A stretch of DNA of 64,000 bases from Xanthomonas codiaei. GTDB taxonomy: Bacteria; Pseudomonadota; Gammaproteobacteria; Xanthomonadales; Xanthomonadaceae. Each line of letters begins with the position of its first letter. Within the stretch, counting starts at the first letter, position 1. A program made the position numbers and the translations under genes. Where the stretch lies: positions 124,001-188,000 of the forward strand of contig NZ_MDEC01000002.1 in the NCBI RefSeq assembly GCF_002939785.1. The letters run 5' to 3'. Below are positions 1-64,000 of the stretch, piece after piece. A model generated the notes under the pieces. That model did no database searches. It saw only the letters and a program-made list of their open reading frames with translations, and was not told the origin of the DNA.

Positions 1-365
1 CCGCTGGTGCCGCAGTCGACGAAGGCGATGCCGCTGGCCTGCAGCTGCGTGGCGCGGCGCTGCGAATCCTTGTAGTACGAGTTGCCGCCATCGATGACGA
101 TGTCGCCGGCCTGCAACAGCGGCAGCAACTGCGCCAGGGTGTCGTCGACGATCTTGCCGGCCGGCACCATCAGCCACACCACGCGCGGGCTCGGCAACGC
201 GGACACCAACGCGTCCAGCGCATCGGCCGTCACAATGCCCTTGGACTGCGCACCGCTGCGCGCGCTGGCGCCCGGATCGTAGCCATGCACGCGGTGCCCG
301 CCGTGCACCAGGCGCTCGGCCATGTTGGCGCCCATGCGGCCCAAACCCACCATACCCAGTTCCAT
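1..365 (-). CDS. gnd: 6-phosphogluconate dehydrogenase, decarboxylating (N-terminal part; runs off the window)
   Basis: Only the first 121 codons are in the window. The protein begins MELGMVGLGRMGANMAERL, the dinucleotide-binding motif (GxGxMG) of the 6-phosphogluconate dehydrogenase/3-hydroxyisobutyrate dehydrogenase superfamily. It continues with VPAGKIVDDTL, the IDGGNSYYKDS substrate-binding signature at about residues 91-101 and the start of FVDCGTSG. These are typical of 6-phosphogluconate dehydrogenase, which makes ribulose 5-phosphate and CO2 in the cytoplasm. The opening motif resembles the shorter (about 300 aa) Gnd-like enzymes of many proteobacteria, but the C-terminal half is missing, so length class and cofactor cannot be judged. 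The next upstream gene on this strand ends 20 bases before this start. Confidence 0.85.
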   Translation of the reverse strand, partial: MELGMVGLGRMGANMAERLVHGGHRVHGYDPGASARSGAQSKGIVTADALDALVSALPSPRVVWLMVPAGKIVDDTLAQLLPLLQAGDIVIDGGNSYYKDSQRRATQLQASGIAFVDCGTS

Positions 366-385
366 AACCACTCCTCATGCTCTGA

Positions 386-1786
386 TCAGTGCAGGGTGCC
401 ACGCCCGGCGTACGCCGGCGTGGCGGAATTCTCAATGGATCGTTCCGCGGCGGCGCTGGTGGCGCACTGTTGCAGCTGCCAGTCGATCCAGCGCCAGTAC
501 AAGGTGGTGTGCAGATTGTGCAGGGTCAGGTCGATGGCATAGGGCGTGCGCGGATTGCGGTCCAGCAAGCGCGCCACGTGATAGCCGATCGGCTTGATGC
601 CCTTGGGATGCACGTACACCAGAAAGCCCTGATAGAACGGATCGTCCAGCAGCGTCTGCAATGCCTGCAGCTGCGCCTGCTGCTGCGGCTCCAGGCTGGC
701 GCGCAGCGACGCATCGCGTTCGTAGAGCAGCCGTTCGAAGCGTCGCTTGCCCGGCCCGCGCAGTGGCTTGGACAGTTCCCAGATCCGCCGGTTGAGCGCG
801 TCGTAATGCGCAAAGCCGCCATGCCGGGCCAGCGCCTGCGCCGCCGCATCGCTGACATCCACCACCACGAAGTTTTCGGCCTGGTTATGGATATCGTCCA
901 GATAGGCCTTGTCGAAGACGTGCGCGATGAAACCCGGCGCACCGACGAAGGCCTGCCGTCCCAGTCGTGAGGTCTTGACCGCCTTGCCGTCGGCAAAGAA
1001 TTCACCAGCGTGCGCGCCGAGCAGAATGCTGTCGGTATCGTGCAGGGTCAGGAAGGTGCCGATCGACAGCTCGCCGGGCGTGAACATCTGGTCGAATCCG
1101 GCATCGCCATACAACTCGCGTTGGGTGGCGAGCTGGGCCACCTGCCGCCCCACTCCGCATTCGGCGCGCACATGCCCGCGGTAGAACGCATCCAGTGCCT
1201 GCGCATTGCCGGCACGCGGCCGATAGCCGCGGCCGAAGCTGCGAAATCCGCTCCAGCCCTGCGTGGCCGCACCGCGCCAACCGAAGCCGATCCAGCCCAG
1301 TTGCAGCGCCGAAAAACGGTAGTTCGGATTGTCCTGCAACTGGGTCACCGCACGGCGGGTTGCCGCCCCCACCTCGAACCCATAGGCGCAGTGCGTGGCC
1401 GGTTCATCCAGCAACGCCTTGAGTGCGGCGCTGCGTTGGGACGTGCTCCAGCTCGACGGCAAGGTCACCTGCAGATCGCCGGCCGCCTGCGCCTGCGCCC
1501 GCGAGGCGCGTGTGCACGGAGCGCCTCCGGCGATGACCGGCGCCTGGACCGCAGCCTCGCGAATGGTCCAACCCAGGCGTTGCAACAGCGCCTGCACGCA
1601 GTCGGCGCTGGCTGCGCCTGCTGCATCGCTGGGCGCAGCCGTCGCTGCCTGCAGCAGCTGCGCAGCGACCAGCACTGCGGCACAGCACAGCGCCGCCACA
1701 CGGGCACGCACGCCATGCCGCGTGGCCACGCAGCTGGAGGGCAATGCACGCTGAGAGCACGGCAGCTGAAGTTTGCTCATTCGCAT
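386..1786 (-). CDS. secreted protein of unknown function, possibly transglutaminase-like
   Basis: A 466-residue protein with an Ala/Leu-rich N-terminal signal sequence (about residues 25-50 of the MRMSKL form), so probably exported. The frame stays open upstream to 1840, but that ATG lies inside the terminator hairpin of the preceding gene, so MRMSKL (1786) or MSKL (1780) is more likely. I do not recognise a certain family. The central segment AECGVGRQVAQLATQRELYG, followed by GDAGFDQMF and later HAGEFF and AENFVVVD, resembles the Cys-containing region of bacterial protein-glutamine gamma-glutamyltransferases such as Bacillus Tgl. That link is a guess from pattern only. The C-terminus (HNLHTTLYWRWIDWQLQQC) is rich in aromatic residues. 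Confidence 0.6.
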   Translation of the reverse strand: MRMSKLQLPCSQRALPSSCVATRHGVRARVAALCCAAVLVAAQLLQAATAAPSDAAGAASADCVQALLQRLGWTIREAAVQAPVIAGGAPCTRASRAQAQAAGDLQVTLPSSWSTSQRSAALKALLDEPATHCAYGFEVGAATRRAVTQLQDNPNYRFSALQLGWIGFGWRGAATQGWSGFRSFGRGYRPRAGNAQALDAFYRGHVRAECGVGRQVAQLATQRELYGDAGFDQMFTPGELSIGTFLTLHDTDSILLGAHAGEFFADGKAVKTSRLGRQAFVGAPGFIAHVFDKAYLDDIHNQAENFVVVDVSDAAAQALARHGGFAHYDALNRRIWELSKPLRGPGKRRFERLLYERDASLRASLEPQQQAQLQALQTLLDDPFYQGFLVYVHPKGIKPIGYHVARLLDRNPRTPYAIDLTLHNLHTTLYWRWIDWQLQQCATSAAAERSIENSATPAYAGRGTLH

Positions 1787-1827
1787 GACGGCGGGGATGG
1801 ACGGCGTTGTTCTCTCGACCACAACAG

Positions 1828-1852
1828 AAAGCCCCGGCATGGCCGGGGCTTT
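1828..1852 (-). terminator. Rho-independent terminator
   Basis: GC-rich hairpin with arms AAGCCCCGGC and GCCGGGGCTT and a very short loop, about 20 bases past the stop of the glycine-zipper gene. On the minus strand it ends in a short T run. It separates that gene from the secreted-protein gene downstream. Confidence 0.7.
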
Positions 1853-1872
1853 GCGGATTCACTGCATCAGGT

Positions 1873-2253
1873 TCAGCGGCGTTCGCAGACGCGCTCGACG
1901 CGGCGGTTGCCGTTGGCCTGCTGGCGGTTGCCCTGGATGGTGCGGCCTGCCGCGCCGCCTGCCACTGCACCGGCGACCGTTGCCAGCTTCCTGCCGTTGC
2001 CGCCACCCACCTGGTTGCCCAGCAGGCCACCAATGGCCGCACCGGCCACGGTGCCGCCGATACGATTGGGGTCGGTCGAATTCTTCTGCACTTCCACGTT
2101 GCGGCAGCGCACGCGCGTGCCGTCGGAAAACTTGCGGCCCTCGTCGGCTTCCGTATACGACCCCTGATTCGAGTAGCGCTGTGCCTGCGCAAAAGGACTG
2201 GTCGCCATCAGGCCGATCATGGTCAGGCCCAGCAGGGATGTCTGGATTTTCAT
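1873..2253 (-). CDS. glycine-zipper 2TM envelope protein
   Basis: A 126-residue protein with a Sec signal peptide (MKIQTSLLGLTMIGLMATSP, cleavage near AQAQ) and no lipobox Cys. Residues about 67-105 (GGTVAGAAIGGLLGNQVGGG and AGAVAGGAAGR) form the small-residue repeat of the glycine zipper 2TM family, known from 17-kDa surface antigen and SlyB-like outer-membrane proteins. The region before it (DGTRVRCRNVEVQ) and the basic C-terminus (RVERVCERR) carry one Cys each, possibly forming a disulfide. It probably sits in or against the outer membrane with a structural role; no specific function can be assigned. It is followed by its own terminator, so it is probably monocistronic. Confidence 0.8.
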   Translation of the reverse strand: MKIQTSLLGLTMIGLMATSPFAQAQRYSNQGSYTEADEGRKFSDGTRVRCRNVEVQKNSTDPNRIGGTVAGAAIGGLLGNQVGGGNGRKLATVAGAVAGGAAGRTIQGNRQQANGNRRVERVCERR

Positions 2254-2378
2254 CGTCGCTCTCCATCGTTCTCGCCCGCTCGGGCAGTCATGGCCCGCAC
2301 TCTGTTCGCCTGGTCGAGAACATCACGTGAAGCGCGCTTGCGGCTATTCAGGCACTGGCGCGGAGCATGAACCGATCG

Positions 2379-3170
2379 TCACGGCTGCGTGGACGGTTCG
2401 TATTGCGGCTCCTTTGCCGGCGCCGGCGGCGGGTCCTGCGCCTCCACCGGCAACGGCGCCACCGGGGGCTGCGCCACCGCCGCTGGGGCCGCGGTGGCCG
2501 GGGCAGCCGACCCCACCGGTGCATTGGCAGCCGATGCCTGCGCAGGTGGTGCTGCAGGCGCCGTTGGTGCGACCGGTGCTGCCGGCGGATGTGTCGGCAT
2601 CGGTGCGGGCGCGGGCGCCGCTGCGGCGGGTACCGCTTCGGTCACCTTGGGCAGATACGAGGTCAGGCGCTCGAAAAAGCGCTTGTAGAAGGCCGCGTCC
2701 TGCACGGTGGTACTGGACACGCGCACCAGCGAATCGCCGCTGCTGCCTACCGGCAGCGACACCGATCCCAACACGCCCACCCCCACGCTGGCGGAGGTCG
2801 TACTCTTCTTCAAGGCATAGCGGTCCTGCAGCGCGCTGACGAACACCTGCGCCTTGCCGTCATCTTGCGTGGCGCAGGAGATGCGCAAGTTGAGTTGCTC
2901 GCTCTGCTCGGCGTCCTTCAACTGGAAGTTCTTGCTTCCTTCCACCGCCGCCGCATCGGCACGGGTGACGGCGTAGCCCTGGCTCAACAACACGCGCCGA
3001 GCCGCTTCGCAGGCCTGTGGCGAGCTGGCCGCCACACTGCGCGAGTAGGTGTCGTCGGAATCGAACGACTCACGCATCAGCATCGTGTCGCCCTTGCTGC
3101 CACCGCAGCCGGCCAGGGTTGCCAGCGCGCCGAGCAGTACGCCATGCGCGATCAGGGAAGTACGAGACAT
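2379..3170 (-). CDS. DUF2242-type lipoprotein
   Basis: A 263-residue predicted lipoprotein: lipobox LATLAGC with Cys at about residue 22. Residues about 30-170 look like the DUF2242 family (RESFDSDDTYSR, ACEAARRVLLSQGYAV, SKNFQLKD, NLRISCATQDDGKAQVFVSA), whose role is unknown. After about residue 185 the chain becomes an 80-residue Pro/Ala-rich tail, likely an unstructured linker that could span or touch the cell wall. The gene is alone, with 73 bases to the neighbour downstream of its start and no obvious partner. Lipoprotein call firm; family call moderately sure. Confidence 0.75.
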   Translation of the reverse strand: MSRTSLIAHGVLLGALATLAGCGGSKGDTMLMRESFDSDDTYSRSVAASSPQACEAARRVLLSQGYAVTRADAAAVEGSKNFQLKDAEQSEQLNLRISCATQDDGKAQVFVSALQDRYALKKSTTSASVGVGVLGSVSLPVGSSGDSLVRVSSTTVQDAAFYKRFFERLTSYLPKVTEAVPAAAAPAPAPMPTHPPAAPVAPTAPAAPPAQASAANAPVGSAAPATAAPAAVAQPPVAPLPVEAQDPPPAPAKEPQYEPSTQP

Positions 3171-3243
3171 GGGAAGATTCCATCATCCAAAACCGGCCAA
3201 AGCATAGCCGCAACCCATGTGCGCGCGGTGTCGCCTCGCCTGC

Positions 3244-4308
3244 TCAGGGCATCGGCGGTTCATCCGCTGGCAGTTGCAGGTCCACCTGCAGGCGGCTGCC
3301 ATCGGCACCGATGCGTTCGGCGCGCAGGTAGTGATGCGTGCTGACCGCCGCCAACGGCACCGGTGCCCGGCACGGCTCGCCCCACAGGCTCAAACTGAAG
3401 CCCTGCGCCTGCAGCCAGGCGGTCAGCCGGTCCCATAACGGCTGCTCGGCGCGCAGCATCAGGTCCAGGTCGGCCGGCCCGTCAGGCACCAGGGTGGGTG
3501 ACTGCAGCCAGCGTGCGTAGCTGCCATGCACCCGCACCGGCACTCCCAGCGCCTGCACGGCCTGCAGCAACTGCGCGGCCTGCGCCAGGTCCAGCTGTGC
3601 CCGGCAGTGCTGGAAGATCAGCGCGTATTCGTGGCTGCGGTTGCTATTGGTGCGTGCATGGGCGATAGCACCGGCTGCGCGCTGGTAGCACAGCACCCGC
3701 TCTTCGTGCAGCGTAAACAGGCTGCCCAGGATCCGGCCAAGGTCCCAGGCCTGCGGAATCAGTCGCCCGCCAAGACAGATGTTTTCCACCATCACCACGC
3801 CGAATGCGTCTGGGCGCAGCCGCCGTCGCAGCGCATGGAACACCGCGCGCATGCCGGCAAGATAGCCGGCGTAATCGGCACTGGCATACAGCTGGCCTGG
3901 CTGCGCTTCACCCTGCCACTGGCAGCCGAAATACGGCACGTTGGTCAGGCACAGATCAATCGCCGCTGCGGGTGCCGTCTGCACCAGGCTGCCGAGCACG
4001 ACCGGCGCATCCACCCCATGCCGCTGCAGCCGTGTGCGCGCCAGCTGCGCCCGCGCGGCATCGATTTCCATGCCGTGCGCACTGCGGCCTTCGAGCGCCG
4101 CGGCGAGCAAGGTGGTGCCGAATCCGCAGAACGGGTCGAACACCTGCTCGCCCGGCAGGCTGAAGTGGCGCACGAACGGGCGCATCTGGTTGACCCAGCC
4201 GCAGTCGCGGCCGTGCAGCGGATCGCTGGCACGCAAATTCTCCGGTAACGCCCAGACGGCATCGTCGGCGCTCGGTGTCCACCAGCTACGCTGATCGAAC
4301 TCATCCAT
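3244..4308 (-). CDS. SAM-dependent methyltransferase fused to a nucleotidyltransferase-like domain
   Basis: A 354-residue protein. Residues about 50-230 form a methyltransferase resembling the DNA N4/N6 class: motif I FDPFCGFGTTLLAA (57-70), an acidic ribose-binding position (MEID, 80-83) and a motif IV-like TNVPYFG (122-128), where the usual first Pro of NPPY is Val. Residues about 255-354 look like a minimal nucleotidyltransferase fold: HGS (261-263), then DLD at 280-282 and a later Asp at 343 (LQVDLQL), matching the GS..DxD..D metal-binding pattern. The ATG overlaps the stop of the radical SAM gene (ATGGATGA), so the two are translationally coupled. It is last in the nadM-nadV operon. The substrate is unknown and could be DNA, RNA or a small nucleotide. 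Confidence 0.8.
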   Translation of the reverse strand: MDEFDQRSWWTPSADDAVWALPENLRASDPLHGRDCGWVNQMRPFVRHFSLPGEQVFDPFCGFGTTLLAAALEGRSAHGMEIDAARAQLARTRLQRHGVDAPVVLGSLVQTAPAAAIDLCLTNVPYFGCQWQGEAQPGQLYASADYAGYLAGMRAVFHALRRRLRPDAFGVVMVENICLGGRLIPQAWDLGRILGSLFTLHEERVLCYQRAAGAIAHARTNSNRSHEYALIFQHCRAQLDLAQAAQLLQAVQALGVPVRVHGSYARWLQSPTLVPDGPADLDLMLRAEQPLWDRLTAWLQAQGFSLSLWGEPCRAPVPLAAVSTHHYLRAERIGADGSRLQVDLQLPADEPPMP

Positions 4309-5407
4309 CGGCCGGCTCCCACAGCACGTCGGCGTCGGGGTTCCAGCCGGCGCACAGGCGGCCATTGGCGAAAAACACCAGCTTGTAGATATCGCCGGTG
4401 GCATGGCGCGCATGCATGGCCGCGTAATCGGCACTTTCGAAGACCACCTGCAGGCCGTCGTCGCCACGCAGGCGCACATTCCAGAAGTAATACCCTTCGG
4501 TCATGCCGTCGAGCTGCCACTGCGCCCACCATGGCTGCTGCATGCAATCGGCCAGCAATGGCTCCACGCCGATGCGCTGCTGTTCGATATAGCGCCAGGT
4601 GCCGTTGCTGCGATATGCCTCGTCCAGCCGCGACAACTCGCGGAAGATGACCTGGCTGGCGCCGCAGCGGCGTGCCCACGCGATGTAGTGCGCCACGTCT
4701 TCGGCACAGCAGATGCCATCGCGTTGCACGATGCAGACCAGCCGTACCGGCAGGCGTTCGGCAATGCTGCGCGCGGTGCGCATGAAGGTGGACGCATCGG
4801 CGATGGGCTCGCCCGCCCGAAACCGCATGATGGCATCGTTGCGCGCCTGCAACGGATGGTGGCGCGACAGCTCGATCCACGACAAGCCGAATTGGCTCAG
4901 TGCATCCAGCAGGCGCTCGCCTTGCGCACGCGCCAGGCCCGCCCCGTTGCTGTAGAGCACGCGCTGCTCGACCTGCGGGCCATCCGGTGTCTGCGACAAG
5001 GTCTGCAGCAGGGTCTGCAGCCAGTGTGCGTCGTCGGTCATCTCCAGACCCGACAACGAATACGACAACGGCACTGTGTGCAGCACCTGCAAGGCGGCAC
5101 GCAGCTGATCGAAATACGCTGGACCCGGCCGCAGCATCGACGCCGTCAGGCCACCGCCGTGCTGGCGCAGGTTTTCCGAACAGAACCCGCAGCGTGCCGA
5201 GCAGGGGCGCACTGACGCATACGGGGTGAAGGTGACCGGCAACGCCATCCGATAGCGGCGTTCGCCGATACGCAAGCGATGCCAGCGGTTGCCCTCGTCC
5301 TGCAGCGGCACACGCCGCTGCAGGCTGGGTACTGCCGCGCGCAGCTGCGTCAACAGCGGCGAGACGGGCGACAGCGGTGCGTCGTCGATGGAAGCGGGCA
5401 TGGCCAT
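4301..5407 (-). CDS. radical SAM protein of unknown function
   Basis: A 368-residue protein with the radical SAM cluster motif CSARCGFC (Cys 69, 73, 76 of the form starting MAMPASIDD). This motif binds a [4Fe-4S] cluster that cleaves S-adenosylmethionine. The rest fits a TIM-barrel core (SLSGLEMTDD, VLYSNGAGL, WIELSRHHP, VRLVCIVQRDGI). There is no second clear Cys cluster, although CC in GICCAED and a few single Cys occur. It starts 16 bases after the nadV stop and overlaps the methyltransferase gene by 8 bases, so it belongs to the NAD-salvage operon. The substrate cannot be read from sequence; context suggests a nucleotide, nucleoside or nucleic acid. ATGs at 5452 and 5401 are alternative starts. 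Confidence 0.8.
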   Translation of the reverse strand: MAMPASIDDAPLSPVSPLLTQLRAAVPSLQRRVPLQDEGNRWHRLRIGERRYRMALPVTFTPYASVRPCSARCGFCSENLRQHGGGLTASMLRPGPAYFDQLRAALQVLHTVPLSYSLSGLEMTDDAHWLQTLLQTLSQTPDGPQVEQRVLYSNGAGLARAQGERLLDALSQFGLSWIELSRHHPLQARNDAIMRFRAGEPIADASTFMRTARSIAERLPVRLVCIVQRDGICCAEDVAHYIAWARRCGASQVIFRELSRLDEAYRSNGTWRYIEQQRIGVEPLLADCMQQPWWAQWQLDGMTEGYYFWNVRLRGDDGLQVVFESADYAAMHARHATGDIYKLVFFANGRLCAGWNPDADVLWEPADG

Positions 5408-5423
5408 GCCTGCGTGCGGCCGG

Positions 5424-6827
5424 TCAGCGACGCGCCGCGTCGGCGCGCGCACGCACCTGCTCCAGCGTCCACTCCTGCTGCATCGCCCCGTTTTCCCACA
5501 CCGTCACCAGCGCATCTTCGCTGTCGGCGCTGGCGGTCGCTTCGTCGAGCAATGCACTGCGGTAACTACCATCACGACGGTCGCGCAGCAGGGTCAGCCG
5601 ACCGCGCTTGCTCTGCTTGCCCTGGTCGGTGATCGGATCCTTGTAGACATGGATCCACTGCCCGTCCACACGCACCGCCGAGCACTTGAGTGCGAACTTC
5701 TGGGTATCGCGGTCCACCTTCTGCAGCAACGCACCGCCCATGCCGAAGGCGACGTTGTCGGCGGCATAACCGGCTGCGGTGATCCGCTCGAGAATCGCGC
5801 GCAGCGACTGCGGGTTGATGCCATCGCCCTGGATCACGCGCACGTGGTCGAGCACCTTGTAGCCCTTGCCGTTGACCTGATGGCCGAAGGCTTCGTCCAG
5901 CAGCAGCAGGCATTGTTCGACCACGTCCACCGGGTCGCCGGAATCGGGGCGGATCACCACTGTCGCGCCAGAGGCGACGATCTCCTCGCGCAAGGTGGTG
6001 CCCCAATGCTCGGCAATGGCGCGGTAGATGTCGTAGCTGTCCGAGACCACCGCCACGATGGAACCAGGCCGTGCGAATTGGGTGAGCATGTTGCGATACG
6101 CATCCACCTCGCGCTCGCGGCCCCAGCTGGTGATGGTGCTGTGCTCGGCGGCGGGAATCGAAAAGCCCGCCACCGGCGTGTGGTAGTGCGCGCGTGCCAG
6201 CAGCAACGCCGACAAGGTATCGGTGCCGAGAAAGTTCACCAGATGCGCGGCGCCACCAAGCGCAGCCGAACCCAGGCTGGATACGCCGCGCGCGCCGAAG
6301 TCATGCAGCTTGAACGGCAACTGCCCTTCCGGATCGTCGCTGGTGCGCTCCAGGTAATCGCGCACGATCTGCTTCACCTGCCAGCTCACCGTGGCCACCG
6401 TCACCGGATACCACACGCGCAGCAACAGGGTTTCCAGATACGACGGCACCCAGAACGCCTTGGCGTCGGTGGACTCGATCGTCATCAGCACGTTGTGCGT
6501 GGGCACTACCGTGCCTTCGGGCACCGCACGGATGCGGATCGGCAATTGGCCACCAAGACGGTCGACGATATCGCGCCAGCCGGCCTCGTTGAACGGCTCG
6601 CCATGCGCGGCCAGCAAGGCCTTCGCATCGTCGATATCGGCGTGCGTGACCGGCCGGCTGATGGCTTCTTTCAGAATCGACTGCAGGCCGAAGAACACGG
6701 TCTGGTCATACACGCCGCCGCGCGATTCGACATAGAAGAACGAGGCATCGGTACCGGGCGGATACTGCAGCCAGTGGCTGGCCTTGTAGCTATCGGTATT
6801 GAGCAGCAGGTTATCGAGGTAATGCAT
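5424..6827 (-). CDS. nadV: nicotinamide phosphoribosyltransferase (NAMPT/NadV)
   Basis: A 467-residue protein, the normal length for the family. It starts MHYLDNLLLNTDSYKASHW, the characteristic NAMPT opening. It has FGARGVSSLGSAALGGAAH in the barrel core, PAAEHSTI with the catalytic-type His, and VVIRPDSGDPVDVV, the phosphoribosyl-binding segment. It converts nicotinamide plus PRPP to NMN in the cytoplasm. Start 6827 is chosen because AGGAG lies 8 bases upstream and homology begins there. The preceding gene encodes the next enzyme (NMN adenylyltransferase), so nicotinamide can be turned into NAD in two steps. A hairpin with loop ACAGA lies 27 bases before the start codon, matching one before nadM. 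Confidence 0.95.
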   Translation of the reverse strand: MHYLDNLLLNTDSYKASHWLQYPPGTDASFFYVESRGGVYDQTVFFGLQSILKEAISRPVTHADIDDAKALLAAHGEPFNEAGWRDIVDRLGGQLPIRIRAVPEGTVVPTHNVLMTIESTDAKAFWVPSYLETLLLRVWYPVTVATVSWQVKQIVRDYLERTSDDPEGQLPFKLHDFGARGVSSLGSAALGGAAHLVNFLGTDTLSALLLARAHYHTPVAGFSIPAAEHSTITSWGREREVDAYRNMLTQFARPGSIVAVVSDSYDIYRAIAEHWGTTLREEIVASGATVVIRPDSGDPVDVVEQCLLLLDEAFGHQVNGKGYKVLDHVRVIQGDGINPQSLRAILERITAAGYAADNVAFGMGGALLQKVDRDTQKFALKCSAVRVDGQWIHVYKDPITDQGKQSKRGRLTLLRDRRDGSYRSALLDEATASADSEDALVTVWENGAMQQEWTLEQVRARADAARR

Positions 6828-6854
6828 GACGGAAGCTCCTTCGCGTCGGGAAAA

Positions 6855-6873
6855 CCGGCGGTCTGTCCGCCGG
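6855..6873 (-). promoter_or_regulatory. 5' hairpin (loop ACAGA) upstream of nadV
   Basis: In mRNA sense: CCGGCGG, ACAGA, CCGCCGG, a perfect 7-bp stem with a 5-base loop, 27 bases before the nadV ATG and just ahead of its Shine-Dalgarno. The element before nadM has the same core (GCGG ACAGA CCGC), the same loop and almost the same distance to the start codon. It may be an RNA element or a protein operator; the identical asymmetric loop mildly favours RNA. Confidence 0.55.
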
Positions 6874-6955
6874 CGGGAGGCTGTGCTGCAAGCAAAAACA
6901 CACGGTATGCGGACAACACCGATCGGTGCCGGCACGCAGGCGCATGCGGCTGCCT

Positions 6956-8011
6956 TCAACCACGGCCCAGGAAGAATTCAAGGATATGCAGGTGGTCTTC
7001 GTACAGACGCGGGCCCATCGCCATGACTTCGGCGATCGGAATCCAGCGCGCCTTGTCGGCATCGTCGCCACCGCGCACGACAGGCAGCTCGCCGGCCGGA
7101 AATTCGAAGTGGAAGGCATGGGTGATGGTGCGCCCGCGCAGGCTGCGGTCGGGATGGTCGAACACCTGGCGGGCACGCAACGAGCCCTTGAGCACCGGCA
7201 CCGGCAGCTTGAGCCGGGTCTCTTCGCGCAGCTCGCGCAGGCAGCTTTCCAGCAGCCCCTCGTCCTGTGCAACGAAGCCGCCCGGCAACGCCCACAGGCC
7301 CTTGCCCGGCTCGGCACGACGGCGCACCAGCAACACGTGGCCCGAGTGCACCACCACCGCATCGGTGGTCACGAAGGTGGGCGCATACGGCGCATCCTTC
7401 CAGGCAGCGCGGTAGTGCTCGATGAAACGGTATTCGGCCACCAGTTGCGCATAGCTGGGCGAATTGCGCCGGAACGCTTCAAGCATGTCGTAGACCGGCG
7501 CCGGCACATTGCCGCGCAGCATCAACAGCCCGCCATGGAAACCGATGTCGCCAGCCTCGAACAGATAGCGGCGCAATTCGGTGGCCGACAACGTGGCGGT
7601 GTGCTGCACATCTTCCAGCGGCCACTGCGGAAACTCACGCAGGTAATAACTGCTGGCATCCTTGTCCATGCCGATCAGGCCAACCAGCGCATCCGGCGCG
7701 CCGCCATCGGCCTGTACTGCTTCGGCAATCTGGCGTTGCACGTCGGCAATCCACAGGCTTTCGTTATAGAGATGATCGCGCAGTGGGCGCAGGATCAGTC
7801 GCGCGTTCTCGCCCGGCAACGCGGACTCGATCATCACCGCGCGTTCTGCGACGGTCCAGGGATTGCGAATGGTGCGTGGCGTGTCGGCCGAGCCGATCAA
7901 CACAATGAGCTTGCTTGCCTTGCCCAGCGCATGGCGGGCGACGGCGGCATGGCCGTTATGAAAGGGCTCGAAACGCCCGATAAACACGAGATAATCGTAC
8001 TGCGATGCCAT
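6956..8011 (-). CDS. nadM: bifunctional NMN adenylyltransferase / Nudix hydrolase (NadM-Nudix)
   Basis: A 351-residue two-domain protein. The N-terminal half is a nucleotidyltransferase-fold NMN adenylyltransferase: GRFEPFHNGH at 12-21 holds the HxGH motif, with SATELRRYL in the later SSTxxR-like position. The C-terminal half (from about residue 205) is a Nudix domain with box GGFVAQDEGLLESCLRELRE followed by ET. Enzymes of this build (for example cyanobacterial Slr0787) make NAD from NMN and hydrolyse ADP-ribose, linking NAD synthesis to clean-up of its breakdown product. It heads the operon nadM-nadV-radical SAM-methyltransferase; 128 bases separate it from nadV. A sigma-70-like promoter and a 5' hairpin lie upstream. 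Confidence 0.95.
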   Translation of the reverse strand: MASQYDYLVFIGRFEPFHNGHAAVARHALGKASKLIVLIGSADTPRTIRNPWTVAERAVMIESALPGENARLILRPLRDHLYNESLWIADVQRQIAEAVQADGGAPDALVGLIGMDKDASSYYLREFPQWPLEDVQHTATLSATELRRYLFEAGDIGFHGGLLMLRGNVPAPVYDMLEAFRRNSPSYAQLVAEYRFIEHYRAAWKDAPYAPTFVTTDAVVVHSGHVLLVRRRAEPGKGLWALPGGFVAQDEGLLESCLRELREETRLKLPVPVLKGSLRARQVFDHPDRSLRGRTITHAFHFEFPAGELPVVRGGDDADKARWIPIAEVMAMGPRLYEDHLHILEFFLGRG

Positions 8012-8036
8012 GAGAATCCCTCACGGTTGGTGGGTA

Positions 8037-8057
8037 GCCAGCGGTCTGTCCGCTGGC
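8037..8057 (-). promoter_or_regulatory. 5' hairpin (loop ACAGA) upstream of nadM
   Basis: In mRNA sense: GCCAGCGG, ACAGA, CCGCTGGC, a perfect 8-bp stem. It ends 25 bases before the nadM ATG and would lie at the extreme 5' end of a transcript from the predicted promoter at 8067-8094. It shares core, loop and spacing with the hairpin before nadV. The outer base pairs differ between the two copies but remain paired (compensatory change), which supports a selected structure. Confidence 0.55.
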
Positions 8058-8066
8058 TTGGTGCAA

Positions 8067-8094
8067 ATGCTACGCCGATGCGCGGCGGCGTCAA
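8067..8094 (-). promoter_or_regulatory. predicted sigma-70 promoter of nadM
   Basis: Minus-strand TTGACG (8094-8089) and TAGCAT (8072-8067) separated by 16 bases. The predicted start of transcription is near 8060, immediately before the hairpin. Confidence 0.4.
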
Positions 8095-8203
8095 GCAGGC
8101 GATCAAGCGGGCGATGGTGTCTGCATGCAGCATCACTGTCGTGACGCAGCGGTCATCATGGCTGGCTAGACTCGGGACTCTTGTTTCCAGGGAGTTCGCC
8201 TGC

Positions 8204-9070
8204 ATGCCACGTCCGATCGCGCAGATGCTGCTGCGCCGCCTTCTCGCCACCGTTGCAGTGCTGTGCATCGCCCTGCCCGCACTGGCGGCAACGCCGAGCG
8301 CACCGCTGCGGGTGATGTCGTTCAACGTGCGCGTGCCGGTCGATACCGACGGCAACAAACGCTGGCAGGCGCGTCGCGATGCCATGGTCGCGTTGATCCG
8401 TCAGGCGCATCCGGATGTCGTCGGCACCCAGGAGCTGGTCCAGGAGCAGGCGCAGTATCTTGCAACGCACTTGCCGACCTATCGCTGGTTCGGCAAGGGA
8501 CGCAGCGCCGACGGCGGCGGTGAACACATGGGCGTGTTTTATGACAGGCGCGCGCTGACGGTGGTCGAATCGGGCGACTTCTGGCTATCCGAAACGCCCG
8601 ACATTCCCGGCAGCAGCAGCTGGGGCACGGACCTGCCACGCATGGTCACCTGGGCGCTGTTCGAGCGTCGCAGCGACAAGCGCCGGTTCTACCTGTTCAA
8701 CACGCATCTGCCGCACCGCGATCAGGATGAGCAGGCCCGCGAGCAAGGCGCACGATTGATACTGTCGCGTATCGCGAAACTGCCTGCGGATAGCCCGGTG
8801 GTGCTGACCGGCGATTTCAACAGCGATCCGGACAAGCGTACCTACCCCACGCTCACCGCCGTGCTGGGCGATGCACGCACGCATGCACCCAAGCGCAACG
8901 GGCCGGAAAATACCTTCCAGGATTTCAGCACCCAGCCGACCCGGCGCATCGACTGGATTCTGTTCCGCGGCCTGACGCCCACCCGCTTCACCACCCTGGA
9001 CGACCGCCCCGGCGGCATCCTGCCGTCCGATCATTATCCGGTGCTGGCCGAGTTCGACTGGCCGCGCTGA
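8204..9070 (+). CDS. secreted endonuclease/exonuclease/phosphatase family protein
   Basis: A 288-residue protein with a Sec signal peptide (hydrophobic run MLLRRLLATVAVLCIALP, cleavage after ALAA). The mature part has the EEP-fold signature set: MSFNVR, DVVGTQE (catalytic Glu), NTHLPHRDQDEQARE, LTGDFNSDP, RRIDWIL and SDHYPVLAEF (catalytic Asp-His). The family includes Mg-dependent phosphodiesterases, nucleases and sphingomyelinases. The substrate is unknown, and the protein is likely periplasmic or extracellular. The start at 8204 follows AGGGAG with 9-base spacing. It is divergent from nadM with 192 bases between, and nothing suggests a shared pathway. Confidence 0.88.
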   Translation: MPRPIAQMLLRRLLATVAVLCIALPALAATPSAPLRVMSFNVRVPVDTDGNKRWQARRDAMVALIRQAHPDVVGTQELVQEQAQYLATHLPTYRWFGKGRSADGGGEHMGVFYDRRALTVVESGDFWLSETPDIPGSSSWGTDLPRMVTWALFERRSDKRRFYLFNTHLPHRDQDEQAREQGARLILSRIAKLPADSPVVLTGDFNSDPDKRTYPTLTAVLGDARTHAPKRNGPENTFQDFSTQPTRRIDWILFRGLTPTRFTTLDDRPGGILPSDHYPVLAEFDWPR

Positions 9071-9278
9071 CAGCAAGCGCCCAAGCACTCATCGCGCCGG
9101 CAATGACGCGCCTTCCAGCGGCTACGGGATCCGATCTTGTGGGTGTTGCGGCCGCTTGAAGCCGCTCACAAACATCTCAAGCACTCGTCATGTCGCTATG
9201 GAAGGCGCACTTGAATCAGTGGTTGCACCGTTAGGACATTGAAAGTCCGCACAGCGGCACGCGCGATGTGCCCGCCGC

Positions 9279-10190
9279 TCAAACCGTCTGGATGCCCGCC
9301 TGTGCCGCGCTGGCCTGCAGCCATTCCAGCAAGGTCTGCAGGATCGCCGATGGCGTGTCGCGCCAGACGATGGAGAGCTCGCGCCGCGCCCAGGTTTCGT
9401 CCAGCGGCACTGCCGCCAACTGCTGCCTGACGCTGGAGCACGCCAGCGCCGCGTGCGGCACGATGGCCACACCCACACCGCGCGCCAGCATGCGGCACAG
9501 CGTCTCGATGCCGGGTACGCGCGCGCGGATGCGCAGATGCACGCCGGCCCTGGCCAGGTGCGTGCGCAGGTGACGCTGCAAGGCGTTGTCGGCCGACAAG
9601 GCCAGCAACTGCATCTGTGCGATATCGGTCAGGCGCACGCTGCCCGCAGCGGCCAGCGGATGGCTGGCGGCCATCGCCAGCACCAGGCGATCCTGCCGGA
9701 ACGGGCGCCGCTGCAGGCCGGTGAAATCCGCATGCCCCGCCACCACGGCCAGGTCGGCGCGTTCATCGCGCACCGCGTCGGCGGCCTCCTCGCTCCCCCA
9801 CTCGGCCAGGGTCAGATCCACCCGCGGATGCGCCAGCAAGAAATCCGCCACGCATTCGGGTAGCCATTCCGAGAGTGCGGCGGTGTTGGCGGCCAGTCGC
9901 AGCGTGACCTGGCCGCCGATGCCATAGTCGCCAAGTTCGCTGCGCATCGCCTGCTCCTGCCGCGCCAGCACCCGTGCGTGCCGCAGCAGCACCTGGCCGG
10001 CCGCAGTGAGCGTTACCCCACGCCGACCACGCTCGAACAGCGCCGCCCCGACCTGCAACTCCAGCGCACGGATGCGCGCACTGGCGGCCGCCAGCGACAG
10101 CGCCACGCGGTCGGCGCCAGCCGTGATACTGCCGGTGTCTGCCACCGCGACAAAGATCCGCAGATCGACGAATTCCACCTGCATATGCAC
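9279..10190 (-). CDS. LysR-family transcriptional regulator
   Basis: A 303-residue protein with the N-terminal LysR winged helix-turn-helix (LRIFVAVADTGSITAGADRV, then ASARIRALELQVGAALFERG and GVTLTAAGQVLLRHA) at residues about 9-75. A periplasmic-binding-like effector domain follows. It is transcribed divergently from the TauE-type exporter gene with fewer than 90 bases between start codons, the usual arrangement for a LysR regulator and its target. It probably controls that exporter in response to an unknown small molecule. Confidence 0.92.
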   Translation of the reverse strand: MHMQVEFVDLRIFVAVADTGSITAGADRVALSLAAASARIRALELQVGAALFERGRRGVTLTAAGQVLLRHARVLARQEQAMRSELGDYGIGGQVTLRLAANTAALSEWLPECVADFLLAHPRVDLTLAEWGSEEAADAVRDERADLAVVAGHADFTGLQRRPFRQDRLVLAMAASHPLAAAGSVRLTDIAQMQLLALSADNALQRHLRTHLARAGVHLRIRARVPGIETLCRMLARGVGVAIVPHAALACSSVRQQLAAVPLDETWARRELSIVWRDTPSAILQTLLEWLQASAAQAGIQTV

Positions 10191-10272
10191 TCCCAGCCTT
10201 CGGCATGGCCGAAGTCTGCCTCAAACAATGACAGCTTGCCGGCTCAGCATCGCCACCCGGATCCTGGCGCCC

Positions 10273-11016
10273 ATGAACGGACATGTGTCGCAGTGGCTGC
10301 TGGTTGCAGCGGTCTTCCTGCTGGCCGGCGGCGTCAAGGGCGTGGCTGGCATGGGGCTGCCGACGGTGGCGATGGGGCTGCTCGGGCTATGGCTGCCGCC
10401 CAGCCAGGCCGCCGCACTGCTGGTGCTGCCTTCGCTGGTGACGAATCTGCAGCAGGCCTGGGGGCCGGCGCCGGCAGCGCTGTTGCGGCGTCTGTGGCCG
10501 GTATTGGCACTCGTGGCGGCGGGCACCTGGCTGAGCGCCGGGGTGATGGTCGGCGGCAACCCACGCGTCCTGCGCGCCGCGCTCGGCGTGCTGCTGGTGG
10601 CCTACGCCCTGCTCGGGCTTGCGCGCCGGCAATGGATGCTGCCGCCACGCCACGAACGCTGGGCCAGCCCGCTGACCGGACTGGTCGGTGGGCTGCTCAA
10701 CGGCGCCACCGGTGTTCTGGTGATTCCGGTGGTGCCCTACCTGTCTGCGTTGGGCCTGCCGCGTGAGCTGTTGATCCGCGCACTGGCGGCGTGCTTCGGC
10801 ACGGCAACGCTCGCCCTGGCCATTGCGCTGGTCTGGCATGGCGGGGTGCCGCTCTCGGCCGGCCTGCCATCGCTGCTGGCGCTGGTACCCACCGCAGTGG
10901 GCGTATGGGCTGGCACGCGGGTGCGCCGCCGCATCTCTGCCGACGTGTTCCGTCAGGTATTTTTCGGCACCTTGCTGCTGCTCGGCCTGCAGGCCTGCTG
11001 GCAGGCGCTGGCCTGA
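10273..11016 (+). CDS. TauE/SafE-family membrane exporter
   Basis: A 247-residue, very hydrophobic protein with about eight predicted membrane segments. The two TauE/SafE repeats are visible, each with a Gly-rich opening (FLLAGGVKGVAGMGLPTVAM and LVGGLLNGATGVLVIPVVP). Family members export sulfite, sulfoacetate or related organic anions across the inner membrane. An in-frame ATG at 10228 would add 15 residues; MNGHVSQ is preferred because the first membrane segment begins right after it. It is divergent from the LysR gene and ends at a hairpin shared with prc. Confidence 0.88.
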   Translation: MNGHVSQWLLVAAVFLLAGGVKGVAGMGLPTVAMGLLGLWLPPSQAAALLVLPSLVTNLQQAWGPAPAALLRRLWPVLALVAAGTWLSAGVMVGGNPRVLRAALGVLLVAYALLGLARRQWMLPPRHERWASPLTGLVGGLLNGATGVLVIPVVPYLSALGLPRELLIRALAACFGTATLALAIALVWHGGVPLSAGLPSLLALVPTAVGVWAGTRVRRRISADVFRQVFFGTLLLLGLQACWQALA

Positions 11017-11051
11017 GACCTCGCTGACAGCGGATGCCGCACACAAACGAA

Positions 11052-11076
11052 AACGCCACCGGCAAGCGGTGGCGTT
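11052..11076. terminator. bidirectional terminator between the exporter gene and prc
   Basis: Inverted repeat AACGCCACC / GGTGGCGTT with a 7-base loop, lying between two convergent genes (stops at 11016 and 11101). T runs are short on both sides, so strength is uncertain. Confidence 0.5.
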
Positions 11077-11100
11077 CGTCGATCGGATGCGCAGCGGCGA

Positions 11101-13284
11101 TCAGTCTGCCCAGCGCCCCGGGGCCGTGGATTGCGGCAGCACCTGCGCCGAAAGCGGTTGGTCCTGCGACAGCAGGCCCAGCGCATCGGCCAGGATGGCG
11201 GCCGACTCGTGCAACAACGGGTCCGGACGCTTTTCTGCCGCCTTTTCGCGCGCGGTGTCCTTGACGATGTCGCGTTCGCTGCCGGTCAGGCCGTCATCGG
11301 TGTCGTCGGCAAGCGGATCCAGCGGCAAGCCGAGCTGCTTGCGAATCTGCTGACGATCCTTGCGCTGCTGGTCCTGCTTCTGGCGCTCGGCCAGGCGCTC
11401 GGCCTCGTTCAAGGAAATGTACTTCTTGGCCTTCTCTTCGCGGAACTGCTTGACGTCCTCTTCCCACCACTGGAACTCCTTGTCGGTGGCGATGCGTGCG
11501 GTGTGCAGCGTCTGCAGCTTGGGCAGCAGCGGAGCGAAGTTGCCGTACTGGGTGTGCGGCGCGGCAGCGATGCGCGTCCACGGCAGCGCGTTGTCGTAGG
11601 TGCTCTCGCCGAACTCGGTGGCATCCACGCTGGCCGGGAAGGCGATATCCGGCACCACGCCCTTATGCTGGGTGCTGGAACCGCTGACGCGGAAGAACTG
11701 CGCAATGGTCAGCTTGACCTGCCCGTAGCGCTGGCCTTCGGCGGCCGGCCAGCGGTCCAGGTCGACGATGTTCTGCACCGTGCCCTTGCCGAAGCTGGTT
11801 TCGCCGATCACCAGGCCACGGCCGTAGTCCTGGATGGCGCCGGCAAAGATCTCCGATGCCGATGCCGAACCGCGATTGATCAGCACGCCCAGCGGGCCAT
11901 CCCAGGCAACCTTCGGATTGCTGTCGCCATTGACGGTGACCCGGCCACCGGATTCGCGCACCTGCACCACCGGGCCCTGTTCAATGAACAGGCCGGTCAG
12001 TTCGATCGCCTCATCCAGCGAGCCGCCGCCGTTGTTGCGCAGATCCAGCACCACGCCGTCGACCTTGTCGGTCTTGAAACCAGCCAACAGCTTGGCAACG
12101 TCGCGCGTTGCAGACGCGTAATCGGTCGCGTTGCGACGACGCCCTTCGAAATCCTGGTAGAAGCCCGGCAGCTTGATGATACCGATGCGGCGTTCCGGCT
12201 GACCGCCCTGCGCCGGCAAGGTGATGGTCTCGCCCTTGGCGGCCTGCTCAGCCAGGCGCACCTTCTGCCGGGTCAACGTGACCGTGCGGTGCTTGCCGTC
12301 GATGCCTGACTCGGCCGGGATGTATTCCAGGCGCACCTGGGTGTCCTTGCTGCCACGGATCTTGGCCACCACGTCGTCGATCCGCCAGCCGATCACATCC
12401 TCGATGGCGCCATTCTTTGCCTGGCCCACGCCGACGATGCGATCGCCCGGCTTGAGCGTGCCATCCACCGCTGCCGGACCGCCCGGGATCACCTCGCGGA
12501 TCACCACCATGTCGTCCTGCTTCTGCAGCTGCGCGCCGATGCCTTCCAGCGACAGCGACATCTGCTGATTGAACGTCTCGGCCGTGCGCGGGGTGAAATA
12601 GTCGGTGTGCGGGTCGACGGCGTTGGTGTAGGCGTTGACGAAGAACTGGAATACGTCCTCACCCTTGAGCTGCTTGACCGAATCGGCGAGCGCGGCATAA
12701 CGCTTGTCCAGCGTCTTGCGGATGTCGTCGGGCTTCTTGCCGGCCAGCTTCAGGCGCAGCCAGTCGTTCATCACCGACTGCCGCCACAGCACATCCAGCT
12801 GCTTGTCATCCGACGCCCAGGGCACGTCCTTGCGGTCGTACTCGAACTTGTCGCTGCCGTTGAAATCGAAGTCCTGCTTGAGCAGGTCGCGCGCGTACTT
12901 GACCCGTTGGTCGACGCGCTTGCGGTACACCGCAAAGACCTGGAATGCCGGTTCCAGATTGCCGCCGCGCAATGCGTCGCCAACACCAGCCTGCAACGAC
13001 GCAAAACCGTCGATATCGGCCTGGGTGAAGAATTGCTTGCCGCCATCGAGCGCTTCCAGATACCGCTTGAAGACATCCTTGGCCATCGCCTCGTCCAGCG
13101 TGCGTGGCCGATAGGCATAGCGACTATCGGACAGCAGGCCATAGACGAGCTTGGTCGCGGTCGCCTGCTCGGGCGTGGCGGCCGCCGGCAGCGCGGTATC
13201 GGCGCGTGCGAGCAATGCCATCGGAGTGGTCAACACCAGCGCCAGCAGGCCGGCCTTCATGGACGCAGAAACGTTGTAGGTCAT
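11101..13284 (-). CDS. prc: carboxy-terminal processing (tail-specific) protease Prc/Tsp
   Basis: A 727-residue periplasmic protease of the S41A family, the usual length for Prc. It begins with a signal peptide (hydrophobic run ending LLARADT). A long N-terminal domain is followed by a PDZ domain (about 240-330; EVIPGGPAAVDGTLKPGDRI) and the S41 core with VVLDLRNNGGG, GSASASEIFAGAIQDYG (catalytic Ser) and GKGTVQNIVDL (catalytic Lys). A Lys/Glu-rich C-terminal domain ends the chain. Prc trims C-termini of penicillin-binding proteins and cell-wall hydrolases in the periplasm, so it fits the neighbouring cell-wall genes functionally, though it is not in their operon. Confidence 0.95.
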   Translation of the reverse strand: MTYNVSASMKAGLLALVLTTPMALLARADTALPAAATPEQATATKLVYGLLSDSRYAYRPRTLDEAMAKDVFKRYLEALDGGKQFFTQADIDGFASLQAGVGDALRGGNLEPAFQVFAVYRKRVDQRVKYARDLLKQDFDFNGSDKFEYDRKDVPWASDDKQLDVLWRQSVMNDWLRLKLAGKKPDDIRKTLDKRYAALADSVKQLKGEDVFQFFVNAYTNAVDPHTDYFTPRTAETFNQQMSLSLEGIGAQLQKQDDMVVIREVIPGGPAAVDGTLKPGDRIVGVGQAKNGAIEDVIGWRIDDVVAKIRGSKDTQVRLEYIPAESGIDGKHRTVTLTRQKVRLAEQAAKGETITLPAQGGQPERRIGIIKLPGFYQDFEGRRRNATDYASATRDVAKLLAGFKTDKVDGVVLDLRNNGGGSLDEAIELTGLFIEQGPVVQVRESGGRVTVNGDSNPKVAWDGPLGVLINRGSASASEIFAGAIQDYGRGLVIGETSFGKGTVQNIVDLDRWPAAEGQRYGQVKLTIAQFFRVSGSSTQHKGVVPDIAFPASVDATEFGESTYDNALPWTRIAAAPHTQYGNFAPLLPKLQTLHTARIATDKEFQWWEEDVKQFREEKAKKYISLNEAERLAERQKQDQQRKDRQQIRKQLGLPLDPLADDTDDGLTGSERDIVKDTAREKAAEKRPDPLLHESAAILADALGLLSQDQPLSAQVLPQSTAPGRWAD

Positions 13285-13623
13285 CGAATGGCTCTCGGCA
13301 CGGGGCCGATGAAAGAAAGGCGGTGATCGGATCAGACAGCATGACAGTGCCGAAAGTTGCTGGCGTTGTCATCCGCTGGCTGAATCAGCCTAGCGCCGGG
13401 CCTGTATCGGATTGTGAACGAGACCGTACCTCGCTCAGCTGGATGCCGACGCCGAATGCAAAACGGCCCCGTGCGCTGCACAGGACCGAATCTGGCGAAT
13501 CAGCACTGGTGGTGGAAACAGCATCGCGGCCGTCAATACGCAATTGCGCATCCGGCCTTGGTGCTGGCCGCGCCGACCAACAGCGCGCGACGGCAATCAC
13601 ATGCCAGCCACCGGTACTGCCGC
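13285..13623. other. intergenic region between prc and lipA
   Basis: 339 bases with no credible gene: frames here lack Shine-Dalgarno sites and are continuations of antisense frames. It must hold the prc promoter, but I could not pick a convincing one. Confidence 0.5.
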
Positions 13624-14637
13624 TCAGGCGGCGACGCCAGCGCCTGCGGCCTGCCGGTCGGCGTGGTACGACGAGCGTACCATCGGACCCGATGCGACGT
13701 GGCTGAAGCCCAGCGCATTGCCGTACTCCTCCAGCGCCTTGTATTCCTCCGGCGTCCAGTAGCGCATCACCGGGTGATGGTGCGGCGTCGGCTGCAGGTA
13801 CTGGCCGATCGTGATCATGTCCACATCGTGCGCGCGCAGATCGCGCAAGGTGGCCTGCACCTGCTCCATGGTTTCGCCCAGTCCGAGCATGATGCCGGAC
13901 TTGGTGGCGATGGCCGGATGCTGCGCCTTGAAGCGCTGCAGCAGGGTCAGCGACCACTGGTAATCCGCACCGGGGCGCACGTTCGGGTACAGGTCCGGCA
14001 CCGTTTCGATGTTGTGGTTGAACACATCCGGCGGACTGAGCGCCAGGATCTCCAGCGCGCGGTCCATGCGGCCCTTGCCACGGAAATCCGGGGTCAGGAT
14101 CTCGATGCGGGTGTTGGGCGAACTGGTGCGGATGGCGGAGATGCAATCCACGAAGTGCTGCGCACCACCGTCGCGTAGATCGTCGCGGTCCACGCTGGTT
14201 ACCACCACGTATTTCAGGCCCATGTCGGCCACGGTGGTGGCCAGGCTGGCCGGCTCGCCGGCATCCGGCGGCTTGGGCCGGCCGTGTGCCACATCGCAGA
14301 ACGAGCAGCGCCGCGTGCACACCTCGCCCAGGATCATGAAGGTGGCGGTGCCGTGGCTGAAGCACTCGTGGATGTTCGGGCAGCTGGCTTCTTCGCAGAC
14401 GGTGACCAGGCGGTTTTCGCGCAACTTGGCCTTGAGGTTCTGCACCGCGTTGCCGGACGGAATCCGCACGCGGATCCACGAGGGCTTGCGCAGTACCGGT
14501 GCATCGACAAACTGCACCGGCGAGCGATTGATCTTGTCGCCACCGATCTGCTTGACGCCGGTCTGCAGCGGCGCAGGCGCGGCGGTGTCGCCGGAGACGA
14601 CCTGCAAGGGGATGGAACGGGCGATAGGCTGGGTCAT
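13624..14637 (-). CDS. lipA: lipoyl synthase
   Basis: A 337-residue radical SAM enzyme that inserts two sulfurs into protein-bound octanoyl groups to make lipoyl cofactor. Both Fe-S motifs are intact: the auxiliary-cluster motif [12 protein letters not shown] and the radical SAM motif CTRRCSFC. The C-terminal [11 protein letters not shown] holds the Ser that ligates the auxiliary cluster. An N-terminal extension of about 40 residues precedes the conserved core. It lies 14 bases downstream of lipB, which supplies its octanoylated substrate, so the two are co-transcribed. Confidence 0.97.
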
Positions 14638-14651
14638 GACGGTACGGGCGC

Positions 14652-15350
14652 TCAGGCCGGAAGCGAAAGGTCGGGCAATGCGGAAACGGGCTGCAGCACG
14701 AGGCCGAACTGGCGCGCCAGTTGCTCGAGCAGCACCGCCTTGACGGCGTCCATCCCGGAGGGGCCGCCCAAGTCTAGCACCGAGGTCACCTGCAGACCCT
14801 GGTAGCCACAGGGGTTGATACGGTGGAACGGCTCCAGGTCCATCGCCACGTTGAACGACAACCCGTGGAAGGTGCAGCCACGGCGCACCCGGATACCGAG
14901 TGCGGCGACCTTGGCTGCGCCCACGTAGACGCCGGGCGCGCCGTCGCGACGCTCGGCCAAGATATTCCACTCGTCCAGCGTGTCGATCAGCGCCTGCTCG
15001 ATCTTGCACACGTAATCGCGCACGCCAATCTTGAGTCGGCGCAGGTCCAGCAGCGGATAGACCACCAACTGGCCAGGGCCGTGATAGGTCACCTGCCCGC
15101 CGCGATCGACCTGCAGCACGGGAATCTCGCCCGGCGCCAGCACGTGCTCAGGCTTGCCGGCCTGGCCCAGGGTGAACACCGGCGCGTGCTCGACCACCCA
15201 CACCTCGTCGGCCGCGTGCTCATCACGCGTATCGGTGAAACGCTGCATTGCACGCCACACCGCGGTGTAGTCCTGCTGCCCCAGGTCGCGCAAGTGCGCC
15301 GGCGGGATGGCAACCGGCGCCACGACCGGTTCGGCCGCTACAGCGTCCAC
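14652..15350 (-). CDS. lipB: octanoyl-[acyl-carrier-protein]:protein N-octanoyltransferase
   Basis: A 232-residue enzyme transferring octanoate from acyl carrier protein to lipoyl domains. Diagnostic motifs are [30 protein letters not shown] and the active-site region [14 protein letters not shown] with its catalytic Cys; the Lys of [15 protein letters not shown] is also present. The 5' end overlaps the ybeD-like gene by 13 bases, so ybeD-lipB-lipA form a coupled unit as in many Gammaproteobacteria. Confidence 0.97.
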
Positions 15351-15616
15351 TTCACTTCCGGATGGTCGCGCAGCGCCTGGTGCGCGGCGTCGAACTGCTC
15401 CCGGCTCTCGGCGCGGAAGCCGATCTTGACCGAGACATACTTGCCGCTGGAAGAATGCTTCCAGCTGACGCTTTCCTGCAGCAGCTCCACGCCGGTGGCG
15501 GCGAGCAGGCGCGGAAGCTCCGTCTCCAGGCCACGATCGGCCGCGCCCATGGCGCTGAGCTCGAAGGTGCCGGGAAACTGGAAGCCGTGATCGGGGTTGT
15601 CGGTGCTGATATCCAT
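15338..15616 (-). CDS. ybeD: DUF493 family protein (YbeD-like)
   Basis: A 92-residue small protein with the DUF493 ferredoxin-like pattern: [27 protein letters not shown] and the C-terminal HPEVKWTL. The family is structurally related to allosteric regulatory domains, but its role is unproven. Its fixed position before lipB, here with a 13-base overlap, suggests a link to lipoylation. Confidence 0.9.
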
Positions 15617-15884
15617 CGCCCCATTATCGGGCCGGTGGCGGGCAAACCCAAGTCCATACAGTCCGAAACGACAGGCGGAGCCACGTGCCTGGCACGGACT
15701 CCGCTACATCGCGCCGGACGTCGCGCGCCCAGCAAGGTTCAGCTTGCCGGTCGCGCCATGCGTCTGTCTTGCGGCGTCACCGGACGAGGCCACTGAACAG
15801 GGCGCGATAGATGGGCAGGCGCCTACAAGGTCTCCGGCCAACAACCGCGCACGCCCGATGGCGGCGCGGTTGTCCAATCCGCGT

Positions 15885-16868
15885 TTACTTGGACAATTCC
15901 AACATCGCCGACGACACCCAGCCACGATTACCCATCTCGTCTTCGACTTCCCACATCACGCCTTCCTTGGTGCCGGTGGGATACAGCATCATTCCCGGTT
16001 CCAGTGTGCGGACCGCTGCGCCGGTACCCTTGGCATTGGCCAGCAGGCGCCCCGCGCGCGTCACGGTGACTGCCTGCTGCGCGTTGGACGCAGCCGCGTT
16101 GCCGGACAGGCCGCCAAGCTGGCTGACGATGTCGGTATAGGCCTGCAGATACGCCAAGGTGATCACCTGGCCAATCTCGGTATTGGCATAACCGCCGGCG
16201 CCGGCTGCGCCGTAGTCGCCACTACTGAACACGTTGCCACGCGCGCCCCAGCCGAGGTCGGTCTTTTTTGCATTGCCTTCGGCCATGGCGACCTGTTCGG
16301 ACGAGCGCACATCGGTGATGGTCAAGACAACGTCGGCGGTCTTCTTGCTGAGATTCAGGCCACCGACCAGATTGCCTGCATTGCCACCTACCAACCCGCC
16401 CAGCATTCCGGCAATCGCACTGCCGCCGGCATTGCGATTCTGCGAAATGAGATCAGGCGTCATGACGTAATCGGCCGCGCGAATCTGGCCCTTGCCGATA
16501 TTGGAACGCGCGCGCAGGTCACCGTTGGCGGCCATCTCGCGCTCGCGCTGCGATGCGGCCATGCCTGCGCCCCGGTCCACCAGGGTGAAGCAGCGCGAAC
16601 GGTTGACGAAGACCTTGATCAACTTGGAGGGTGCCGGCAACTGCTGACCGGACCACCAGTTGACCGCATCTTCCGGCTCGATCACCGACAGGCTACCCAG
16701 TGGCTTGGCGCACACCGGAATCTGCGCAACAGCCTCTTTACGCTGGTCCTGCGCGGATCCCTTGAAGGCATCCTTGAAACCGGCCGATGCGGGAGCGCTG
16801 ACACCGGCCAACGCGATACCCAGCAGGCCGGAAAGCACAGCCGCGTTCACAGAAAAAGTCTTGTTCAT
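15885..16868 (-). CDS. CsgG/HfaB-like exported protein with C-terminal SH3-like region
   Basis: A 327-residue protein with a signal peptide (cleavage near PASAGF) and no lipobox Cys. Residues about 60-260 follow the CsgG/HfaB pattern: KLIKVFVNRSRCFTLVDRG, RAADYVMTPDLISQNRNAGG, KKTADVVLTITDVRSSEQV. A Gly-rich stretch (SAIAGMLGGLVGGNAGNLVG) lies in the middle. The last 60 residues (LEPGMMLYPTGTKEGVMWEV, NRGWVSSAML) look like a bacterial SH3 domain, which often binds cell wall. Known CsgG proteins form outer-membrane secretion pores but are lipoproteins; this one is not, so pore function is uncertain. No curli-like genes are nearby. Confidence 0.75.
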   Translation of the reverse strand: MNKTFSVNAAVLSGLLGIALAGVSAPASAGFKDAFKGSAQDQRKEAVAQIPVCAKPLGSLSVIEPEDAVNWWSGQQLPAPSKLIKVFVNRSRCFTLVDRGAGMAASQREREMAANGDLRARSNIGKGQIRAADYVMTPDLISQNRNAGGSAIAGMLGGLVGGNAGNLVGGLNLSKKTADVVLTITDVRSSEQVAMAEGNAKKTDLGWGARGNVFSSGDYGAAGAGGYANTEIGQVITLAYLQAYTDIVSQLGGLSGNAAASNAQQAVTVTRAGRLLANAKGTGAAVRTLEPGMMLYPTGTKEGVMWEVEDEMGNRGWVSSAMLELSK

Positions 16869-17169
16869 TTTATTCCCCTAACACCTGCGCTGCCGTCGAC
16901 AAACGCGATCCGTTGGTGATGAAAGGCCTGCAAAGGCCACCGTTCCTTGGGGCTTCTTCCCCGGGAGCGGATCATATGCTATCCGCGTGGGCTTTTCATC
17001 GCTGCCAGGTAGCAGTGCCGCACACCGTTGATGAAACGGACTGGTGCGCAGGACGCTCCACGCCGTATCGCAGGCGACGGGCATGATGCTGGGTATGTTC
17101 ACGCCGCGCAGCAGTGAGCGCAGGCACCTTTGCTGAACCTAGTCCCTCCTTCACTCCCCCAGGCCCTCC
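16869..17169. other. divergent intergenic region
   Basis: 301 bases between the CsgG-like gene (minus) and lpxR (plus). It holds both promoter regions; no clear -35/-10 pair or operator stood out. Short frames here look like non-coding continuations. Confidence 0.4.
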
Positions 17170-18231
17170 ATGCTCCGACCGCGCGCGTTGTCTGCTGCCC
17201 TGCTGCTTTCTTTCACCGGGTTGTCGATGCCCGCCCTGGCGGCGGATCAATGCGACTCGAGCCGGCTGGGGCGCACGCCGCCGGCGGTGAATTTTCGTGT
17301 CGATAACGACCTGCTCGGGGGCGAAGACCAGGACCAGGGATACTCCAACGGGGCGATGCTGACCCTGGTGTCGCCCAACCTGGTGGACTACACCGACGAC
17401 CCCTGCCTGCCGCGCACCGCGCGCTGGGTGAACAGTTATCTGGAACGCCTGCATCCGGGCGAGTTCGACCAGCAGAACATGGTGTTCTCGATCGGCCAGG
17501 CGATCTTCACCCCGACCGACTACACCCGTCGCGACGTGATCCCGGACGACCGCCCGTACGCCGGCATCCTGTTGGCCAGCTTCGGCTACAACGCGCGTAA
17601 CGATGCACACCTGCGAACCACCCAGTTGCAGCTTGGCGTGGTCGGCCCGTGGGCTTTTGCGCAGGAAGCGCAGGATGCGATCCACGACATCCTGGGCGAC
17701 GAGAAATTCCAGGGCTGGGACAACCAGTTGCATAACGAACCTGTGATCAACCTGGTCCACGAGCGCATGCGCCGCTGGCCATCCGATGCCAGCGGCAATG
17801 CCGGCGGCTTTGGTTGGGACTTCATTTCCCATTGGGGCGGGGCGGTGGGCAACATGGCCACGCATCTGAATGCAGGTGGCGAAGCGCGCTTTGGCTGGAA
17901 ACTCCCCGATGACTTCGGCAGCACCCCGACGCGCCCAGCCGGCGAAAACACCGCGCCCAGCCGCCTGGGCCGTGCCAGCGGCTGGTCGGGGCATCTGTTC
18001 GTGGCCACCGACGCACGCTGGGTGCTGCGCGACATCACCCTGGACGGCAACACCTTCCGCAACAGCCACAGCGTGGACAAGCGCCCGTTCGTGGGCGATG
18101 TCGGTTACGGCCTGGCCATCATGTACGGCCGCTGGAAATTCGCCCTGGCCCGCTACCACCGCACCCGTGAATTCGAGACCCAGCGCGAGACGCCGGTGTA
18201 TGGGAGTTTCACCATCAGCCGGATGCTTTGA
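17170..18231 (+). CDS. lpxR: LpxR-family outer-membrane lipid A 3'-O-deacylase
   Basis: A 353-residue protein with a clear signal peptide (cleavage after PALAA). The mature chain begins with the LpxR active-site region VNFRVDNDLLGGEDQDQGYS, containing the conserved Asn-Asp and Ser, and continues with the DRPYAGILLASFGYN motif typical of the family (formerly DUF2219). Later segments alternate hydrophobic residues as expected of a 12-strand beta barrel, and the chain ends in FTISRML. LpxR removes the 3'-acyloxyacyl group of lipid A, which can lower host recognition. It sits alone on the plus strand inside an otherwise minus-strand cell-envelope region and is followed by a strong terminator. Confidence 0.88.
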   Translation: MLRPRALSAALLLSFTGLSMPALAADQCDSSRLGRTPPAVNFRVDNDLLGGEDQDQGYSNGAMLTLVSPNLVDYTDDPCLPRTARWVNSYLERLHPGEFDQQNMVFSIGQAIFTPTDYTRRDVIPDDRPYAGILLASFGYNARNDAHLRTTQLQLGVVGPWAFAQEAQDAIHDILGDEKFQGWDNQLHNEPVINLVHERMRRWPSDASGNAGGFGWDFISHWGGAVGNMATHLNAGGEARFGWKLPDDFGSTPTRPAGENTAPSRLGRASGWSGHLFVATDARWVLRDITLDGNTFRNSHSVDKRPFVGDVGYGLAIMYGRWKFALARYHRTREFETQRETPVYGSFTISRML

Positions 18232-18232
18232 G

Positions 18233-18338
18233 GGCTGGGATTGGGGATTCGGGATTGGGGATTCGCAAGAGCGGGCTGTTGGGGCCTTGCAGCTGCAGTG
18301 GCTGTTGCGAATCCCCAATGCCCAATCCCCAATCCCCA
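18233..18338. repeat. paired GGGATTG/GGGATTC repeats in inverted orientation
   Basis: GGGATTGGGGATTCGGGATT-type units at 18237-18265 face the complementary AATCCCCAATGCCCAATCCC units at 18309-18338, about 45 bases apart. They can form one long imperfect hairpin just after the lpxR stop. The same family recurs at 18507, 22641, 28210, 28554, 29449, 29576, 34605, 34672, 56079, 56168 and 60349. Confidence 0.75.
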
Positions 18339-18343
18339 CCAAT

Positions 18344-18369
18344 AAAAAGCCGGCTTTCGCCGGCTTTTT
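18344..18369 (+). terminator. Rho-independent terminator of lpxR
   Basis: Perfect 10-bp stem AAAAAGCCGG / CCGGCTTTTT with loop CTTTCG and a T5 tract. It works on either strand by symmetry. A near copy lies at 18539-18572. Confidence 0.85.
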
Positions 18370-18538
18370 ATTGAATCGTTACGATTGCTGCCGCATCCAG
18401 ATGATCAGCTTCCGGATAACGACATATGTCCGAGCTGGGACTGGAGATCGAGATTGAGGCATTGATCAAAACGGGCGGCCAGGCGCGGCACCCGCTCTTG
18501 CTGTTACAAATCCCGACTCCCCAATCCCCAATCCCCGC

Positions 18539-18572
18539 CAACGAAAAGCCGGCTTTCGCCGGCTTTTCGTTG
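18539..18572 (-). terminator. Rho-independent terminator of dacA
   Basis: Perfect 14-bp stem CAACGAAAAGCCGG / CCGGCTTTTCGTTG with loop CTTTCG, three bases past the dacA stop. Its core and the preceding AATCCCC units duplicate the arrangement at 18309-18369. Confidence 0.85.
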
Positions 18573-18575
18573 GCA

Positions 18576-19781
18576 TCACTCCGATTCCCACCACATCCAG
18601 AACGCATCCCAGAGGCGTTTGAAGAACCCGCCCTCCTCGACCGCGTTGATGGCCACCAGCGGAGCCTGGGCGATGAGCTTGCCGTCCAGGCTGACCTTCA
18701 CGGTGCCGACCTGCTGGCCCTGCTTGATCGGCGCCTGCAGGTTCTTGGCCACTTCCATGCTGGGCTTGAGGTCGTCGTAGCGGCCGCGCTGCAGGCTGAC
18801 CAGCAACGGCTGGGCCACGCCCAACTGCACTTCGTCCTGCGCACCCTTCCAGACCTTCTGCTTGGTCACCACCTTGCCCGGTGCATACAGGCTGTGGGTC
18901 TCGAAGAAGCGGAAGCCCCAGTTGAGCAGCGCCAGGCTGTCGTCGGCGCGCTGGCGCTCGGAGCTGTCGCCCATGACCACCGCGACCAGGCGCTGGTCGC
19001 CACGTTTGGCCGAGCTCAGCAGGCAGTAGCCGGCCTCGGAAGTGTGGCCGGTCTTGATGCCATCCACGGCCGGGTCGCGCCACAACAGCAGATTGCGGTT
19101 GTTCTGCTTGATGTTGCCGACCTGGAATTCCTTGATCTTGTTGTAGGCGTAGGTTTCCGGGTAATCGCGCACCATCGCGCGGCCCAGCAGGGCCAGATCG
19201 TAGGCGGTGGAATGGTGGCCTTCGGCGCTCAGGCCATGCGCGTTGACGAAGTAGGAGTTCTTCATGCCGATCTTGGCGGCATAGCTGTTCATCAGCGAGG
19301 CGAAGGCTTCTTCGCTGCCGGCCACATGCTCGGCCAGCGCGATCGCTGCGTCATTGCCGGACTGGATCGCCATGCCCTTTTCCATGTCTTCCAAACGCGC
19401 GGTCTGGTTGACCGGGAACCCGCTGTAGCTGCCATCGGTGCCGGCGCCACCTTCGCGCCAGGCGCGTTCGCTCATCATGACCTGGTCGTCGCGGGTGACC
19501 TTGCCGTTCTTGATCTCGGCGGCCACCACGTAGGAGGTCATCACCTTGGTGATCGAGGCCGGTGCCAGTTGCTGGTGGATATTCTCACCGGCCAATACCT
19601 GCCCGGTGGCGTAGTCCATCAGGATCCAGGACTTGGACACGGCCGGCGCGGGCGCGGGCGGAACCGGCAAGGCAGCCGGGGCAGCAGGCGCGGCGGGCGT
19701 CGGCTGCGGCGCGGGCGTCTGGGCGCAGACCAGGCCGAAGGCGAACGTGGCCACGGCAGCGGCGGCGAAGCGGAATTTCAT
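18576..19781 (-). CDS. dacA: D-alanyl-D-alanine carboxypeptidase (PBP5/6 family)
   Basis: A 401-residue penicillin-binding protein. The signal peptide (MKFRFAAAAVATFAFGLVCA) is followed by a Pro/Ala linker of about 25 residues that is unusual for DacA. The three active-site motifs are intact: SITK (Ser76-Lys79), SGN (in AIQSGNDAA) and KTG (in GIKTGHTSE). After about residue 300 comes the PBP5 beta-rich domain (KVSLDGKLIAQAPLVAIN) and a C-terminal FKRLWDAFWMWWES, the amphipathic helix that anchors the enzyme to the outer face of the inner membrane. It trims pentapeptides in peptidoglycan. It follows rlpA on the same strand, in the order known from E. coli (rlpA-dacA-ybeD-lipB-lipA). Confidence 0.95.
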   Translation of the reverse strand: MKFRFAAAAVATFAFGLVCAQTPAPQPTPAAPAAPAALPVPPAPAPAVSKSWILMDYATGQVLAGENIHQQLAPASITKVMTSYVVAAEIKNGKVTRDDQVMMSERAWREGGAGTDGSYSGFPVNQTARLEDMEKGMAIQSGNDAAIALAEHVAGSEEAFASLMNSYAAKIGMKNSYFVNAHGLSAEGHHSTAYDLALLGRAMVRDYPETYAYNKIKEFQVGNIKQNNRNLLLWRDPAVDGIKTGHTSEAGYCLLSSAKRGDQRLVAVVMGDSSERQRADDSLALLNWGFRFFETHSLYAPGKVVTKQKVWKGAQDEVQLGVAQPLLVSLQRGRYDDLKPSMEVAKNLQAPIKQGQQVGTVKVSLDGKLIAQAPLVAINAVEEGGFFKRLWDAFWMWWESE

Positions 19782-20040
19782 TGAAGAACGACTCCTGACG
19801 GGCCCGAAGGCTGGGTAATCGGAAATTGTAAAGGGCTGCAGCAATGAGGGCGACGCATCAGACCACGTAGGCGCCCGCGCAGTTCAGCGATGACTGCAGG
19901 CCGCGCGCCGCCCCGGCCTGGGGCGGCGATCCCACAGAGCGGTTGGCTCACCCACTCGCAAGCGATGACGGAGTGGATGCAGGGGCAGTTGTCGGTTTCA
20001 AGCTGGCCCGCCAGTGACCTGGCAGGCCCGGCCGCCATGC

Positions 20041-21405
20041 TCAATTGGCAACGATCTGCGGGCGCCCGAAGCCCAGACCGGCAATGCGCTGCGCGATTTC
20101 GGACGCGTTGGCGTGATCACGTGCATTGACGCGCAGGCGCCACAAGGTCCGCCCACCGCTGACGATATCGCTGACACTGGCTCCGGCGATGCCGGCCGAT
20201 GCCAGCTGCGACAGCGCGCGGTTGGCATTTTCGCGGCTGGCGAAACTGGCAACCTGCAACAGGATGTCGCCCAGCGCGGATTCGGCGGCGCTGGGCGCCC
20301 TGGCCGGAATCGGATCGACCTTGACCGGCCGTGCAGGCGCGCGCTCGGGCGCCTTGACCACCGCGACGGCGACCGGTGCAGCCGCCGCCGGGCGCGGTGC
20401 GGTGGCGGCCGGCTTGCCGGTGGCCACACGCACGCCCTGCGATTTCATCCAGGCATCGAAATTGTCGGCATTGCCCGGCTGGCGCGAATCGGCCACGCGA
20501 TAGCGCCACCGTTCGCCGGCCGGGATGACCACAGCGCCATTCGAGGTGGCGACAGGCGCGGCAACCGCCGTAGCCGCACGCGGCGGCACGGTGCGGGTGG
20601 GCAGGCGCTGCACCAGACCATCGATCTGGCTGCTGCCCGCAACAGGCCGCGCCGTAGCGACGGCCGTGGAGGCCGGCTGGTCGCTGCGGCGCTTGGCCAG
20701 CAGGTTGCCGTTATCGGCTTCGGTCAGTCCACGCACTTCGACATTGCCGGTGCCCTTGCCGGTGATCCCCAGCTTGACCGCAGCGGCGTAGCTCAGATCG
20801 ATCACGCGTCCGTCGTGGAACGGACCACGGTCGTTGACCCGCACCACCACCGAATCGCCGGTGTCGGTATTGGTGACCAGTGCAAAGCTCGGCAGCGGCA
20901 GGGTCTTGTGCGCGGCTGTGAAGGCGTACATGTCGTAGACCTCCTTGTTGGAGGTGAGCCGGCCGTGGAACTTGCTGCCGTAATACGAGGCAGTGCCGCG
21001 TTCGACATAGTCGCCGGGGCTGTCCATCACCACGTAGCGCTTGCCCAGCACCTCATACGGCGAGCGGTTGCCCACCGCCGAGCGCGGCTCGTTGGTGACC
21101 AGGGGTTCGGGAATGCAGGCCACGTTGGGCACGTGGTCCGGGGTGCTGTCCTTGACGCCGGGTTTGTACAGGCCGCCGGCGGTGTAATCGCCGCGTGTAG
21201 ACGGGTCCTCCTTGGCTGCCGCGTACGGCGACGTGGAAGGGCATCCGGTCGCGACGTAGGCCGGCCCCTTGCCGTCGACCTTGACGCCCTTGATGGCACC
21301 GCTGCCGGTGCTGCCGGCACCTTTCTTCGGTGCGCTGCTGCAGGCCGCCAGGCCCAGCATCAGCGCCATCGGGATCAGCCACTTGGGACCTGTCATGCTG
21401 TTCAT
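20041..21405 (-). CDS. rlpA: septal ring lytic transglycosylase RlpA
   Basis: A 454-residue lipoprotein (lipobox LGLAAC, Cys at about residue 22). Residues about 130-240 form the double-psi beta-barrel domain: RGTASYYGSKFHGRLTSN, YDMYAFTAAHKTLPLPS and VVVRVNDRGPFHDGRVIDLS, with the catalytic-type Asp in DRGPF. A Pro/Ala/Val linker leads to a C-terminal SPOR domain (about 375-450; DILLQVASFASRENANRALS, TLWRLRVNA) that binds denuded peptidoglycan at the septum. The start overlaps the mltB stop by four bases (ATGA), so the two wall-cleaving enzymes are translationally coupled. Confidence 0.95.
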   Translation of the reverse strand: MNSMTGPKWLIPMALMLGLAACSSAPKKGAGSTGSGAIKGVKVDGKGPAYVATGCPSTSPYAAAKEDPSTRGDYTAGGLYKPGVKDSTPDHVPNVACIPEPLVTNEPRSAVGNRSPYEVLGKRYVVMDSPGDYVERGTASYYGSKFHGRLTSNKEVYDMYAFTAAHKTLPLPSFALVTNTDTGDSVVVRVNDRGPFHDGRVIDLSYAAAVKLGITGKGTGNVEVRGLTEADNGNLLAKRRSDQPASTAVATARPVAGSSQIDGLVQRLPTRTVPPRAATAVAAPVATSNGAVVIPAGERWRYRVADSRQPGNADNFDAWMKSQGVRVATGKPAATAPRPAAAAPVAVAVVKAPERAPARPVKVDPIPARAPSAAESALGDILLQVASFASRENANRALSQLASAGIAGASVSDIVSGGRTLWRLRVNARDHANASEIAQRIAGLGFGRPQIVAN

Positions 21406-22550
21406 GCCGGTGGTAACTCCTTGCCGGCGATGGCCTCGGACAGCTGGAACACGGCCATCGCATACATCTTGGAAATGTTGTAGCGGGTGATTGCGTAGAA
21501 GTTCTGGAAGCCCAGCCAGTACTGCTTGCCGTTGGCGTCGTCCAGGCTGATCGGGGTGGCGGTGCTGCCGGCCACCACCGGCGCGCTGGGGTGGTAGCCG
21601 CGCGCGGACAGATCGGCCAGCGTGTACACCGGCGACCAGTCGGTGGGATTGAATTCCTCGTGGCCGGCGGCCAGCGTGGCCGGCACCGCCACCTGCCCGT
21701 CGCGCACCCAGCCGCCCTTCTTGACGAAGTAATTGGCGATCGAGGCGAACACGTCGTTGTAGTCGGTGAACAGGTTGCGCTTGCCGTCGGCATCGCCATC
21801 GACACCGAACTGGCGGTAGCTCGATGGCATGAACTGGCCCATGCCCATCGCACCGGCGTAGCTGCCGATCAGCGCGGTGACATCGAGCTGCTCTTCCTTG
21901 CCGAGCGCGAACAATTGACTAAGTTCATCGCGGAAAAACAGCTCGCGCCGCACCTCGCGTTCCAGCTTGGCCGGGTCGCCGCTACGTGGATAACGGAACG
22001 CCAGCGTGTAGAGCGCATCCAGCACGCGGTATTTGCCTGCGTTGGTGCCGTAGCTGGTTTCCACCCCGATGATGGCCACGATCACCTGTGCCGGCACGCC
22101 GGTGGCAGCCTCCACCTTGCTCAACTCGGCACGGTGTTGCGCCAGGAACTTGCGCCCGCCATCGATGCGCGCCTGGGTGATGAACATCGGCCGGTATTCG
22201 TTCCACGGCTTGACCCGTTCGGCCGGACGCGACATCGCGGTGACGATGGCGTCCTTGAACTGTGCCTGCGCCAGGGTCGCCTCGATCTGCGCCGCATCGA
22301 TGCCGTACCTGGTGGCGGTGTCGCGCACGAAGTTGGCGCGGGCGATCTCGAACGGCACCGGGGTCAGATCCACTGGCGGCAAGGCGGGCGCCTCGGCAGC
22401 AGCACTGGCGGGCGTCGCGGACGCGACAGGGGGAGCGGGCGGCTTGGCCGGGGGCGCACTGGCGGCCGGCGGCGGGGACGGAGGGCTGGGCTGGGTCGCG
22501 CAGGCGACAAGGCCGAGGGTGAGCAGGCAGGTCAGAGTGCGTCGAATCAT
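21402..22550 (-). CDS. mltB: membrane-bound lytic murein transglycosylase B
   Basis: A 382-residue lipoprotein (LGLVACATQ) with an Ala/Pro-rich spacer of about 50 residues. The catalytic domain has the slt70-like fold with the catalytic Glu in VAIIGVETSYGTNAG and the MltB signature GSYAGAMGMGQFMPSSYRQF. It also has DYNDVFASIANYF near the peptidoglycan-binding groove. MltB cleaves glycan strands to anhydro-muropeptides at the outer membrane. It is separated from rodA by the polygalacturonase gene. Confidence 0.95.
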   Translation of the reverse strand: MIRRTLTCLLTLGLVACATQPSPPSPPPAASAPPAKPPAPPVASATPASAAAEAPALPPVDLTPVPFEIARANFVRDTATRYGIDAAQIEATLAQAQFKDAIVTAMSRPAERVKPWNEYRPMFITQARIDGGRKFLAQHRAELSKVEAATGVPAQVIVAIIGVETSYGTNAGKYRVLDALYTLAFRYPRSGDPAKLEREVRRELFFRDELSQLFALGKEEQLDVTALIGSYAGAMGMGQFMPSSYRQFGVDGDADGKRNLFTDYNDVFASIANYFVKKGGWVRDGQVAVPATLAAGHEEFNPTDWSPVYTLADLSARGYHPSAPVVAGSTATPISLDDANGKQYWLGFQNFYAITRYNISKMYAMAVFQLSEAIAGKELPPA

Positions 22551-22640
22551 CGGCCGAGGGTAACAGACATCAGATGAACTTCTGGCAATAAGGCCATGAA
22601 ACGCAAAGACTTTGGATCAAGTCAAGAGGTGGTGCAGCAA

Positions 22641-22713
22641 ATTCGGGATTCGGGATTCGGGATTCGGGATTCGGGATTCGGGATTCGGGATTCGGGATTC
22701 GGGATTCGGGATT
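22641..22713. repeat. tandem array, ten copies of the 7-mer CGGGATT
   Basis: From 22644 to 22713 the unit CGGGATT repeats ten times without error, preceded by a partial copy. It lies between the polygalacturonase stop and the mltB start codon. Perfect short tandem arrays like this commonly vary in copy number. It is the longest pure array of the GGGATT family in the window. Confidence 0.9.
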
Positions 22714-22796
22714 TTGCAACTGCGCCGCATTGGCGGTGCAGCGCTGCGCGGTAGCCACCGGTCCGGCGCGGCCGTTGGAGGGCCGCGCCGGGTGCT

Positions 22797-24194
22797 TCAC
22801 AGTGCCGGGAAGCGGGGCGCGCCCGAGCAGGTGGGAATGGCGCCGCTGACCTGCACCGGGCCGGTGGTGACGCCGGTGCCGGTGGGCGTCACCGCGCTGT
22901 TGCTGAGTCCGATCTGCGCATTGCTCGCGGTGACCGTGGCCGGCGCGCTTCCAATGGCCACATTGGCCAGCACCAGATCCAGCGGCGTCTGCGCGTCGTA
23001 GCCGCGCAGGATCCACCCCTTGCCGCCGGCGTCGTTGCTGCTGCGCAAGCCGTCCACCACGATCGCGCTGAAGGTCGGCTTGGTGCCGCTGTTGCCGCTG
23101 GCATAGAACGGGTTGATCACCACCGGACTGGTCACGCCGTACAGGCAGGTATTGCGATAGGTGACCTGGCTGACCGAGCCGCCCTTGACGATGCTGGTCT
23201 TGATGCGCAGGCCGTTGTTGTCGGTGCTGCGGTTGCCTGCATCGTCGGTGGACACCAGCGCGTTGCTGTCCACCAGCACGTTGCTGACGCCGAACATCAC
23301 CTCGCTACCGATCGAGATGCCATGGGTGCCGTAGCAACGGCTATTGCGCACGGTGATGTTGGCCGATTTGGAGGCGATGGTCTTGATCGCCACGCAGTCG
23401 TCGCCGCCCATCACGTCGCTGTCGTGGATGGTGGCGTTGACCACGCTGTCCAGATCCAGGCCGTCGGTATTGGGGCTGCTGGCCGGCGATTTCACCCGCA
23501 CGCCCCAGATGGTGAGGCCATTGACGCTATGCGAGAAGAAATGGAAGTAGGCCGCATTGATCAGATTGATGTCGTAGAGCGTGAACTCGCTGGAATTCTG
23601 CACCTTGATCAGGTCCGGGCTGTTCTGCACCTGGCCGACCTTCTTGGCGTTCTCGCCGAACTCCCACCAGGTGGTGCTCTTGCCCAGCATGGTCTGATCG
23701 CCGCGCCCATCGATGGTGCCCTGGCGACCGCCGGTGCGGATGCCCATGACGCCTGCATTGTTGCCCTTGACGCTGATCAACGGCGTGCAGGCACCGCTCT
23801 TGGAACCGGCAGTGCCGCAACCGGTGCCGTAGTCGGCCGGGTTGCGCGAGCCGTACAGGGTGACGCCCTGGTCGATGACCAGGGTGACGTTGGCCGGGAT
23901 GAACAACGGCCCGGTCAGAAAGGCATTGCCGCTGCCGCTGGTCAACAGCACGCTTCCATTCTTGCAGGCGTTGAGCGCGGCCTGGATGGCCGTGGTATCG
24001 GGGGGCGCGCTTTCCAGCGCGGCGTCGAATTGCCGTCCGGCCGGCGTGTGGCTGGCCTTCAAGGGCGGCTGGCAACTGGCGGGAATCGACGGTTGCGCGA
24101 CAGGGCGGCTATCGCCGTTGGCGAAGGTGACGGCGCCGGCCTGTGCGCAAAGCGACAGACAGACACCGCCGATGGCAGCGTTGAGCAGTTTCAT
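22797..24194 (-). CDS. secreted polygalacturonase, glycoside hydrolase family 28
   Basis: A 465-residue protein with a signal peptide (MKLLNAAIGGVCLSLCAQAG). The parallel beta-helix core carries the GH28 motifs in order: NTDG, GGDDC (two catalytic Asp), GTHGISIGS and the LRIKTS Arg-Lys pair. GH28 enzymes hydrolyse alpha-1,4 linkages of homogalacturonan, a plant-cell-wall pectin, and in xanthomonads go out through type II secretion. Paired Cys occur as expected for an exported enzyme. The gene sits within an otherwise housekeeping rod-shape and cell-wall cluster, between rodA and mltB. A 324-base leader region and a palindrome at 24403-24417 suggest its own promoter and control. Confidence 0.93.
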   Translation of the reverse strand: MKLLNAAIGGVCLSLCAQAGAVTFANGDSRPVAQPSIPASCQPPLKASHTPAGRQFDAALESAPPDTTAIQAALNACKNGSVLLTSGSGNAFLTGPLFIPANVTLVIDQGVTLYGSRNPADYGTGCGTAGSKSGACTPLISVKGNNAGVMGIRTGGRQGTIDGRGDQTMLGKSTTWWEFGENAKKVGQVQNSPDLIKVQNSSEFTLYDINLINAAYFHFFSHSVNGLTIWGVRVKSPASSPNTDGLDLDSVVNATIHDSDVMGGDDCVAIKTIASKSANITVRNSRCYGTHGISIGSEVMFGVSNVLVDSNALVSTDDAGNRSTDNNGLRIKTSIVKGGSVSQVTYRNTCLYGVTSPVVINPFYASGNSGTKPTFSAIVVDGLRSSNDAGGKGWILRGYDAQTPLDLVLANVAIGSAPATVTASNAQIGLSNSAVTPTGTGVTTGPVQVSGAIPTCSGAPRFPAL

Positions 24195-24402
24195 GGAAGA
24201 GATCACCCGAATGAGGAATGGCGCGGGCCAGTGCAGGCAACGCGACGCGGCCGCCAGCACTGCAGCGGCGTGGCGCACTCTACGCAGCGCCGCGCCGGTC
24301 TGGGGTGGACGCGCGAACCCGGCGCCGCATCAACGAAGCCGGCCTGCGCCGGGGTGTCGTGGTTGCAATGCACTGCGCAAAACCACCACGCACTCCAAAG
24401 AT

Positions 24403-24417
24403 TGTCAGCGTTTGACA
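24403..24417 (-). promoter_or_regulatory. candidate operator upstream of the polygalacturonase gene
   Basis: Perfect inverted repeat TGTCA-GCGTT-TGACA, 15 bp, about 210 bases before the polygalacturonase start. It has the size of a dimeric regulator site (GntR- or LacI-like). It does not match the TGTGA-N6-TCACA half-sites expected for Clp/CRP. The regulator is unknown. Confidence 0.35.
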
Positions 24418-24518
24418 TAGGCGAGTCGCACACGCACACGCGCACGCTGCCGCATCGGGTGCGCGCGTGACGCTTGGCGCGCAACGCGACCCTAAGGATC
24501 GTGCCAGGCGCAATCGCG

Positions 24519-25637
24519 TCAGTAGCCGTGTACCGGTCGGTGCGACTTCACTGCCATCACCAGCCCCAGGCCCGCCAGCAACGACACTGCCGAGGTGCCG
24601 CCGTAACTCAGCAGCGGCATCGGCACGCCCACCACCGGCAGCAGGCCGGAAATCATGCCGCCGTTGACCAGCACGTAGACGAAGAACGCCAGGCCGGTGG
24701 CGCCGGCAATCAGGCGCGAATAGGTGTCGCGCGCCTGCGAGGCGATCCACAGGCAGCGGCCGATCACGATCAGATACAGCATCAGCACGATGGCCACGCC
24801 GATCCAGCCGAATTCCTCGCTCAGCACCGAGAACGCAAAGTCGGTGGTCTGCTCGGGGATGAAGTTCAGATGCGATTGCGAGCCCAGCCCCCAACCCTTG
24901 CCATCCAGTCCGCCGGAGCCAATGGCGATCTTGGACTGGATGATGTTCCAGCCGGCACCGAGCGCATCGCTTTCAGGGTTGAGGAACATCATGATGCGGT
25001 CCTTCTGGTACGGGCGCAGCAGCCAGAACCAGGCCACCGGCGCGGCAGCAGATATCCCGCCGATGCCCACCGCCACCCACCACCACGGCAGGCCGGCCAG
25101 CAGCAGCACGAACACCCCGCTGGCGGCGATCAGCACACCGGTGCCGAAGTCCGGCTGCAGCATGATCAGGGCGGTCGGCACGCCGATGATCATGCCAGTC
25201 ACCAGCACGGTGGAGATCCGTGGCGGCAACGGCATGCGATGCAGATACCAGGCCGCCATCATCGGCAGGCTGATCTTCAGCAGCTCCGCCGGCTGCAGAT
25301 AGAACACCTTCAGGTCCAGCCACTGGCGGCCGTACTTGCCGGTGCCCAGCACGAAGACCGCCAGCAGCGGCAGCATCGACAGGCCGTAGATCCACGGCGT
25401 CCACGCGCGCAGCCGGAGCACCGACATGCGCGAGATCGCCCACATTGCGCCCGTACCGATGACAAAGCGCACGCCCTGCGCCATCACCAGATGATCGCCC
25501 TCGGCGGCGCCGCCGGCGCTCTTGAGCACCGACAGGCCGATCACCATCAACGCGCCCAGCGCCAGGCACAGCACCCAGTCCAGGCTGCGCGTGAAGCGCG
25601 CGACCATGTCCACCAGCCAGCGCAGGATGTCACTCAA
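24519..25637 (-). CDS. rodA: rod-shape SEDS peptidoglycan glycosyltransferase RodA
   Basis: A 372-residue polytopic protein (about ten membrane segments) of the SEDS family, which polymerises glycan strands with PBP2 during elongation. Typical segments are RWLDLKVFYLQPAELLKISL (with the conserved Gln-Pro-x-Glu), LIMLQPDFGTGVLIAASG, GGLDGKGWGLGSQSHLNFIP and EQTTDFAFSVLSEEFGWIG, and the C-terminal LPLLSYGGTS. The start overlaps the mrdA stop by four bases (ATGA), tying synthesis of the polymerase to its transpeptidase partner. Confidence 0.97.
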   Translation of the reverse strand: MSDILRWLVDMVARFTRSLDWVLCLALGALMVIGLSVLKSAGGAAEGDHLVMAQGVRFVIGTGAMWAISRMSVLRLRAWTPWIYGLSMLPLLAVFVLGTGKYGRQWLDLKVFYLQPAELLKISLPMMAAWYLHRMPLPPRISTVLVTGMIIGVPTALIMLQPDFGTGVLIAASGVFVLLLAGLPWWWVAVGIGGISAAAPVAWFWLLRPYQKDRIMMFLNPESDALGAGWNIIQSKIAIGSGGLDGKGWGLGSQSHLNFIPEQTTDFAFSVLSEEFGWIGVAIVLMLYLIVIGRCLWIASQARDTYSRLIAGATGLAFFVYVLVNGGMISGLLPVVGVPMPLLSYGGTSAVSLLAGLGLVMAVKSHRPVHGY

Positions 25638-27694
25638 TGGTCGGTCTCCTGCACCGCATCCGGCACGTCCGGCACCACCGGCTGCGCCGGGGTATTCGGA
25701 TCCAGCGCCACGGCGGTCTGGCCGATCACCACCGGCAGGTCTTCCAGCGAGGCGGCCGCCGCATCGCCGGCCTGGCGCGCGTCGGTGGCGCCGGCGTCGA
25801 ACTGGTTGATGCCCACCGCGGTCATGCCCAGTTCGCTGTCCAGCGGCTCCAGGCCGGCGGGCATCTTGCCCAGCAGCCAGGCATCGAAGATCTTGCGTGC
25901 GATCGGCGCCGCCGAACTGGTGCCGAAGCCGCCGCCCTCCACCGCCACCGCCACCGCGATGACCGGGTTGTCGGCCGGCGCAAAGCCGACGAACAGGCCG
26001 CGGTGACGCAGGTGCAGCGGCAGGCTGCGCGGGTCCACCGCCGCCACGCCCTTGCGGCTGACCACCTGCGCGGTACCGGTCTTGCCGGCCATCTGGTACG
26101 GCGCGCCCGGCGTGATCGCATAGCCGGTGCCACCCGGACGCATGGTGTCCATCATGCCTTCGCGCACCACCTGCAGGTGCGCCGGGTTCGGGCTGATCGG
26201 CTTGCCCGGCGGCTGGATCATCGGCTGCCAGGGATGGTCGAAGCCGGTGCGCTGCTCCAGCACCAGGTGCGGGCGCAGCAGCAGCCCGCCGGCGATGGCC
26301 GATACGCCGCGGACCAGCTGCAGCGGGGTGACCTTCCAGTCGCCCTGCCCGATCGCGATATTGACCGTGTCGCCGGGATACCAGCGCTCCTTGCGGGTTT
26401 TGTATTTGTAGGCGGGCGACGGCAGGATGCCGCCGATTTCGCCGAGCAGGTCCACCCCGGTGGGCTGACCGAAGCCGTAGTCGGCCATGTAGCGGTCGAA
26501 GCGCTCGATGCCCATGTCCACCGCCAGGCGGTAGTAATAGGTATTGACCGACTGGGCGATGGATTTGCGCAGATCGGTCCAGCCATGCCCGCCGCGATGC
26601 GAATCGCCCCAGCCGCGGCTGACCCCGGGCAGGTAGAACATGCCGGTGGACAGCACCCGGTCCTCGGGCCGCCGCAGGCCGCTGTCCAGCCCGGCCAGCG
26701 CGATCAGCGGCTTGAGCGTGGAGCCCGGCGCCACGCCACCGAGCACCAGCCGGTTGAACTGCGGCCGCGACGGGTTGTCGTTGAGCATCTTGAAGTCGGT
26801 ATGCGAGATGCCGTTGACGAACAGGTTGGGGTCGTAGCTGGGCAGGCTGACCATGCCCAGGATCTCGCCGGTGCGCGGGTCCATCGCGATCGCCGCACCT
26901 TCGTGCTCGCCGAAGGCCGCCACCATCGCGCGCTGCAGATCGGCGTCCACCGACAGCCGCAGATCGGCGCCGGATTGCGGCGCCACTCGCCCCACGGTGC
27001 GGATCGCCCGCCCCTGCACGTTGGTCTCGACCTGTTCGTAGCCGACCTGGCCGCGCAGGTCCTGCTCGTAGTAGCGTTCCAGCCCGGACTTGCCCATGTG
27101 GGTGAGCGCGGCATTGCCCTCGCCCAGCACCGCCAGGTCTTTTTCGTCGATACGGCCGACATAGCCGACGATGTGCGCGAACAACGGCCCGAACGGATAG
27201 CGCCGGGTCAGGTACGGCTCCAGCTCCACGCCGGGAAAGCGCCAGCGCTCCACTGCAAAGCGCGCCATTTCCTCATCGCTCATGCGCAGCTTGAGCGTCA
27301 CCGGCAGGAAGCGGCGGCGCGCCTTGCGTTCGCGATTGAAGCGCTCCAGGTCCTCCGGCGCGATCGGGATCACCTTGCCCAGCGCGGCCAGCATGGCATC
27401 CATGTCGGCAACCTTGTCCGGGGTCACGTCCAGGCGGAAGGCCGGTACGTTCTCGGCCAGCAGCCGGCCGGTGCGGTCGTAGATCATGCCGCGCCCGGGC
27501 ACCACCGGCTTGGGCTTGATGCGGTTGGCTTCCGAGCGGGTGGCGTAGACCTCGTGGTCGAGCACCTGCAGCTTGAAGTACCAGCCGCCCAGGCCGACCA
27601 GGCAGATCACCACCATCACGAAACCCAGCACCGCGCGGCGGCGGAACTGCTCGGCCTCGGCATGCGGGTTCTTGGGCTGGCGACGGCCGTGCAT
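25634..27694 (-). CDS. mrdA: penicillin-binding protein 2 (elongation transpeptidase)
   Basis: A 686-residue class B penicillin-binding protein. One N-terminal membrane segment (AVLGFVMVVICLVGLGGWYF) precedes the pedestal domain (PGRGMIYDRTGRLLAENV) and the transpeptidase domain with SxxK (STLK, 325-328), SVN in AQSVNTYYY and KTGTAQV. The sequence YKTRKERWYPGDTVNIAIGQ is characteristic of PBP2. The C-terminus extends about 60 residues past the usual end with an acidic, Ala-rich tail (DARQAGDAAAASLED). PBP2 cross-links wall made by RodA under MreB control. Three bases separate it from mreD. Confidence 0.97.
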   Translation of the reverse strand: MHGRRQPKNPHAEAEQFRRRAVLGFVMVVICLVGLGGWYFKLQVLDHEVYATRSEANRIKPKPVVPGRGMIYDRTGRLLAENVPAFRLDVTPDKVADMDAMLAALGKVIPIAPEDLERFNRERKARRRFLPVTLKLRMSDEEMARFAVERWRFPGVELEPYLTRRYPFGPLFAHIVGYVGRIDEKDLAVLGEGNAALTHMGKSGLERYYEQDLRGQVGYEQVETNVQGRAIRTVGRVAPQSGADLRLSVDADLQRAMVAAFGEHEGAAIAMDPRTGEILGMVSLPSYDPNLFVNGISHTDFKMLNDNPSRPQFNRLVLGGVAPGSTLKPLIALAGLDSGLRRPEDRVLSTGMFYLPGVSRGWGDSHRGGHGWTDLRKSIAQSVNTYYYRLAVDMGIERFDRYMADYGFGQPTGVDLLGEIGGILPSPAYKYKTRKERWYPGDTVNIAIGQGDWKVTPLQLVRGVSAIAGGLLLRPHLVLEQRTGFDHPWQPMIQPPGKPISPNPAHLQVVREGMMDTMRPGGTGYAITPGAPYQMAGKTGTAQVVSRKGVAAVDPRSLPLHLRHRGLFVGFAPADNPVIAVAVAVEGGGFGTSSAAPIARKIFDAWLLGKMPAGLEPLDSELGMTAVGINQFDAGATDARQAGDAAAASLEDLPVVIGQTAVALDPNTPAQPVVPDVPDAVQETDH

Positions 27695-27697
27695 GAC

Positions 27698-28183
27698 CTA
27701 CTTCTTGCTCCGCTTGCCCAGCCGTACCGCGTCCAGCAACACGAACAACGGCGGCCACAGCGCCATGCCCAGCAGCGGCGCCCACCAGTAGCTCCACGGC
27801 AGGGTCGGCTCGCCGACCGCCAGATGCACCGCAGAGGACACGATCCGGTCATTCAGCAACAGCCCGCCGATCGCCAGCGCCTGCTGCGACACCGGGAAAA
27901 AGCGCAGCCGCGCGCGGAAGCGCTGCAGGATGAAGGTCATGATCACCAGCCGCAGCGCCTGCTCGCCAAGCAGCCCGCCATACAGCAGGTCGGCCAGCAC
28001 CCCGGCCACGAAGGCGATGCCCAGGCCCACCCGGTCCGGTTCCTCGATCACCCAATAGGCCAGCACCAGCGCCAGCCAGTAAGGCCGCAGCGGCTGCACC
28101 ACCGCCGGCAGCGGCAGCAACCCCAGCAGCAGCGCGATGAAGATGCTGACCGGCAGGATCCAGGTGTTGCGCATGCGGGTCAT
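27698..28183 (-). CDS. mreD: rod-shape-determining protein MreD
   Basis: A 161-residue inner-membrane protein with about five membrane segments and the MreD pattern (LRPYWLALVLAYWVIEEPDR, GLGIAFVAGVLADLLYGGLL). It belongs to the elongasome, linking MreC, PBP2 and RodA. It overlaps mreC by four bases (ATGA) and is followed by mrdA after three bases. The product is slightly shorter than many homologues but complete. Confidence 0.93.
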   Translation of the reverse strand: MTRMRNTWILPVSIFIALLLGLLPLPAVVQPLRPYWLALVLAYWVIEEPDRVGLGIAFVAGVLADLLYGGLLGEQALRLVIMTFILQRFRARLRFFPVSQQALAIGGLLLNDRIVSSAVHLAVGEPTLPWSYWWAPLLGMALWPPLFVLLDAVRLGKRSKK

Positions 28184-29439
28184 CGGTCCGTCTCCTGCGG
28201 AGCCGGACGGGATTGGGGATTGGGGATTGGGGATTGGTTGGAAGCAGCGCCCTGTGGCGGAGCCGGACGGGAATCGGGATTGGGGCCGTTGGATGCGGTC
28301 GATGCGGGACGCCGGGCGGGCGTGCTGGCAGGGCGGCCGGACGCTGGCGCACTGGACGGCTGCGCGCCGGGCGCGGCAGGTGTCGCTGCGGACCGTGCAG
28401 GCGCCGAGGTACCGGTGCCCGATGCCGCGGCGGCCGTCGGGCGCGCGGTATCAGTCGCTGCGTTGGAAACACCGCCCGCAGGCGTGCGCGGTGTTGCAGT
28501 CACCGTCGCGCCGGCCGCCGCCGCGACGCTGTTGCTGTTGCTGTTGCCGTTACCAATCCCAACTCCCGAATCCCCAATCCCGACCCCAGGCACCACCCGC
28601 AACGGCTTCCCCGCGCGCAGCAGCAGCACGTCGCGGCCACGATCGAGCTTGGCTGCCGGGGTCAGTTCGCCGACCAGGAAGGCGTGGGTGTCGTCGGGGT
28701 GCAGTTCGGACACCTTGCCGACCGGGAAGCCGGCCGGGAAGCGGCCGCCCAGGCCGGAGGTGACGATCTCATCGCCCACCTGCACGCCGGCGCTGAGCGG
28801 GATATCGCGCAGTTCCAGGCGATCGCCGCGGCCGTAGACGATCAGGCGCACGCCGTTGCGCGCCACGCTGACCGGCACCGCGTGGTCGGGGTCGGTGAGC
28901 AGCAGCACGGTCGAATGCAGCGGGGTCACTTCGATCACCTGGCCCATCAGCCCGCCAGCATCGATCACCGCCTGGCCCAGCAGCACGCCATCGCGGCTGC
29001 CGGCATCCAGCAGCAGGCGCTGGCGGGTGGGGTCCAGGTCGATGTCCAGGATCGGTGCCAGCTGCACGTCCAGGCCACGGCGTTCGGCCACGTTGAGCAG
29101 CTCGCGCAGCTGCGCGTTGTCCAGCGCGGCGGTCTGCAGCCGGGTCAGCCGCGCATTGGCCACCAGCAACTGGTTGCGCAGCTCGCGCGTTTCTTCCACC
29201 AGCTGCGCATGGGTGGCGGCGTTGTCGCGCACCTGCGAGCCGATCCGCCCCGGCAACCCGGCCACCGCCCAGATCGGCTGGATCAGCAGGTTGGCCTGCG
29301 ACCGCAGCTGGCTCAGCCAGCCGCCGCGGCTATCGAGCGCGATCAGCACCACCGCCAGCACCAGATAGACCAGCAGCCGCAGCGTGGAGGTGACTTCGCC
29401 CGGACGGGAGGCGACGGGTGGGCCGGCGTAGGAGGGCAC
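28180..29439 (-). CDS. mreC: rod-shape-determining protein MreC with repeat-derived C-terminal tail
   Basis: A 419-residue protein, longer than typical MreC. A single membrane segment at about 21-36, a coiled coil at about 75-120 (HAQLVEETRELRNQLLVANA) and the two beta-domains to about 280 (DAGSRDGVLLGQAVIDAGGL, VTSGLGGRFPAGFPVG) are all normal. From about residue 284 the chain becomes a low-complexity Ala/Pro/Ser/Thr tail of about 135 residues. It contains GVGIGDSGVGIGNGNSNSNS and, near the end, SNQSPIPNPQSRPAPQ. These stretches are direct translations of the GGGATTG/GGGATTC repeat family, so the tail seems to have grown by repeat insertion. MreC organises PBP2 and RodA in the periplasm. Confidence 0.95.
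   Translation of the reverse strand: MPSYAGPPVASRPGEVTSTLRLLVYLVLAVVLIALDSRGGWLSQLRSQANLLIQPIWAVAGLPGRIGSQVRDNAATHAQLVEETRELRNQLLVANARLTRLQTAALDNAQLRELLNVAERRGLDVQLAPILDIDLDPTRQRLLLDAGSRDGVLLGQAVIDAGGLMGQVIEVTPLHSTVLLLTDPDHAVPVSVARNGVRLIVYGRGDRLELRDIPLSAGVQVGDEIVTSGLGGRFPAGFPVGKVSELHPDDTHAFLVGELTPAAKLDRGRDVLLLRAGKPLRVVPGVGIGDSGVGIGNGNSNSNSVAAAAGATVTATPRTPAGGVSNAATDTARPTAAAASGTGTSAPARSAATPAAPGAQPSSAPASGRPASTPARRPASTASNGPNPDSRPAPPQGAASNQSPIPNPQSRPAPQETDR
28210..28588. repeat. GGGATTG/GGGATTC repeat copies inside mreC
   Basis: Units at 28210-28236 and 28264-28282 read GGGATTGGGGATT; units at 28554-28588 read in the complementary sense (AATCCCAACTCCCGAATCCC). They flank about 270 bases of Ala/Pro/Thr-coding sequence, and all lie within the mreC reading frame. 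Confidence 0.8.
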
Positions 29440-29448
29440 GTTCAGGGC

Positions 29449-29610
29449 CGGGATTGGGGAATCGGAATTGGGGATTCGGGGAGCGGTTGGCTGGCCCCGA
29501 GACGAATGCGGCTAACACGTGAATCAGCGGAACTGCGGAGCAGTCCTACCGGGCCGTAGGCAGGAACCGCTTTTGCGAATCCCGAACGCCGACTCCCGAA
29601 TCCCGAACGC
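29449..29610. repeat. paired GGGATTC-family repeats between mreB and mreC
   Basis: GGGATTGGGGAATCGGAATT-type units at 29449-29480 face CGAATCCCGAACGCCGACTC-type units at 29576-29610. Together they occupy most of the 172-base gap between mreB and mreC and may form a hairpin that weakens read-through from mreB. Confidence 0.7.
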
Positions 29611-29611
29611 C

Positions 29612-30733
<1,122 letters not shown>

Positions 30734-30935
30734 CTAGCCTAGCAATCCCCCCCGGGGTGAGCAAGGAAAAATCGGTTATTCCGCCCCCGTTTTCATGTGC
30801 CGGTCACGCCGGCCGTGGCATGCGGTTGTGGCCCTGATCGGTCGCAGCCGTTACCCTTTGCGCCGCGGCGCTCGCGCCGTCCCGCTGCCATGCCCGGTAA
30901 CTGGCGGGTATTTCCCTACGCAAAGGCCTGATTCG

Positions 30936-31868
30936 ATGTCCGCACTGATCTGTGGTTCCCTCGCCTACGACACCATCATGGTGTTTCCGGACCAGTTCAA
31001 GAACCACATCCTGCCGGACAAGGTGCACATCCTGAATGTGTCGTTCCTGGTGCCGCGCATGCGCCGCGAGTTCGGCGGCTGCGCTGGCAACATCGCCTAC
31101 AACCTGCATCTGCTGGGTGGGGCGCCGATCCCGATGGGCACGGTGGGCCAGGATTTCGGCCCCTACCGCGAGCACTTCGAAACCCTGGGCATCGACCTGT
31201 CGCGGGTGAAGATCATCGAGGACCTGTTCACCCCGCAGGCCTTCATCACCACCGACCACGACAACAACCAGATCACCGCCTTCCATCCGGGCGCGATGAT
31301 GCGCAGCTACGAGAACCACGTGAAGGACGTGCCGGGCGTGACCCTGGGCTTGGTCGGCCCGGACGGGCGCGAAGGCATGATCCAGAACGCGGAAGAGTTC
31401 GCTGCCGGCGGCGTCCCCTTCATCTTCGATCCCGGCCAGGCGATGCCGCTGTTCAACGGCCCGGAGCTGCGCCAGTTCATCGAGCAGGCCGACTACGTGG
31501 TGGTCAACGACTACGAGTCCAACCTGCTGCAGGAGCGCACCGGCTGGGACGAGAAGGACATCGTCTCGCGCGTGCAGGCCTACATCACCACCCAGGGCCC
31601 GAAGGGCGCGCTGGTGCACACCCCGGACAAGACCTACGACATCCCGCCGGCGCACGAGCGCCGCGTGGTCGACCCGACCGGCTGCGGCGATGCGTTCCGC
31701 GCCGGGCTGATCTACGGCATCCAGCACAACTACGACTGGCTGACCATCGGCCGCATGGGCAACCTGATGGGCGCATTGAAGGTGGAGCATCCGGGCACAC
31801 AGAACCAGCGCTTCGACTTTGCCGAATTCAACGACCAGTTCAAGCAGCAATTCGGCTACGCGCTCTGA
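30936..31868 (+). CDS. PfkB-family sugar/nucleoside kinase, probably adenosine kinase
   Basis: A 310-residue ribokinase-like protein. It opens with SALICGSLAYDTIMVFPDQF and has the GG motif region EFGGCAGNIAYNLHLLGG. It ends with the PfkB signature DPTGCGDAFRAGLIYG, where GCGD supplies the catalytic Asp and anion hole. HILNVSFLVP in the substrate lid and the spacing resemble bacterial adenosine kinases, which phosphorylate adenosine to AMP; ribokinase or another nucleoside kinase cannot be excluded. It is transcribed alone, divergently from mreB with 277 bases between. Confidence 0.85.
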   Translation: MSALICGSLAYDTIMVFPDQFKNHILPDKVHILNVSFLVPRMRREFGGCAGNIAYNLHLLGGAPIPMGTVGQDFGPYREHFETLGIDLSRVKIIEDLFTPQAFITTDHDNNQITAFHPGAMMRSYENHVKDVPGVTLGLVGPDGREGMIQNAEEFAAGGVPFIFDPGQAMPLFNGPELRQFIEQADYVVVNDYESNLLQERTGWDEKDIVSRVQAYITTQGPKGALVHTPDKTYDIPPAHERRVVDPTGCGDAFRAGLIYGIQHNYDWLTIGRMGNLMGALKVEHPGTQNQRFDFAEFNDQFKQQFGYAL

Positions 31869-31994
31869 GGCGGCCGCGGGCTCCGAGTCCGATGCCTCCC
31901 CGGGCCGGCGCTAACCCCTGAATCGGGTACGCGCTCCGAGCTGGCCCGCACGTGCGGCACGCAGGCCGCAGCCTGCGGCCTTATCCCACCAGAC

Positions 31995-32430
31995 CAGTGC
32001 AGGACCGTCCCTTCTCCCCCCGGGGGGAGAAGGTGCCCCGCAGGGGCGGATGAGGAGACAGGCGAAGCCACGTGCAGGTTGGAAAGACATAGGGCTTCAC
32101 CTCGTGCCCTCACCCCAACCCTCTCCCGGCTGCAGAGGGCTTCAGCCGCACCAGCGCAGGACTACCCTTCTCCCCCCGGGGGAGAAGGTGCCCCGCAGGG
32201 GCGGATGAGGGGAACGGGCGAAGCCACGTGCAGGTTGGAAAGACATAGGGCTTCGCCTCGTGCCCTCACCCCAATCCTCTCCCGGCGGGAGAGGGCTTCA
32301 GCCGCACCAGCGCAGGACTATCCCTTCTCCCCCCGGGGGGAGAAGGTGCCCCGCAGGGGCGGATGAGGGGACGGACGAAGCCACGTGCAGGTTGGAAAGA
32401 CATGAGGCTTCGCCTCGCACCCCCATCCCC
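31995..32430. repeat. three tandem copies of a 157-bp repeat
   Basis: Copies begin at about 32009, 32165 and 32322 (periods 156 and 157; the last is truncated at about 32430). Each has the palindrome CTTCTCCCCCCGGGGGGAGA (first copy), the conserved GTGCCCCGCAGGGGCGGATG, CCACGTGCAGGTTGGAAAGA and a CTCACCCCAA..CTCTCCCG half palindrome. Single copies of the palindromic parts recur near 44278, 54127, 56928, 60270 and 63925. This fills most of the 756-base gap between the kinase gene and the sigma-54 regulator gene; I see no gene in it. Confidence 0.85.
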
Positions 32431-32624
32431 CTGCGCCGCACGCCGGCGCGTGCTTCTAGCGCGGGCGCGCTCACGCACGCGCGCCCCTGGCGCGCAAGCG
32501 GTGCCTTCTCGGCCCGCAGGGAAAGGCGCGTCATCATCGGCACACGTTTGCTGCAATGCAGTTTGAGCATAGGCCCGGTTTGTGTCTCTACTGACGCCTC
32601 GCGTCCATCGAGGAACGCTGGCCC

Positions 32625-34595
32625 ATGTCCGAGCCAGTCGTCGCCGCCGCTTCCATCGTTACGCCGGAGATCGAACCGGATGCCCTCCGGCAGATCAGAC
32701 GGCTGCGCGACATCGCGCCGCTGGCCGCGCCACTGTCGCGCTCGTGGCGACGCTGCCTGGACGATTACGCGCTGCTGCCCGAAGCGACACCCGAGCCACT
32801 GGTGCACGACGCCCTGCACGTGCGCGAGCGCCAGCAGCGGCTGGGCGAGGTGCTGCGCATCGCCAGGGTGGAAATGGAAAACCTGTACGAGCAGATCGCC
32901 GGCAGCGGCTATGCGGTGATTTTCGCCGACGCCGATGCCACCGTGCTGCACAGCGTGCACGACTCCACTTTGCTGCGCGAATTCCGCCAGGCCGGCCTGT
33001 TCTGCGGCGCCAGCTGGGCCGAGTGCCATCAAGGCACCAACGGCCTGGGCACCTGTGCAGCCGAACGCACCGCGGTCAGCGTGCATCGCGGCGAGCATTA
33101 CCTGACCCGCCACCTGCCGCTGTCGTGCAGCGGCGCGCCGATCCTGGACCCGCACGGCAGGCTGCTGGCGGTGCTGGACGCCTCCACGCCCAACGCGCAG
33201 GACAGCAAGCAGATCCAGCGGCACACCATGGCCCTGGTCAGCATGTCGGCCGCGCAGATCTCGCGTTCGCACTTCCTCAACCAGTTCGGTCACGCCTTCA
33301 TCCTGCGTTTCCACAGCCGCCCGGAATTTGCGGGATTGCTGCACGAGGCCTTGATCGCGATCGGTGCAGACGGGCGTGTGCTGGCGGTCAACGAAGCAGT
33401 GCTCGAACAGCTGGGTAAGCTGGACCGCAGCCAGCTGGTGGGCCGTGATATCTCGCAGGTGATGCAGCTGGATTTCGACACCCTGGAACACCGCGCCGGC
33501 AGCGACGCAGGCACCTTGTGGTCGATTCGCTGTGCGTGCCATGGACGGCGCTTCTACGCGCTGGTGCGGCCGCCGCGCGCGCGCGCGGTACCGGCGGTCG
33601 TCGGCGCTGCCGGACAGGCGGCACCGGAGTGCGAACTGCAGCCGGGCGAACATGTCGGCTCTGATTCGCGCATGCGCCACAACCTGGCCAATGCGCTGAA
33701 GCTGGCCGCACATCGCGTTGCGATCTTGCTGCGCGGCGACACCGGCACCGGCAAGGAAGAATTCGCCAAGGCGGTGCATCGCGGCTCGCCGTGGGCCGGC
33801 GGGGCCTTCGTGGCGATCAATTGCGCGGCGATCCCCGAGGCGCTGATCGAAAGCGAATTGTTCGGCTACGCGCGCGGCGCATTCACCGACGCCGCGCGCG
33901 AAGGGCGCCACGGCAAATTGCTGCAGGCCAGCGGCGGCACGCTGTTCCTGGACGAAATCGGCGATATGCCGTTGCCATTGCAGAGCCGCCTGTTGCGCGT
34001 GCTGGAAGAACAATCGGTCACCCCGCTCGGCAGCGAGCGTGCGGTGCCGCTGGAGCTGCACGTCATCAGTGCCAGCCACCGCGATCTGGGGCAACGCGTG
34101 GCCGCAGGCGAGTTTCGCGAGGATCTGTACTACCGCCTCAACGGCGTGGTGCTGCACCTGCCGCCGCTGCGCGAACGCAGCGACAAGGCCGAGCTGATCC
34201 GCACGCTGCTACGCGAGGAAAGCGCCGAACGCAGCGTGCGCATCAGCGAAGAGGCCATGCACAAGCTGCTCAGCTACGCCTGGCCCGGCAATCTGCGTCA
34301 GCTGCGCAACGTGCTGCGCACCGCCGCGGTGCTGTGCAGCGATGGCGTGATCCGGCTGCCCAACCTGCCGCAGGAAATCGTCGATGCCGGCAGCGCGCCG
34401 TGCCTGGTCGATGGCCGCGCGGTAGCCGCCGACGACATGCCCGGCCGCGCCGCACTGGATCAGGCCGAACGCGTGGTGCTGCAACAACAACTCGAACGCC
34501 ATCGCTGGAACGTCAGCCGCACCGCCGATGCACTGGGGATCAGTCGCAATACGCTGTATCGCAAGCTGCGCAAGCACGGTCTGGATACCGGGTGA
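32625..34595 (+). CDS. sigma-54-dependent activator, AcoR-like (GAF / AAA+ / Fis)
   Basis: A 656-residue enhancer-binding protein. Residues about 80-210 are a GAF sensor domain with Cys in FCGASWAECHQGTNGLGTCA, typical of AcoR-type regulators; a PAS-like segment follows (about 235-310). The AAA+ core has Walker A GDTGTGKE (371-378), the sigma-54 contact loop GAFTDA (418-423, where the consensus is GAFTGA) and Walker B TLFLDEIGD (439-447). The C-terminus is a Fis-type helix-turn-helix (WNVSRTADALGISRNTLYRK). It faces the alcohol-oxidation operon, whose first gene has a sigma-54 promoter, so it probably activates that operon in response to an alcohol, ketone or quinoid signal. Confidence 0.93.
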   Translation: MSEPVVAAASIVTPEIEPDALRQIRRLRDIAPLAAPLSRSWRRCLDDYALLPEATPEPLVHDALHVRERQQRLGEVLRIARVEMENLYEQIAGSGYAVIFADADATVLHSVHDSTLLREFRQAGLFCGASWAECHQGTNGLGTCAAERTAVSVHRGEHYLTRHLPLSCSGAPILDPHGRLLAVLDASTPNAQDSKQIQRHTMALVSMSAAQISRSHFLNQFGHAFILRFHSRPEFAGLLHEALIAIGADGRVLAVNEAVLEQLGKLDRSQLVGRDISQVMQLDFDTLEHRAGSDAGTLWSIRCACHGRRFYALVRPPRARAVPAVVGAAGQAAPECELQPGEHVGSDSRMRHNLANALKLAAHRVAILLRGDTGTGKEEFAKAVHRGSPWAGGAFVAINCAAIPEALIESELFGYARGAFTDAAREGRHGKLLQASGGTLFLDEIGDMPLPLQSRLLRVLEEQSVTPLGSERAVPLELHVISASHRDLGQRVAAGEFREDLYYRLNGVVLHLPPLRERSDKAELIRTLLREESAERSVRISEEAMHKLLSYAWPGNLRQLRNVLRTAAVLCSDGVIRLPNLPQEIVDAGSAPCLVDGRAVAADDMPGRAALDQAERVVLQQQLERHRWNVSRTADALGISRNTLYRKLRKHGLDTG

Positions 34596-34604
34596 TGGGG
34601 GGGC

Positions 34605-34703
34605 TGGGATTGGGGATTCGGCATTGGGGATTCGTAAACGCTGGCACAGCGCTGATGCCAGCGTTTGATGTTGCCAATCCCCAATCCCCAATGCCCAATC
34701 CCC
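34605..34703. repeat. inverted GGGATT repeats enclosing a perfect hairpin; bidirectional terminator
   Basis: GGGATTGGGGATTCGGCATT-type units (34607-34633) and their inverse (34674-34703) enclose an 11-bp perfect stem AAACGCTGGCA / TGCCAGCGTTT at 34636-34666 with a 9-base loop. The element fills the gap between the convergent regulator and receptor genes and probably ends both transcripts. Confidence 0.75.
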
Positions 34704-34706
34704 TCT

Positions 34707-37091
34707 TCAAAGCGCCCACCGCACCCCGATCAGATACTGCCGGGGCACCCCCGGTGCCAGAAAGCGGGCCGGTCCGGTTTCCACCGGCGATTGCTGCGGG
34801 CGGGCGAGTTCGCCGTCGGGGAACACATCTTCGGCCACGGCGGCATAGGTGGCGTACTGGCGATCGAACACATTGTCGATGCGTGCGAACAGCGACACGC
34901 GCGCAGTGATGGCCCAGCGCGCCTGCAGATCCACCAGCGCGTAGCCGGCGGTGCCGATGTCGATGCGCCCGGGCGCGGCCTCGCCGTCTTCGGCGTTGTC
35001 GACCTGGCCGTCTTCGTTGCCGCTGGCGACCCGCCCGGAGACCGCGCGCATGCCCACTCCCAGCGTCAGCGCATCGCGCTGCCACTCCACCCCGAGCTTG
35101 AGGTTGTGCCGCGGTAGCGCGGCGATCCGCAGGCCCGGCCGCAGGGCGATCACGCGTTCGCCGGACAACAGTTCGCCGCTGCTGCGATAGGTCGCATCCA
35201 GATAGCTGTAGCCGGCCGACCACTGCCAGTCGCCGCTGCGCAGGTGCAACGCGAGATCGGCGCCCTGGTAGCGGGTACGGCCGACATTATCGAAATAGCC
35301 CAGTTGAGTATCCGGTGCGCGCAGGAACAGGATGTCGTCGCGATTGTCGGCGCGGTACACCGACAGCGTGGCGTGGCTGTCGGCCGATGGCGTCCAGCGC
35401 GCGCCCAGCTCGTAGGTGCGCGAGACGATCTGCTCCAGGCGCGGGTCGGCCTGCAGGCCGGTGGGCAACCGGCATGGCTGGGTGGGATCGGCGCAGCCCA
35501 GCTCGATGGCCGTGGGCGCGCGCGTGTTCTGCGCCACCGAGCCGTACACGGTCAGGCCTGACTCCAGCCGATGGGTGAGACCCAGCGAGGGGTTGGCCTT
35601 GGCGTAGACGAAGCGCTCGCGCGGGCGGTCGCCATCGTCGGCGGTGGAGAGGATGTTGTCGACCACCACGCGGTTCCAGCGCACGGCGGCGGTGAGATGG
35701 GTGGCCGCGTCCAGCTCCCAGGTATCTGCGATGAACGCACCCAGCGTCTTGGTGCTGCCGCGCACGCCGGAAAAGAACGCACGCTCGGCATCGGGGTCTG
35801 CCTGCACCGAACGGTCCGGCTGCACCCAGCCATCACGGGCGAATTGCAGATACCGCACATGCCCGCGATCGAAGGTGACCCCGGCACTGAGCGCATGCGC
35901 GCCCCATTGCTTGCTCAGATTGATCGCAAGCCCCTGCGCATCCTGGCGCATCTGGGTGGTGTTGAGCGCACCGGTCGGCAGCGTGTCTGCATCGGCACGC
36001 GCCACATCGCACTCGGCGTCCAGGGCCGTACCATCGGCCGCGTAGCCGGAGGCGCATTCTTCGACGAACTCTTCGTAGTCTTCGCCGATATCGCCGTTGA
36101 CGGTGTCGCGCCGCCCCACCCGCGAGTACGCCAACGCATGCAGCGCAGTGTCGGCATCGAAGCGATGATCCAGTTGCGCGGTCAGCAGCGTGTTGCGATT
36201 GCGGGTGAGGTCGGGCGAGGTGTAAACCGCGCGGCGATCGGCGCGATACAGCCCGGGCTCTGGCCCTTCATCGGTGTAGCGCGTCTCCGGCAGCAGGCCA
36301 TTGCCGATCAGGCGGCTGCGCCCGTGCAACAGCGACAGGCTCCAGTCGGTGTCCTCGCCCTGTCGCCCGAGCTTGCCGAACAGCGTGCCCAGGCGCCCTT
36401 CGGAGGCATCGCGCCAACCGTTCTCGTCGAATCCGGTCACCGCCACATACCCATGCCAGCCATCGGCGCCGGCAACGCCATAACCGGCATCCAGCCGCTT
36501 GCGCGCACCACTGCCGATGCTCAGTTCGCCCTGCACTCCGGGCGCGGTCAGGCCGGAGGCGGTGGTCAGCACCACCGCACCGCCGAGCGTGTTCGGCCCG
36601 AACAAGGGGTTGGAACCAGGCATCAGGGTCACCGCCGTGATGGCCGCTTCGGGCAGCATGTCCCAGCTGACGATGTCGGCGAACGGTTCGTTGACGCGTA
36701 CGCCATCCAGGTACACCGAGACCCCTTGCGAGGCACCCGGCAAGGCCGAGGCGCGAAAGCCGTGGAAGGTGAGATCGTTCTGGAACGCGCTGCCCTGCAC
36801 GTCGTTGCCGTCCACGCCGACGAAGCGCCGTTGCAGCAGGTCGCCGAGATTGTTGCTGCGCCCGCGCGACAACTGCGCGTCGGTGGCCGACTGCACCATG
36901 TACGGCAACTGCGCCGCGTCGATGGTGGTGCCGGGGATCGGCGTGGCGGTGACCTCGATCCGGTCCAGCCAGGTCGCCTGCGGCGCGTCTGCCGCCGCGA
37001 CCTGCGCACTGCCGGCAAGCAACGCCAGCATACAGGCGCCCACCAGTGCGCGACGTCGAAGTAGCGTGGTCCTGCAGTTGCCGGCTGCCAT
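34707..37091 (-). CDS. TonB-dependent outer-membrane receptor
   Basis: A 794-residue receptor with a signal peptide (cleavage near QVAAAD). The plug domain (about 45-160) shows DRIEVTATPIPG, DLLQRRFVGVDGNDVQGSAF, VSVYLDGVRVNEPF and NPLFGPNTLGGAVVLTT. The beta barrel follows and ends with the typical aromatic strand (RQYLIGVRWAL), preceded by FARIDNVFDRQYATYAAVA. It is last in the PQQ-dehydrogenase operon, 11 bases after the alcohol dehydrogenase gene. Ligand unknown. In other bacteria, TonB receptors linked to lanthanide-type dehydrogenases carry metal-chelator complexes, so a metallophore or PQQ is plausible, but that is inference. Confidence 0.92.
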   Translation of the reverse strand: MAAGNCRTTLLRRRALVGACMLALLAGSAQVAAADAPQATWLDRIEVTATPIPGTTIDAAQLPYMVQSATDAQLSRGRSNNLGDLLQRRFVGVDGNDVQGSAFQNDLTFHGFRASALPGASQGVSVYLDGVRVNEPFADIVSWDMLPEAAITAVTLMPGSNPLFGPNTLGGAVVLTTASGLTAPGVQGELSIGSGARKRLDAGYGVAGADGWHGYVAVTGFDENGWRDASEGRLGTLFGKLGRQGEDTDWSLSLLHGRSRLIGNGLLPETRYTDEGPEPGLYRADRRAVYTSPDLTRNRNTLLTAQLDHRFDADTALHALAYSRVGRRDTVNGDIGEDYEEFVEECASGYAADGTALDAECDVARADADTLPTGALNTTQMRQDAQGLAINLSKQWGAHALSAGVTFDRGHVRYLQFARDGWVQPDRSVQADPDAERAFFSGVRGSTKTLGAFIADTWELDAATHLTAAVRWNRVVVDNILSTADDGDRPRERFVYAKANPSLGLTHRLESGLTVYGSVAQNTRAPTAIELGCADPTQPCRLPTGLQADPRLEQIVSRTYELGARWTPSADSHATLSVYRADNRDDILFLRAPDTQLGYFDNVGRTRYQGADLALHLRSGDWQWSAGYSYLDATYRSSGELLSGERVIALRPGLRIAALPRHNLKLGVEWQRDALTLGVGMRAVSGRVASGNEDGQVDNAEDGEAAPGRIDIGTAGYALVDLQARWAITARVSLFARIDNVFDRQYATYAAVAEDVFPDGELARPQQSPVETGPARFLAPGVPRQYLIGVRWAL

Positions 37092-37102
37092 AGCTGTCTC
37101 CC

Positions 37103-38209
37103 TCAATAAAGCACGATCGATTTGATGCCGCGCGCCGAACGCAGATCCGCCAGCGCCTGATTGATGTCGTCCAATGCGAGCGTGCGGGTGATCAGCGGTG
37201 CCAGCTGGAGATCGCCACGCAGATAACGCTCCACATAGCCGGGCAACTCGCTGCGCCCCTTCACCCCGCCGAACGCACTGCCGCGCCATACCCGCCCGGT
37301 GACCAGCTGGAATGGACGTGTGCTGATTTCCTGCGCATCGTCGGCCACGCCGAGAATGACGCTTTCGCCCCAGCCCTTGTGGCAGCACTCCAGCGCCGCG
37401 CGCATTGCGCCGACATCGCCCACGCATTCGAAGCTATGGTCGGCACCGCCATCGGTGAGGTCCACGATCACCTGCTGGATCGGCGCGCCGTAGTCGCGCG
37501 GATCCAGGCAATCGGTGGCGCCCAGCGCGCGTGCCAGCGCGAATTTTCCGGGGTCGATATCCACCGCGATGATGCGCCCGGCCTGTGCCAGTATGGCGCC
37601 CTGGATGACCGACAAGCCGATCCCGCCCAGACCGAACACCGCCACGCAATCGCCGGGCCGCACATGCGTGCTGTTGAGCACCGCACCCACCCCGGTGGTG
37701 ACCGTGCAGCCGAGCAGGCAGACCTGATCCAGCGGCGCATCCGGGTGGATGCGCGCCACCGCGATCTCCGGCAGCACGGTGTATTCGGAAAACGTGCTGG
37801 TGCCCATGTGGTGCAGGATCGGGCGCCCATGCAAGGAGAACCGGCTGCTGCCATCGGGCATCAGGCCGCGCTCCTGGCTGCTGCGGATCGCCTGGCACAG
37901 GTTGGTGCGCCCGGAGCGGCAGAACTTGCACACCCCGCACTCGGGCATGTAGAGCGGGATGACGTGATCGCCGGCACGCACGCTGGTGACGCCGATGCCG
38001 ACATCTTCGACGATACCGGCCCCCTCCTGCCCCAGGATCGCCGGGAAGCTGCTTGCCTGCCCGTGCGCCAACGCATGCGCGTCGCCATGGCAGATGCCGG
38101 TGGCGACCAGGCGCACCAGCACTTCACCGGGGCGCGGCGGCTGCAGATCCACTTCTTCGATGGTCAGCGGCTGATGCGCAGCCCAGGCCACCGCGGCACG
38201 TGTCTTCAT
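37103..38209 (-). CDS. zinc-type alcohol dehydrogenase, class III-like (formaldehyde/long-chain), with altered zinc site
   Basis: A 368-residue medium-chain dehydrogenase closest to class III (S-(hydroxymethyl)glutathione dehydrogenase) in length and pattern. The structural-zinc lobe is intact (CGVCKFCRSGRTNLC), as are the NAD-binding GLGGIGL and AVDIDPGKFALARALGATDC. The first catalytic-zinc Cys (GICHGD, Cys40) and the third (GCTVTTG) are present, but the His of the usual GHE motif is Gln61 (ILGQEGAG). This could weaken zinc binding or change chemistry. It follows GGGAGG at good spacing and lies in the PQQ operon, where it could oxidise aldehyde, for example formaldehyde-glutathione, made by the periplasmic enzyme. 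Confidence 0.88.
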   Translation of the reverse strand: MKTRAAVAWAAHQPLTIEEVDLQPPRPGEVLVRLVATGICHGDAHALAHGQASSFPAILGQEGAGIVEDVGIGVTSVRAGDHVIPLYMPECGVCKFCRSGRTNLCQAIRSSQERGLMPDGSSRFSLHGRPILHHMGTSTFSEYTVLPEIAVARIHPDAPLDQVCLLGCTVTTGVGAVLNSTHVRPGDCVAVFGLGGIGLSVIQGAILAQAGRIIAVDIDPGKFALARALGATDCLDPRDYGAPIQQVIVDLTDGGADHSFECVGDVGAMRAALECCHKGWGESVILGVADDAQEISTRPFQLVTGRVWRGSAFGGVKGRSELPGYVERYLRGDLQLAPLITRTLALDDINQALADLRSARGIKSIVLY

Positions 38210-38244
38210 CCCGCCTCCCCGGCGCGTATCGGCATGGCCGCCAC

Positions 38245-39324
38245 TCAGCGCGCGATGACCACGCCCCACGGCAGTTCGCCGACAGGGATCTGTTTGAGTT
38301 CGCGCAAGCTGGCGGTATCGATCACGCTCACCGTATTGGAACGCCCGTTGGCCACATACAGCTTGTCGCCGGCCGGTGTGAGCGCCGGGTTCCAGGGCCG
38401 CAGGCCGACCGCGATCTCGGCCACGCTGCGGCCCTGCCGGGTGTCGATCACGCTCACCGTGCCGGCGCCGCCGTTGGATGCGTACAACCGCGCGCCATCG
38501 CCCGACAGGGCGACCCCGGCGGTGCGCACGCCGGCCGGCAGGCTGGCGCGGCGCGTGCGGGTCTTCAGATCGATCACATCCACTACGTTGGCGGTTTCCT
38601 GCGCGATGTAGACGCTGTGTCCGTCCGGGGCGAACGCCATCCCGCGCGGGTGCCCGCTGGTGGCGACCACGCCACGCGACTGGTGCGTGGCCAGTTCGAT
38701 CATGTCCATGTCGTTGGAACCTTCGTTGCTGGTGAGCAGCCACTGCCCGTCCGGCGTGTACGCGCAGTGTTCCGGTGCCTGCCCGCGCGTGGCGATGACC
38801 TCCTGCACGCGGAACCGCGCCGCATCGATCAGCATCACCTGGTTCTGCCCTTCCACGCACACGGCGAACTGGGTGCCATCGGGCGAGCGGGCGATGCCTT
38901 CGGCGTTCTCGCCGATGTCCACCTGGCGCAGCACGGTGTCCTTGGCGGTATCCAGTTCGATCAACCGGTGATGCTGCGCATCGATCAGATACAGCAACCC
39001 CTGTGGCCCAGGCAGTACCTGCTGCAGGCGCTTGCCGAGCTGGCCCTGCGCGCTGAGCGTACGCACCACGGTGTCGCTGGCGGTGTCGATCACCGACACC
39101 GTGCCGCTACGCTGATTGGGCACATACGCAAACACCGGCGGCGTTGCAGGCGCCGGCGCGGCATCGGTGGCGCCTGCCGGTGCGGAGACCGTGGGCGCCG
39201 CCGTGGAGGCGGTCGCCGGCGCGTCGCGCTGGCAGCCGGCCAGCAGAAGCAGTGCGCCGAGTACCCCGCCAAGAGGCAGGCGCAGCCAGGCGCCGGAGGC
39301 CGCTCTCGATGCGCCTGGCCTCAT
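38245..39324 (-). CDS. beta-propeller lipoprotein of PQQ-dependent catabolism (YVTN family)
   Basis: A 359-residue lipoprotein (LLLLAGC, Cys31) with an Ala/Pro/Thr linker of about 35 residues. Seven or so YVTN-type blades follow, for example VPNQRSGTVSVIDTASDTVV, LYASNGGAGTVSVIDT and LYVANGRSNTVSVIDTASL. Similar propellers accompany quinoprotein alcohol dehydrogenases in many Proteobacteria, with no proven activity; a scaffold or cofactor-handling role is likely. The start overlaps the cytochrome c stop by four bases (ATGA). Confidence 0.88.
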   Translation of the reverse strand: MRPGASRAASGAWLRLPLGGVLGALLLLAGCQRDAPATASTAAPTVSAPAGATDAAPAPATPPVFAYVPNQRSGTVSVIDTASDTVVRTLSAQGQLGKRLQQVLPGPQGLLYLIDAQHHRLIELDTAKDTVLRQVDIGENAEGIARSPDGTQFAVCVEGQNQVMLIDAARFRVQEVIATRGQAPEHCAYTPDGQWLLTSNEGSNDMDMIELATHQSRGVVATSGHPRGMAFAPDGHSVYIAQETANVVDVIDLKTRTRRASLPAGVRTAGVALSGDGARLYASNGGAGTVSVIDTRQGRSVAEIAVGLRPWNPALTPAGDKLYVANGRSNTVSVIDTASLRELKQIPVGELPWGVVIAR

Positions 39325-39944
39325 TGCGCCTTGCCCGCGGTCTTGTTGATCGAATGGATGAAGGCCAGCAGTTTTTCGGTATCGCCGGGCTTGAGCACCG
39401 GTGCGAACGGCGGCATCTGCCCGACGACCTTTTCATGCCCGATGCGGGTCTTGCCGTGGGTGATCATCGCAGCGGTGCCTTCGCTGATCAGCGTGCGCAA
39501 GGTGTCGTCGTCGCCGCCGTACACCCACACATCGTTGGTCAGCGGCGGGCACATGCCACCGCCACCGGTGCCGCCATGGCAGGCGTTGCAGCCGGCCGAG
39601 AAATAGATCTTCTTGCCTTCGGCCACCAGCTCCGGGGTGACCTTGACCTCGGGCCCCTTCGGAATCGGCACCACGGTGGCCGGCGGGGCGGGCGGAGTGG
39701 CCGGATCGGGCGCAGGCCCGGCAGCGGGATTGGGCGTTGCCGGCGGTGCGGCAGCGGACGCGGGCGCTGTGGCGGCTGGTGCGGGCGCTGGTGCGCCGGC
39801 GGCAGCGGGCGTTGCCGCATCCGGCGCCGCGGCGGGCGGTGGCGCTTCTTCCTTGCCGCATGCCGCCAGCACGGCACTGAGCAGCGCGCCGCACAGCGCT
39901 GCGCGGACGGAACGATCGATACAACCCACGGTGGACTTGCGCAT
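39321..39944 (-). CDS. c-type cytochrome lipoprotein
   Basis: A 207-residue protein with lipobox SAVLAAC (Cys29), an Ala/Pro-rich linker to about residue 95 and one class I cytochrome c domain. The haem motif is CNACH (119-123), followed by a candidate axial Met in VVGQMPPFAPVL. Nearby KIYFSAGCN and PLTNDVWVYGGDD match cytochromes that take electrons from PQQ dehydrogenases. It should pass electrons from the dehydrogenase two genes upstream to the respiratory chain. The membrane anchor and long linker would let it swing within the periplasm. ATG at 39980 is a less likely start, adding 12 polar residues before the signal peptide. Confidence 0.92.
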   Translation of the reverse strand: MRKSTVGCIDRSVRAALCGALLSAVLAACGKEEAPPPAAAPDAATPAAAGAPAPAPAATAPASAAAPPATPNPAAGPAPDPATPPAPPATVVPIPKGPEVKVTPELVAEGKKIYFSAGCNACHGGTGGGGMCPPLTNDVWVYGGDDDTLRTLISEGTAAMITHGKTRIGHEKVVGQMPPFAPVLKPGDTEKLLAFIHSINKTAGKAQ

Positions 39945-40004
39945 GAACGAACCTTTCTGATCGGAGGGAACACCGCGCACCCGTGCACGCAGTGGATGAA
40001 ACAG

Positions 40005-41789
40005 TCAGCGTCTGGAGGGGCGCCCGGCATCGCTCAACAGCGCGGCCAGCGCGGTATCGCCACGGTCCTGCGCCAACGCTGCGGCAGTCTTGCCTTCGCG
40101 ATTGCGTGCAGCCGGGTCCGCGCCGGCGGCGAGCAGGCGTTTGGCAACCTGTTCGCGTCCGGCCGCCGCGGCCAGCATCAGGGCGGTGACACCGGCCTGG
40201 TTGGCGTGCCCTACATCGGCGCCGCGCGCGAGCAGCGCGTCGAGAATGGCCGGGTCGTCGCGTGCCACTGCAAACATCGCCGGCGTAAAGCCGGTGGCGT
40301 TGGCGCGCCGTACATTCGCGCCGGCGGCGAGCAGTGCCTGGACCACTTCGGCATCGGCGTAGGACACCGCCAGATCCAGCGCGCTCCAGCCATCACCGGA
40401 CACGGTGTCCACCGGCGCGCGCTTGCGCAGCAGGCGGCCGACACTGTCGGCATCGTTGGCCCAGGCCGCCTTCATCAACGCGGTCCAGCCGCTGGCATCG
40501 CGCGCATCCAGCCGTGCGCCGGCATCCAGCAGCAGGCCGACCAGATCCGGTTCCTGGTTGCGGATGGCCTGATGCAGTGGCGGCTCACCGAGCAGGTTGG
40601 GCGTGTTGGCATCGGCACCATGCCGCAGCAACCAGGCCGCACGTACCGCATCGCCGGCATCCAGCGCATGCGCCAGTTCCTGGTTGGGGTCGGCACCATC
40701 GGCAATGCGCAACTGCAACTGCGCCAGCTCCTGCGAGGAGGCGGCAGGACTGCGCGCAGTCGATGCGGCGGCCGGTGTGGCGTAAGGTCCATGCGACGGC
40801 AGATCGCCAGCCACGATGCAGTCGCTGCAACGGACCAGCGGCACGTGATAGTCATGCAGGATCTGCGCGATCCTTGCCGCGTTGTCCTGCAGCGCCTTGT
40901 TCAATGCATCGCGGAGCGGCGCGTTCTTGCGCGACACCGCCCACGCCATCGAGTACTCCAGCACCGCATCGTCGATGGTGTTCAACGGCACCATGCCCAG
41001 CCCGCCACGTGCGGCGTAGTAGCCGGCCACCGGCCCCCAGGATTCGGCCGCATCCAGCTGGTTGGCGGCCACCCGCTCCACCAGCTTGCCCGGGTGCTCT
41101 TCCGGCGCGCTGGCCGAGTCGTAGAACAGGTATTGCACCTCGCCGCTGATACCATGCTCGTACAGCGCCTGGCGCGCAGGCGAACTCTGGAACACGCCCA
41201 GCTTGATCGATTTGAGCGCCGCATCGTCCAGCGAGCGCGGCCTCAACTCCAGGCCCTTGCGCGTCACCAGCACATAGGTGGAACGGTACACCGGGCGCGT
41301 GGTCAGGCCTTGCTCGAAGTCGCTATTGAGATCCATCAGCAGATCGCAGCGGCCGGCATTGATGGTGCTGCGCGCCAGTCCGCGCTGGTAATAGGTGCGC
41401 CATTCGTATTCCAGCCGCCGGCCCATGGCATCGGCGACGACGTGCGCAATCTTGTTCTGGAAGCCTTCGCCGGCCTTGTTGGACAACGGCATGTTGCCCG
41501 GGTCTGCGCAGACGCGCAGCACTGTGGGATCGGGCGCAGGTGGCGGCGTGTTGGCCGGCGTCTGCGCAGCGGCTGGCGCTGCGGTGGATGCCATGGATGC
41601 AGGTGTCGCTGTGGACGCCGCACCGGAATCGGAAGCGCGAGCCGCCGGTGAGGACGGCTCGCGTGTGCAACCTGCGGCGACGAGTCCGAGGCTGCAAACC
41701 AGCAGCACGGTGTGCAGGTGCCGGTGGGTACCGCGCAGGCCGGCAGCGAGCTGCCGACCTGCGCGTCCAACGCCTTGCGTGGATGTCAT
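40005..41789 (-). CDS. quinoprotein-associated substrate-binding lipoprotein fused to ankyrin repeats (XoxJ/MoxJ-like)
   Basis: A 594-residue lipoprotein (LVAAGC, Cys41). Residues about 75-345 form a periplasmic substrate-binding domain (LRVCADPGNMPLSNKAGEGF, NKIAHVVADAMGRRLEYEWR, INAGRCDLLMDLNSDFEQGL) of the kind always found beside methanol/ethanol quinoprotein dehydrogenases (MoxJ/XoxJ). A CSDC motif follows. Residues about 395-594 carry five or six ankyrin repeats (GEPPLHQAIRNQEPDLVGLL, GWTALMKAAWANDADSVGRL, GVTALMLAAAAGREQVAKRL). An ankyrin tail on such a protein is unusual and suggests docking to another protein. MoxJ/XoxJ proteins are thought to help mature the dehydrogenase. It overlaps the dehydrogenase gene by four bases (ATGA). 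Confidence 0.88.
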   Translation of the reverse strand: MTSTQGVGRAGRQLAAGLRGTHRHLHTVLLVCSLGLVAAGCTREPSSPAARASDSGAASTATPASMASTAAPAAAQTPANTPPPAPDPTVLRVCADPGNMPLSNKAGEGFQNKIAHVVADAMGRRLEYEWRTYYQRGLARSTINAGRCDLLMDLNSDFEQGLTTRPVYRSTYVLVTRKGLELRPRSLDDAALKSIKLGVFQSSPARQALYEHGISGEVQYLFYDSASAPEEHPGKLVERVAANQLDAAESWGPVAGYYAARGGLGMVPLNTIDDAVLEYSMAWAVSRKNAPLRDALNKALQDNAARIAQILHDYHVPLVRCSDCIVAGDLPSHGPYATPAAASTARSPAASSQELAQLQLRIADGADPNQELAHALDAGDAVRAAWLLRHGADANTPNLLGEPPLHQAIRNQEPDLVGLLLDAGARLDARDASGWTALMKAAWANDADSVGRLLRKRAPVDTVSGDGWSALDLAVSYADAEVVQALLAAGANVRRANATGFTPAMFAVARDDPAILDALLARGADVGHANQAGVTALMLAAAAGREQVAKRLLAAGADPAARNREGKTAAALAQDRGDTALAALLSDAGRPSRR

Positions 41790-43801
41790 CGTGCCGTCTT
41801 CGCTGCAGCATTGGCGGTGCCGCCACCGGCGGAGGCGGTGGCCGTTGCAGTGGCGGACACGGTCTTGCCGGCCCCATCGATGCGGAAGGTGTGCACCATG
41901 CCGCCCAGCGGGATCTTGTCGAAACCGGCGCCAAAGGCCAGCCCGGCCGCACCCAGCGCGCCGTACGGATCGGACGGATCCAGACCTGCGGTGACCGGCA
42001 GGCCAATCCAGCCGCCGATTCCGGAGAACACCGCAATGTACTGGTGTCCGTTGGCCTTGTAGGCGATCGGGTTGCCGATGATGCCGGACGGCAGCTTCAT
42101 CTCCCACAGCTTCTTGCCGGTGTCCTTGTCCACCGCACGGAACCAGCCATCCAGGGTGCCGTAGAACACCAGCCCGCCATCGGTGACCAGGGTGCCGCTC
42201 CACACCGGGAACTTCTCCTTGATCTCCCACTTGGACTTGCCTTCCACCACGTCGAAGGCCTTGACGATGCCTAACGCGCCGGGCTCGTTCGGCTTCATCA
42301 TCACATTGGCGAACACATATGGCAGGCCCATCATGGTGTTGCCGCGTTCCTGCGGCTCCAGCTCCATGTGCCAGTTATTGGTGCCGCAGAAGAACACGGC
42401 CGAATTGGCCGGATCCACCGAACACGGCTGTTGATCCTTGCCGCCCATCGCCGACGGAAACGCCTGCACTTTCTTGCCGCGTTCCAGCGGCGAATGCGCA
42501 GCCACCTTCACCGGCCGGCCGGTCTTCATGTCGATGCGTTCGGCCCAGTTGGCCGGCACGAATTTATGCGCGCGCAGCAGCGTGCCATCGCGACGATCGA
42601 GCACATAGGCAAAGCCGTTGCGGTCGAACTGCACCACCGACGGGACCTGCTTGCCGTCGATGGTCAGGTCCACCAGGATCGGCTCGTTGATGCCGTCGTA
42701 GTCCCACTGGTCGAACGGGGTCTTCTGGTAGCCCCATACCGCTTCGCCGGTATCGATCTTGCGCGCGAACAGCGTCATCGACCACTTGTTGTCGTGTTCA
42801 CCGTTATTGCATTCCTCCTGCGTGGTCTTGCCGCAGCGATACGACGGGCTCCACAGGCCAGGATTGCCGGTGCCGTAGTAGACCAGCTTCAACTTGGGGT
42901 CGTAGCTGTACCAGCCCCAGGCCGCACCGCCGCCGCGCTTCCATTCGTCGTTGGGGAAGGTCTTCACCCCGAGATCGCCGAGCTGGCCGTATTGCGGATT
43001 GGCCTTGTTGAAATCCGGCCCCAGGCAGATCGCCTTGTCGGTACCGGCCGCGTCGCAGGACCAGGCCTGCTTGCCGTCGGCCAGGTTGTAGGCGGCCACG
43101 CGCCCGAGTACGCCGAACTCGTTGCCGCTGATGCCGGCCACCACCTTGCCGTCGGCGATGATCGGGGCCATGGTGATGGTTTCGCCCTTGTCCGGGTGCG
43201 CGAGTTTCTGCTTCCACGCTTCCTTGCCGGTCTTGGCATCGAGTGCGATCACATCGCCGCTGAGGCTGCCGAACACCAGCTTGCCATCGGCATACGAAGC
43301 GCCGCGGTTGACCGTGTCGCAGCACGCCACCGCCACCGAACGCTCGTCCTGTTGCGGGGTGTATTTCCACAACACCTTGCCGCCGTCTTCCTGCGCGGCC
43401 AGGTCGATGGCGAACACGTTGTTGGGATACGCGCTGACCATGTACATGATGTTGCCGATCACCAGCGGCTGACCTTCGTGACCGCGGGTGGCATCGGTCT
43501 TCATTTCCCACGACATCTTCAGGTTCTTGACGTTGTCGCGATTGATCTCGGCCAGCGGGCTGTGCCGGGTGAGCGCGAAATCGCGACCGACGCCGCCCCA
43601 GTTATCCGCATTGCTGGCATTGGCGGCGAATTCGCTGTCGGTATCCACCACGGCAGCGGCCGGCGCCGCCGCCGGGGCTGCTGCAGGTGCCGGCGCGGCG
43701 GTTTCGGCCGGCGTGTCCTTCTTGCAACCGGATAACACGGCGCTCAGCGCGAGCATCAGCAGCGCGCCGCTACGAACGCTGCGACAGGAAGATTGGTGCA
43801 T
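41786..43801 (-). CDS. PQQ-dependent alcohol dehydrogenase, lanthanide-type active site, lipoprotein
   Basis: A 671-residue quinoprotein with the eight-bladed propeller of the methanol/ethanol dehydrogenase family. It begins with a lipobox (AVLSGC, Cys26) and an Ala/Pro linker, unlike typical soluble periplasmic XoxF or MxaF. Active-site residues are visible: adjacent Cys160-Cys161 (vicinal disulfide under PQQ), Glu228 (GNEFG), Asn313 (TGNPG) and Asp367 in QWDYDG. Asp369, two residues on, is the extra Asp that marks lanthanide-dependent enzymes (XoxF, ExaF/PedH); calcium enzymes have Ala, Ser or Thr there. Two additional Cys (RCGKTTQEEC) sit in the insert before the catalytic loop. It heads the six-gene operon behind a sigma-54 promoter. 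Substrate is probably a small primary alcohol. Confidence 0.93.
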   Translation of the reverse strand: MHQSSCRSVRSGALLMLALSAVLSGCKKDTPAETAAPAPAAAPAAAPAAAVVDTDSEFAANASNADNWGGVGRDFALTRHSPLAEINRDNVKNLKMSWEMKTDATRGHEGQPLVIGNIMYMVSAYPNNVFAIDLAAQEDGGKVLWKYTPQQDERSVAVACCDTVNRGASYADGKLVFGSLSGDVIALDAKTGKEAWKQKLAHPDKGETITMAPIIADGKVVAGISGNEFGVLGRVAAYNLADGKQAWSCDAAGTDKAICLGPDFNKANPQYGQLGDLGVKTFPNDEWKRGGGAAWGWYSYDPKLKLVYYGTGNPGLWSPSYRCGKTTQEECNNGEHDNKWSMTLFARKIDTGEAVWGYQKTPFDQWDYDGINEPILVDLTIDGKQVPSVVQFDRNGFAYVLDRRDGTLLRAHKFVPANWAERIDMKTGRPVKVAAHSPLERGKKVQAFPSAMGGKDQQPCSVDPANSAVFFCGTNNWHMELEPQERGNTMMGLPYVFANVMMKPNEPGALGIVKAFDVVEGKSKWEIKEKFPVWSGTLVTDGGLVFYGTLDGWFRAVDKDTGKKLWEMKLPSGIIGNPIAYKANGHQYIAVFSGIGGWIGLPVTAGLDPSDPYGALGAAGLAFGAGFDKIPLGGMVHTFRIDGAGKTVSATATATASAGGGTANAAAKTAR

Positions 43802-43899
43802 TGCGTCTACCCCTCTCGGTGGAAGTCCAATCGAACGAAGAGCCACTGGCGTTTGATGCACGCGACGACGGCGCAAACGGGTGGGTGCGGCAAAGACGC

Positions 43900-43916
43900 A
43901 GCACAGCGCGTGCCAG
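43900..43916 (-). promoter_or_regulatory. sigma-54 (-24/-12) promoter of the PQQ dehydrogenase operon
   Basis: Minus-strand sequence CTGGCACGCGCTGTGCT matches the consensus YTGGCACGN4TTGCW at all but one position. GG and GC are correctly spaced. Predicted transcription start is near 43889, about 88 bases before the dehydrogenase start codon. The activator gene at 32625-34595 encodes a sigma-54 enhancer-binding protein. Confidence 0.7.
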
Positions 43917-43982
43917 CGCACTGTTGCGGCGCAGCACCCTGATGGAGAAAGGAGTTGTGAGCATGGCGCCGGCACGGCGCGA

Positions 43983-44008
43983 AAAGTGTCACGCATTCGG
44001 CACACTTT
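43983..44008 (-). promoter_or_regulatory. candidate upstream activator site (inverted repeat)
   Basis: AAAGTGT and ACACTTT, a perfect 7-bp inverted repeat with a 12-base spacer, centred about 80 bases upstream of the -24 element. This is the distance and form expected for binding of a Fis-type enhancer-binding protein. Confidence 0.45.
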
Positions 44009-44485
44009 GCGCCTTACGTGCTGTCGCGCTGGTGGAGCACTGCGCACGCCTGCGTGTGGAGATACGGCACAGCTGCGCGTGGCCACGCAGGTCATGCCGA
44101 CTGTGCTGGAGAACGTGGGAACGCCTTGCTTGCCTCCGCCCGCCGGGAGGCGGCGCCCGATGAAGGATGCGAGCGGGCACCGCACTGTTGGAGCCACCGC
44201 GCGACCCATCGATGCTGCACGCGCCGTGCAGCGTCTTTGCGCGATGTACTGAGAATATGCCGACAGTCCCCGGGCCGTACCCTCACCCCAACCCCTCTCC
44301 CGCGGGGAGAGGGGCTTCAAACACGGCACCGACGATTTACTTCTCCCACCGGGACATTGAGAGCGGCTGACGACATGTAGCGAGCGGTCGTCAGGTGGGG
44401 GCGGACGGCGTGCTCAGCACCGGAGTATCCGCGTGGTACATGCCGCACCGAGCAGCGGCCTCGCAGTAGCGTTGTCAGCTGCCCC

Positions 44486-45115
44486 TCAATGACCGGCACT
44501 GGCCTGCCAGTGGTGTAACAGTTCAACACAATCGCGCAAGCGCCAATCGGCCAGGCCCGGCCAGGGGTCGCCGGGGGTATTGACCAGCACGGTGCCTGCG
44601 CCGGCGGCGCGGCCACAGGCCAGGTCGTTGTGGTGGTCGCCGACCATCAGTAACGCTGTGGCATTCACTTCCCAGCGCCGCTGGAAATACTGCAGGCCGT
44701 CGGGCGCGGGCTTGGGCGCGGCCTCGTCGCGGCCGACGATGTCGTCCCATGCGAAGACATCGCCCAGGCCGATCGTCTCCAGCGTCACCTGTGCCAGCAC
44801 ACGCGCATTACGGGTCAGCAGGCCGAGCCGGCAGCCATCGGCCTGCAGTGCGCGCACCAATGCCGGCGCGCCCGGCGCAGGTTGCGCGGCCTCGGCCAGC
44901 GCGCGTTCGTGTTCCAGCAACCAGGCGTGCTTGGCCTGTGCCTGATCGGCAGGCAATGCAGCCAGGTGATGCAGGATGTCGTGTTCCGGCGGGATCTCCA
45001 GCGCGCGCCGGATCAGCGCGAAATCGTGCGCCGGCAGCGTGAGCGTACCGTCCATGTCGAACACCCAATGCCGGTAGGCGGACAGCGGCAGGCGTGCGGC
45101 GATCGCGCCGTCCAT
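44486..45115 (-). CDS. HAD-superfamily hydrolase
   Basis: A 209-residue haloacid dehalogenase-like phosphatase. Motif I is HWVFDMDGTLTLP (nucleophile and acid/base Asp), motif II LGLLTRNAR, motif III Lys in DEAAPKPAPDGLQYF and motif IV MVGDHHNDLACGRAAG. The cap is small and helical (HDFALIRRALEIPPEHDILH), as in phosphoglycolate or pyrophosphatase-like members. Substrate is unknown. The start MDGAIAARL lies four bases after the stop of the lipoprotein gene upstream, so they form a short operon. Confidence 0.9.
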   Translation of the reverse strand: MDGAIAARLPLSAYRHWVFDMDGTLTLPAHDFALIRRALEIPPEHDILHHLAALPADQAQAKHAWLLEHERALAEAAQPAPGAPALVRALQADGCRLGLLTRNARVLAQVTLETIGLGDVFAWDDIVGRDEAAPKPAPDGLQYFQRRWEVNATALLMVGDHHNDLACGRAAGAGTVLVNTPGDPWPGLADWRLRDCVELLHHWQASAGH

Positions 45116-45119
45116 GCGC

Positions 45120-45839
45120 TTATTTCCAGCCCGGCATTTGCGTGGTATCCAGGCCACCGACCTCGAACTCGGCCGTGCGCGTTCCGCCGGCCTTGACCGG
45201 GAAGGCGATGCTGATGCGCTTGGCATTACGCACCACTTTCCACAGCGCCTTGTCGTCGTCGATGAACATGGCGATCGCTTCATCGGTGTCCGGGCGGTGG
45301 GCGGCCATCGCGCGCGGTGCGCCACCATCGGCGGCGACCTGCACCTTGCAGCCGCCGTAGCAATTGAAGTCGCCGGCCTTGAGCACGAGATAGCTGTGGC
45401 GCTTCCACTGCGGGTGATCGCGGAACACCAGGCTCACCGGCTTGGGCCCGCTGCCGTCCACATCCACGCGCTGCTTGGCATCGATCATCGCCGAGCGCTG
45501 TGTGCCGCCCTTGGCCGGTACCTGCGAGTACTGCCAGAGCGCCTGCATGCAACGCAGTTCGCGCGCCTGCTCGCCCTTGGCCTTGATGTCGGCATAGCCG
45601 GGTTCGATGCGCGTGGCGGCCGCGGTGCCGGCATAGCCTTCGAGCAGGGCCGCACCGTGGGCGCGCGCCATGTCCCAGTTCTGCGCCTTGACCGCTTCGT
45701 CGTATTGCTTGGCGAGCGCATCGGCCTTGGTTTCCTTGGCCTGCGCCTGCGCGGTTTCCTGCGCCTTGCGTTGCGCCTCGCGGTCGGTGCAGGCGCTCAG
45801 GGCCGCAACGCACAAGGCCGCGCTCAGCAGATACTTCAT
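45120..45839 (-). CDS. lipoprotein of unknown function
   Basis: A 239-residue lipoprotein (VAALSAC, Cys17). Residues about 18-60 are a charged, Ala/Gln/Lys-rich helix likely to be a coiled coil (REAQRKAQETAQAQAKETKA). The remainder (VDVDGSGPKPVSLVFRDHPQ, GDFNCYGGCKVQVAADGGAP, DEAIAMFIDDDKALWKVVRN, RISIAFPVKAGGTRTAEFEV) looks like a compact beta-rich domain with one Cys pair. I do not recognise the family. It is translationally close to the HAD hydrolase gene. Confidence 0.75.
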   Translation of the reverse strand: MKYLLSAALCVAALSACTDREAQRKAQETAQAQAKETKADALAKQYDEAVKAQNWDMARAHGAALLEGYAGTAAATRIEPGYADIKAKGEQARELRCMQALWQYSQVPAKGGTQRSAMIDAKQRVDVDGSGPKPVSLVFRDHPQWKRHSYLVLKAGDFNCYGGCKVQVAADGGAPRAMAAHRPDTDEAIAMFIDDDKALWKVVRNAKRISIAFPVKAGGTRTAEFEVGGLDTTQMPGWK

Positions 45840-46071
45840 CGTCGACTCCGGAAGGCATGAAAGGCAGCGGCAACGATACCAGCCTGCCCGCGACAGCCGC
45901 GATCAGACTGCGGCACAGCGTAGGAGCGCACCCGGGCGCGATGGAGCATTCCCGGTAACGCCACGTCGCGCCCGGGTGCGCTCCTGCAACGGCGATTGCA
46001 GGGCGCGGTGCCGCCTGCACGATGCAGCAAGGAAAGCGGCGGGAGGGCGTCTGCAACGCCCTCCCCTACCA

Positions 46072-48027
46072 TTACGGCTGCGGCTGTGCCGGCGCCGCCG
46101 CCTTGGCCTTGGCGATCATCTCGGTCACCGAGGCGGTGGTGATCGGGTGATAGCCGGGCTTAGCCTTCTCGAAGGCCTGTTCGGCAAACGCGATACCGTC
46201 CGGGGTCTTCAACAGTTCGGCATAGATCGGCAGCACCAGCTTGCGCCGGCCCACGCGCTCGATGAACTCGCCGGCAGCCGGGCGTGCGTCGGTGTAGCCG
46301 CTGCGGATCGCCAGCGGATACCAGCGCATGGCGATCTCGCCGTTCGGGGTACCGGTGAAGTGATACGCATCGTCCAGCTGCTTGAGCTGCTCGGGCTTGA
46401 GCGTGGCGCCCATGCCGCTGAGGAAATGCACCCACTCCTGCGTGCCCCACTCGCCGGTGACCTGCTTGCTGGGCAGCGTGCCGCTGCCGCTCCAGGCGAT
46501 GCGCGCGGTGTCCACGATGGAGAAACTGCGCGAGCGCGCCTTGGCCGCAAACGCCGGGATGCCCGGCTGGTTCAACCACGCATCCACTTCGGCAGCGGTC
46601 ACCGCGGTGGGGTTCTTGGCCAGCAGGTTCTTTTTCAGGTAATCGACGAACTGGTCGGTGGTGGCGCTCTGGAAGGCGTGGTCGTCGAACCAGCCGCGCA
46701 GGAACGGGTCGAATACCTCGCGGCCGAAACGCTGCTCCAGGAACTGCAGGAACCAGGCGCCCTTGACGTACGCCACCTGGCTCAGGGCTTCGTCCGGATC
46801 GCGCTGCGCCAGCGGCGGCAGTGCCAGGGCCTGGTCGGCCGGCGCCATCTCCTTCACTTCGGCCAGCAGATCGCCCTGGTCGATCTCGCGCTCCATCTCG
46901 GCCATCTCGGCGCCGTACAGCGCCTCGGTGATGCGGCCCTGCACGTAGGTGGTGAAGCCTTCGTTGAGCCAGATGTCCTTCCAGCTGGCGTTGGTCACCA
47001 GGTTGCCGGACCAGCTATGCGCCAGCTCGTGGGCGACCAGCGACACCAACGACTTGTCGCCGACGATCACGGTGGGCGTGGCGAAGGTCAGGCGCGGGTT
47101 CTCCATGCCACCGAACGGGAACGACGGCGGCAGCACCAGCATGTCGTAACGGCCCCAGCGATACGGGCCATAGAGTTTTTCGGCGGCACCGATCATCTTC
47201 TCGGTGTCTTCGAACTCCTTGGCGGCCTTGTCGGCCATCGCCGGCTCGGCCCACACGCCCGAGCGCGCGGAGATCGGCTTGAACACCACATCGCCGGCGG
47301 CGATGGCCAGCAGATAGGACGGGATCGGCTCGGGCATCTTGAAGCTGTAGTCGCCGTCGCGCGCGGCCTTGGGGTCGTTGTCGGCGCTCATCAGCACCAT
47401 CACGTCCGGGCGCGAGGTCACATGCGCGCTGTAGGTGAAGCGCACGCTCGGGGTGTCCTGCAGCGGCACCCAGCTGCGCGCGTGGATGGCCTGCGACTGG
47501 CTGAACATGAAGGGCAACTGCTTGCCCTCGGTCATCGACGGCTCCAGCCACTGCAGGCCCGAGGCGGTGGGTGCGGTGTGATAGGTGATCACGACCTTGG
47601 CGGGCTGGTTCGGCGTCTCGATGGTGAGCTTGCTGCCGAAGGTCTTGTCGGCCGGCGCCAGCGCGAACTGCAGCGGCGCCAGGCCGCCCTTGCCGTCGTC
47701 GGCCTGCACCTGGGCGATGCTCAGCTCGCGCGTGTCCAGCACCAGCTGCTTGGCGGCCTTGTCCTTCCATTCCAGCGTATAGGTGGCGGTGCCACCGATC
47801 TGCTTGCTGTCGAAATCCAGCTTCAGGTCCAGCGCCAGATCCTTGATGACCACCAGCTGCGGCTGGGCGTAGGAGCTTTCGTCGTGGTTGCGGGCGTCTG
47901 CTTTCACGGAGGCCTTGGCAGTGGCGGCCGGCGCGGCAGCGGTGGACGCCGGCGGCGTGGAGTCATTGGAACAGCCGGCCAACGCAATGGACACGGCCAG
48001 GGACAGCGACAGGAACGGGAAGCGCAT
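46072..48027 (-). CDS. M1-family aminopeptidase (leukotriene A4 hydrolase-like), lipoprotein
   Basis: A 651-residue metallopeptidase with lipobox SIALAGC just after the N-terminus (MRFPFLSLSLAVS). The N-terminal beta domain leads to FPFGGMENPRLTF (exopeptidase GxMEN motif) and the zinc site HELAHSWSGNLVTNASWKDI followed by WLNEGFTTY (HExxH..E). A helical C-terminal domain matches leukotriene A4 hydrolase-type members. It probably trims peptides in the periplasm. Starting at MANSL (48057) would add ten residues before the signal peptide; MRFPF gives a normal lipoprotein leader. Confidence 0.93.
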   Translation of the reverse strand: MRFPFLSLSLAVSIALAGCSNDSTPPASTAAAPAATAKASVKADARNHDESSYAQPQLVVIKDLALDLKLDFDSKQIGGTATYTLEWKDKAAKQLVLDTRELSIAQVQADDGKGGLAPLQFALAPADKTFGSKLTIETPNQPAKVVITYHTAPTASGLQWLEPSMTEGKQLPFMFSQSQAIHARSWVPLQDTPSVRFTYSAHVTSRPDVMVLMSADNDPKAARDGDYSFKMPEPIPSYLLAIAAGDVVFKPISARSGVWAEPAMADKAAKEFEDTEKMIGAAEKLYGPYRWGRYDMLVLPPSFPFGGMENPRLTFATPTVIVGDKSLVSLVAHELAHSWSGNLVTNASWKDIWLNEGFTTYVQGRITEALYGAEMAEMEREIDQGDLLAEVKEMAPADQALALPPLAQRDPDEALSQVAYVKGAWFLQFLEQRFGREVFDPFLRGWFDDHAFQSATTDQFVDYLKKNLLAKNPTAVTAAEVDAWLNQPGIPAFAAKARSRSFSIVDTARIAWSGSGTLPSKQVTGEWGTQEWVHFLSGMGATLKPEQLKQLDDAYHFTGTPNGEIAMRWYPLAIRSGYTDARPAAGEFIERVGRRKLVLPIYAELLKTPDGIAFAEQAFEKAKPGYHPITTASVTEMIAKAKAAAPAQPQP

Positions 48028-48166
48028 CGACGGCACCGCAGCGAGAGAATTGGCCATTTTAGCGCCCCAGGCCATGACCTGCCCGTGCCGCCGCGCGCGG
48101 GCGTGCCGCCGGTGGCCGCCGACAGCTAGCGCCTGCTGACAGTGCGCGCTGGCGCAGCGCCGGCGG

Positions 48167-49057
48167 TCATGTCACCGGATGATCGCGCGGGGTGTCATGC
48201 CCATCGCGCACCAGGCGCCGGCCACCGGAGAACTTGGCGCGGTACATCGCCGCATCCGCACGCCGGTACAGCTCGGTGGCATCCACATCCGCTGCGTATA
48301 CCGCGCTGCCGGCACTCAGGTGCAGCGGCGCTTCCTCGCCGTCTTCGCGCTCGAGCATGGACAGCCATTGATTGAGCTTGAGCGTGGCCTCGTCCTCGCC
48401 AGCGTGCACGCCGATCAGGAATTCGTCACCGCCCCACCGACCGATCCAGTCCTGCGCGCCCAGCCAGCCATAGGCCGATTCCACCAGCCGCACCAGCACG
48501 CGGTCGCCGGCCAGATGCCCGAAGCGGTCGTTGATCTGCTTGAGGTTGTCCATGTCCAGCACGAACAGCACGAACGGCCAGCCCCCGCGCTGCGCGGCAG
48601 CCACCGAATCGCGCATCGCCTGTTCGCAGCCGCGGCGGTTCAGCGCCTCGGTGAGCGGGTCCAGCAGCGCGTGCTTCTTGAGATCGCGCATGCCGGCATC
48701 GATGCCGCGCAGGCTGCGGTTGATTCCGCGCAACAGCCGGCCCAGTTCGTCATCGCCATGCTCGGGCAGGCTGGGCAGGCGCTGGTCGGCGTAATAGGTA
48801 TCCAGCGCGTCGGCGGCGATACGCAGTGGCGCCAGCAGCCGGTACAGGGCCGAGAGCGTCAGGGCGGTGCCGGCCAGCGTCGCCAGCAGCGCCACGACGA
48901 TCACCGACCACAGCAGGTGTCCGCCCAACTCGCTTTGCGAGGCCAGCCACGCAATCAGCAACAGCAGCGGCAGATGGATGCCGACAAAGGTCACCGCCAG
49001 CAGCTTGGCGCTGAAGGAGCGGGGAAACACGCGCGAGAGCCCGGCGTACAAGCGCAT
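48167..49057 (-). CDS. membrane-bound diguanylate cyclase (GGDEF)
   Basis: A 296-residue protein with two N-terminal membrane segments (about 15-37 and 43-65: LLAVTFVGIHLPLLLLIAWL and LLWSVIVVALLATLAGTALT). A HAMP-like linker (DELGRLLRGINRSLRGID) and a GGDEF domain follow (LDPLTEALNRRGCEQAM, MDNLKQINDRFGHLAGD, GRWGGDEFLIGV). The active-site GGDEF is intact, so it should make cyclic di-GMP. No RxxD inhibitory site is apparent five residues upstream. Start 49057 follows GGAGAG at good spacing; no EAL domain is present. Confidence 0.92.
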   Translation of the reverse strand: MRLYAGLSRVFPRSFSAKLLAVTFVGIHLPLLLLIAWLASQSELGGHLLWSVIVVALLATLAGTALTLSALYRLLAPLRIAADALDTYYADQRLPSLPEHGDDELGRLLRGINRSLRGIDAGMRDLKKHALLDPLTEALNRRGCEQAMRDSVAAAQRGGWPFVLFVLDMDNLKQINDRFGHLAGDRVLVRLVESAYGWLGAQDWIGRWGGDEFLIGVHAGEDEATLKLNQWLSMLEREDGEEAPLHLSAGSAVYAADVDATELYRRADAAMYRAKFSGGRRLVRDGHDTPRDHPVT

Positions 49058-49238
49058 CCAACTCTCCGGCAAGGGGGTGCCTAGTGTCGCCGACCGCTGG
49101 TGGAGCCAACGCGACGGAAGTCGCAGAACCTGGCGGTGCGCACGCCGATGCAAACAGCAACCGGCGCAAAGCGAACCCGAGCACCCGGGCTGGCATGCAG
49201 CACGCAATGCGCGGCATGCCAGCCCCGGAGGCGCGAGG

Positions 49239-50000
49239 TCAGATCTTGTAGCCGGAGTGGATCGCCACGATGCCGCCGGTGAGGTTCTTGTAGTGGCAGC
49301 GTGCGAATCCGGCCTCGCCCATCATGCCCTTGAGCGACTCCTGCGGCGGATGCTTGCGGATGCTTTCGGCCAGGTACTGGTAGCTGTCGGCATCGCGCGC
49401 GAACAGCTGACCCAGCCTGGGCAGGATCTTGAACGAATGGAAATCGTAGATCGGCTTGAACCACTCGGCGGTGACTTCGGAAAATTCCAGCACGCGCGCC
49501 TGCCCGCCCACCTTCAGCACGCGGTACATCTCGCGCAGCGCGGCATCCTTGTCGGTGACGTTGCGCAGACCGAAGGAAATCGTGACCAGGTCGAAACTCT
49601 GGTCCGGGAACGGCAGCGCTTCGGCATTGCATTGCACGTAGTCGAAGCCGGCCACCAGCCCACGGTTGGTCAGCCGGTCGCGGCCCACCGAGAGCATGCC
49701 GGCATTGATGTCGCCCAGCACCACCGCACCTTCATCGCCCACACGCTCTTTCAGCAGCACGGCGATGTCGCCGGTTCCGCCGGCCAGGTCCAGCACCCGG
49801 TCGCCCGGCTTCACCTGCGCGGTGGCCACGAAGTAGCGTTTCCAGGCGCGATGCACGCCCAGGCTCATCAGGTCGTTCATCAGGTCGTAATTGCGCGCGA
49901 CCGAGGTGAACACTTCGCCGACCAGCTTCTGCTTGTCCTTGGCAGCGACATCGCGAAAGCCGAAATGGGTGGTACCGGAGGTATAGGGGGATTCGCTCAT
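49239..50000 (-). CDS. ubiE: ubiquinone biosynthesis C-methyltransferase UbiE
   Basis: A 253-residue class I methyltransferase. Motif I is [15 protein letters not shown], and the UbiE signatures [18 protein letters not shown] and [20 protein letters not shown] are present, as is [14 protein letters not shown] near the end. It C-methylates the ubiquinone precursor ring in the cytoplasm. Start 50000 (MSESPYTSG) matches the family; it is 29 bases from the divergent efflux gene. Confidence 0.97.
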
Positions 50001-50029
50001 GGGGGGATTATCGCACTGCTGACACCACC

Positions 50030-51736
50030 GTGACCGCCACCGGACCATACTGCGACCTCTTCCGCAACAGGCCCCGCGAGCATTGCGTGCGCGACAAGTA
50101 CGTCCAGCGCGACTGGCAGCCCCATGAAAAGCCCACCCTGCCCGGGTCGGCCTCCACGCCCCTGCATCCGACCCGGCGCCGCATCCAGTACGGCCTGGTG
50201 GGCGTGGTGGTGGCGCTGACCGGGGGCCTGAGCAATGCGCTGGTCACCGCCAACCTGCCGTATCTGCAAGGCACGCTGGGCGCCTACGGCACTGAAATGG
50301 CGTGGCTGCCGGCCGCCTATGTGATGACCAACATGTCGGCCAACCTGCTGCTGGTGAAGTTCCGCCAGCAGTTCGGGCTGCGCCGCTTCACCGAGATCTT
50401 CCTGGCGCTGTACGCGGCCATCGCCTTCGCCCACCTGTTCGTGCACAGCTTGAGTTCGGCGATCACCGTGCGTGCGGCGCATGGGCTGGTGGGCGCGGCG
50501 CTCAGCTCGCTGGGGCTGTACTACGTGATCCAGGCATTCCCGGCCCGGTATCGGCTCAAGGCGGTGGTGCTGGGCCTGGGCATCACCCAGCTGGCGTTGC
50601 CGCTGGCGCGGGTGTTTTCCACCGACCTGCTCGAATTCGGCCAGTGGCAGGGCCTGTACCTGTTCGAGTGCGGGCTGGCCGTGTTCGCGCTGGCCTGCGT
50701 GCTGGCGCTCAAGCTCCCGCCGAGCGATCGCTATCGGGTGTTCGAACCGCTGGATTTCCTGACCTTCAGCCTGTTCGCCGCCGGGGCGGCCGGCCTGGCG
50801 GCGGTGCTGTCGCTGGGCCGGCTGCTGTGGTGGACCAGTACTCCATGGTTGGGCGTGGTGCTGGCCGCCTCGATCGTGCTGCTATGCGCCGCCACCTGGA
50901 TCGAGCACAACCGCCGCAACCCGATGATCAACACGCGCTGGCTGGCCAGCGGCGACATGCTGCGGCTGGGCCTGGCCATCCTGCTGATCCGGCTGGTGCT
51001 GTCCGAACAGAGCACTGGCGCGATCGGCTTCTTCCAGACCCTGGGCCTGGCCAATTCCCAGCTGCAGACCCTGTTCGCGCTGATGCTGCTGGGCGCGGTG
51101 GTCGGCGTGGCCGCCAGTGCGTGGCTGATCGATCCCGCGCGCATCGCCGAGCACCTGATCGTCGCGGTGGCGGCCATCTGCGTTGGCTGCTTCATGGATG
51201 CCGATGCCACCAGCCTCACCCGCCCCGAGCAGATGTACGTCAGCCAGTTCCTGCTCGCCTTCGGCAGCACCTTCTTCATCGGCCCGGCGATGGTGGCCGG
51301 CATCGGCCGGGTGATTGCGCAGCCCGGCAACCTGATCAGCTTCATCGTGCTGTTCGGCATGGCGCAGAACATGGGCGGCCTGCTGGGCAGCGCGCTGCTG
51401 GGCAGCGTGCAGGTGGTGCGCGAGAAATACCATTCCAGCCAGTTGGTGGAGCACCTGGTGCTGACCGACCCGCAGGTGGCCGCGCGCGTGCAGGCCTATG
51501 CGAGCGCATACGGCAGCAGCATCGGCGACCCAACCTTGCGCCAGGCCCAGGGCGTGCGCGCACTGGGCAGCGTGGCCACCCGCGAAGCCAACGTACTGGC
51601 CTATAACGACGTATTCCTGTTGATCGGCTGCATCGCCATCGCCACCGGGCTATGGATCCTGTCCGTGCTGGTGTGGCGGCGCTATCTGCGCCCTGCCGTT
51701 CCCCCCTCCTCTCCTGCTTCCAGCGCACGCCCATGA
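50030..51736 (+). CDS. EmrB/QacA-type MFS multidrug efflux transporter
   Basis: A 568-residue transporter with about 14 membrane segments, as in DHA2-type drug:proton antiporters. The first segments ([40 protein letters not shown]) and the motif C-like region ([14 protein letters not shown]) fit. The N-terminal 50 residues before the first segment are polar, so the true start may be downstream at a non-ATG codon; the given ATG is the only one available. It overlaps the next gene, a membrane-fusion protein, by four bases (ATGA), so together they form an EmrAB-type pump. No outer-membrane factor gene is present nearby. Confidence 0.88.
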
Positions 51737-52818
51737 GTACATCCGCAGACTCCTCTCCTGCCACCGACCGGCAACATCGCCGCCGCCGCTTCACCGGCGC
51801 GATCGGGTTCGGCGGCCTGGCACTGATTGGCGTGGCGTTGGTGCTGTATGCCTGGCGGCTGCCGCCGTTCGTCAGCGCCATCGAACGCACCGAGAACGCC
51901 ATGGTGCACGGGCAGATCACGGTGATCGCGCCGCAGGTCAGCGGCTATGTCACGCAGGTGTCGGTGCAGGATTTTGCGCACGTCACACGCGGCCAGCTGC
52001 TGGCCACCATCGACGACCGAATCTACGCCCAGCAACTGGAACAGGCCAAGGCGCAGGTGCAGACCGCGCAGGCAAATCTCGCCAATTGGGAGCAGCAGCG
52101 ACATGGTGCGCAGGCCGCCATCGCCGAACAGCGCGCTGCGCTGAGCAGCACCCAGGCCCAGCGCGACCGCACCCGCTCGGCCTATGCCCGCACGCAGCAA
52201 CTGGCCGACCAGAAGCTGGTGTCCGAGCAGGACCGCGACACCGCCTTCGCGGCGCGCGCGCAGGCCGAAGCGGGCGTGACACAGGCGCGCGCCGCCGTGC
52301 AGGCGGCCGAAGAAAACGCCCGTAGCGTCACCGTCAACCGCGCCGCGCTGGAAGCCGCGGTGGCCAATGCGCAGGCCGCGCAGCAACTGGCGCAGATCAA
52401 CCTCGACAATACCCGCATCCTGGCCCCGCGCGATGGTCAGCTCGGCCAGCTCGGCGTGCGCCAGGGCGCCTACGTCACCAACGGCACGCAGCTGATGGCG
52501 CTGGTACCGGACACGCTGTGGGTGGTGGCCAACTTCAAGGAAACCCAGATGGCGAAGATCCGCATCGGGCAGCGCGCCAGCTTCACCGTGGATGCATTGA
52601 ACAACGCGACCCTGCGCGGCCGCGTGCAGAAGATCTCGCCGGCTGCCGGCTCGGAATTCAGCGTGCTGCCGGCCGACAACGCGACCGGCAACTTCGTCAA
52701 GATCGCCCAACGCATCCCGCTGCGGATCAGCGTCGACCCCGATCAAGCGCTGGCCGCGCGACTGCGCCCGGGCATGTCGGTAGTGGTGGCCGTGGACACC
52801 AGCAGCGCCGTCGACTGA
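51733..52818 (+). CDS. HlyD/EmrA-type membrane-fusion protein
   Basis: A 361-residue periplasmic adaptor with one N-terminal membrane segment (GFGGLALIGVALVLYAWRLP), a biotinyl-lipoyl-like half (GQITVIAPQVSGYVTQVSVQ), a long coiled coil (about 105-205) and the second half motif (NLDNTRILAPRDGQLGQLGV). It joins the MFS pump encoded just upstream to an outer-membrane channel. Translationally coupled to that gene by ATGA overlap. Confidence 0.93.
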   Translation: MSTSADSSPATDRQHRRRRFTGAIGFGGLALIGVALVLYAWRLPPFVSAIERTENAMVHGQITVIAPQVSGYVTQVSVQDFAHVTRGQLLATIDDRIYAQQLEQAKAQVQTAQANLANWEQQRHGAQAAIAEQRAALSSTQAQRDRTRSAYARTQQLADQKLVSEQDRDTAFAARAQAEAGVTQARAAVQAAEENARSVTVNRAALEAAVANAQAAQQLAQINLDNTRILAPRDGQLGQLGVRQGAYVTNGTQLMALVPDTLWVVANFKETQMAKIRIGQRASFTVDALNNATLRGRVQKISPAAGSEFSVLPADNATGNFVKIAQRIPLRISVDPDQALAARLRPGMSVVVAVDTSSAVD

Positions 52819-52879
52819 GCACCGCCATCGGCATGCCCGCGGCGCGCACCCGCGCGCGATGCACCGCTATCATGCGGCG

Positions 52880-53380
52880 ATGCCTTCCTCAACGCGCCCC
52901 GACCTGCAGTGGCAATCACTGCGTTTTGCCGAGCTCGGCACCGTGCAGCTGTATGCGCTGCTGAAGCTGCGCAGTGACGTGTTCGTGGTGGAGCAGCGCT
53001 GCGCCTATCCCGAGCTGGATGGCAAGGACACCGACCCGGGTGTGCTGCATCTGCTCGGAACGACCGCCACCGGCGAGCTGGCCGCCTATCTGCGCGTGCT
53101 GCCGCCGGGGCTGAGCTATCCCGAGCCCAGCATCGGGCGCGTGGTGATCGGCAGCGCGTTCCGCGGCAGCGGGTTGGCGCATGTCTTGTTGCAGCATGGC
53201 CTGCAGCTGGCGCATGCGCATTGGCCCGGCAGTGCGATCCAACTCGGCGCGCAGGCGCATCTGCAAGCCTTCTACGCGGCGCATGGATTTGCGCCAGCCT
53301 CTGCGCCGTATCTGGAAGACGGCATCCCTCACCTCGACATGCTGCGCCCTGCCGGTGCAGCCCCTCTGGAGTCTGCATGA
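52880..53380 (+). CDS. ElaA-like GNAT acetyltransferase
   Basis: A 166-residue GNAT-fold protein resembling ElaA: ALLKLRSDVFVVEQRCAYPE, ELDGKDTDPGVLHLLG, and the acetyl-CoA loop IGRVVIGSAFRGSGLAHVLL. The C-terminal QAFYAAHGFAPASAPYLEDG carries the typical aromatic residues. Acceptor unknown. ATG at 52859 would add seven residues. It overlaps the deaminase gene by four bases. Confidence 0.88.
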   Translation: MPSSTRPDLQWQSLRFAELGTVQLYALLKLRSDVFVVEQRCAYPELDGKDTDPGVLHLLGTTATGELAAYLRVLPPGLSYPEPSIGRVVIGSAFRGSGLAHVLLQHGLQLAHAHWPGSAIQLGAQAHLQAFYAAHGFAPASAPYLEDGIPHLDMLRPAGAAPLESA

Positions 53381-53832
53381 TCACCACCCCCGACTATCGC
53401 GCTCTGCTCGACACCGCCATCGCCGAAGCCCGCCAGGGTCTGGCCGAAGGCGGCATCCCGATCGGCGCGGCGTTGTATCACACCGACGGCCGCCTGCTCG
53501 GCTGCGGCCACAATCGCCGCGTACAGGAGAACGACCCGTCCGTGCACGGCGAAACCGATGCCTTCCGCAAGGCCGGCCGCCAGCGCCGTTACAAGGACAC
53601 CATCATGGTCACCACGCTGGCCCCGTGCTGGTACTGCAGCGGGCTGGTACGCCAGTTCAACATCGGCACCGTGGTGGTGGGCGAATCGGTCACCTTCCAG
53701 GGCGGCATCGCCTGGCTGCGCGAGCATGGCGTCAACGTGATCGACCTGCACAGCCAGGAATGCATCGACCTGCTCGGCGGCTATATCGCCGCTCATCCGG
53801 ACGTATGGAACGAGGACATCGGCGAGGATTGA
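53377..53832 (+). CDS. cytosine/nucleoside deaminase, yeast FCY1 type
   Basis: A 151-residue zinc deaminase. The catalytic motifs are SVHGETDAFRKAG (zinc-binding His plus proton-shuttle Glu) and TTLAPCWYCSGLV (PCxxC). Length and the HGE variant resemble yeast-type cytosine deaminase, which converts cytosine to uracil, more than the TadA tRNA deaminase. Guanine or another base remains possible. It is coupled to the acetyltransferase gene by ATGA overlap. Confidence 0.85.
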   Translation: MITTPDYRALLDTAIAEARQGLAEGGIPIGAALYHTDGRLLGCGHNRRVQENDPSVHGETDAFRKAGRQRRYKDTIMVTTLAPCWYCSGLVRQFNIGTVVVGESVTFQGGIAWLREHGVNVIDLHSQECIDLLGGYIAAHPDVWNEDIGED

Positions 53833-53989
53833 GCGCGCGCGGAGATTCCCGCGACAGCTGGCCTGGCGATCGCGATGCGTACTGTCGGCACCTTGCGGGC
53901 TGGCGGTGACGCATTACCCATTGCCGACGTCAACGCGCCTTGACATGCACGACGCTAGTCTCGCGCTTTGCCCACGGGGGGATCGTTCA

Positions 53990-54475
53990 ATGACAGTGCC
54001 AGATGTCGTAATACCCGGCCGCGTCACGGCGCAGCCGGTCATGGAAGTGGCAGGTGCGGCCGCGGGCGTGCTGCCGGTGGCGCCGGTAGATGCGTGGGCT
54101 TCAGGGTTGCTCGCAGTGGACCAGGCGCGCTGCCCTCATCCGCCCTTCGGGCACCTTCTCCCGCAGGCGGGAGAAGGACAGGCGGCAGGTGTCGGATTGA
54201 ACGTCGGTGGCCTGGTTGCCGCGTCTGCGCTGGCTGGCAATGGTCTTGCACAGGCGGCAAGCGGAACGACGCAGGGATCTCCATTGGACATGACGGCCCC
54301 ATTGCGCAAGCCGCTGCTGCAGGCACCTGTGACGCAACCGGCTGCCAGACCCCCAGCGGCTAGCTGGAGCCGGCTTGATACGCCGCAGCAGCCTGCACTG
54401 ACGGATCCCGCAGTCAACGCCCGTGCGCACCTTGGCGCCGTGTTGATCCAGCGCTACAGCGCCAGTCTGCGCTGA
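53990..54475 (+). CDS. hypothetical protein carrying an embedded repeat
   Basis: A 161-residue frame with no recognisable domain, rich in Ala, Pro and Val. Residues about 47-62 (RCPHPPFGHLLPQAGEGQ region) are encoded by a copy of the xanthomonad CTCATCCGCCC..CTTCTCCCGC / GCGGGAGAAG repeat, so part of the protein is repeat-derived. The last 30 residues (RAHLGAVLIQRYSASLR) look more like real protein. No strong Shine-Dalgarno is visible at this ATG; an upstream ATG at 53906 is also in frame. It may be a genuine small gene, or a former gene disrupted by the repeat. Confidence 0.35.
   Translation: MTVPDVVIPGRVTAQPVMEVAGAAAGVLPVAPVDAWASGLLAVDQARCPHPPFGHLLPQAGEGQAAGVGLNVGGLVAASALAGNGLAQAASGTTQGSPLDMTAPLRKPLLQAPVTQPAARPPAASWSRLDTPQQPALTDPAVNARAHLGAVLIQRYSASLR
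54127..54180. repeat. palindromic xanthomonad repeat
   Basis: CCCTCATCCGCCCTTCGGGC followed by ACCTTCTCCCGCAGGCGGGA and GAAGGA, a self-complementary hairpin element inside the hypothetical gene. A near-identical copy sits at 63925-63971. Confidence 0.75.
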
Positions 54476-54646
54476 CTGACGACGGCGAACGCCGCGTCGC
54501 TGGGGGGCCAGCCACTGGCAGGTCGACGTATGCGGCGCGGCACAGCTGCAGCGCACGATGTGACCCATGCCGCTGGTGACGACTGCCTCCAGGGCGACCA
54601 CTCACATCGACCTTGAGCAGTGAAGAAACAAGATCGCCACGACAAG

Positions 54647-54671
54647 AAGACCCGCCATTGGCGGGTCTTTT
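54647..54671. terminator. Rho-independent terminator downstream of hslU
   Basis: Perfect 10-bp stem AAGACCCGCC / GGCGGGTCTT with a 3-base loop, followed by TTTT on the plus strand and preceded by an A-rich stretch for minus-strand use. It lies between the convergent hypothetical gene and hslU. Confidence 0.8.
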
Positions 54672-54725
54672 ACGCTACCGCTGCATGCCTGTATGTATCA
54701 CCGCAAGCACGCAGACGGTGGACGA

Positions 54726-56093
54726 TCACAGGATGTAGCGGCTCAGGTCCGGATCCTGCACCAGCTCGCCCAGTTGCGCGTCCACATAGGCCGCATCCAC
54801 GCTCACGCTCTGACCATCGCGGTCGGGCGCTTCGTAGCTCAAGCCATCCAGCAAGCGCTCGAGCACCGTGTGCAGTCGGCGTGCGCCGATGTTTTCCTGG
54901 CGCTCGTTGACCTGGGCGGCAATCTCGGCCAGACGCTCCACCGCATCGGCACCAAAGCTCAGCGACACGCCTTCGGTCTGCAGCAGCGCTTCGTACTGCT
55001 TGATTAAGGCGGCCTTCGGCTCGGTGAGAATGCGCACGAAATCGGCCTTGGTCAGCGCGGTCAACTCCACCCGGATCGGGAAACGGCCCTGCAGTTCCGG
55101 AATCAGGTCGCTGGGCTTGGCCAGATGGAACGCGCCCGAAGCGATGAACAGAATGTGGTCGGTCTTGACCGTGCCGTACTTGGTCGACACGTTGGAGCCT
55201 TCCACCAACGGCAGCAGATCGCGCTGCACGCCTTCGCGGCTTACATCGCCACCGCTGGAACCGGCTTCGCCGCGCTTGGCCACCTTGTCGATCTCATCGA
55301 TGAACACGATGCCGTGCTGCTCGCAGGCCTCGATCGCCGCCGCGCGCACATCGTCTTCGTTGACCAGCTTACCGGCTTCTTCCTCGATCAACAACGGGCG
55401 CGCGGCCTTGATGGTGAGCTTGCGCTTTTGCGACTTTCCGCTGCCGATGTTGGCAAACATCTGCCGCAGCTGCTGACCCATTTCCTCCATGCCCGGCGGA
55501 GTCATGATGTCCATGCTGGCATTGACCGCCACGTCCAGTTCGATCTCGCGCTCGTCCAGTTCGCCGTTGCGCAGCATGCGGCGGAACTTGATGCGGGTAT
55601 CGTTCTCCTGCGACGAAGGCTCGTTGCGTGCAGCTTCCGGATCAAAACCAATACCGGCGGCGCGACGCGGCAGCAGCGCATCGAGGATGCGGTCTTCGGC
55701 GCGTTCTTCGGCCTGGTTGCGCACGCGCACCTTGGCCTGTTCGCGGTACAGCTTGACCGAGGTATCGGCCAGATCACGGATGATCTGCTCCACGTCCTTG
55801 CCAACGTAGCCGACCTCGGTGAAGCGGGTGGCTTCCACCTTGACGAACGGCGCATTGGCCAGGGTGGCCAGGCGTCGCGCGATCTCGGTCTTGCCGACGC
55901 CGGTCGGGCCGATCATCAGGATGTTCTTGGGCATGACCTCGTTGCGCAGCTCTTCAGGCAACTGCATGCGACGCCAGCGGTTGCGCAGCGCGATGGCAAC
56001 GGCGCGCTTGGCATCGTGCTGACCCACGATATGACGGTCGAGCTCCTGCACGATTTCGCGCGGAGTCATGGTTGAGGTTTGGGGATTTGACAT
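54726..56093 (-). CDS. hslU: HslUV protease ATPase subunit
   Basis: A 455-residue AAA+ unfoldase. It has [20 protein letters not shown], Walker [20 protein letters not shown] with the GYVG pore motif in [18 protein letters not shown], Walker [16 protein letters not shown], the inserted I-domain (about 110-240) and sensor 2 [12 protein letters not shown]. The C-terminal PDLSRYIL inserts into HslV. It unfolds proteins for degradation by HslV. The first eight codons (MSNPQTST) are partly formed by the GGGATT repeat next to them; ATG at 56069 (MTPREIV) is an alternative, and neither start has a good Shine-Dalgarno. Confidence 0.97.
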
Positions 56094-56196
56094 TGGGGAT
56101 TGGGGATTCGTAGAAGCGGAGTAGGAACGATCGATGCGTGTCCGGCTACAGGGAGAGGAGCGCTGTTGCCAATCCCCACTCCCCATTGCCGAATCA
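56079..56196. repeat. inverted GGGATT repeats between hslV and hslU
   Basis: Units of TTGGGGATTGGGGATTCG type (56092-56110) face CCAATCCCCACTCCCCATTG (56169-56188). The element fills the hslV-hslU gap, can form a stem of about 18 bp, and supplies the first codons of hslU. Confidence 0.75.
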
Positions 56197-56745
56197 CAGC
56201 TCCTCGACCACCACGTTGCGATTGGTATAGATGCAGATATCGCCGGCGATGTTGATGGCCTCGGTGGCGATGGTCCTGGCATCGAGCTCGGTATGCGCCA
56301 ACAGCGCGCGCGCAGCAGACAGCGCATACGAACCGCCAGAACCAATGGCGATGATGCCGTCTTCCGGCTCGATCACATCGCCGGTGCCGCTGATGATCAG
56401 CGAGGTTTCCTTATCGGCCACGGCCAGCAAGGCTTCGAGCTTGCCCAGGCGGCGTTCGGTGCGCCAATCCTTGGCCAGTTCCACTGCTGCACGGGTCAGC
56501 TGGCCATGCTTGTTCAGCTTGGCTTCGAACAATTCGAACAGCGTGAATGCATCGGCCGCAGCGCCTGCGAATCCGGCCAGCACCTGACCCTCGCGACCAA
56601 GCCGGCGCACCTTGCGCGCATTGCCCTTCATGACCGTATGACCAAGGGTGACCTGGCCATCGCCAGCGACGGCGACGTGTCCACCACGCCGCACCGAGAT
56701 GATGGTGGTGGCGTGAACGATATTGGGGTTCTGGCTGGGGTCCAT
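56194..56745 (-). CDS. hslV: HslUV protease proteolytic subunit
   Basis: A 183-residue proteasome-like peptidase. The mature N-terminal Thr lies in [20 protein letters not shown], and the [20 protein letters not shown] and [20 protein letters not shown] segments are typical. It forms the double-ring core with HslU. Start 56745 gives the normal length and follows GGAGG. It is downstream of xerC and upstream of hslU on the minus strand. Confidence 0.97.
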
Positions 56746-56925
56746 GGATCCTCCGGGGGTTTCCAAGGAGGTGGGGACGCCCCTGCCGGGTTCAAGCGCG
56801 CTGCGATGAAGCGACGCGGGGACGCGACGCAAGGCCCCGCTGACGCGTCAGCCATCTAACCCCTCTCAGCTTCACAGCGTTTTCGAAAGAAATTAGCCGT
56901 AGAAATCGAGGCTACCAGCGCACGT

Positions 56926-56968
56926 ACCCTCACCCCAACCCCTCTCCCGAGGGGAGAGGGGCTTTGAG
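56926..56968. repeat. palindromic xanthomonad repeat between xerC and hslV
   Basis: TACCCTCACCCCAACCCCTC followed by TCCCGAGGGGAGAGGGGCTT, self-complementary through CCCCTCTCCC / GGGAGAGGGG. It occupies the middle of the 299-base gap; the rest of the gap shows nothing else apart from the hslV leader. Confidence 0.75.
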
Positions 56969-57044
56969 CACCTCCCCAGAACGCGCCCACCGCTGCATCA
57001 GTTGCATCCTGCGGCGATATCGCTGACATCACGCACACGCCAGC

Positions 57045-57947
57045 TCACTCAGTCGCTTTCTTGCGCCTGGCGCGCGGATGCGTCGCGTCGTAGACCTTGG
57101 CCAGATGCTGGAAATCCAGGTGGGTATAGATCTGGGTGGTGGCGATATCCGAATGACCGAGCAGTTCCTGCACGCCGCGCAGATCGCCGGACGATTCCAG
57201 GATATGGCTGGCAAAACTATGCCGCAGCATATGCGGATGCACGTCCTTGAACATGCCCTGGCGCACGCCGAGCTGCTTGATGCGGATCTGCACCGCGCGC
57301 TGCGAGATCGCGCCACCGGCGCGCCCCGGAAACACGTGCATTTCGGCACCTGCGCCGCTGTCGCGCTGCCACTGCCGCAAGGCGGCAACCGCATGCGAAC
57401 CCACTGGCACCAGCCGCTGTTTGCCGCCCTTGCCCAGCACCATCACCAGTCCGCTGGCAAGATCCAGGTCGCGCCAGCGCAGCGCGCACAACTCGCTCAG
57501 GCGCAGACCGGAGGAATAGACCAGCTCCAGCAGGGCGCGATCACGCAGGCCCAGCGGTGCATCGGTTGGCACTTCGACCAGGCGCACGGCTTCGTCGGCA
57601 TCGAGCACCTGCGGCAGCTTGCGCGGCGCCTTGGGCGCACGCAACGCCGCCGCAGGGCTGACCGCGATGCGTCCATGCTTGAGCAACCAGGCGTAGTAAC
57701 TGCGGCAAGCGGACAGGCGCCGCTGCAGGCTCTTGGCCGACAGCCCGCGTCGGTGTTCGTCAGCGACGAAGCGGCGCAGGTGTGCGCTGTCCAGGTGTGC
57801 GACATCCCGCGGCAGCGCCGCCTCGGCCGGTTGCTGGTCCAGCCAGCTCACCAGCGCGGTGAGGTCGCGCCGATAGGCGTCCAGCGTATGCGCAGACACC
57901 TGCCGTTCGAACTGCAGATACGCCAGGAAGTCGTCTACCGAAGACAC
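57045..57947 (-). CDS. xerC: tyrosine recombinase XerC
   Basis: A 300-residue integrase of normal XerC length. The N-terminal SAM-like domain (about 1-95) is followed by the catalytic domain with Arg in YSSGLRLSELCAL, Lys in VLGKGGKQRLVPVG, HPHMLRHSFASH (His..Arg), the His of LLGHSDIATTQIYTH and the nucleophile Tyr. XerC resolves chromosome dimers at dif with XerD. The dapF-DUF484-xerC order is the same as in E. coli, which favours XerC over XerD. Confidence 0.95.
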   Translation of the reverse strand: MSSVDDFLAYLQFERQVSAHTLDAYRRDLTALVSWLDQQPAEAALPRDVAHLDSAHLRRFVADEHRRGLSAKSLQRRLSACRSYYAWLLKHGRIAVSPAAALRAPKAPRKLPQVLDADEAVRLVEVPTDAPLGLRDRALLELVYSSGLRLSELCALRWRDLDLASGLVMVLGKGGKQRLVPVGSHAVAALRQWQRDSGAGAEMHVFPGRAGGAISQRAVQIRIKQLGVRQGMFKDVHPHMLRHSFASHILESSGDLRGVQELLGHSDIATTQIYTHLDFQHLAKVYDATHPRARRKKATE

Positions 57948-58022
57948 GTCACAGATCCTGCGGCCGCACCACCACGACAGCGGCGCAGCGCATTCGGTCC
58001 AGCGGCCGCGTCGCCGCCGCCA

Positions 58023-58694
58023 TCACGCCTCAAAACGCTGCAGCGCCACGCTCAGCGACTCGCCCATCATGCGCAGGAACAAGGTCCCCATGCCGGGATA
58101 GAAGCGGTTGGCGTCGCGGCTGCCGACCGCGATCAGGCCGATGCCTGGCAGCGGCAGCAAGGCCGTGGACTGCACCTCGCCGGCCTGCTCGCCATACAGC
58201 AGCACGTGCTTGTCGGCCTGCAGGCGGCCACAGATCGGCTCGCCATCGCTCAGGCAGTCGCGGAACGGCGCCAGGCGTGCGTCGGCGGCGGCCACGGTCT
58301 GCAACCAGTCGGCTTGCAGACCGTCCACCGGCGTCAGCAGCACCAGCCGCACCAGATCGCCGTTGAAATCTTCCGCCAGCGACGCGGCCATGGCCTTGAG
58401 CGTGTCGGCCGCGGTGCGTTGGCGCATCAGCGCCAGCGTCAGCTGATGGGTGCGCACCGCCAACCGCTCGTTGACCTGGGCGTTGCTGCCCAGCTCGTGC
58501 AGCCGCCGCGACAGCTCGCGGTTCTTGTCGCGCAGCACTTCCAACTGGTAGGTCGCCAGCGAGGCGGTGGGGCCATCGTCGCGCGGCACCAGCAGGCTGA
58601 CCGCCAGATCCGGAAACTGCTTGAGAAAGGTGGGATGACGGCGCAACCATGTCGCCACATCGTGCGCGCCCAGCTTGTCGGTGGTGTCGCTCAT
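58023..58694 (-). CDS. DUF484 family protein
   Basis: A 223-residue cytoplasmic protein with an N-terminal helical part (VATWLRRHPTFLKQFPDLAV, then a coiled coil at about 55-90) and a GAF-like domain (ALLPLPGIGLIAVGSRDANR, YPGMGTLFLRMMGESLSVAL). This DUF484 architecture sits between dapF and xerC in many Gammaproteobacteria; its role is unknown. The ATG shares its first base with the last base of the dapF stop codon (TGATG), so the genes are coupled. Confidence 0.9.
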   Translation of the reverse strand: MSDTTDKLGAHDVATWLRRHPTFLKQFPDLAVSLLVPRDDGPTASLATYQLEVLRDKNRELSRRLHELGSNAQVNERLAVRTHQLTLALMRQRTAADTLKAMAASLAEDFNGDLVRLVLLTPVDGLQADWLQTVAAADARLAPFRDCLSDGEPICGRLQADKHVLLYGEQAGEVQSTALLPLPGIGLIAVGSRDANRFYPGMGTLFLRMMGESLSVALQRFEA

Positions 58695-59545
58695 CAGATC
58701 CATTCTCCATCGAAGACGAACACGGCCGGACCGGACATCACCACGGCCTGGCCGTCGCCGGGCCAGCGGATCCGCAGCTCACCGCCCGGCAGCGACACGC
58801 GAACATCGCGCTCCACGCGGCCCCGCTGCATCAGCACCACCGCCGCCGCGCAGGCGCCGCTGCCGCAGGCCAGGGTTTCACCCACGCCGCGTTCGAACAC
58901 GCGCAACTGCACATGCGTAGGGTCTACGACCTGGGCAAAGCCCACGTTGACCGAATCGGGAAACGCGGGGTTCTGCTGCAACAGGCTGCCCACGCGCTCC
59001 ACCGGCGCGGCCCCCACCCGACCGACCTCCAGCACCGCATGCGGGTTGCCCATCGACACGGCGCCGAAGCGCACCGTCTCGCCGTGCACCGGCAGCGCGT
59101 ATTCCTCGCGCGCATGCGCGAAGCCGGCCAGCGGAATCTGCGGCGGTTCGAACTGCGGCACGCCCATCTCCACTGCGTAGGTATCGGCGTCCACCCGCTC
59201 CACCGCGTGCGCAGTGACCGGGCTGTCGATGATGAAGCGATCGCCTTGCGCGGTGCCGTCGCGCACCAACCAGGCCGCGACGCAGCGCGCACCGTTGCCG
59301 CACTGGCGCGCGGCCGATCCATCGGAATTCCAGATGCCGTAGGCGGCCACTGCGCCATCGCTGCGCGGGGCTTCGATGGTCAGGATCTGATCGCAACCCA
59401 CGCCGAAATGCCGGTCCGCCAGCCGCGCGGCCAGCGCGGCGTCCGGCGGCGGCGAACCGTCGCGCAGGTCCAGCACCACGAAATCGTTGCCGGCACCATG
59501 CATTTTGGTGAAACGCAGGCGCCCGGTGCGGCCGTCAGCGCTCAT
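58694..59545 (-). CDS. dapF: diaminopimelate epimerase
   Basis: A 283-residue enzyme interconverting LL- and meso-diaminopimelate for lysine and peptidoglycan. It has [16 protein letters not shown], the first catalytic Cys in [14 protein letters not shown] and the second in [14 protein letters not shown], plus [13 protein letters not shown]. The 5' end overlaps the lptM stop region by 11 bases. Confidence 0.97.
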
Positions 59546-59783
59546 TGCCGCTGCTAGCGGGCTGGTCGGTGCTGGATGCGGGCGGCGTATCGGTCTGCAC
59601 CGGCGCAGGCGTGGACTCGTCCAGCGGTTGCGGTGCATCCGGCGGCTGCGGCACGGGCTGCGCTTCCACCGGCACCGGCTTCTGCGGCATCACCAGCGGG
59701 CCCTTGTTGCCGCAGGCGGCAAGCAGGACAAAGGTCGCACCAACCAGTGCGAGACGAACGGAAGGTCGGGACATGAGGCTCAT
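59535..59783 (-). CDS. lptM: LptM-like small lipoprotein (YifL family)
   Basis: An 82-residue lipoprotein with lipobox VLLAAC and the family motif [12 protein letters not shown] immediately after it. A Pro/Ser/Thr-rich tail follows. E. coli LptM (YifL) is encoded beside dapF and helps mature the LptD-LptE lipopolysaccharide translocon; location and motif match here. The first ATG lies four codons before MSRPS, so either start is possible. Confidence 0.88.
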
Positions 59784-59822
59784 GGTCCCGAGTATAGCCA
59801 GAACACCCTGACTGCCGTGCGC

Positions 59823-60221
59823 TCAGTGCGGCGCGGGCAACGTGCGCGGCGGCGGTTCCGGGCGCAGCCACAGCCAGATCGCCACCACCGCCATGCTGCC
59901 GATCGACAGGCACTTCACCCACAGCACCGGCACGCACCACAGCATGATGCCGGCACACACGGTCATGGTCAGCGTGGCCATCCACTTGGCCTTGCGGCTC
60001 ACCGCCCGATAGGTCTGCCATTCCACGATGGCCGGGCCGAAACGCGGATGCGAGAGCAGCCAGCGATGCAGGCGTTCGGACCCGCGCGAGGCGGCCCAGG
60101 CCGAGATCAGGATGAACACGGTGGTCGGCAAGCCAGGCACGAAGATTCCGACAATGCCGGTCGCCAGGCTGGCATACGCCAGCAACCACCAGGCCCAGCG
60201 GAATCGGTTCGGTCGCGTCAT
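59823..60221 (-). CDS. YbaN-like (DUF454) inner-membrane protein
   Basis: A 132-residue protein with two or three membrane segments and the DUF454 pattern: YASLATGIVGIFVPGLPTTV, ASRGSERLHRWLLSHPRFGP and VSRKAKWMATLTMTV. The function of the family is unknown. Start 60221 (MTRPNRF) gives the usual length. The 162-base gap before the next gene holds repeat fragments. Confidence 0.88.
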   Translation of the reverse strand: MTRPNRFRWAWWLLAYASLATGIVGIFVPGLPTTVFILISAWAASRGSERLHRWLLSHPRFGPAIVEWQTYRAVSRKAKWMATLTMTVCAGIMLWCVPVLWVKCLSIGSMAVVAIWLWLRPEPPPRTLPAPH

Positions 60222-60348
60222 GGGCAAATGATACGGCCAGCAGGCACCGAGATGGTCTGTGCATCCCCCTCCGCCCACCGTGCGAAGGAGCCCGAAGGGC
60301 GGATGAGGCGACGTCTGCAGGCAGGGATGGGAGACCTGCCCTTGCGAA

Positions 60349-60374
60349 TCCCCAATCCCAACTCCCGACTCCCA
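60349..60374. repeat. GGGATT-family repeat fragment
   Basis: CGAATCCCCAATCCCAACTC followed by CCGACTCCC, just beyond the stop of the oligopeptidase gene. A CCGAAGGGCGGATGAGG fragment of the other repeat family lies at 60290-60306. Confidence 0.6.
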
Positions 60375-60383
60375 GCCCTTGAG

Positions 60384-62480
60384 CTACTTCACCCCCAGCT
60401 GATCCAGCACGAAGGCATACGACTCGGCCAGCTCGCGGTAGCGCCGGAACCGGCCGGATTTGCCGCCGTGGCCGGCTTCCATGTTGATGCGGAACACAAT
60501 CGGATACTTGCCGGTGTTGTCGTCGCGCAGCCTGGCCACCCACTTGGCCGGCTCCCAGTACTGCACCTGCGAATCCCACAGGCCGGTACCGACCAACATC
60601 GCCGGATACGCCTGCTTGCGCACATTGTCGTACGGCGAGTACGACAGCATGTAGTCGTAATAGTCCTTGTTTTCCGGGTTGCCCCACTCGTCGTATTCGT
60701 TGGTGGTCAGCGGAATGCTGGCATCCAGCATGGTGGTCACCACATCCACGAACGGCACCTGCGCCACCAGCACGCGGTAGTCCTGCGGCGCCATGTTGGC
60801 CACCGCCCCCATCAGCAGGCCGCCGGCGCTGCCGCCGGACGCCGCCACGCGGTCCTTGGAGGCATACCCCTGCGCCACCAGGCCGCGGGTGACATCGATG
60901 AAATCGTTGAAGGTGTTCTTCTTTTGCAGCAGCTTGCCGTCGTCGTACCACTGGCGGCCCATTTCCTGGCCGCCGCGGATGTGCGCGATGGCGTACACCA
61001 CGCCGCGGTCAAGCAGGCTGACGGCGGGCAGGTTGAACGCCGGATCCATCGACATGCCGTAGCTGCCGTAGGCGTACTGGAACAGCGCCGCCGAGCCATC
61101 CTTCTTGAAGCCCTGCCTGTACACCAGCGACACCGGCACCTTGACCCCGTCGCGCGCGGTCACCCACACCCGCTCGGTGACGTACTTGGCGGGGTCGTAG
61201 CCGATCACCGGCTGCTGCTTGAGCAGCTTGCGCTCGCCGGTCTGGGTATTGAGTTCGTACGTGGTGGCGGGCGTGGTCAGCGAGGTGTAGCTGTAGCGCA
61301 GCCACGGCGTGTCCGGCTCGGCGTTGACCGACAGCCCCATCGAATAGGCCGGCTCATCGGCCTTGACGTACTCGTGGCTGCCATCGCGCTTGAGCAGACG
61401 CACGCGCTCCAGCCCGCCGGAGCGTTCTTCGATGGCGGTGAATCCGTCGAACAGTTCGAAGTTCTCGATGTACACGCCATCGTCGTGCGCGACCCAATCG
61501 GTCCACTGCGTGCGCGTGGTCGCATCAGTCGGCGCGGTCACCAGCTTGAAGTTCTTGGCGCCGTCGGCATTGGTGCGGATCACCCAGCGGCCATCGAAAT
61601 GGTCGGCGTGGTATTCCACGTCGCGCTCGCGCTTGGCCAATACCTTGAACGTGTCCGGCTTGTCGGCGGAGGTATAACGGGTCTCCGAGGACACCGTGCT
61701 TTCCACGCCGATGGTGATGTACTTGTCGTCGCGGGTGCGCCCCACGCCCATGTAGAAACTGTCGTCCTTCTCTTCGTAGACCAGCACGTCGTCCTTGGCA
61801 GGCGTGCCGAGCACGTGCTTTTTCACGCGCACGGTGAGCAGCGTTTCCGGATCGTTTTCGACATAGAACAGCGTCTTGTTGTCGTCGGCCCAGACCATGT
61901 TCGGAGACACGCCTTCGACCGTGTCGGGATAGAGTTCGCCGGTCTCCAGGTTCTTGAAACGGATCGTGTACTGGCGGCGGCCGATCGCATCGTCGGCCCA
62001 GGCCAGGATGCGGTTGTCCTGACTGACCTCCGCCTCGCCGACGCTGAAATACCCCTTGCCCTGCGCCATCTGGTTGACGTCCAGTAGGATCTCCTCCGGC
62101 GCCTCCATGCTGCCCTTGCGACGCGCCTGGATCGGATAGTCCTTGCCGGCTTCGAAGCGGGTGTAATACCAATAGCCGCGCTGCCGGTATGGCACGCTGG
62201 CGTCGTCCTGCTTGATACGTCCCACGATCTCGGTGTAGAGCGTGTCCTCCAGCGGTTTGAGCGGCGCCATCACCGTGTCGGTGTAGGCGTTCTCGGCATT
62301 GAGATAGGCCAGCATCGCCTTGTCTTGCCGCTTGTCGTCGCGCAGCCAGTAGTAGTCGTCATTGCGCGTGGCACCGAACGGTGCCTTGACCACATGCGGA
62401 TGCCTGGCGACGTCCGGCGGTGTTGGGAGAGCGGCAAGTGCGGGGGTGGCGGATGTGGTCATCAGGCTGGCGATCAACAA
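60384..62480 (-). CDS. prolyl oligopeptidase-family (S9A, oligopeptidase B-like) serine peptidase
   Basis: A 698-residue peptidase. The N-terminal beta-propeller (about 30-430) shows DDYYWLRDDKRQDKAMLAYL. The hydrolase domain has the nucleophile in AASGGSAGGLLMGAVANM, Asp in VGTGLWDSQVQYWE and His in NMEAGHGGKSG, with IRGGQEMGRQWYDDG before them. Homologues cleave after basic or proline residues. The frame opens at a TTG (62480) or ATG (62462) within what looks like a signal peptide (IASLMTTSATPALA). A better ATG at 62499 encodes MKPVLTFV in another frame, so one extra base may have split the leader. As it stands the leader is truncated, and export may fail. Confidence 0.88.
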   Translation of the reverse strand: MLIASLMTTSATPALAALPTPPDVARHPHVVKAPFGATRNDDYYWLRDDKRQDKAMLAYLNAENAYTDTVMAPLKPLEDTLYTEIVGRIKQDDASVPYRQRGYWYYTRFEAGKDYPIQARRKGSMEAPEEILLDVNQMAQGKGYFSVGEAEVSQDNRILAWADDAIGRRQYTIRFKNLETGELYPDTVEGVSPNMVWADDNKTLFYVENDPETLLTVRVKKHVLGTPAKDDVLVYEEKDDSFYMGVGRTRDDKYITIGVESTVSSETRYTSADKPDTFKVLAKRERDVEYHADHFDGRWVIRTNADGAKNFKLVTAPTDATTRTQWTDWVAHDDGVYIENFELFDGFTAIEERSGGLERVRLLKRDGSHEYVKADEPAYSMGLSVNAEPDTPWLRYSYTSLTTPATTYELNTQTGERKLLKQQPVIGYDPAKYVTERVWVTARDGVKVPVSLVYRQGFKKDGSAALFQYAYGSYGMSMDPAFNLPAVSLLDRGVVYAIAHIRGGQEMGRQWYDDGKLLQKKNTFNDFIDVTRGLVAQGYASKDRVAASGGSAGGLLMGAVANMAPQDYRVLVAQVPFVDVVTTMLDASIPLTTNEYDEWGNPENKDYYDYMLSYSPYDNVRKQAYPAMLVGTGLWDSQVQYWEPAKWVARLRDDNTGKYPIVFRINMEAGHGGKSGRFRRYRELAESYAFVLDQLGVK

Positions 62481-62608
62481 AGGTCAGGACAGGCTTCATC
62501 AGATTGGGGTCCGTTGGATGAACGCAATGCCATCCCAGCGCCCGAGTGTGGAAGAGCCCGTCGCCGAGCGTCATGTGTCCTAGGCCATGCTGGTCTATCA
62601 TCTTCGTA

Positions 62609-63793
62609 ATGGATTCCACGCTTCCGCTCCCCAGCGGCTATAGCCGCCGCAGCCAGGACATCGCCCCGTTCCATGTCATGTCGCTGCTGGCGCGCGCCAA
62701 TGCGCTGGAGCAGGCCGGGCACGATGTGATCCACCTGGAGATCGGCGAACCCGACTTCACCACCGCCGCGCCGATCGTGGCGGCCGGGCAAGCCGCACTG
62801 GCTGCCGGCCACACCCGCTATACCGCTGCGCGCGGGCTGCCTGCGCTGCGCGAGGCCATTGCCGGCTTCTATGCGCAGCGTTATGGCTGCAACGTCGATC
62901 CGGAGCGGATCCTGATCACCCCCGGTGGCTCCGGTGCGTTGCTGCTGGCCAGCAGCCTGCTGGTGGATCCTGGCAGGCACTGGCTACTGGCCGACCCCGG
63001 ATATCCATGCAACCGCCATTTCCTGCGCCTGGTCGAGGGCACCGCGCAGCTGGTACCGGTCGGGCCAGACAGCGATTACCAGCTGACCCCGGCACTGGTG
63101 GATGCAGGCTGGAACCCCGACAGCGTCGGCGCACTGGTCGCTTCGCCGGCCAATCCCACCGGCAGCGTGTTGTCGCGCGAACAACTGGGCGGGTTGTCCC
63201 ACGCGCTGCACGCCCACGGCGGGCATCTGGTCGTGGATGAGATCTATCACGGCCTGACCTATGGCCTGGACGCGCACAGCGTGCTGGAAGTGGACGACAG
63301 CGCCTTCGTGCTGAACAGTTTTTCCAAGTACTTCGGCATGACCGGTTGGCGGCTGGGCTGGCTGATCGCGCCGCCTGCGGCAGTCCCCGAGCTGGAAAAA
63401 CTGGCGCAGAACCTCTACATCAGCGCCTCCACGATCGCCCAGCACGCCGCACTGGCCTGTTTCACGCCCGAAAGCATCGCCATCTTCGAAGCACGCCGCG
63501 CCGAATTCCAGCAGCGCCGCGACTATCTGCTGCCGGCGCTGCGTGCGTTGGGTTTCAATATCGCCGTCGAACCGCAAGGCGCGTTCTACCTCTACGCCGA
63601 CATCAGCGCATTTTCGGACGATGCCCAGGCGTTCTGCGCGTATTTCCTGGAAACCGAACATGTCGCCTTTACCCCCGGCATCGACTTCGGCTTCCACCGC
63701 GCCAACCAGCATGTGCGTATCGCCTACACCCAAAGCCTGCCGCGGCTGGAACAGGCGGCAGCGCGGATTGCGCGTGGGTTGCGGCGTTTTTGA
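62609..63793 (+). CDS. class I/II pyridoxal-phosphate aminotransferase
   Basis: A 394-residue fold-type I aminotransferase. It has HLEIGEPDFTTAAPIV, the PLP phosphate site TPGGSGALLLASSLL, ASPANPTGS (substrate-binding Asn), VVDEIYHGLTYG and the Schiff-base Lys in NSFSKYFGMTGWRLGW. The C-terminal region (HVAFTPGIDFGFHRANQHVR) carries the carboxylate-binding Arg. Closest in style to aspartate/alanine-type transaminases, but the substrate cannot be fixed. It is divergent from the oligopeptidase gene with about 110-130 bases between. Confidence 0.92.
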   Translation: MDSTLPLPSGYSRRSQDIAPFHVMSLLARANALEQAGHDVIHLEIGEPDFTTAAPIVAAGQAALAAGHTRYTAARGLPALREAIAGFYAQRYGCNVDPERILITPGGSGALLLASSLLVDPGRHWLLADPGYPCNRHFLRLVEGTAQLVPVGPDSDYQLTPALVDAGWNPDSVGALVASPANPTGSVLSREQLGGLSHALHAHGGHLVVDEIYHGLTYGLDAHSVLEVDDSAFVLNSFSKYFGMTGWRLGWLIAPPAAVPELEKLAQNLYISASTIAQHAALACFTPESIAIFEARRAEFQQRRDYLLPALRALGFNIAVEPQGAFYLYADISAFSDDAQAFCAYFLETEHVAFTPGIDFGFHRANQHVRIAYTQSLPRLEQAAARIARGLRRF

Positions 63794-63924
63794 TCACACC
63801 AAATGCGAGTTGCGCTGCGCTTAGCCGCAGCATCGCTTACTGCAGGTGATGAAAGAGCAGCTGCCCCATGCTTCTGCGCTTGTACCGTTGCACTCAAGAA
63901 CAGCCAGGCCTGCGTGCGACCGCA

Positions 63925-63971
63925 CCCTCATCCGCCCTTCGGGCACCTTCTCCCGCAGGCGGGAGAAGGAC
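63925..63971. repeat. palindromic xanthomonad repeat
   Basis: ACCCTCATCCGCCCTTCGGG followed by CACCTTCTCCCGCAGGCGGG and AGAAGGA; nearly identical to 54127-54180. The rest of the last 200 bases shows no gene. Confidence 0.75.
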
Positions 63972-64000
63972 GAAGGCGGCAATGCGATGCAGATCGCCGA

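What the first reader, a model, noticed from the sequence alone, without database searches (positions are those of the whole stretch)
34707..43801. Alcohol-oxidation island with a lanthanide-type PQQ dehydrogenase in a plant-associated gammaproteobacterium
Seen: six minus-strand genes, four junctions with four-base or very short spacing: PQQ dehydrogenase, substrate-binding/ankyrin lipoprotein, cytochrome c, beta-propeller, Zn alcohol dehydrogenase and TonB receptor. The dehydrogenase has Glu228, Asn313, Asp367 and the extra Asp369 (QWDYDG). Known: this Asp two residues after the catalytic Asp marks lanthanide-dependent XoxF/ExaF enzymes. Inference: the organism oxidises a small alcohol (methanol from pectin demethylation is an attractive source) using a rare-earth cofactor. 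Nothing in the window makes PQQ, so that would come from elsewhere.
Basis: partly seen in the sequence, partly recalled or inferred. Interest (0 to 1): 0.75.

Follow-up and report, generated by a model that had tools for sequence, protein, structure and literature searches.

The report
Probable lipid-anchored rare-earth alcohol-oxidation operon
A plant-associated Xanthomonas carries a gene cluster, shared by most of its genus, for oxidising a small alcohol, probably methanol, with a rare-earth-type enzyme, and the cluster's exported proteins look tethered to a membrane instead of floating free as in more distant relatives.

Summary
In detail: six minus-strand genes, 34707-43801, with Glu228/Asn313/Asp367/Asp369 as stated. 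The dehydrogenase is XoxF1: nearest solved relative 7o6z, an XoxF1 solved with neodymium (893 bits; XoxF2 622; XoxF5 and MxaF 520 or less), and 100/100 support in a 46-row tree. PQQ genes lie elsewhere in the genome. xoxF is full or nearly full length in 25 of 34 congeners. XoxF1 in this family is already mentioned in print, so the gene is not new.

New as far as my searches reach: (1) XoxF, a XoxJ-ankyrin fusion, the cytochrome and a beta-propeller all end their signal peptides in a lipobox-like cysteine followed by an Ala/Pro linker in Xanthomonas, while deeper XoxF1 relatives have ordinary signal peptides; XoxJ's motif (AAGC) fails the strict lipobox rule. (2) A conserved sigma-54 promoter and upstream footprint precede xoxF; a convergent sigma-54 activator follows the operon. 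(3) The "Zn alcohol dehydrogenase" is a class III (FrmA-type) paralogue whose zinc-ligand His is Gln in 26 of 26 copies, under purifying selection, beside an intact frmA/frmB pair elsewhere. Lanthanide use, methanol as substrate and lipidation are inferred; one XoxF1 has been reported with calcium.

The parts
41786..43801 (-). xoxF1: PQQ-dependent methanol dehydrogenase, 671 aa, predicted lipoprotein (LSGC, Cys26) with about 40-residue Ala/Pro-rich linker
   Evidence: TIGR03075 594 bits over cut-off 480; metal ligands; 7o6z 893 bits; tree; lipobox
40005..41789 (-). xoxJ-ankyrin fusion, 594 aa, lipobox-like AAGC; XoxJ domain about 91-319, ankyrin repeats about 352-588
   Evidence: TIGR03871 253.5 bits over cut-off 212 plus Ank families; XoxJ structure 6onp 135 bits; ankyrin part modelled at pLDDT mostly 80-95, XoxJ part poorly; motif meets the looser rule, not the strict one
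39321..39944 (-). c-type cytochrome in the XoxG position, predicted lipoprotein (LAAC) with 80-residue Ala/Pro-rich linker
   Evidence: PF00034; MoxG model only 25.6 bits, below cut-off 147.8; best PDB hits are CcoP; lipobox
38245..39324 (-). YVTN beta-propeller of the PQQ-associated kind, predicted lipoprotein (LAGC)
   Evidence: TIGR02276 repeats over cut-off; TIGR03866 159.5 bits, below cut-off 287; lipobox
37103..38209 (-). adhC2: class III alcohol dehydrogenase paralogue with zinc-ligand His replaced by Gln and Thr by Gly
   Evidence: TIGR02818 600.5 bits over cut-off 544, against 743 for the housekeeping copy; alignment with human class III enzyme; 26 of 26 copies
34707..37091 (-). TonB-dependent receptor, ligand unknown (candidate for a metal chelate, by inference)
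   Evidence: PF00593 and PF07715; no NCBIfam receptor over cut-off; start codon uncertain
32625..34595 (+). sigma-54-dependent activator (AAA+ and Fis-type HTH), convergent with the operon
   Evidence: PF00158, PF02954; found in 19 of 24 loci that reach the receptor gene
43900..43915 (-). sigma-54 (-24/-12) promoter candidate TGGCACG-N4-GTGCT
   Evidence: 11 of 12 consensus positions; 10-12 of 12 in 30 of 30 Xanthomonas-type loci, window included
43986..44035 (-). conserved upstream footprint, candidate activator-binding site
   Evidence: column conservation 0.71-0.89 per ten columns against 0.43-0.67 on either side, in a 29-row alignment

Best explanation
This is a XoxF1-type PQQ alcohol-oxidation operon of Xanthomonas. 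A sigma-54 activator encoded at its far end switches it on from a -24/-12 promoter. XoxF1 oxidises a small alcohol, most likely methanol freed from plant pectin, in the periplasm using PQQ and a light lanthanide, and hands electrons to the neighbouring cytochrome and so to a terminal oxidase. XoxJ-ankyrin helps mature or hold the enzyme. Unlike more distant XoxF1 systems, the enzyme, its helper, its cytochrome and the propeller are lipid-anchored, each on a flexible Ala/Pro tether, so the chain works on a membrane surface. Formaldehyde is then removed by the intact frmA/frmB pair elsewhere; the operon's altered class III dehydrogenase does a related but changed reaction. The gain is energy and detoxification, not growth on methanol as sole carbon. 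Shown by sequence: clade, residues, gene content, conservation, lipobox-like cysteines, promoter site, zinc-site change. Inferred: metal, substrate, electron path, lipid attachment, regulation.
For: XoxF1 clade, 100/100; nearest structure 7o6z, 893 bits, deposited by PMC8546591 as neodymium XoxF1 (passages), which puts XoxF1 and XoxF2 at Km 0.8-3.6 uM methanol. PqqB, PqqC, PqqE over cut-off; pqqE in 35 of 35 genus genomes, 34 over cut-off. All six genes in 23 of 29 named loci. Lipobox tables. Promoter in 30 of 30 Xanthomonas-type loci, footprint. frmB and a canonical class III copy over cut-off side by side. dN/dS 0.03-0.32 over the seven genes.
Against: A XoxF1 from Methylomirabilis was reported to hold calcium and MxaI (PMC6028718 passage). 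The cytochrome does not pass the MoxG model. No RuBisCO match, no HPS over cut-off, no TIGR01591 formate dehydrogenase over cut-off, only an FdhF-like protein. XoxJ's AAGC fails the strict lipobox rule in 28 of the 29 rows that pass the loose one. Lipidation of XoxF was only predicted, never tested, in X. campestris (PMC8739992 passages). Eight of 34 congeners lack an intact xoxF (two with remnants) and one more has it split.
Confidence: 0.7

Rival explanations
1. The enzyme is XoxF1 by descent but works with calcium, as reported for the Methylomirabilis enzyme; Asp369 is ancestral and compatible with either metal.
For: Passage in PMC6028718 on Wu et al. 2015.
Against: Asp369 is kept in all XoxF1-clade rows listed; the nearest solved enzyme holds neodymium (PMC8546591 passages); no mxaI-like gene among the nine proteins scanned here.
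Confidence: 0.15
2. The operon is mainly for another alcohol or for aldehyde detoxification, not methanol; the altered class III dehydrogenase marks a different substrate.
For: Zinc-site changes in adhC2, conserved in 26 of 26 copies; no RuBisCO match and no HPS over cut-off.
Against: Characterised XoxF1 enzymes are methanol dehydrogenases with micromolar Km (PMC8546591 passage); adhC2 still scores over the class III cut-off.
Confidence: 0.25
3. The lipobox-like cysteines are coincidental, for some or all of the four, and the proteins are cleaved by signal peptidase I like other XoxF proteins.
For: No experiment shows lipid; PMC8739992 says none of its predicted lipoproteins was characterised; XoxJ's AAGC is off the strict rule and its n-region is long.
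Against: The cysteine and the Ala/Pro-rich linker are kept in all four proteins across the genus and differ together from deeper relatives; DOLOP calls the X. campestris XoxF a lipoprotein.
Confidence: 0.12

Closest known systems
XoxF1 methanol dehydrogenase of Methylacidimicrobium thermophilum AP8 (PDB 7o6z)
   Same: Same clade (100/100), same ligand set and FDQWDYDG motif
   Different: AP8 enzyme was purified from the supernatant after ultracentrifugation (PMC8546591 passage); the window enzyme has a lipobox and tether
XoxF/XoxG/XoxJ systems of Methylorubrum extorquens (6oc5, 6onp)
   Same: Enzyme plus XoxJ plus cytochrome; XoxJ domain matches 6onp at 135 bits
   Different: 6oc5 is only 517 bits away and falls outside the XoxF1 clade; here XoxJ carries a C-terminal ankyrin domain; cytochrome not close to the MoxG model. 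The organism behind 6onp is recalled.
XoxGJ fusion of Methylacidiphilum fumariolicum SolV
   Same: XoxJ fused to another domain (row of a transcriptome table, PMC5623727 passage)
   Different: There XoxJ is fused to a cytochrome, here to ankyrin repeats
FrmA / class III alcohol dehydrogenase (human chi chain, 1m6h)
   Same: 477 bits over the whole length
   Different: Zinc-ligand His is Gln, Thr of CHTD is Gly or Ser, and the loop after it differs (residue roles recalled)
X. campestris pv. campestris XC_0679 'methanol dehydrogenase'
   Same: Predicted lipoprotein signal nearly identical (PMC8739992 Table 4, passage); expression up 5.4-fold in a lolB mutant
   Different: Nothing about operon, metal, clade or partners in the passages seen

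Membership tests
XoxF1 clade of PQQ methanol dehydrogenases | Groups with XoxF1 reference and apart from XoxF2, XoxF5 and MxaF | tested here: met
   14-row clade 100/100 with 7o6z in a 46-row tree. No XoxF3 or XoxF4 reference was included by name.
XoxF1 clade of PQQ methanol dehydrogenases | Glu, Asn, catalytic Asp plus second Asp two residues on | tested here: met
   E228, N313, D367, D369
Lanthanide-dependent alcohol dehydrogenases | Lanthanide bound and needed for activity | not testable with these tools
   Needs protein; one clade member reported with calcium
Methanol/ethanol PQQ dehydrogenase family TIGR03075 | Score over curated cut-off | tested here: met
   594.2 against 480.05
ExaF/PedH ethanol dehydrogenases | Closest to the quinoprotein ethanol dehydrogenase structures | tested here: not met
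   6zcv, 6zcw and 1flg at 317 bits or less against 893 for 7o6z
XoxG / cytochrome cL | Score over MoxG model cut-off | tested here: not met
   25.6 against 147.8 bits; position in operon is the main support
XoxJ (TIGR03871) | Score over curated cut-off | tested here: met
   253.5 against 212.15; the ankyrin domain is extra
S-(hydroxymethyl)glutathione dehydrogenase (TIGR02818) | Score over equivalog cut-off | tested here: met
   600.5 against 543.95; housekeeping copy 743.1
S-(hydroxymethyl)glutathione dehydrogenase (TIGR02818) | Intact catalytic zinc site (Cys, His, Cys; recalled) | tested here: not met
   His is Gln in 26 of 26 operon copies; His kept in 3 of 3 other copies L077, L082, L085
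Bacterial lipoproteins | Strict lipobox [LVI][ASTVI][GAS]C ending the signal peptide (XoxF, cytochrome, propeller) | tested here: met
   Window proteins LSGC, LAAC, LAGC
Bacterial lipoproteins | Strict lipobox ending the signal peptide (XoxJ-Ank) | tested here: not met
   AAGC in the window; strict rule met by 1 of 32 rows (L072), looser rule by 29 of 32
Bacterial lipoproteins | Lipid on the cysteine | not testable with these tools
   Needs labelling or mass spectrometry

The most novel reading that the evidence does not exclude
In the Xanthomonas line, and perhaps already in its common ancestor with some Lysobacter, a whole periplasmic rare-earth alcohol-oxidation chain (enzyme, XoxJ-ankyrin helper, cytochrome, propeller) was converted together from soluble to lipid-anchored proteins. 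It then works as a tethered electron relay: the cytochrome's roughly 80-residue Ala/Pro tether lets it swing between enzyme and respiratory membrane. Beside it sits a class III dehydrogenase that kept its fold but swapped its zinc ligand for a new reaction on the alcohol's product.
Probability: 0.36. Interest if true: 0.68.

Novelty: new variant of a known kind. Interest (0 to 1): 0.5.

Why it matters
Xanthomonas is a large genus of plant-dwelling bacteria that is rarely counted among methanol users. A conserved, regulated rare-earth methanol oxidation operon in most of its species would link plant cell-wall breakdown to bacterial energy supply and add this genus to rare-earth biology. A membrane-tethered layout would be a new architecture for XoxF systems, and the zinc-ligand swap in a conserved class III dehydrogenase is a clean biochemical puzzle. 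All three are directly testable by gene removal and standard assays.

Tried and rejected
Rejected: ExaF/PedH membership (scores). Rejected: PqqU identity for the receptor (76 bits against a cut-off of 1200). Rejected: sX9 sRNA as part of the operon; its Rfam match at 44365-44441 is strong, but a blastn of it against 33 loci hit only L057 (two places) and L076 (one), so it is not a fixed neighbour. Rejected: an inverted repeat AAAGTGT-N12-ACACTTT upstream; it is in the window only, 1 of 29 upstream rows; the wider footprint stands.

Led nowhere: plasmid search (3 records, about 1% of the query each); AlphaFold of XoxJ-Ank with 9 sequences gave mean pLDDT 59, useful only for the ankyrin part, so no fold search was run; a count of lipoboxes over window ORFs was faulty (2 of 43; it missed the operon's own genes because of its 200-residue limit and longest-ORF choice) and is not used, so I have no background rate for lipoboxes; the first anchor pattern for XoxF found only 16 rows and was replaced, where at least one of the 29 positive XoxF rows is a mis-hit (111-residue linker); the strict recount replaces both for XoxF.

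Rows dropped: L088 (fragment) and L118 (same gene as L090) from the tree. In one search two printed lipobox hits for L085 (cytochrome, propeller) and one each for L057 (xoxJ), L055 (adhC) and L082 (propeller) fall in the wrong place; I judged them false by eye. L082's propeller does have a true lipobox further on. The pattern searches did not find every row: of 35 sources, 2 were missing for XoxF, 3 for XoxJ, 11 for the cytochrome and 6 for the propeller.

Full report
Gene content. The window lies in an unnamed 5.04 Mb genome whose nearest named full-length matches for xoxF are Xanthomonas floridensis and X. pisi, 98% identity. The six genes are xoxF, a XoxJ-ankyrin fusion, a c-type cytochrome, a YVTN propeller, a class III alcohol dehydrogenase paralogue and a TonB receptor, read on the minus strand from 43801 to 34707. 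A sigma-54-dependent activator follows, convergent, at 32625-34595.

Which enzyme. By sequence the nearest solved structure is 7o6z (893 bits), then XoxF2 4mae (622), MxaF 4tqo (520) and XoxF5 6oc5 and 6dam (517, 504); the ethanol enzymes 6zcv, 6zcw and 1flg score 317 or less (the clade labels XoxF2 and XoxF5 and the source organisms are recalled). PMC8546591 deposited 7O6Z as a neodymium-containing XoxF1 of Methylacidimicrobium thermophilum AP8 (passages). In a sample of 398 genomes of the phylum, 40 had a match at E <= 1e-110; the only hits over 50% identity were the window genome, G099 (62%) and G413 (57%), so XoxF1 is rare in that sample.

Metal. The second aspartate is present in all rows except 4tqo and L084, where it is alanine. 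This fits lanthanide use. Against it, the introduction of PMC6028718 (passage) says that a XoxF1 from Methylomirabilis was purified with MxaI and calcium. I therefore do not treat lanthanide dependence as proven.

Distribution. Of 34 congeners, 24 have full-length xoxF (query 1-671), one starts at residue 36 (G004), one is split in two frames (G019), two hold remnants (G012, G033) and six show only weak matches. Of the 29 named loci, 23 hold all six genes (X. euvesicatoria L071 with split xoxF and L053 with a shorter XoxJ-Ank match are among them); L063 (X. arboricola pv. juglandis) lacks xoxJ-ank; three contigs end early (L058, L068, L070); Lysobacter L072 has the first four genes but not adhC2, a close receptor (26% match only) or the activator nearby; X. 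vasicola L076 keeps part of xoxF and the end of the receptor gene (in the same contig, L087, xoxF pieces reach about residue 351). In G012 (L086) a similar deletion has different end points, which suggests at least two losses. The activator is present in 19 of the 24 loci that reach an intact receptor gene; in the other five the fetched sequence ends 0.1-2.9 kb beyond it. dN/dS between the window and up to eight other loci is 0.03-0.32 for the seven genes.

Lipid anchors. In the window XoxF (LSGC), cytochrome (LAAC) and propeller (LAGC) meet the strict lipobox [LVI][ASTVI][GAS]C; XoxJ-Ank has AAGC, which does not. The cysteine is followed by Ala/Pro-rich linkers of 40, 80, 33 and, for XoxJ-Ank, 49 residues. 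Strict rule: XoxF 28 of 33 rows found, cytochrome 20 of 24, propeller 21 of 29, XoxJ-Ank 1 of 32 (L072). Looser rule: cytochrome 21 of 24 and propeller 28 of 29, XoxJ-Ank 29 of 32. XoxF rows without it are L058 (frame disturbed upstream), L072 (PAAC), L082, L083 and L085; XoxJ rows without even the loose form are L082, L083 and L085. In Lysobacter L072 only XoxJ is strict; XoxF, cytochrome (LGAC) and propeller (LMAC) are borderline. The deeper relatives L083 and L085 have plain signal peptides for XoxF and XoxJ, L083 also for the propeller, and L118 for XoxF, XoxJ and propeller; L082 has a lipobox on the propeller only. So the set appears to have become anchored near the base of the Xanthomonas group; the branch that would join Lysobacter L072 to it and leave L082 outside is weak (83/53). 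In print, PMC8739992 (passages) lists the X. campestris XoxF as a DOLOP-predicted lipoprotein, up 5.4-fold in a lolB mutant, and states that none of its candidates was characterised. Searches for XoxJ with ankyrin (0 papers) and XoxF with lipoprotein (12 papers, seen as a listing only) showed no account of an anchored XoxF system. Likening the tethered cytochrome to cytochrome c_y of Rhodobacter is recalled, not tested.

XoxJ-ankyrin. The fusion runs in one frame through L082, L083, L085 and L118, so it belongs to this XoxF1 branch; the MxaF-type locus L084 has a XoxJ-like protein in which the ankyrin-motif count was 0. AlphaFold models the ankyrin part well (pLDDT mostly 80-95 from about residue 360 to 590) and the XoxJ part poorly.

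Regulation. A -24/-12 site scoring 10 to 12 of 12 lies upstream of xoxF in the window, in 28 of 28 named Xanthomonas-type loci (L048-L076 without L072) and in L080; the best sites of L072, L082 and L085 score 9, 8 and 9, and L083 has a 10 of 12 site at -45 (L118 was not in that test). In the whole window, both strands, two sites score 11 or more and nine score 10 or more. Some 71-120 bases upstream of it a 50-base block is conserved (0.71-0.89 per ten columns) between poorly conserved stretches; a second conserved block (0.78-0.83) touches the promoter itself. That the convergent activator binds there is inference. A search for XoxF with sigma-54 gave two papers; the passages of PMC5623727 show the terms in unrelated rows, and PMC11237559 was seen in the listing only.

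The altered dehydrogenase. adhC2 passes the class III model with 600 bits, the other copy of this genome with 743. Its alignment with the human enzyme shows His replaced by Gln in ILG(H/Q)EG and Thr by Gly in CH(T/G)D. Gln is present in 26 of 26 operon copies examined (window, 24 named loci, L080), with Ser in place of Gly in L067, L069 and L075, while His and Thr are kept in L077 (this genome's other copy, next to frmB), in L085 and in L082, whose copy lies beside its xoxF. So the change is confined to the Xanthomonas group as sampled. dN/dS of 0.03-0.24 says it is a working protein, not decay. The role of these residues as zinc ligand and proton relay is recalled.

What it probably does. PQQ is made in the genome: PqqB, PqqC and PqqE pass their cut-offs in one stretch, and pqqE does so in 34 of 35 genus genomes, including ones without the operon. 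Formaldehyde can go through frmA/frmB. For formate only an FdhF-like protein passes a cut-off (TIGR01591 none). No RuBisCO match and no HPS over cut-off were found; isocitrate lyase is present, and the serine cycle was not otherwise tested. I read the operon as giving energy and removing alcohol, not as full methylotrophy.

What is in print. PMC9258066 (passages) states that the xoxF1 gene in Xanthomonadaceae suggests methylotrophic potential, and lists the family among 13C-methanol-labelled taxa. Searches on Xanthomonas with XoxF1, lanthanide, xoxF, PQQ-dependent and methanol dehydrogenase showed no study of this operon in their listings beyond the lolB paper; subscription papers are mostly not held.

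Verdict. The enzyme class in this family is known; the probable anchored layout, the XoxJ-ankyrin fusion, the sigma-54 control and the altered class III enzyme make it a new variant.

Noticed in passing
window 44365-44441 (-): Rfam sX9 Xanthomonas sRNA, 69.5 bits, between the HAD gene and xoxF; weaker blastn matches occur in L057 (two) and L076 (one) of 33 loci, so it looks like a dispersed element.
   Followed up: partly
window 45120-45839 (-): A 239-residue protein with its own lipobox-like LSAC and no Pfam or NCBIfam match; by its signal sequence it matches X. campestris XC_0677, which rose about 7-fold in a lolB mutant as XoxF did (PMC8739992 passage).
   Followed up: no
L076 (X. vasicola NCPPB 2417) and L086 (unnamed G012): Large deletions that removed most of the operon, with different end points, while the promoter site still stands in L076.
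   Followed up: partly
L063 (X. arboricola pv. juglandis), 10001-17148: xoxJ-ank and the usual 5' part (signal and lipobox) of the cytochrome gene are missing while the rest of the operon remains.
   Followed up: no
L118 8989-10581: XoxJ-ankyrin fusion beside a XoxF1 in a genome listed as same phylum but not same class, so the fusion is older than the Xanthomonas group or has moved between classes.
   Followed up: partly
L084 (G099), 6986-11439: The genome that holds XoxF1 locus L083 also holds a MxaF-type dehydrogenase (Ala at the second Asp) with a XoxJ-like protein and a sigma-54 activator.
   Followed up: no
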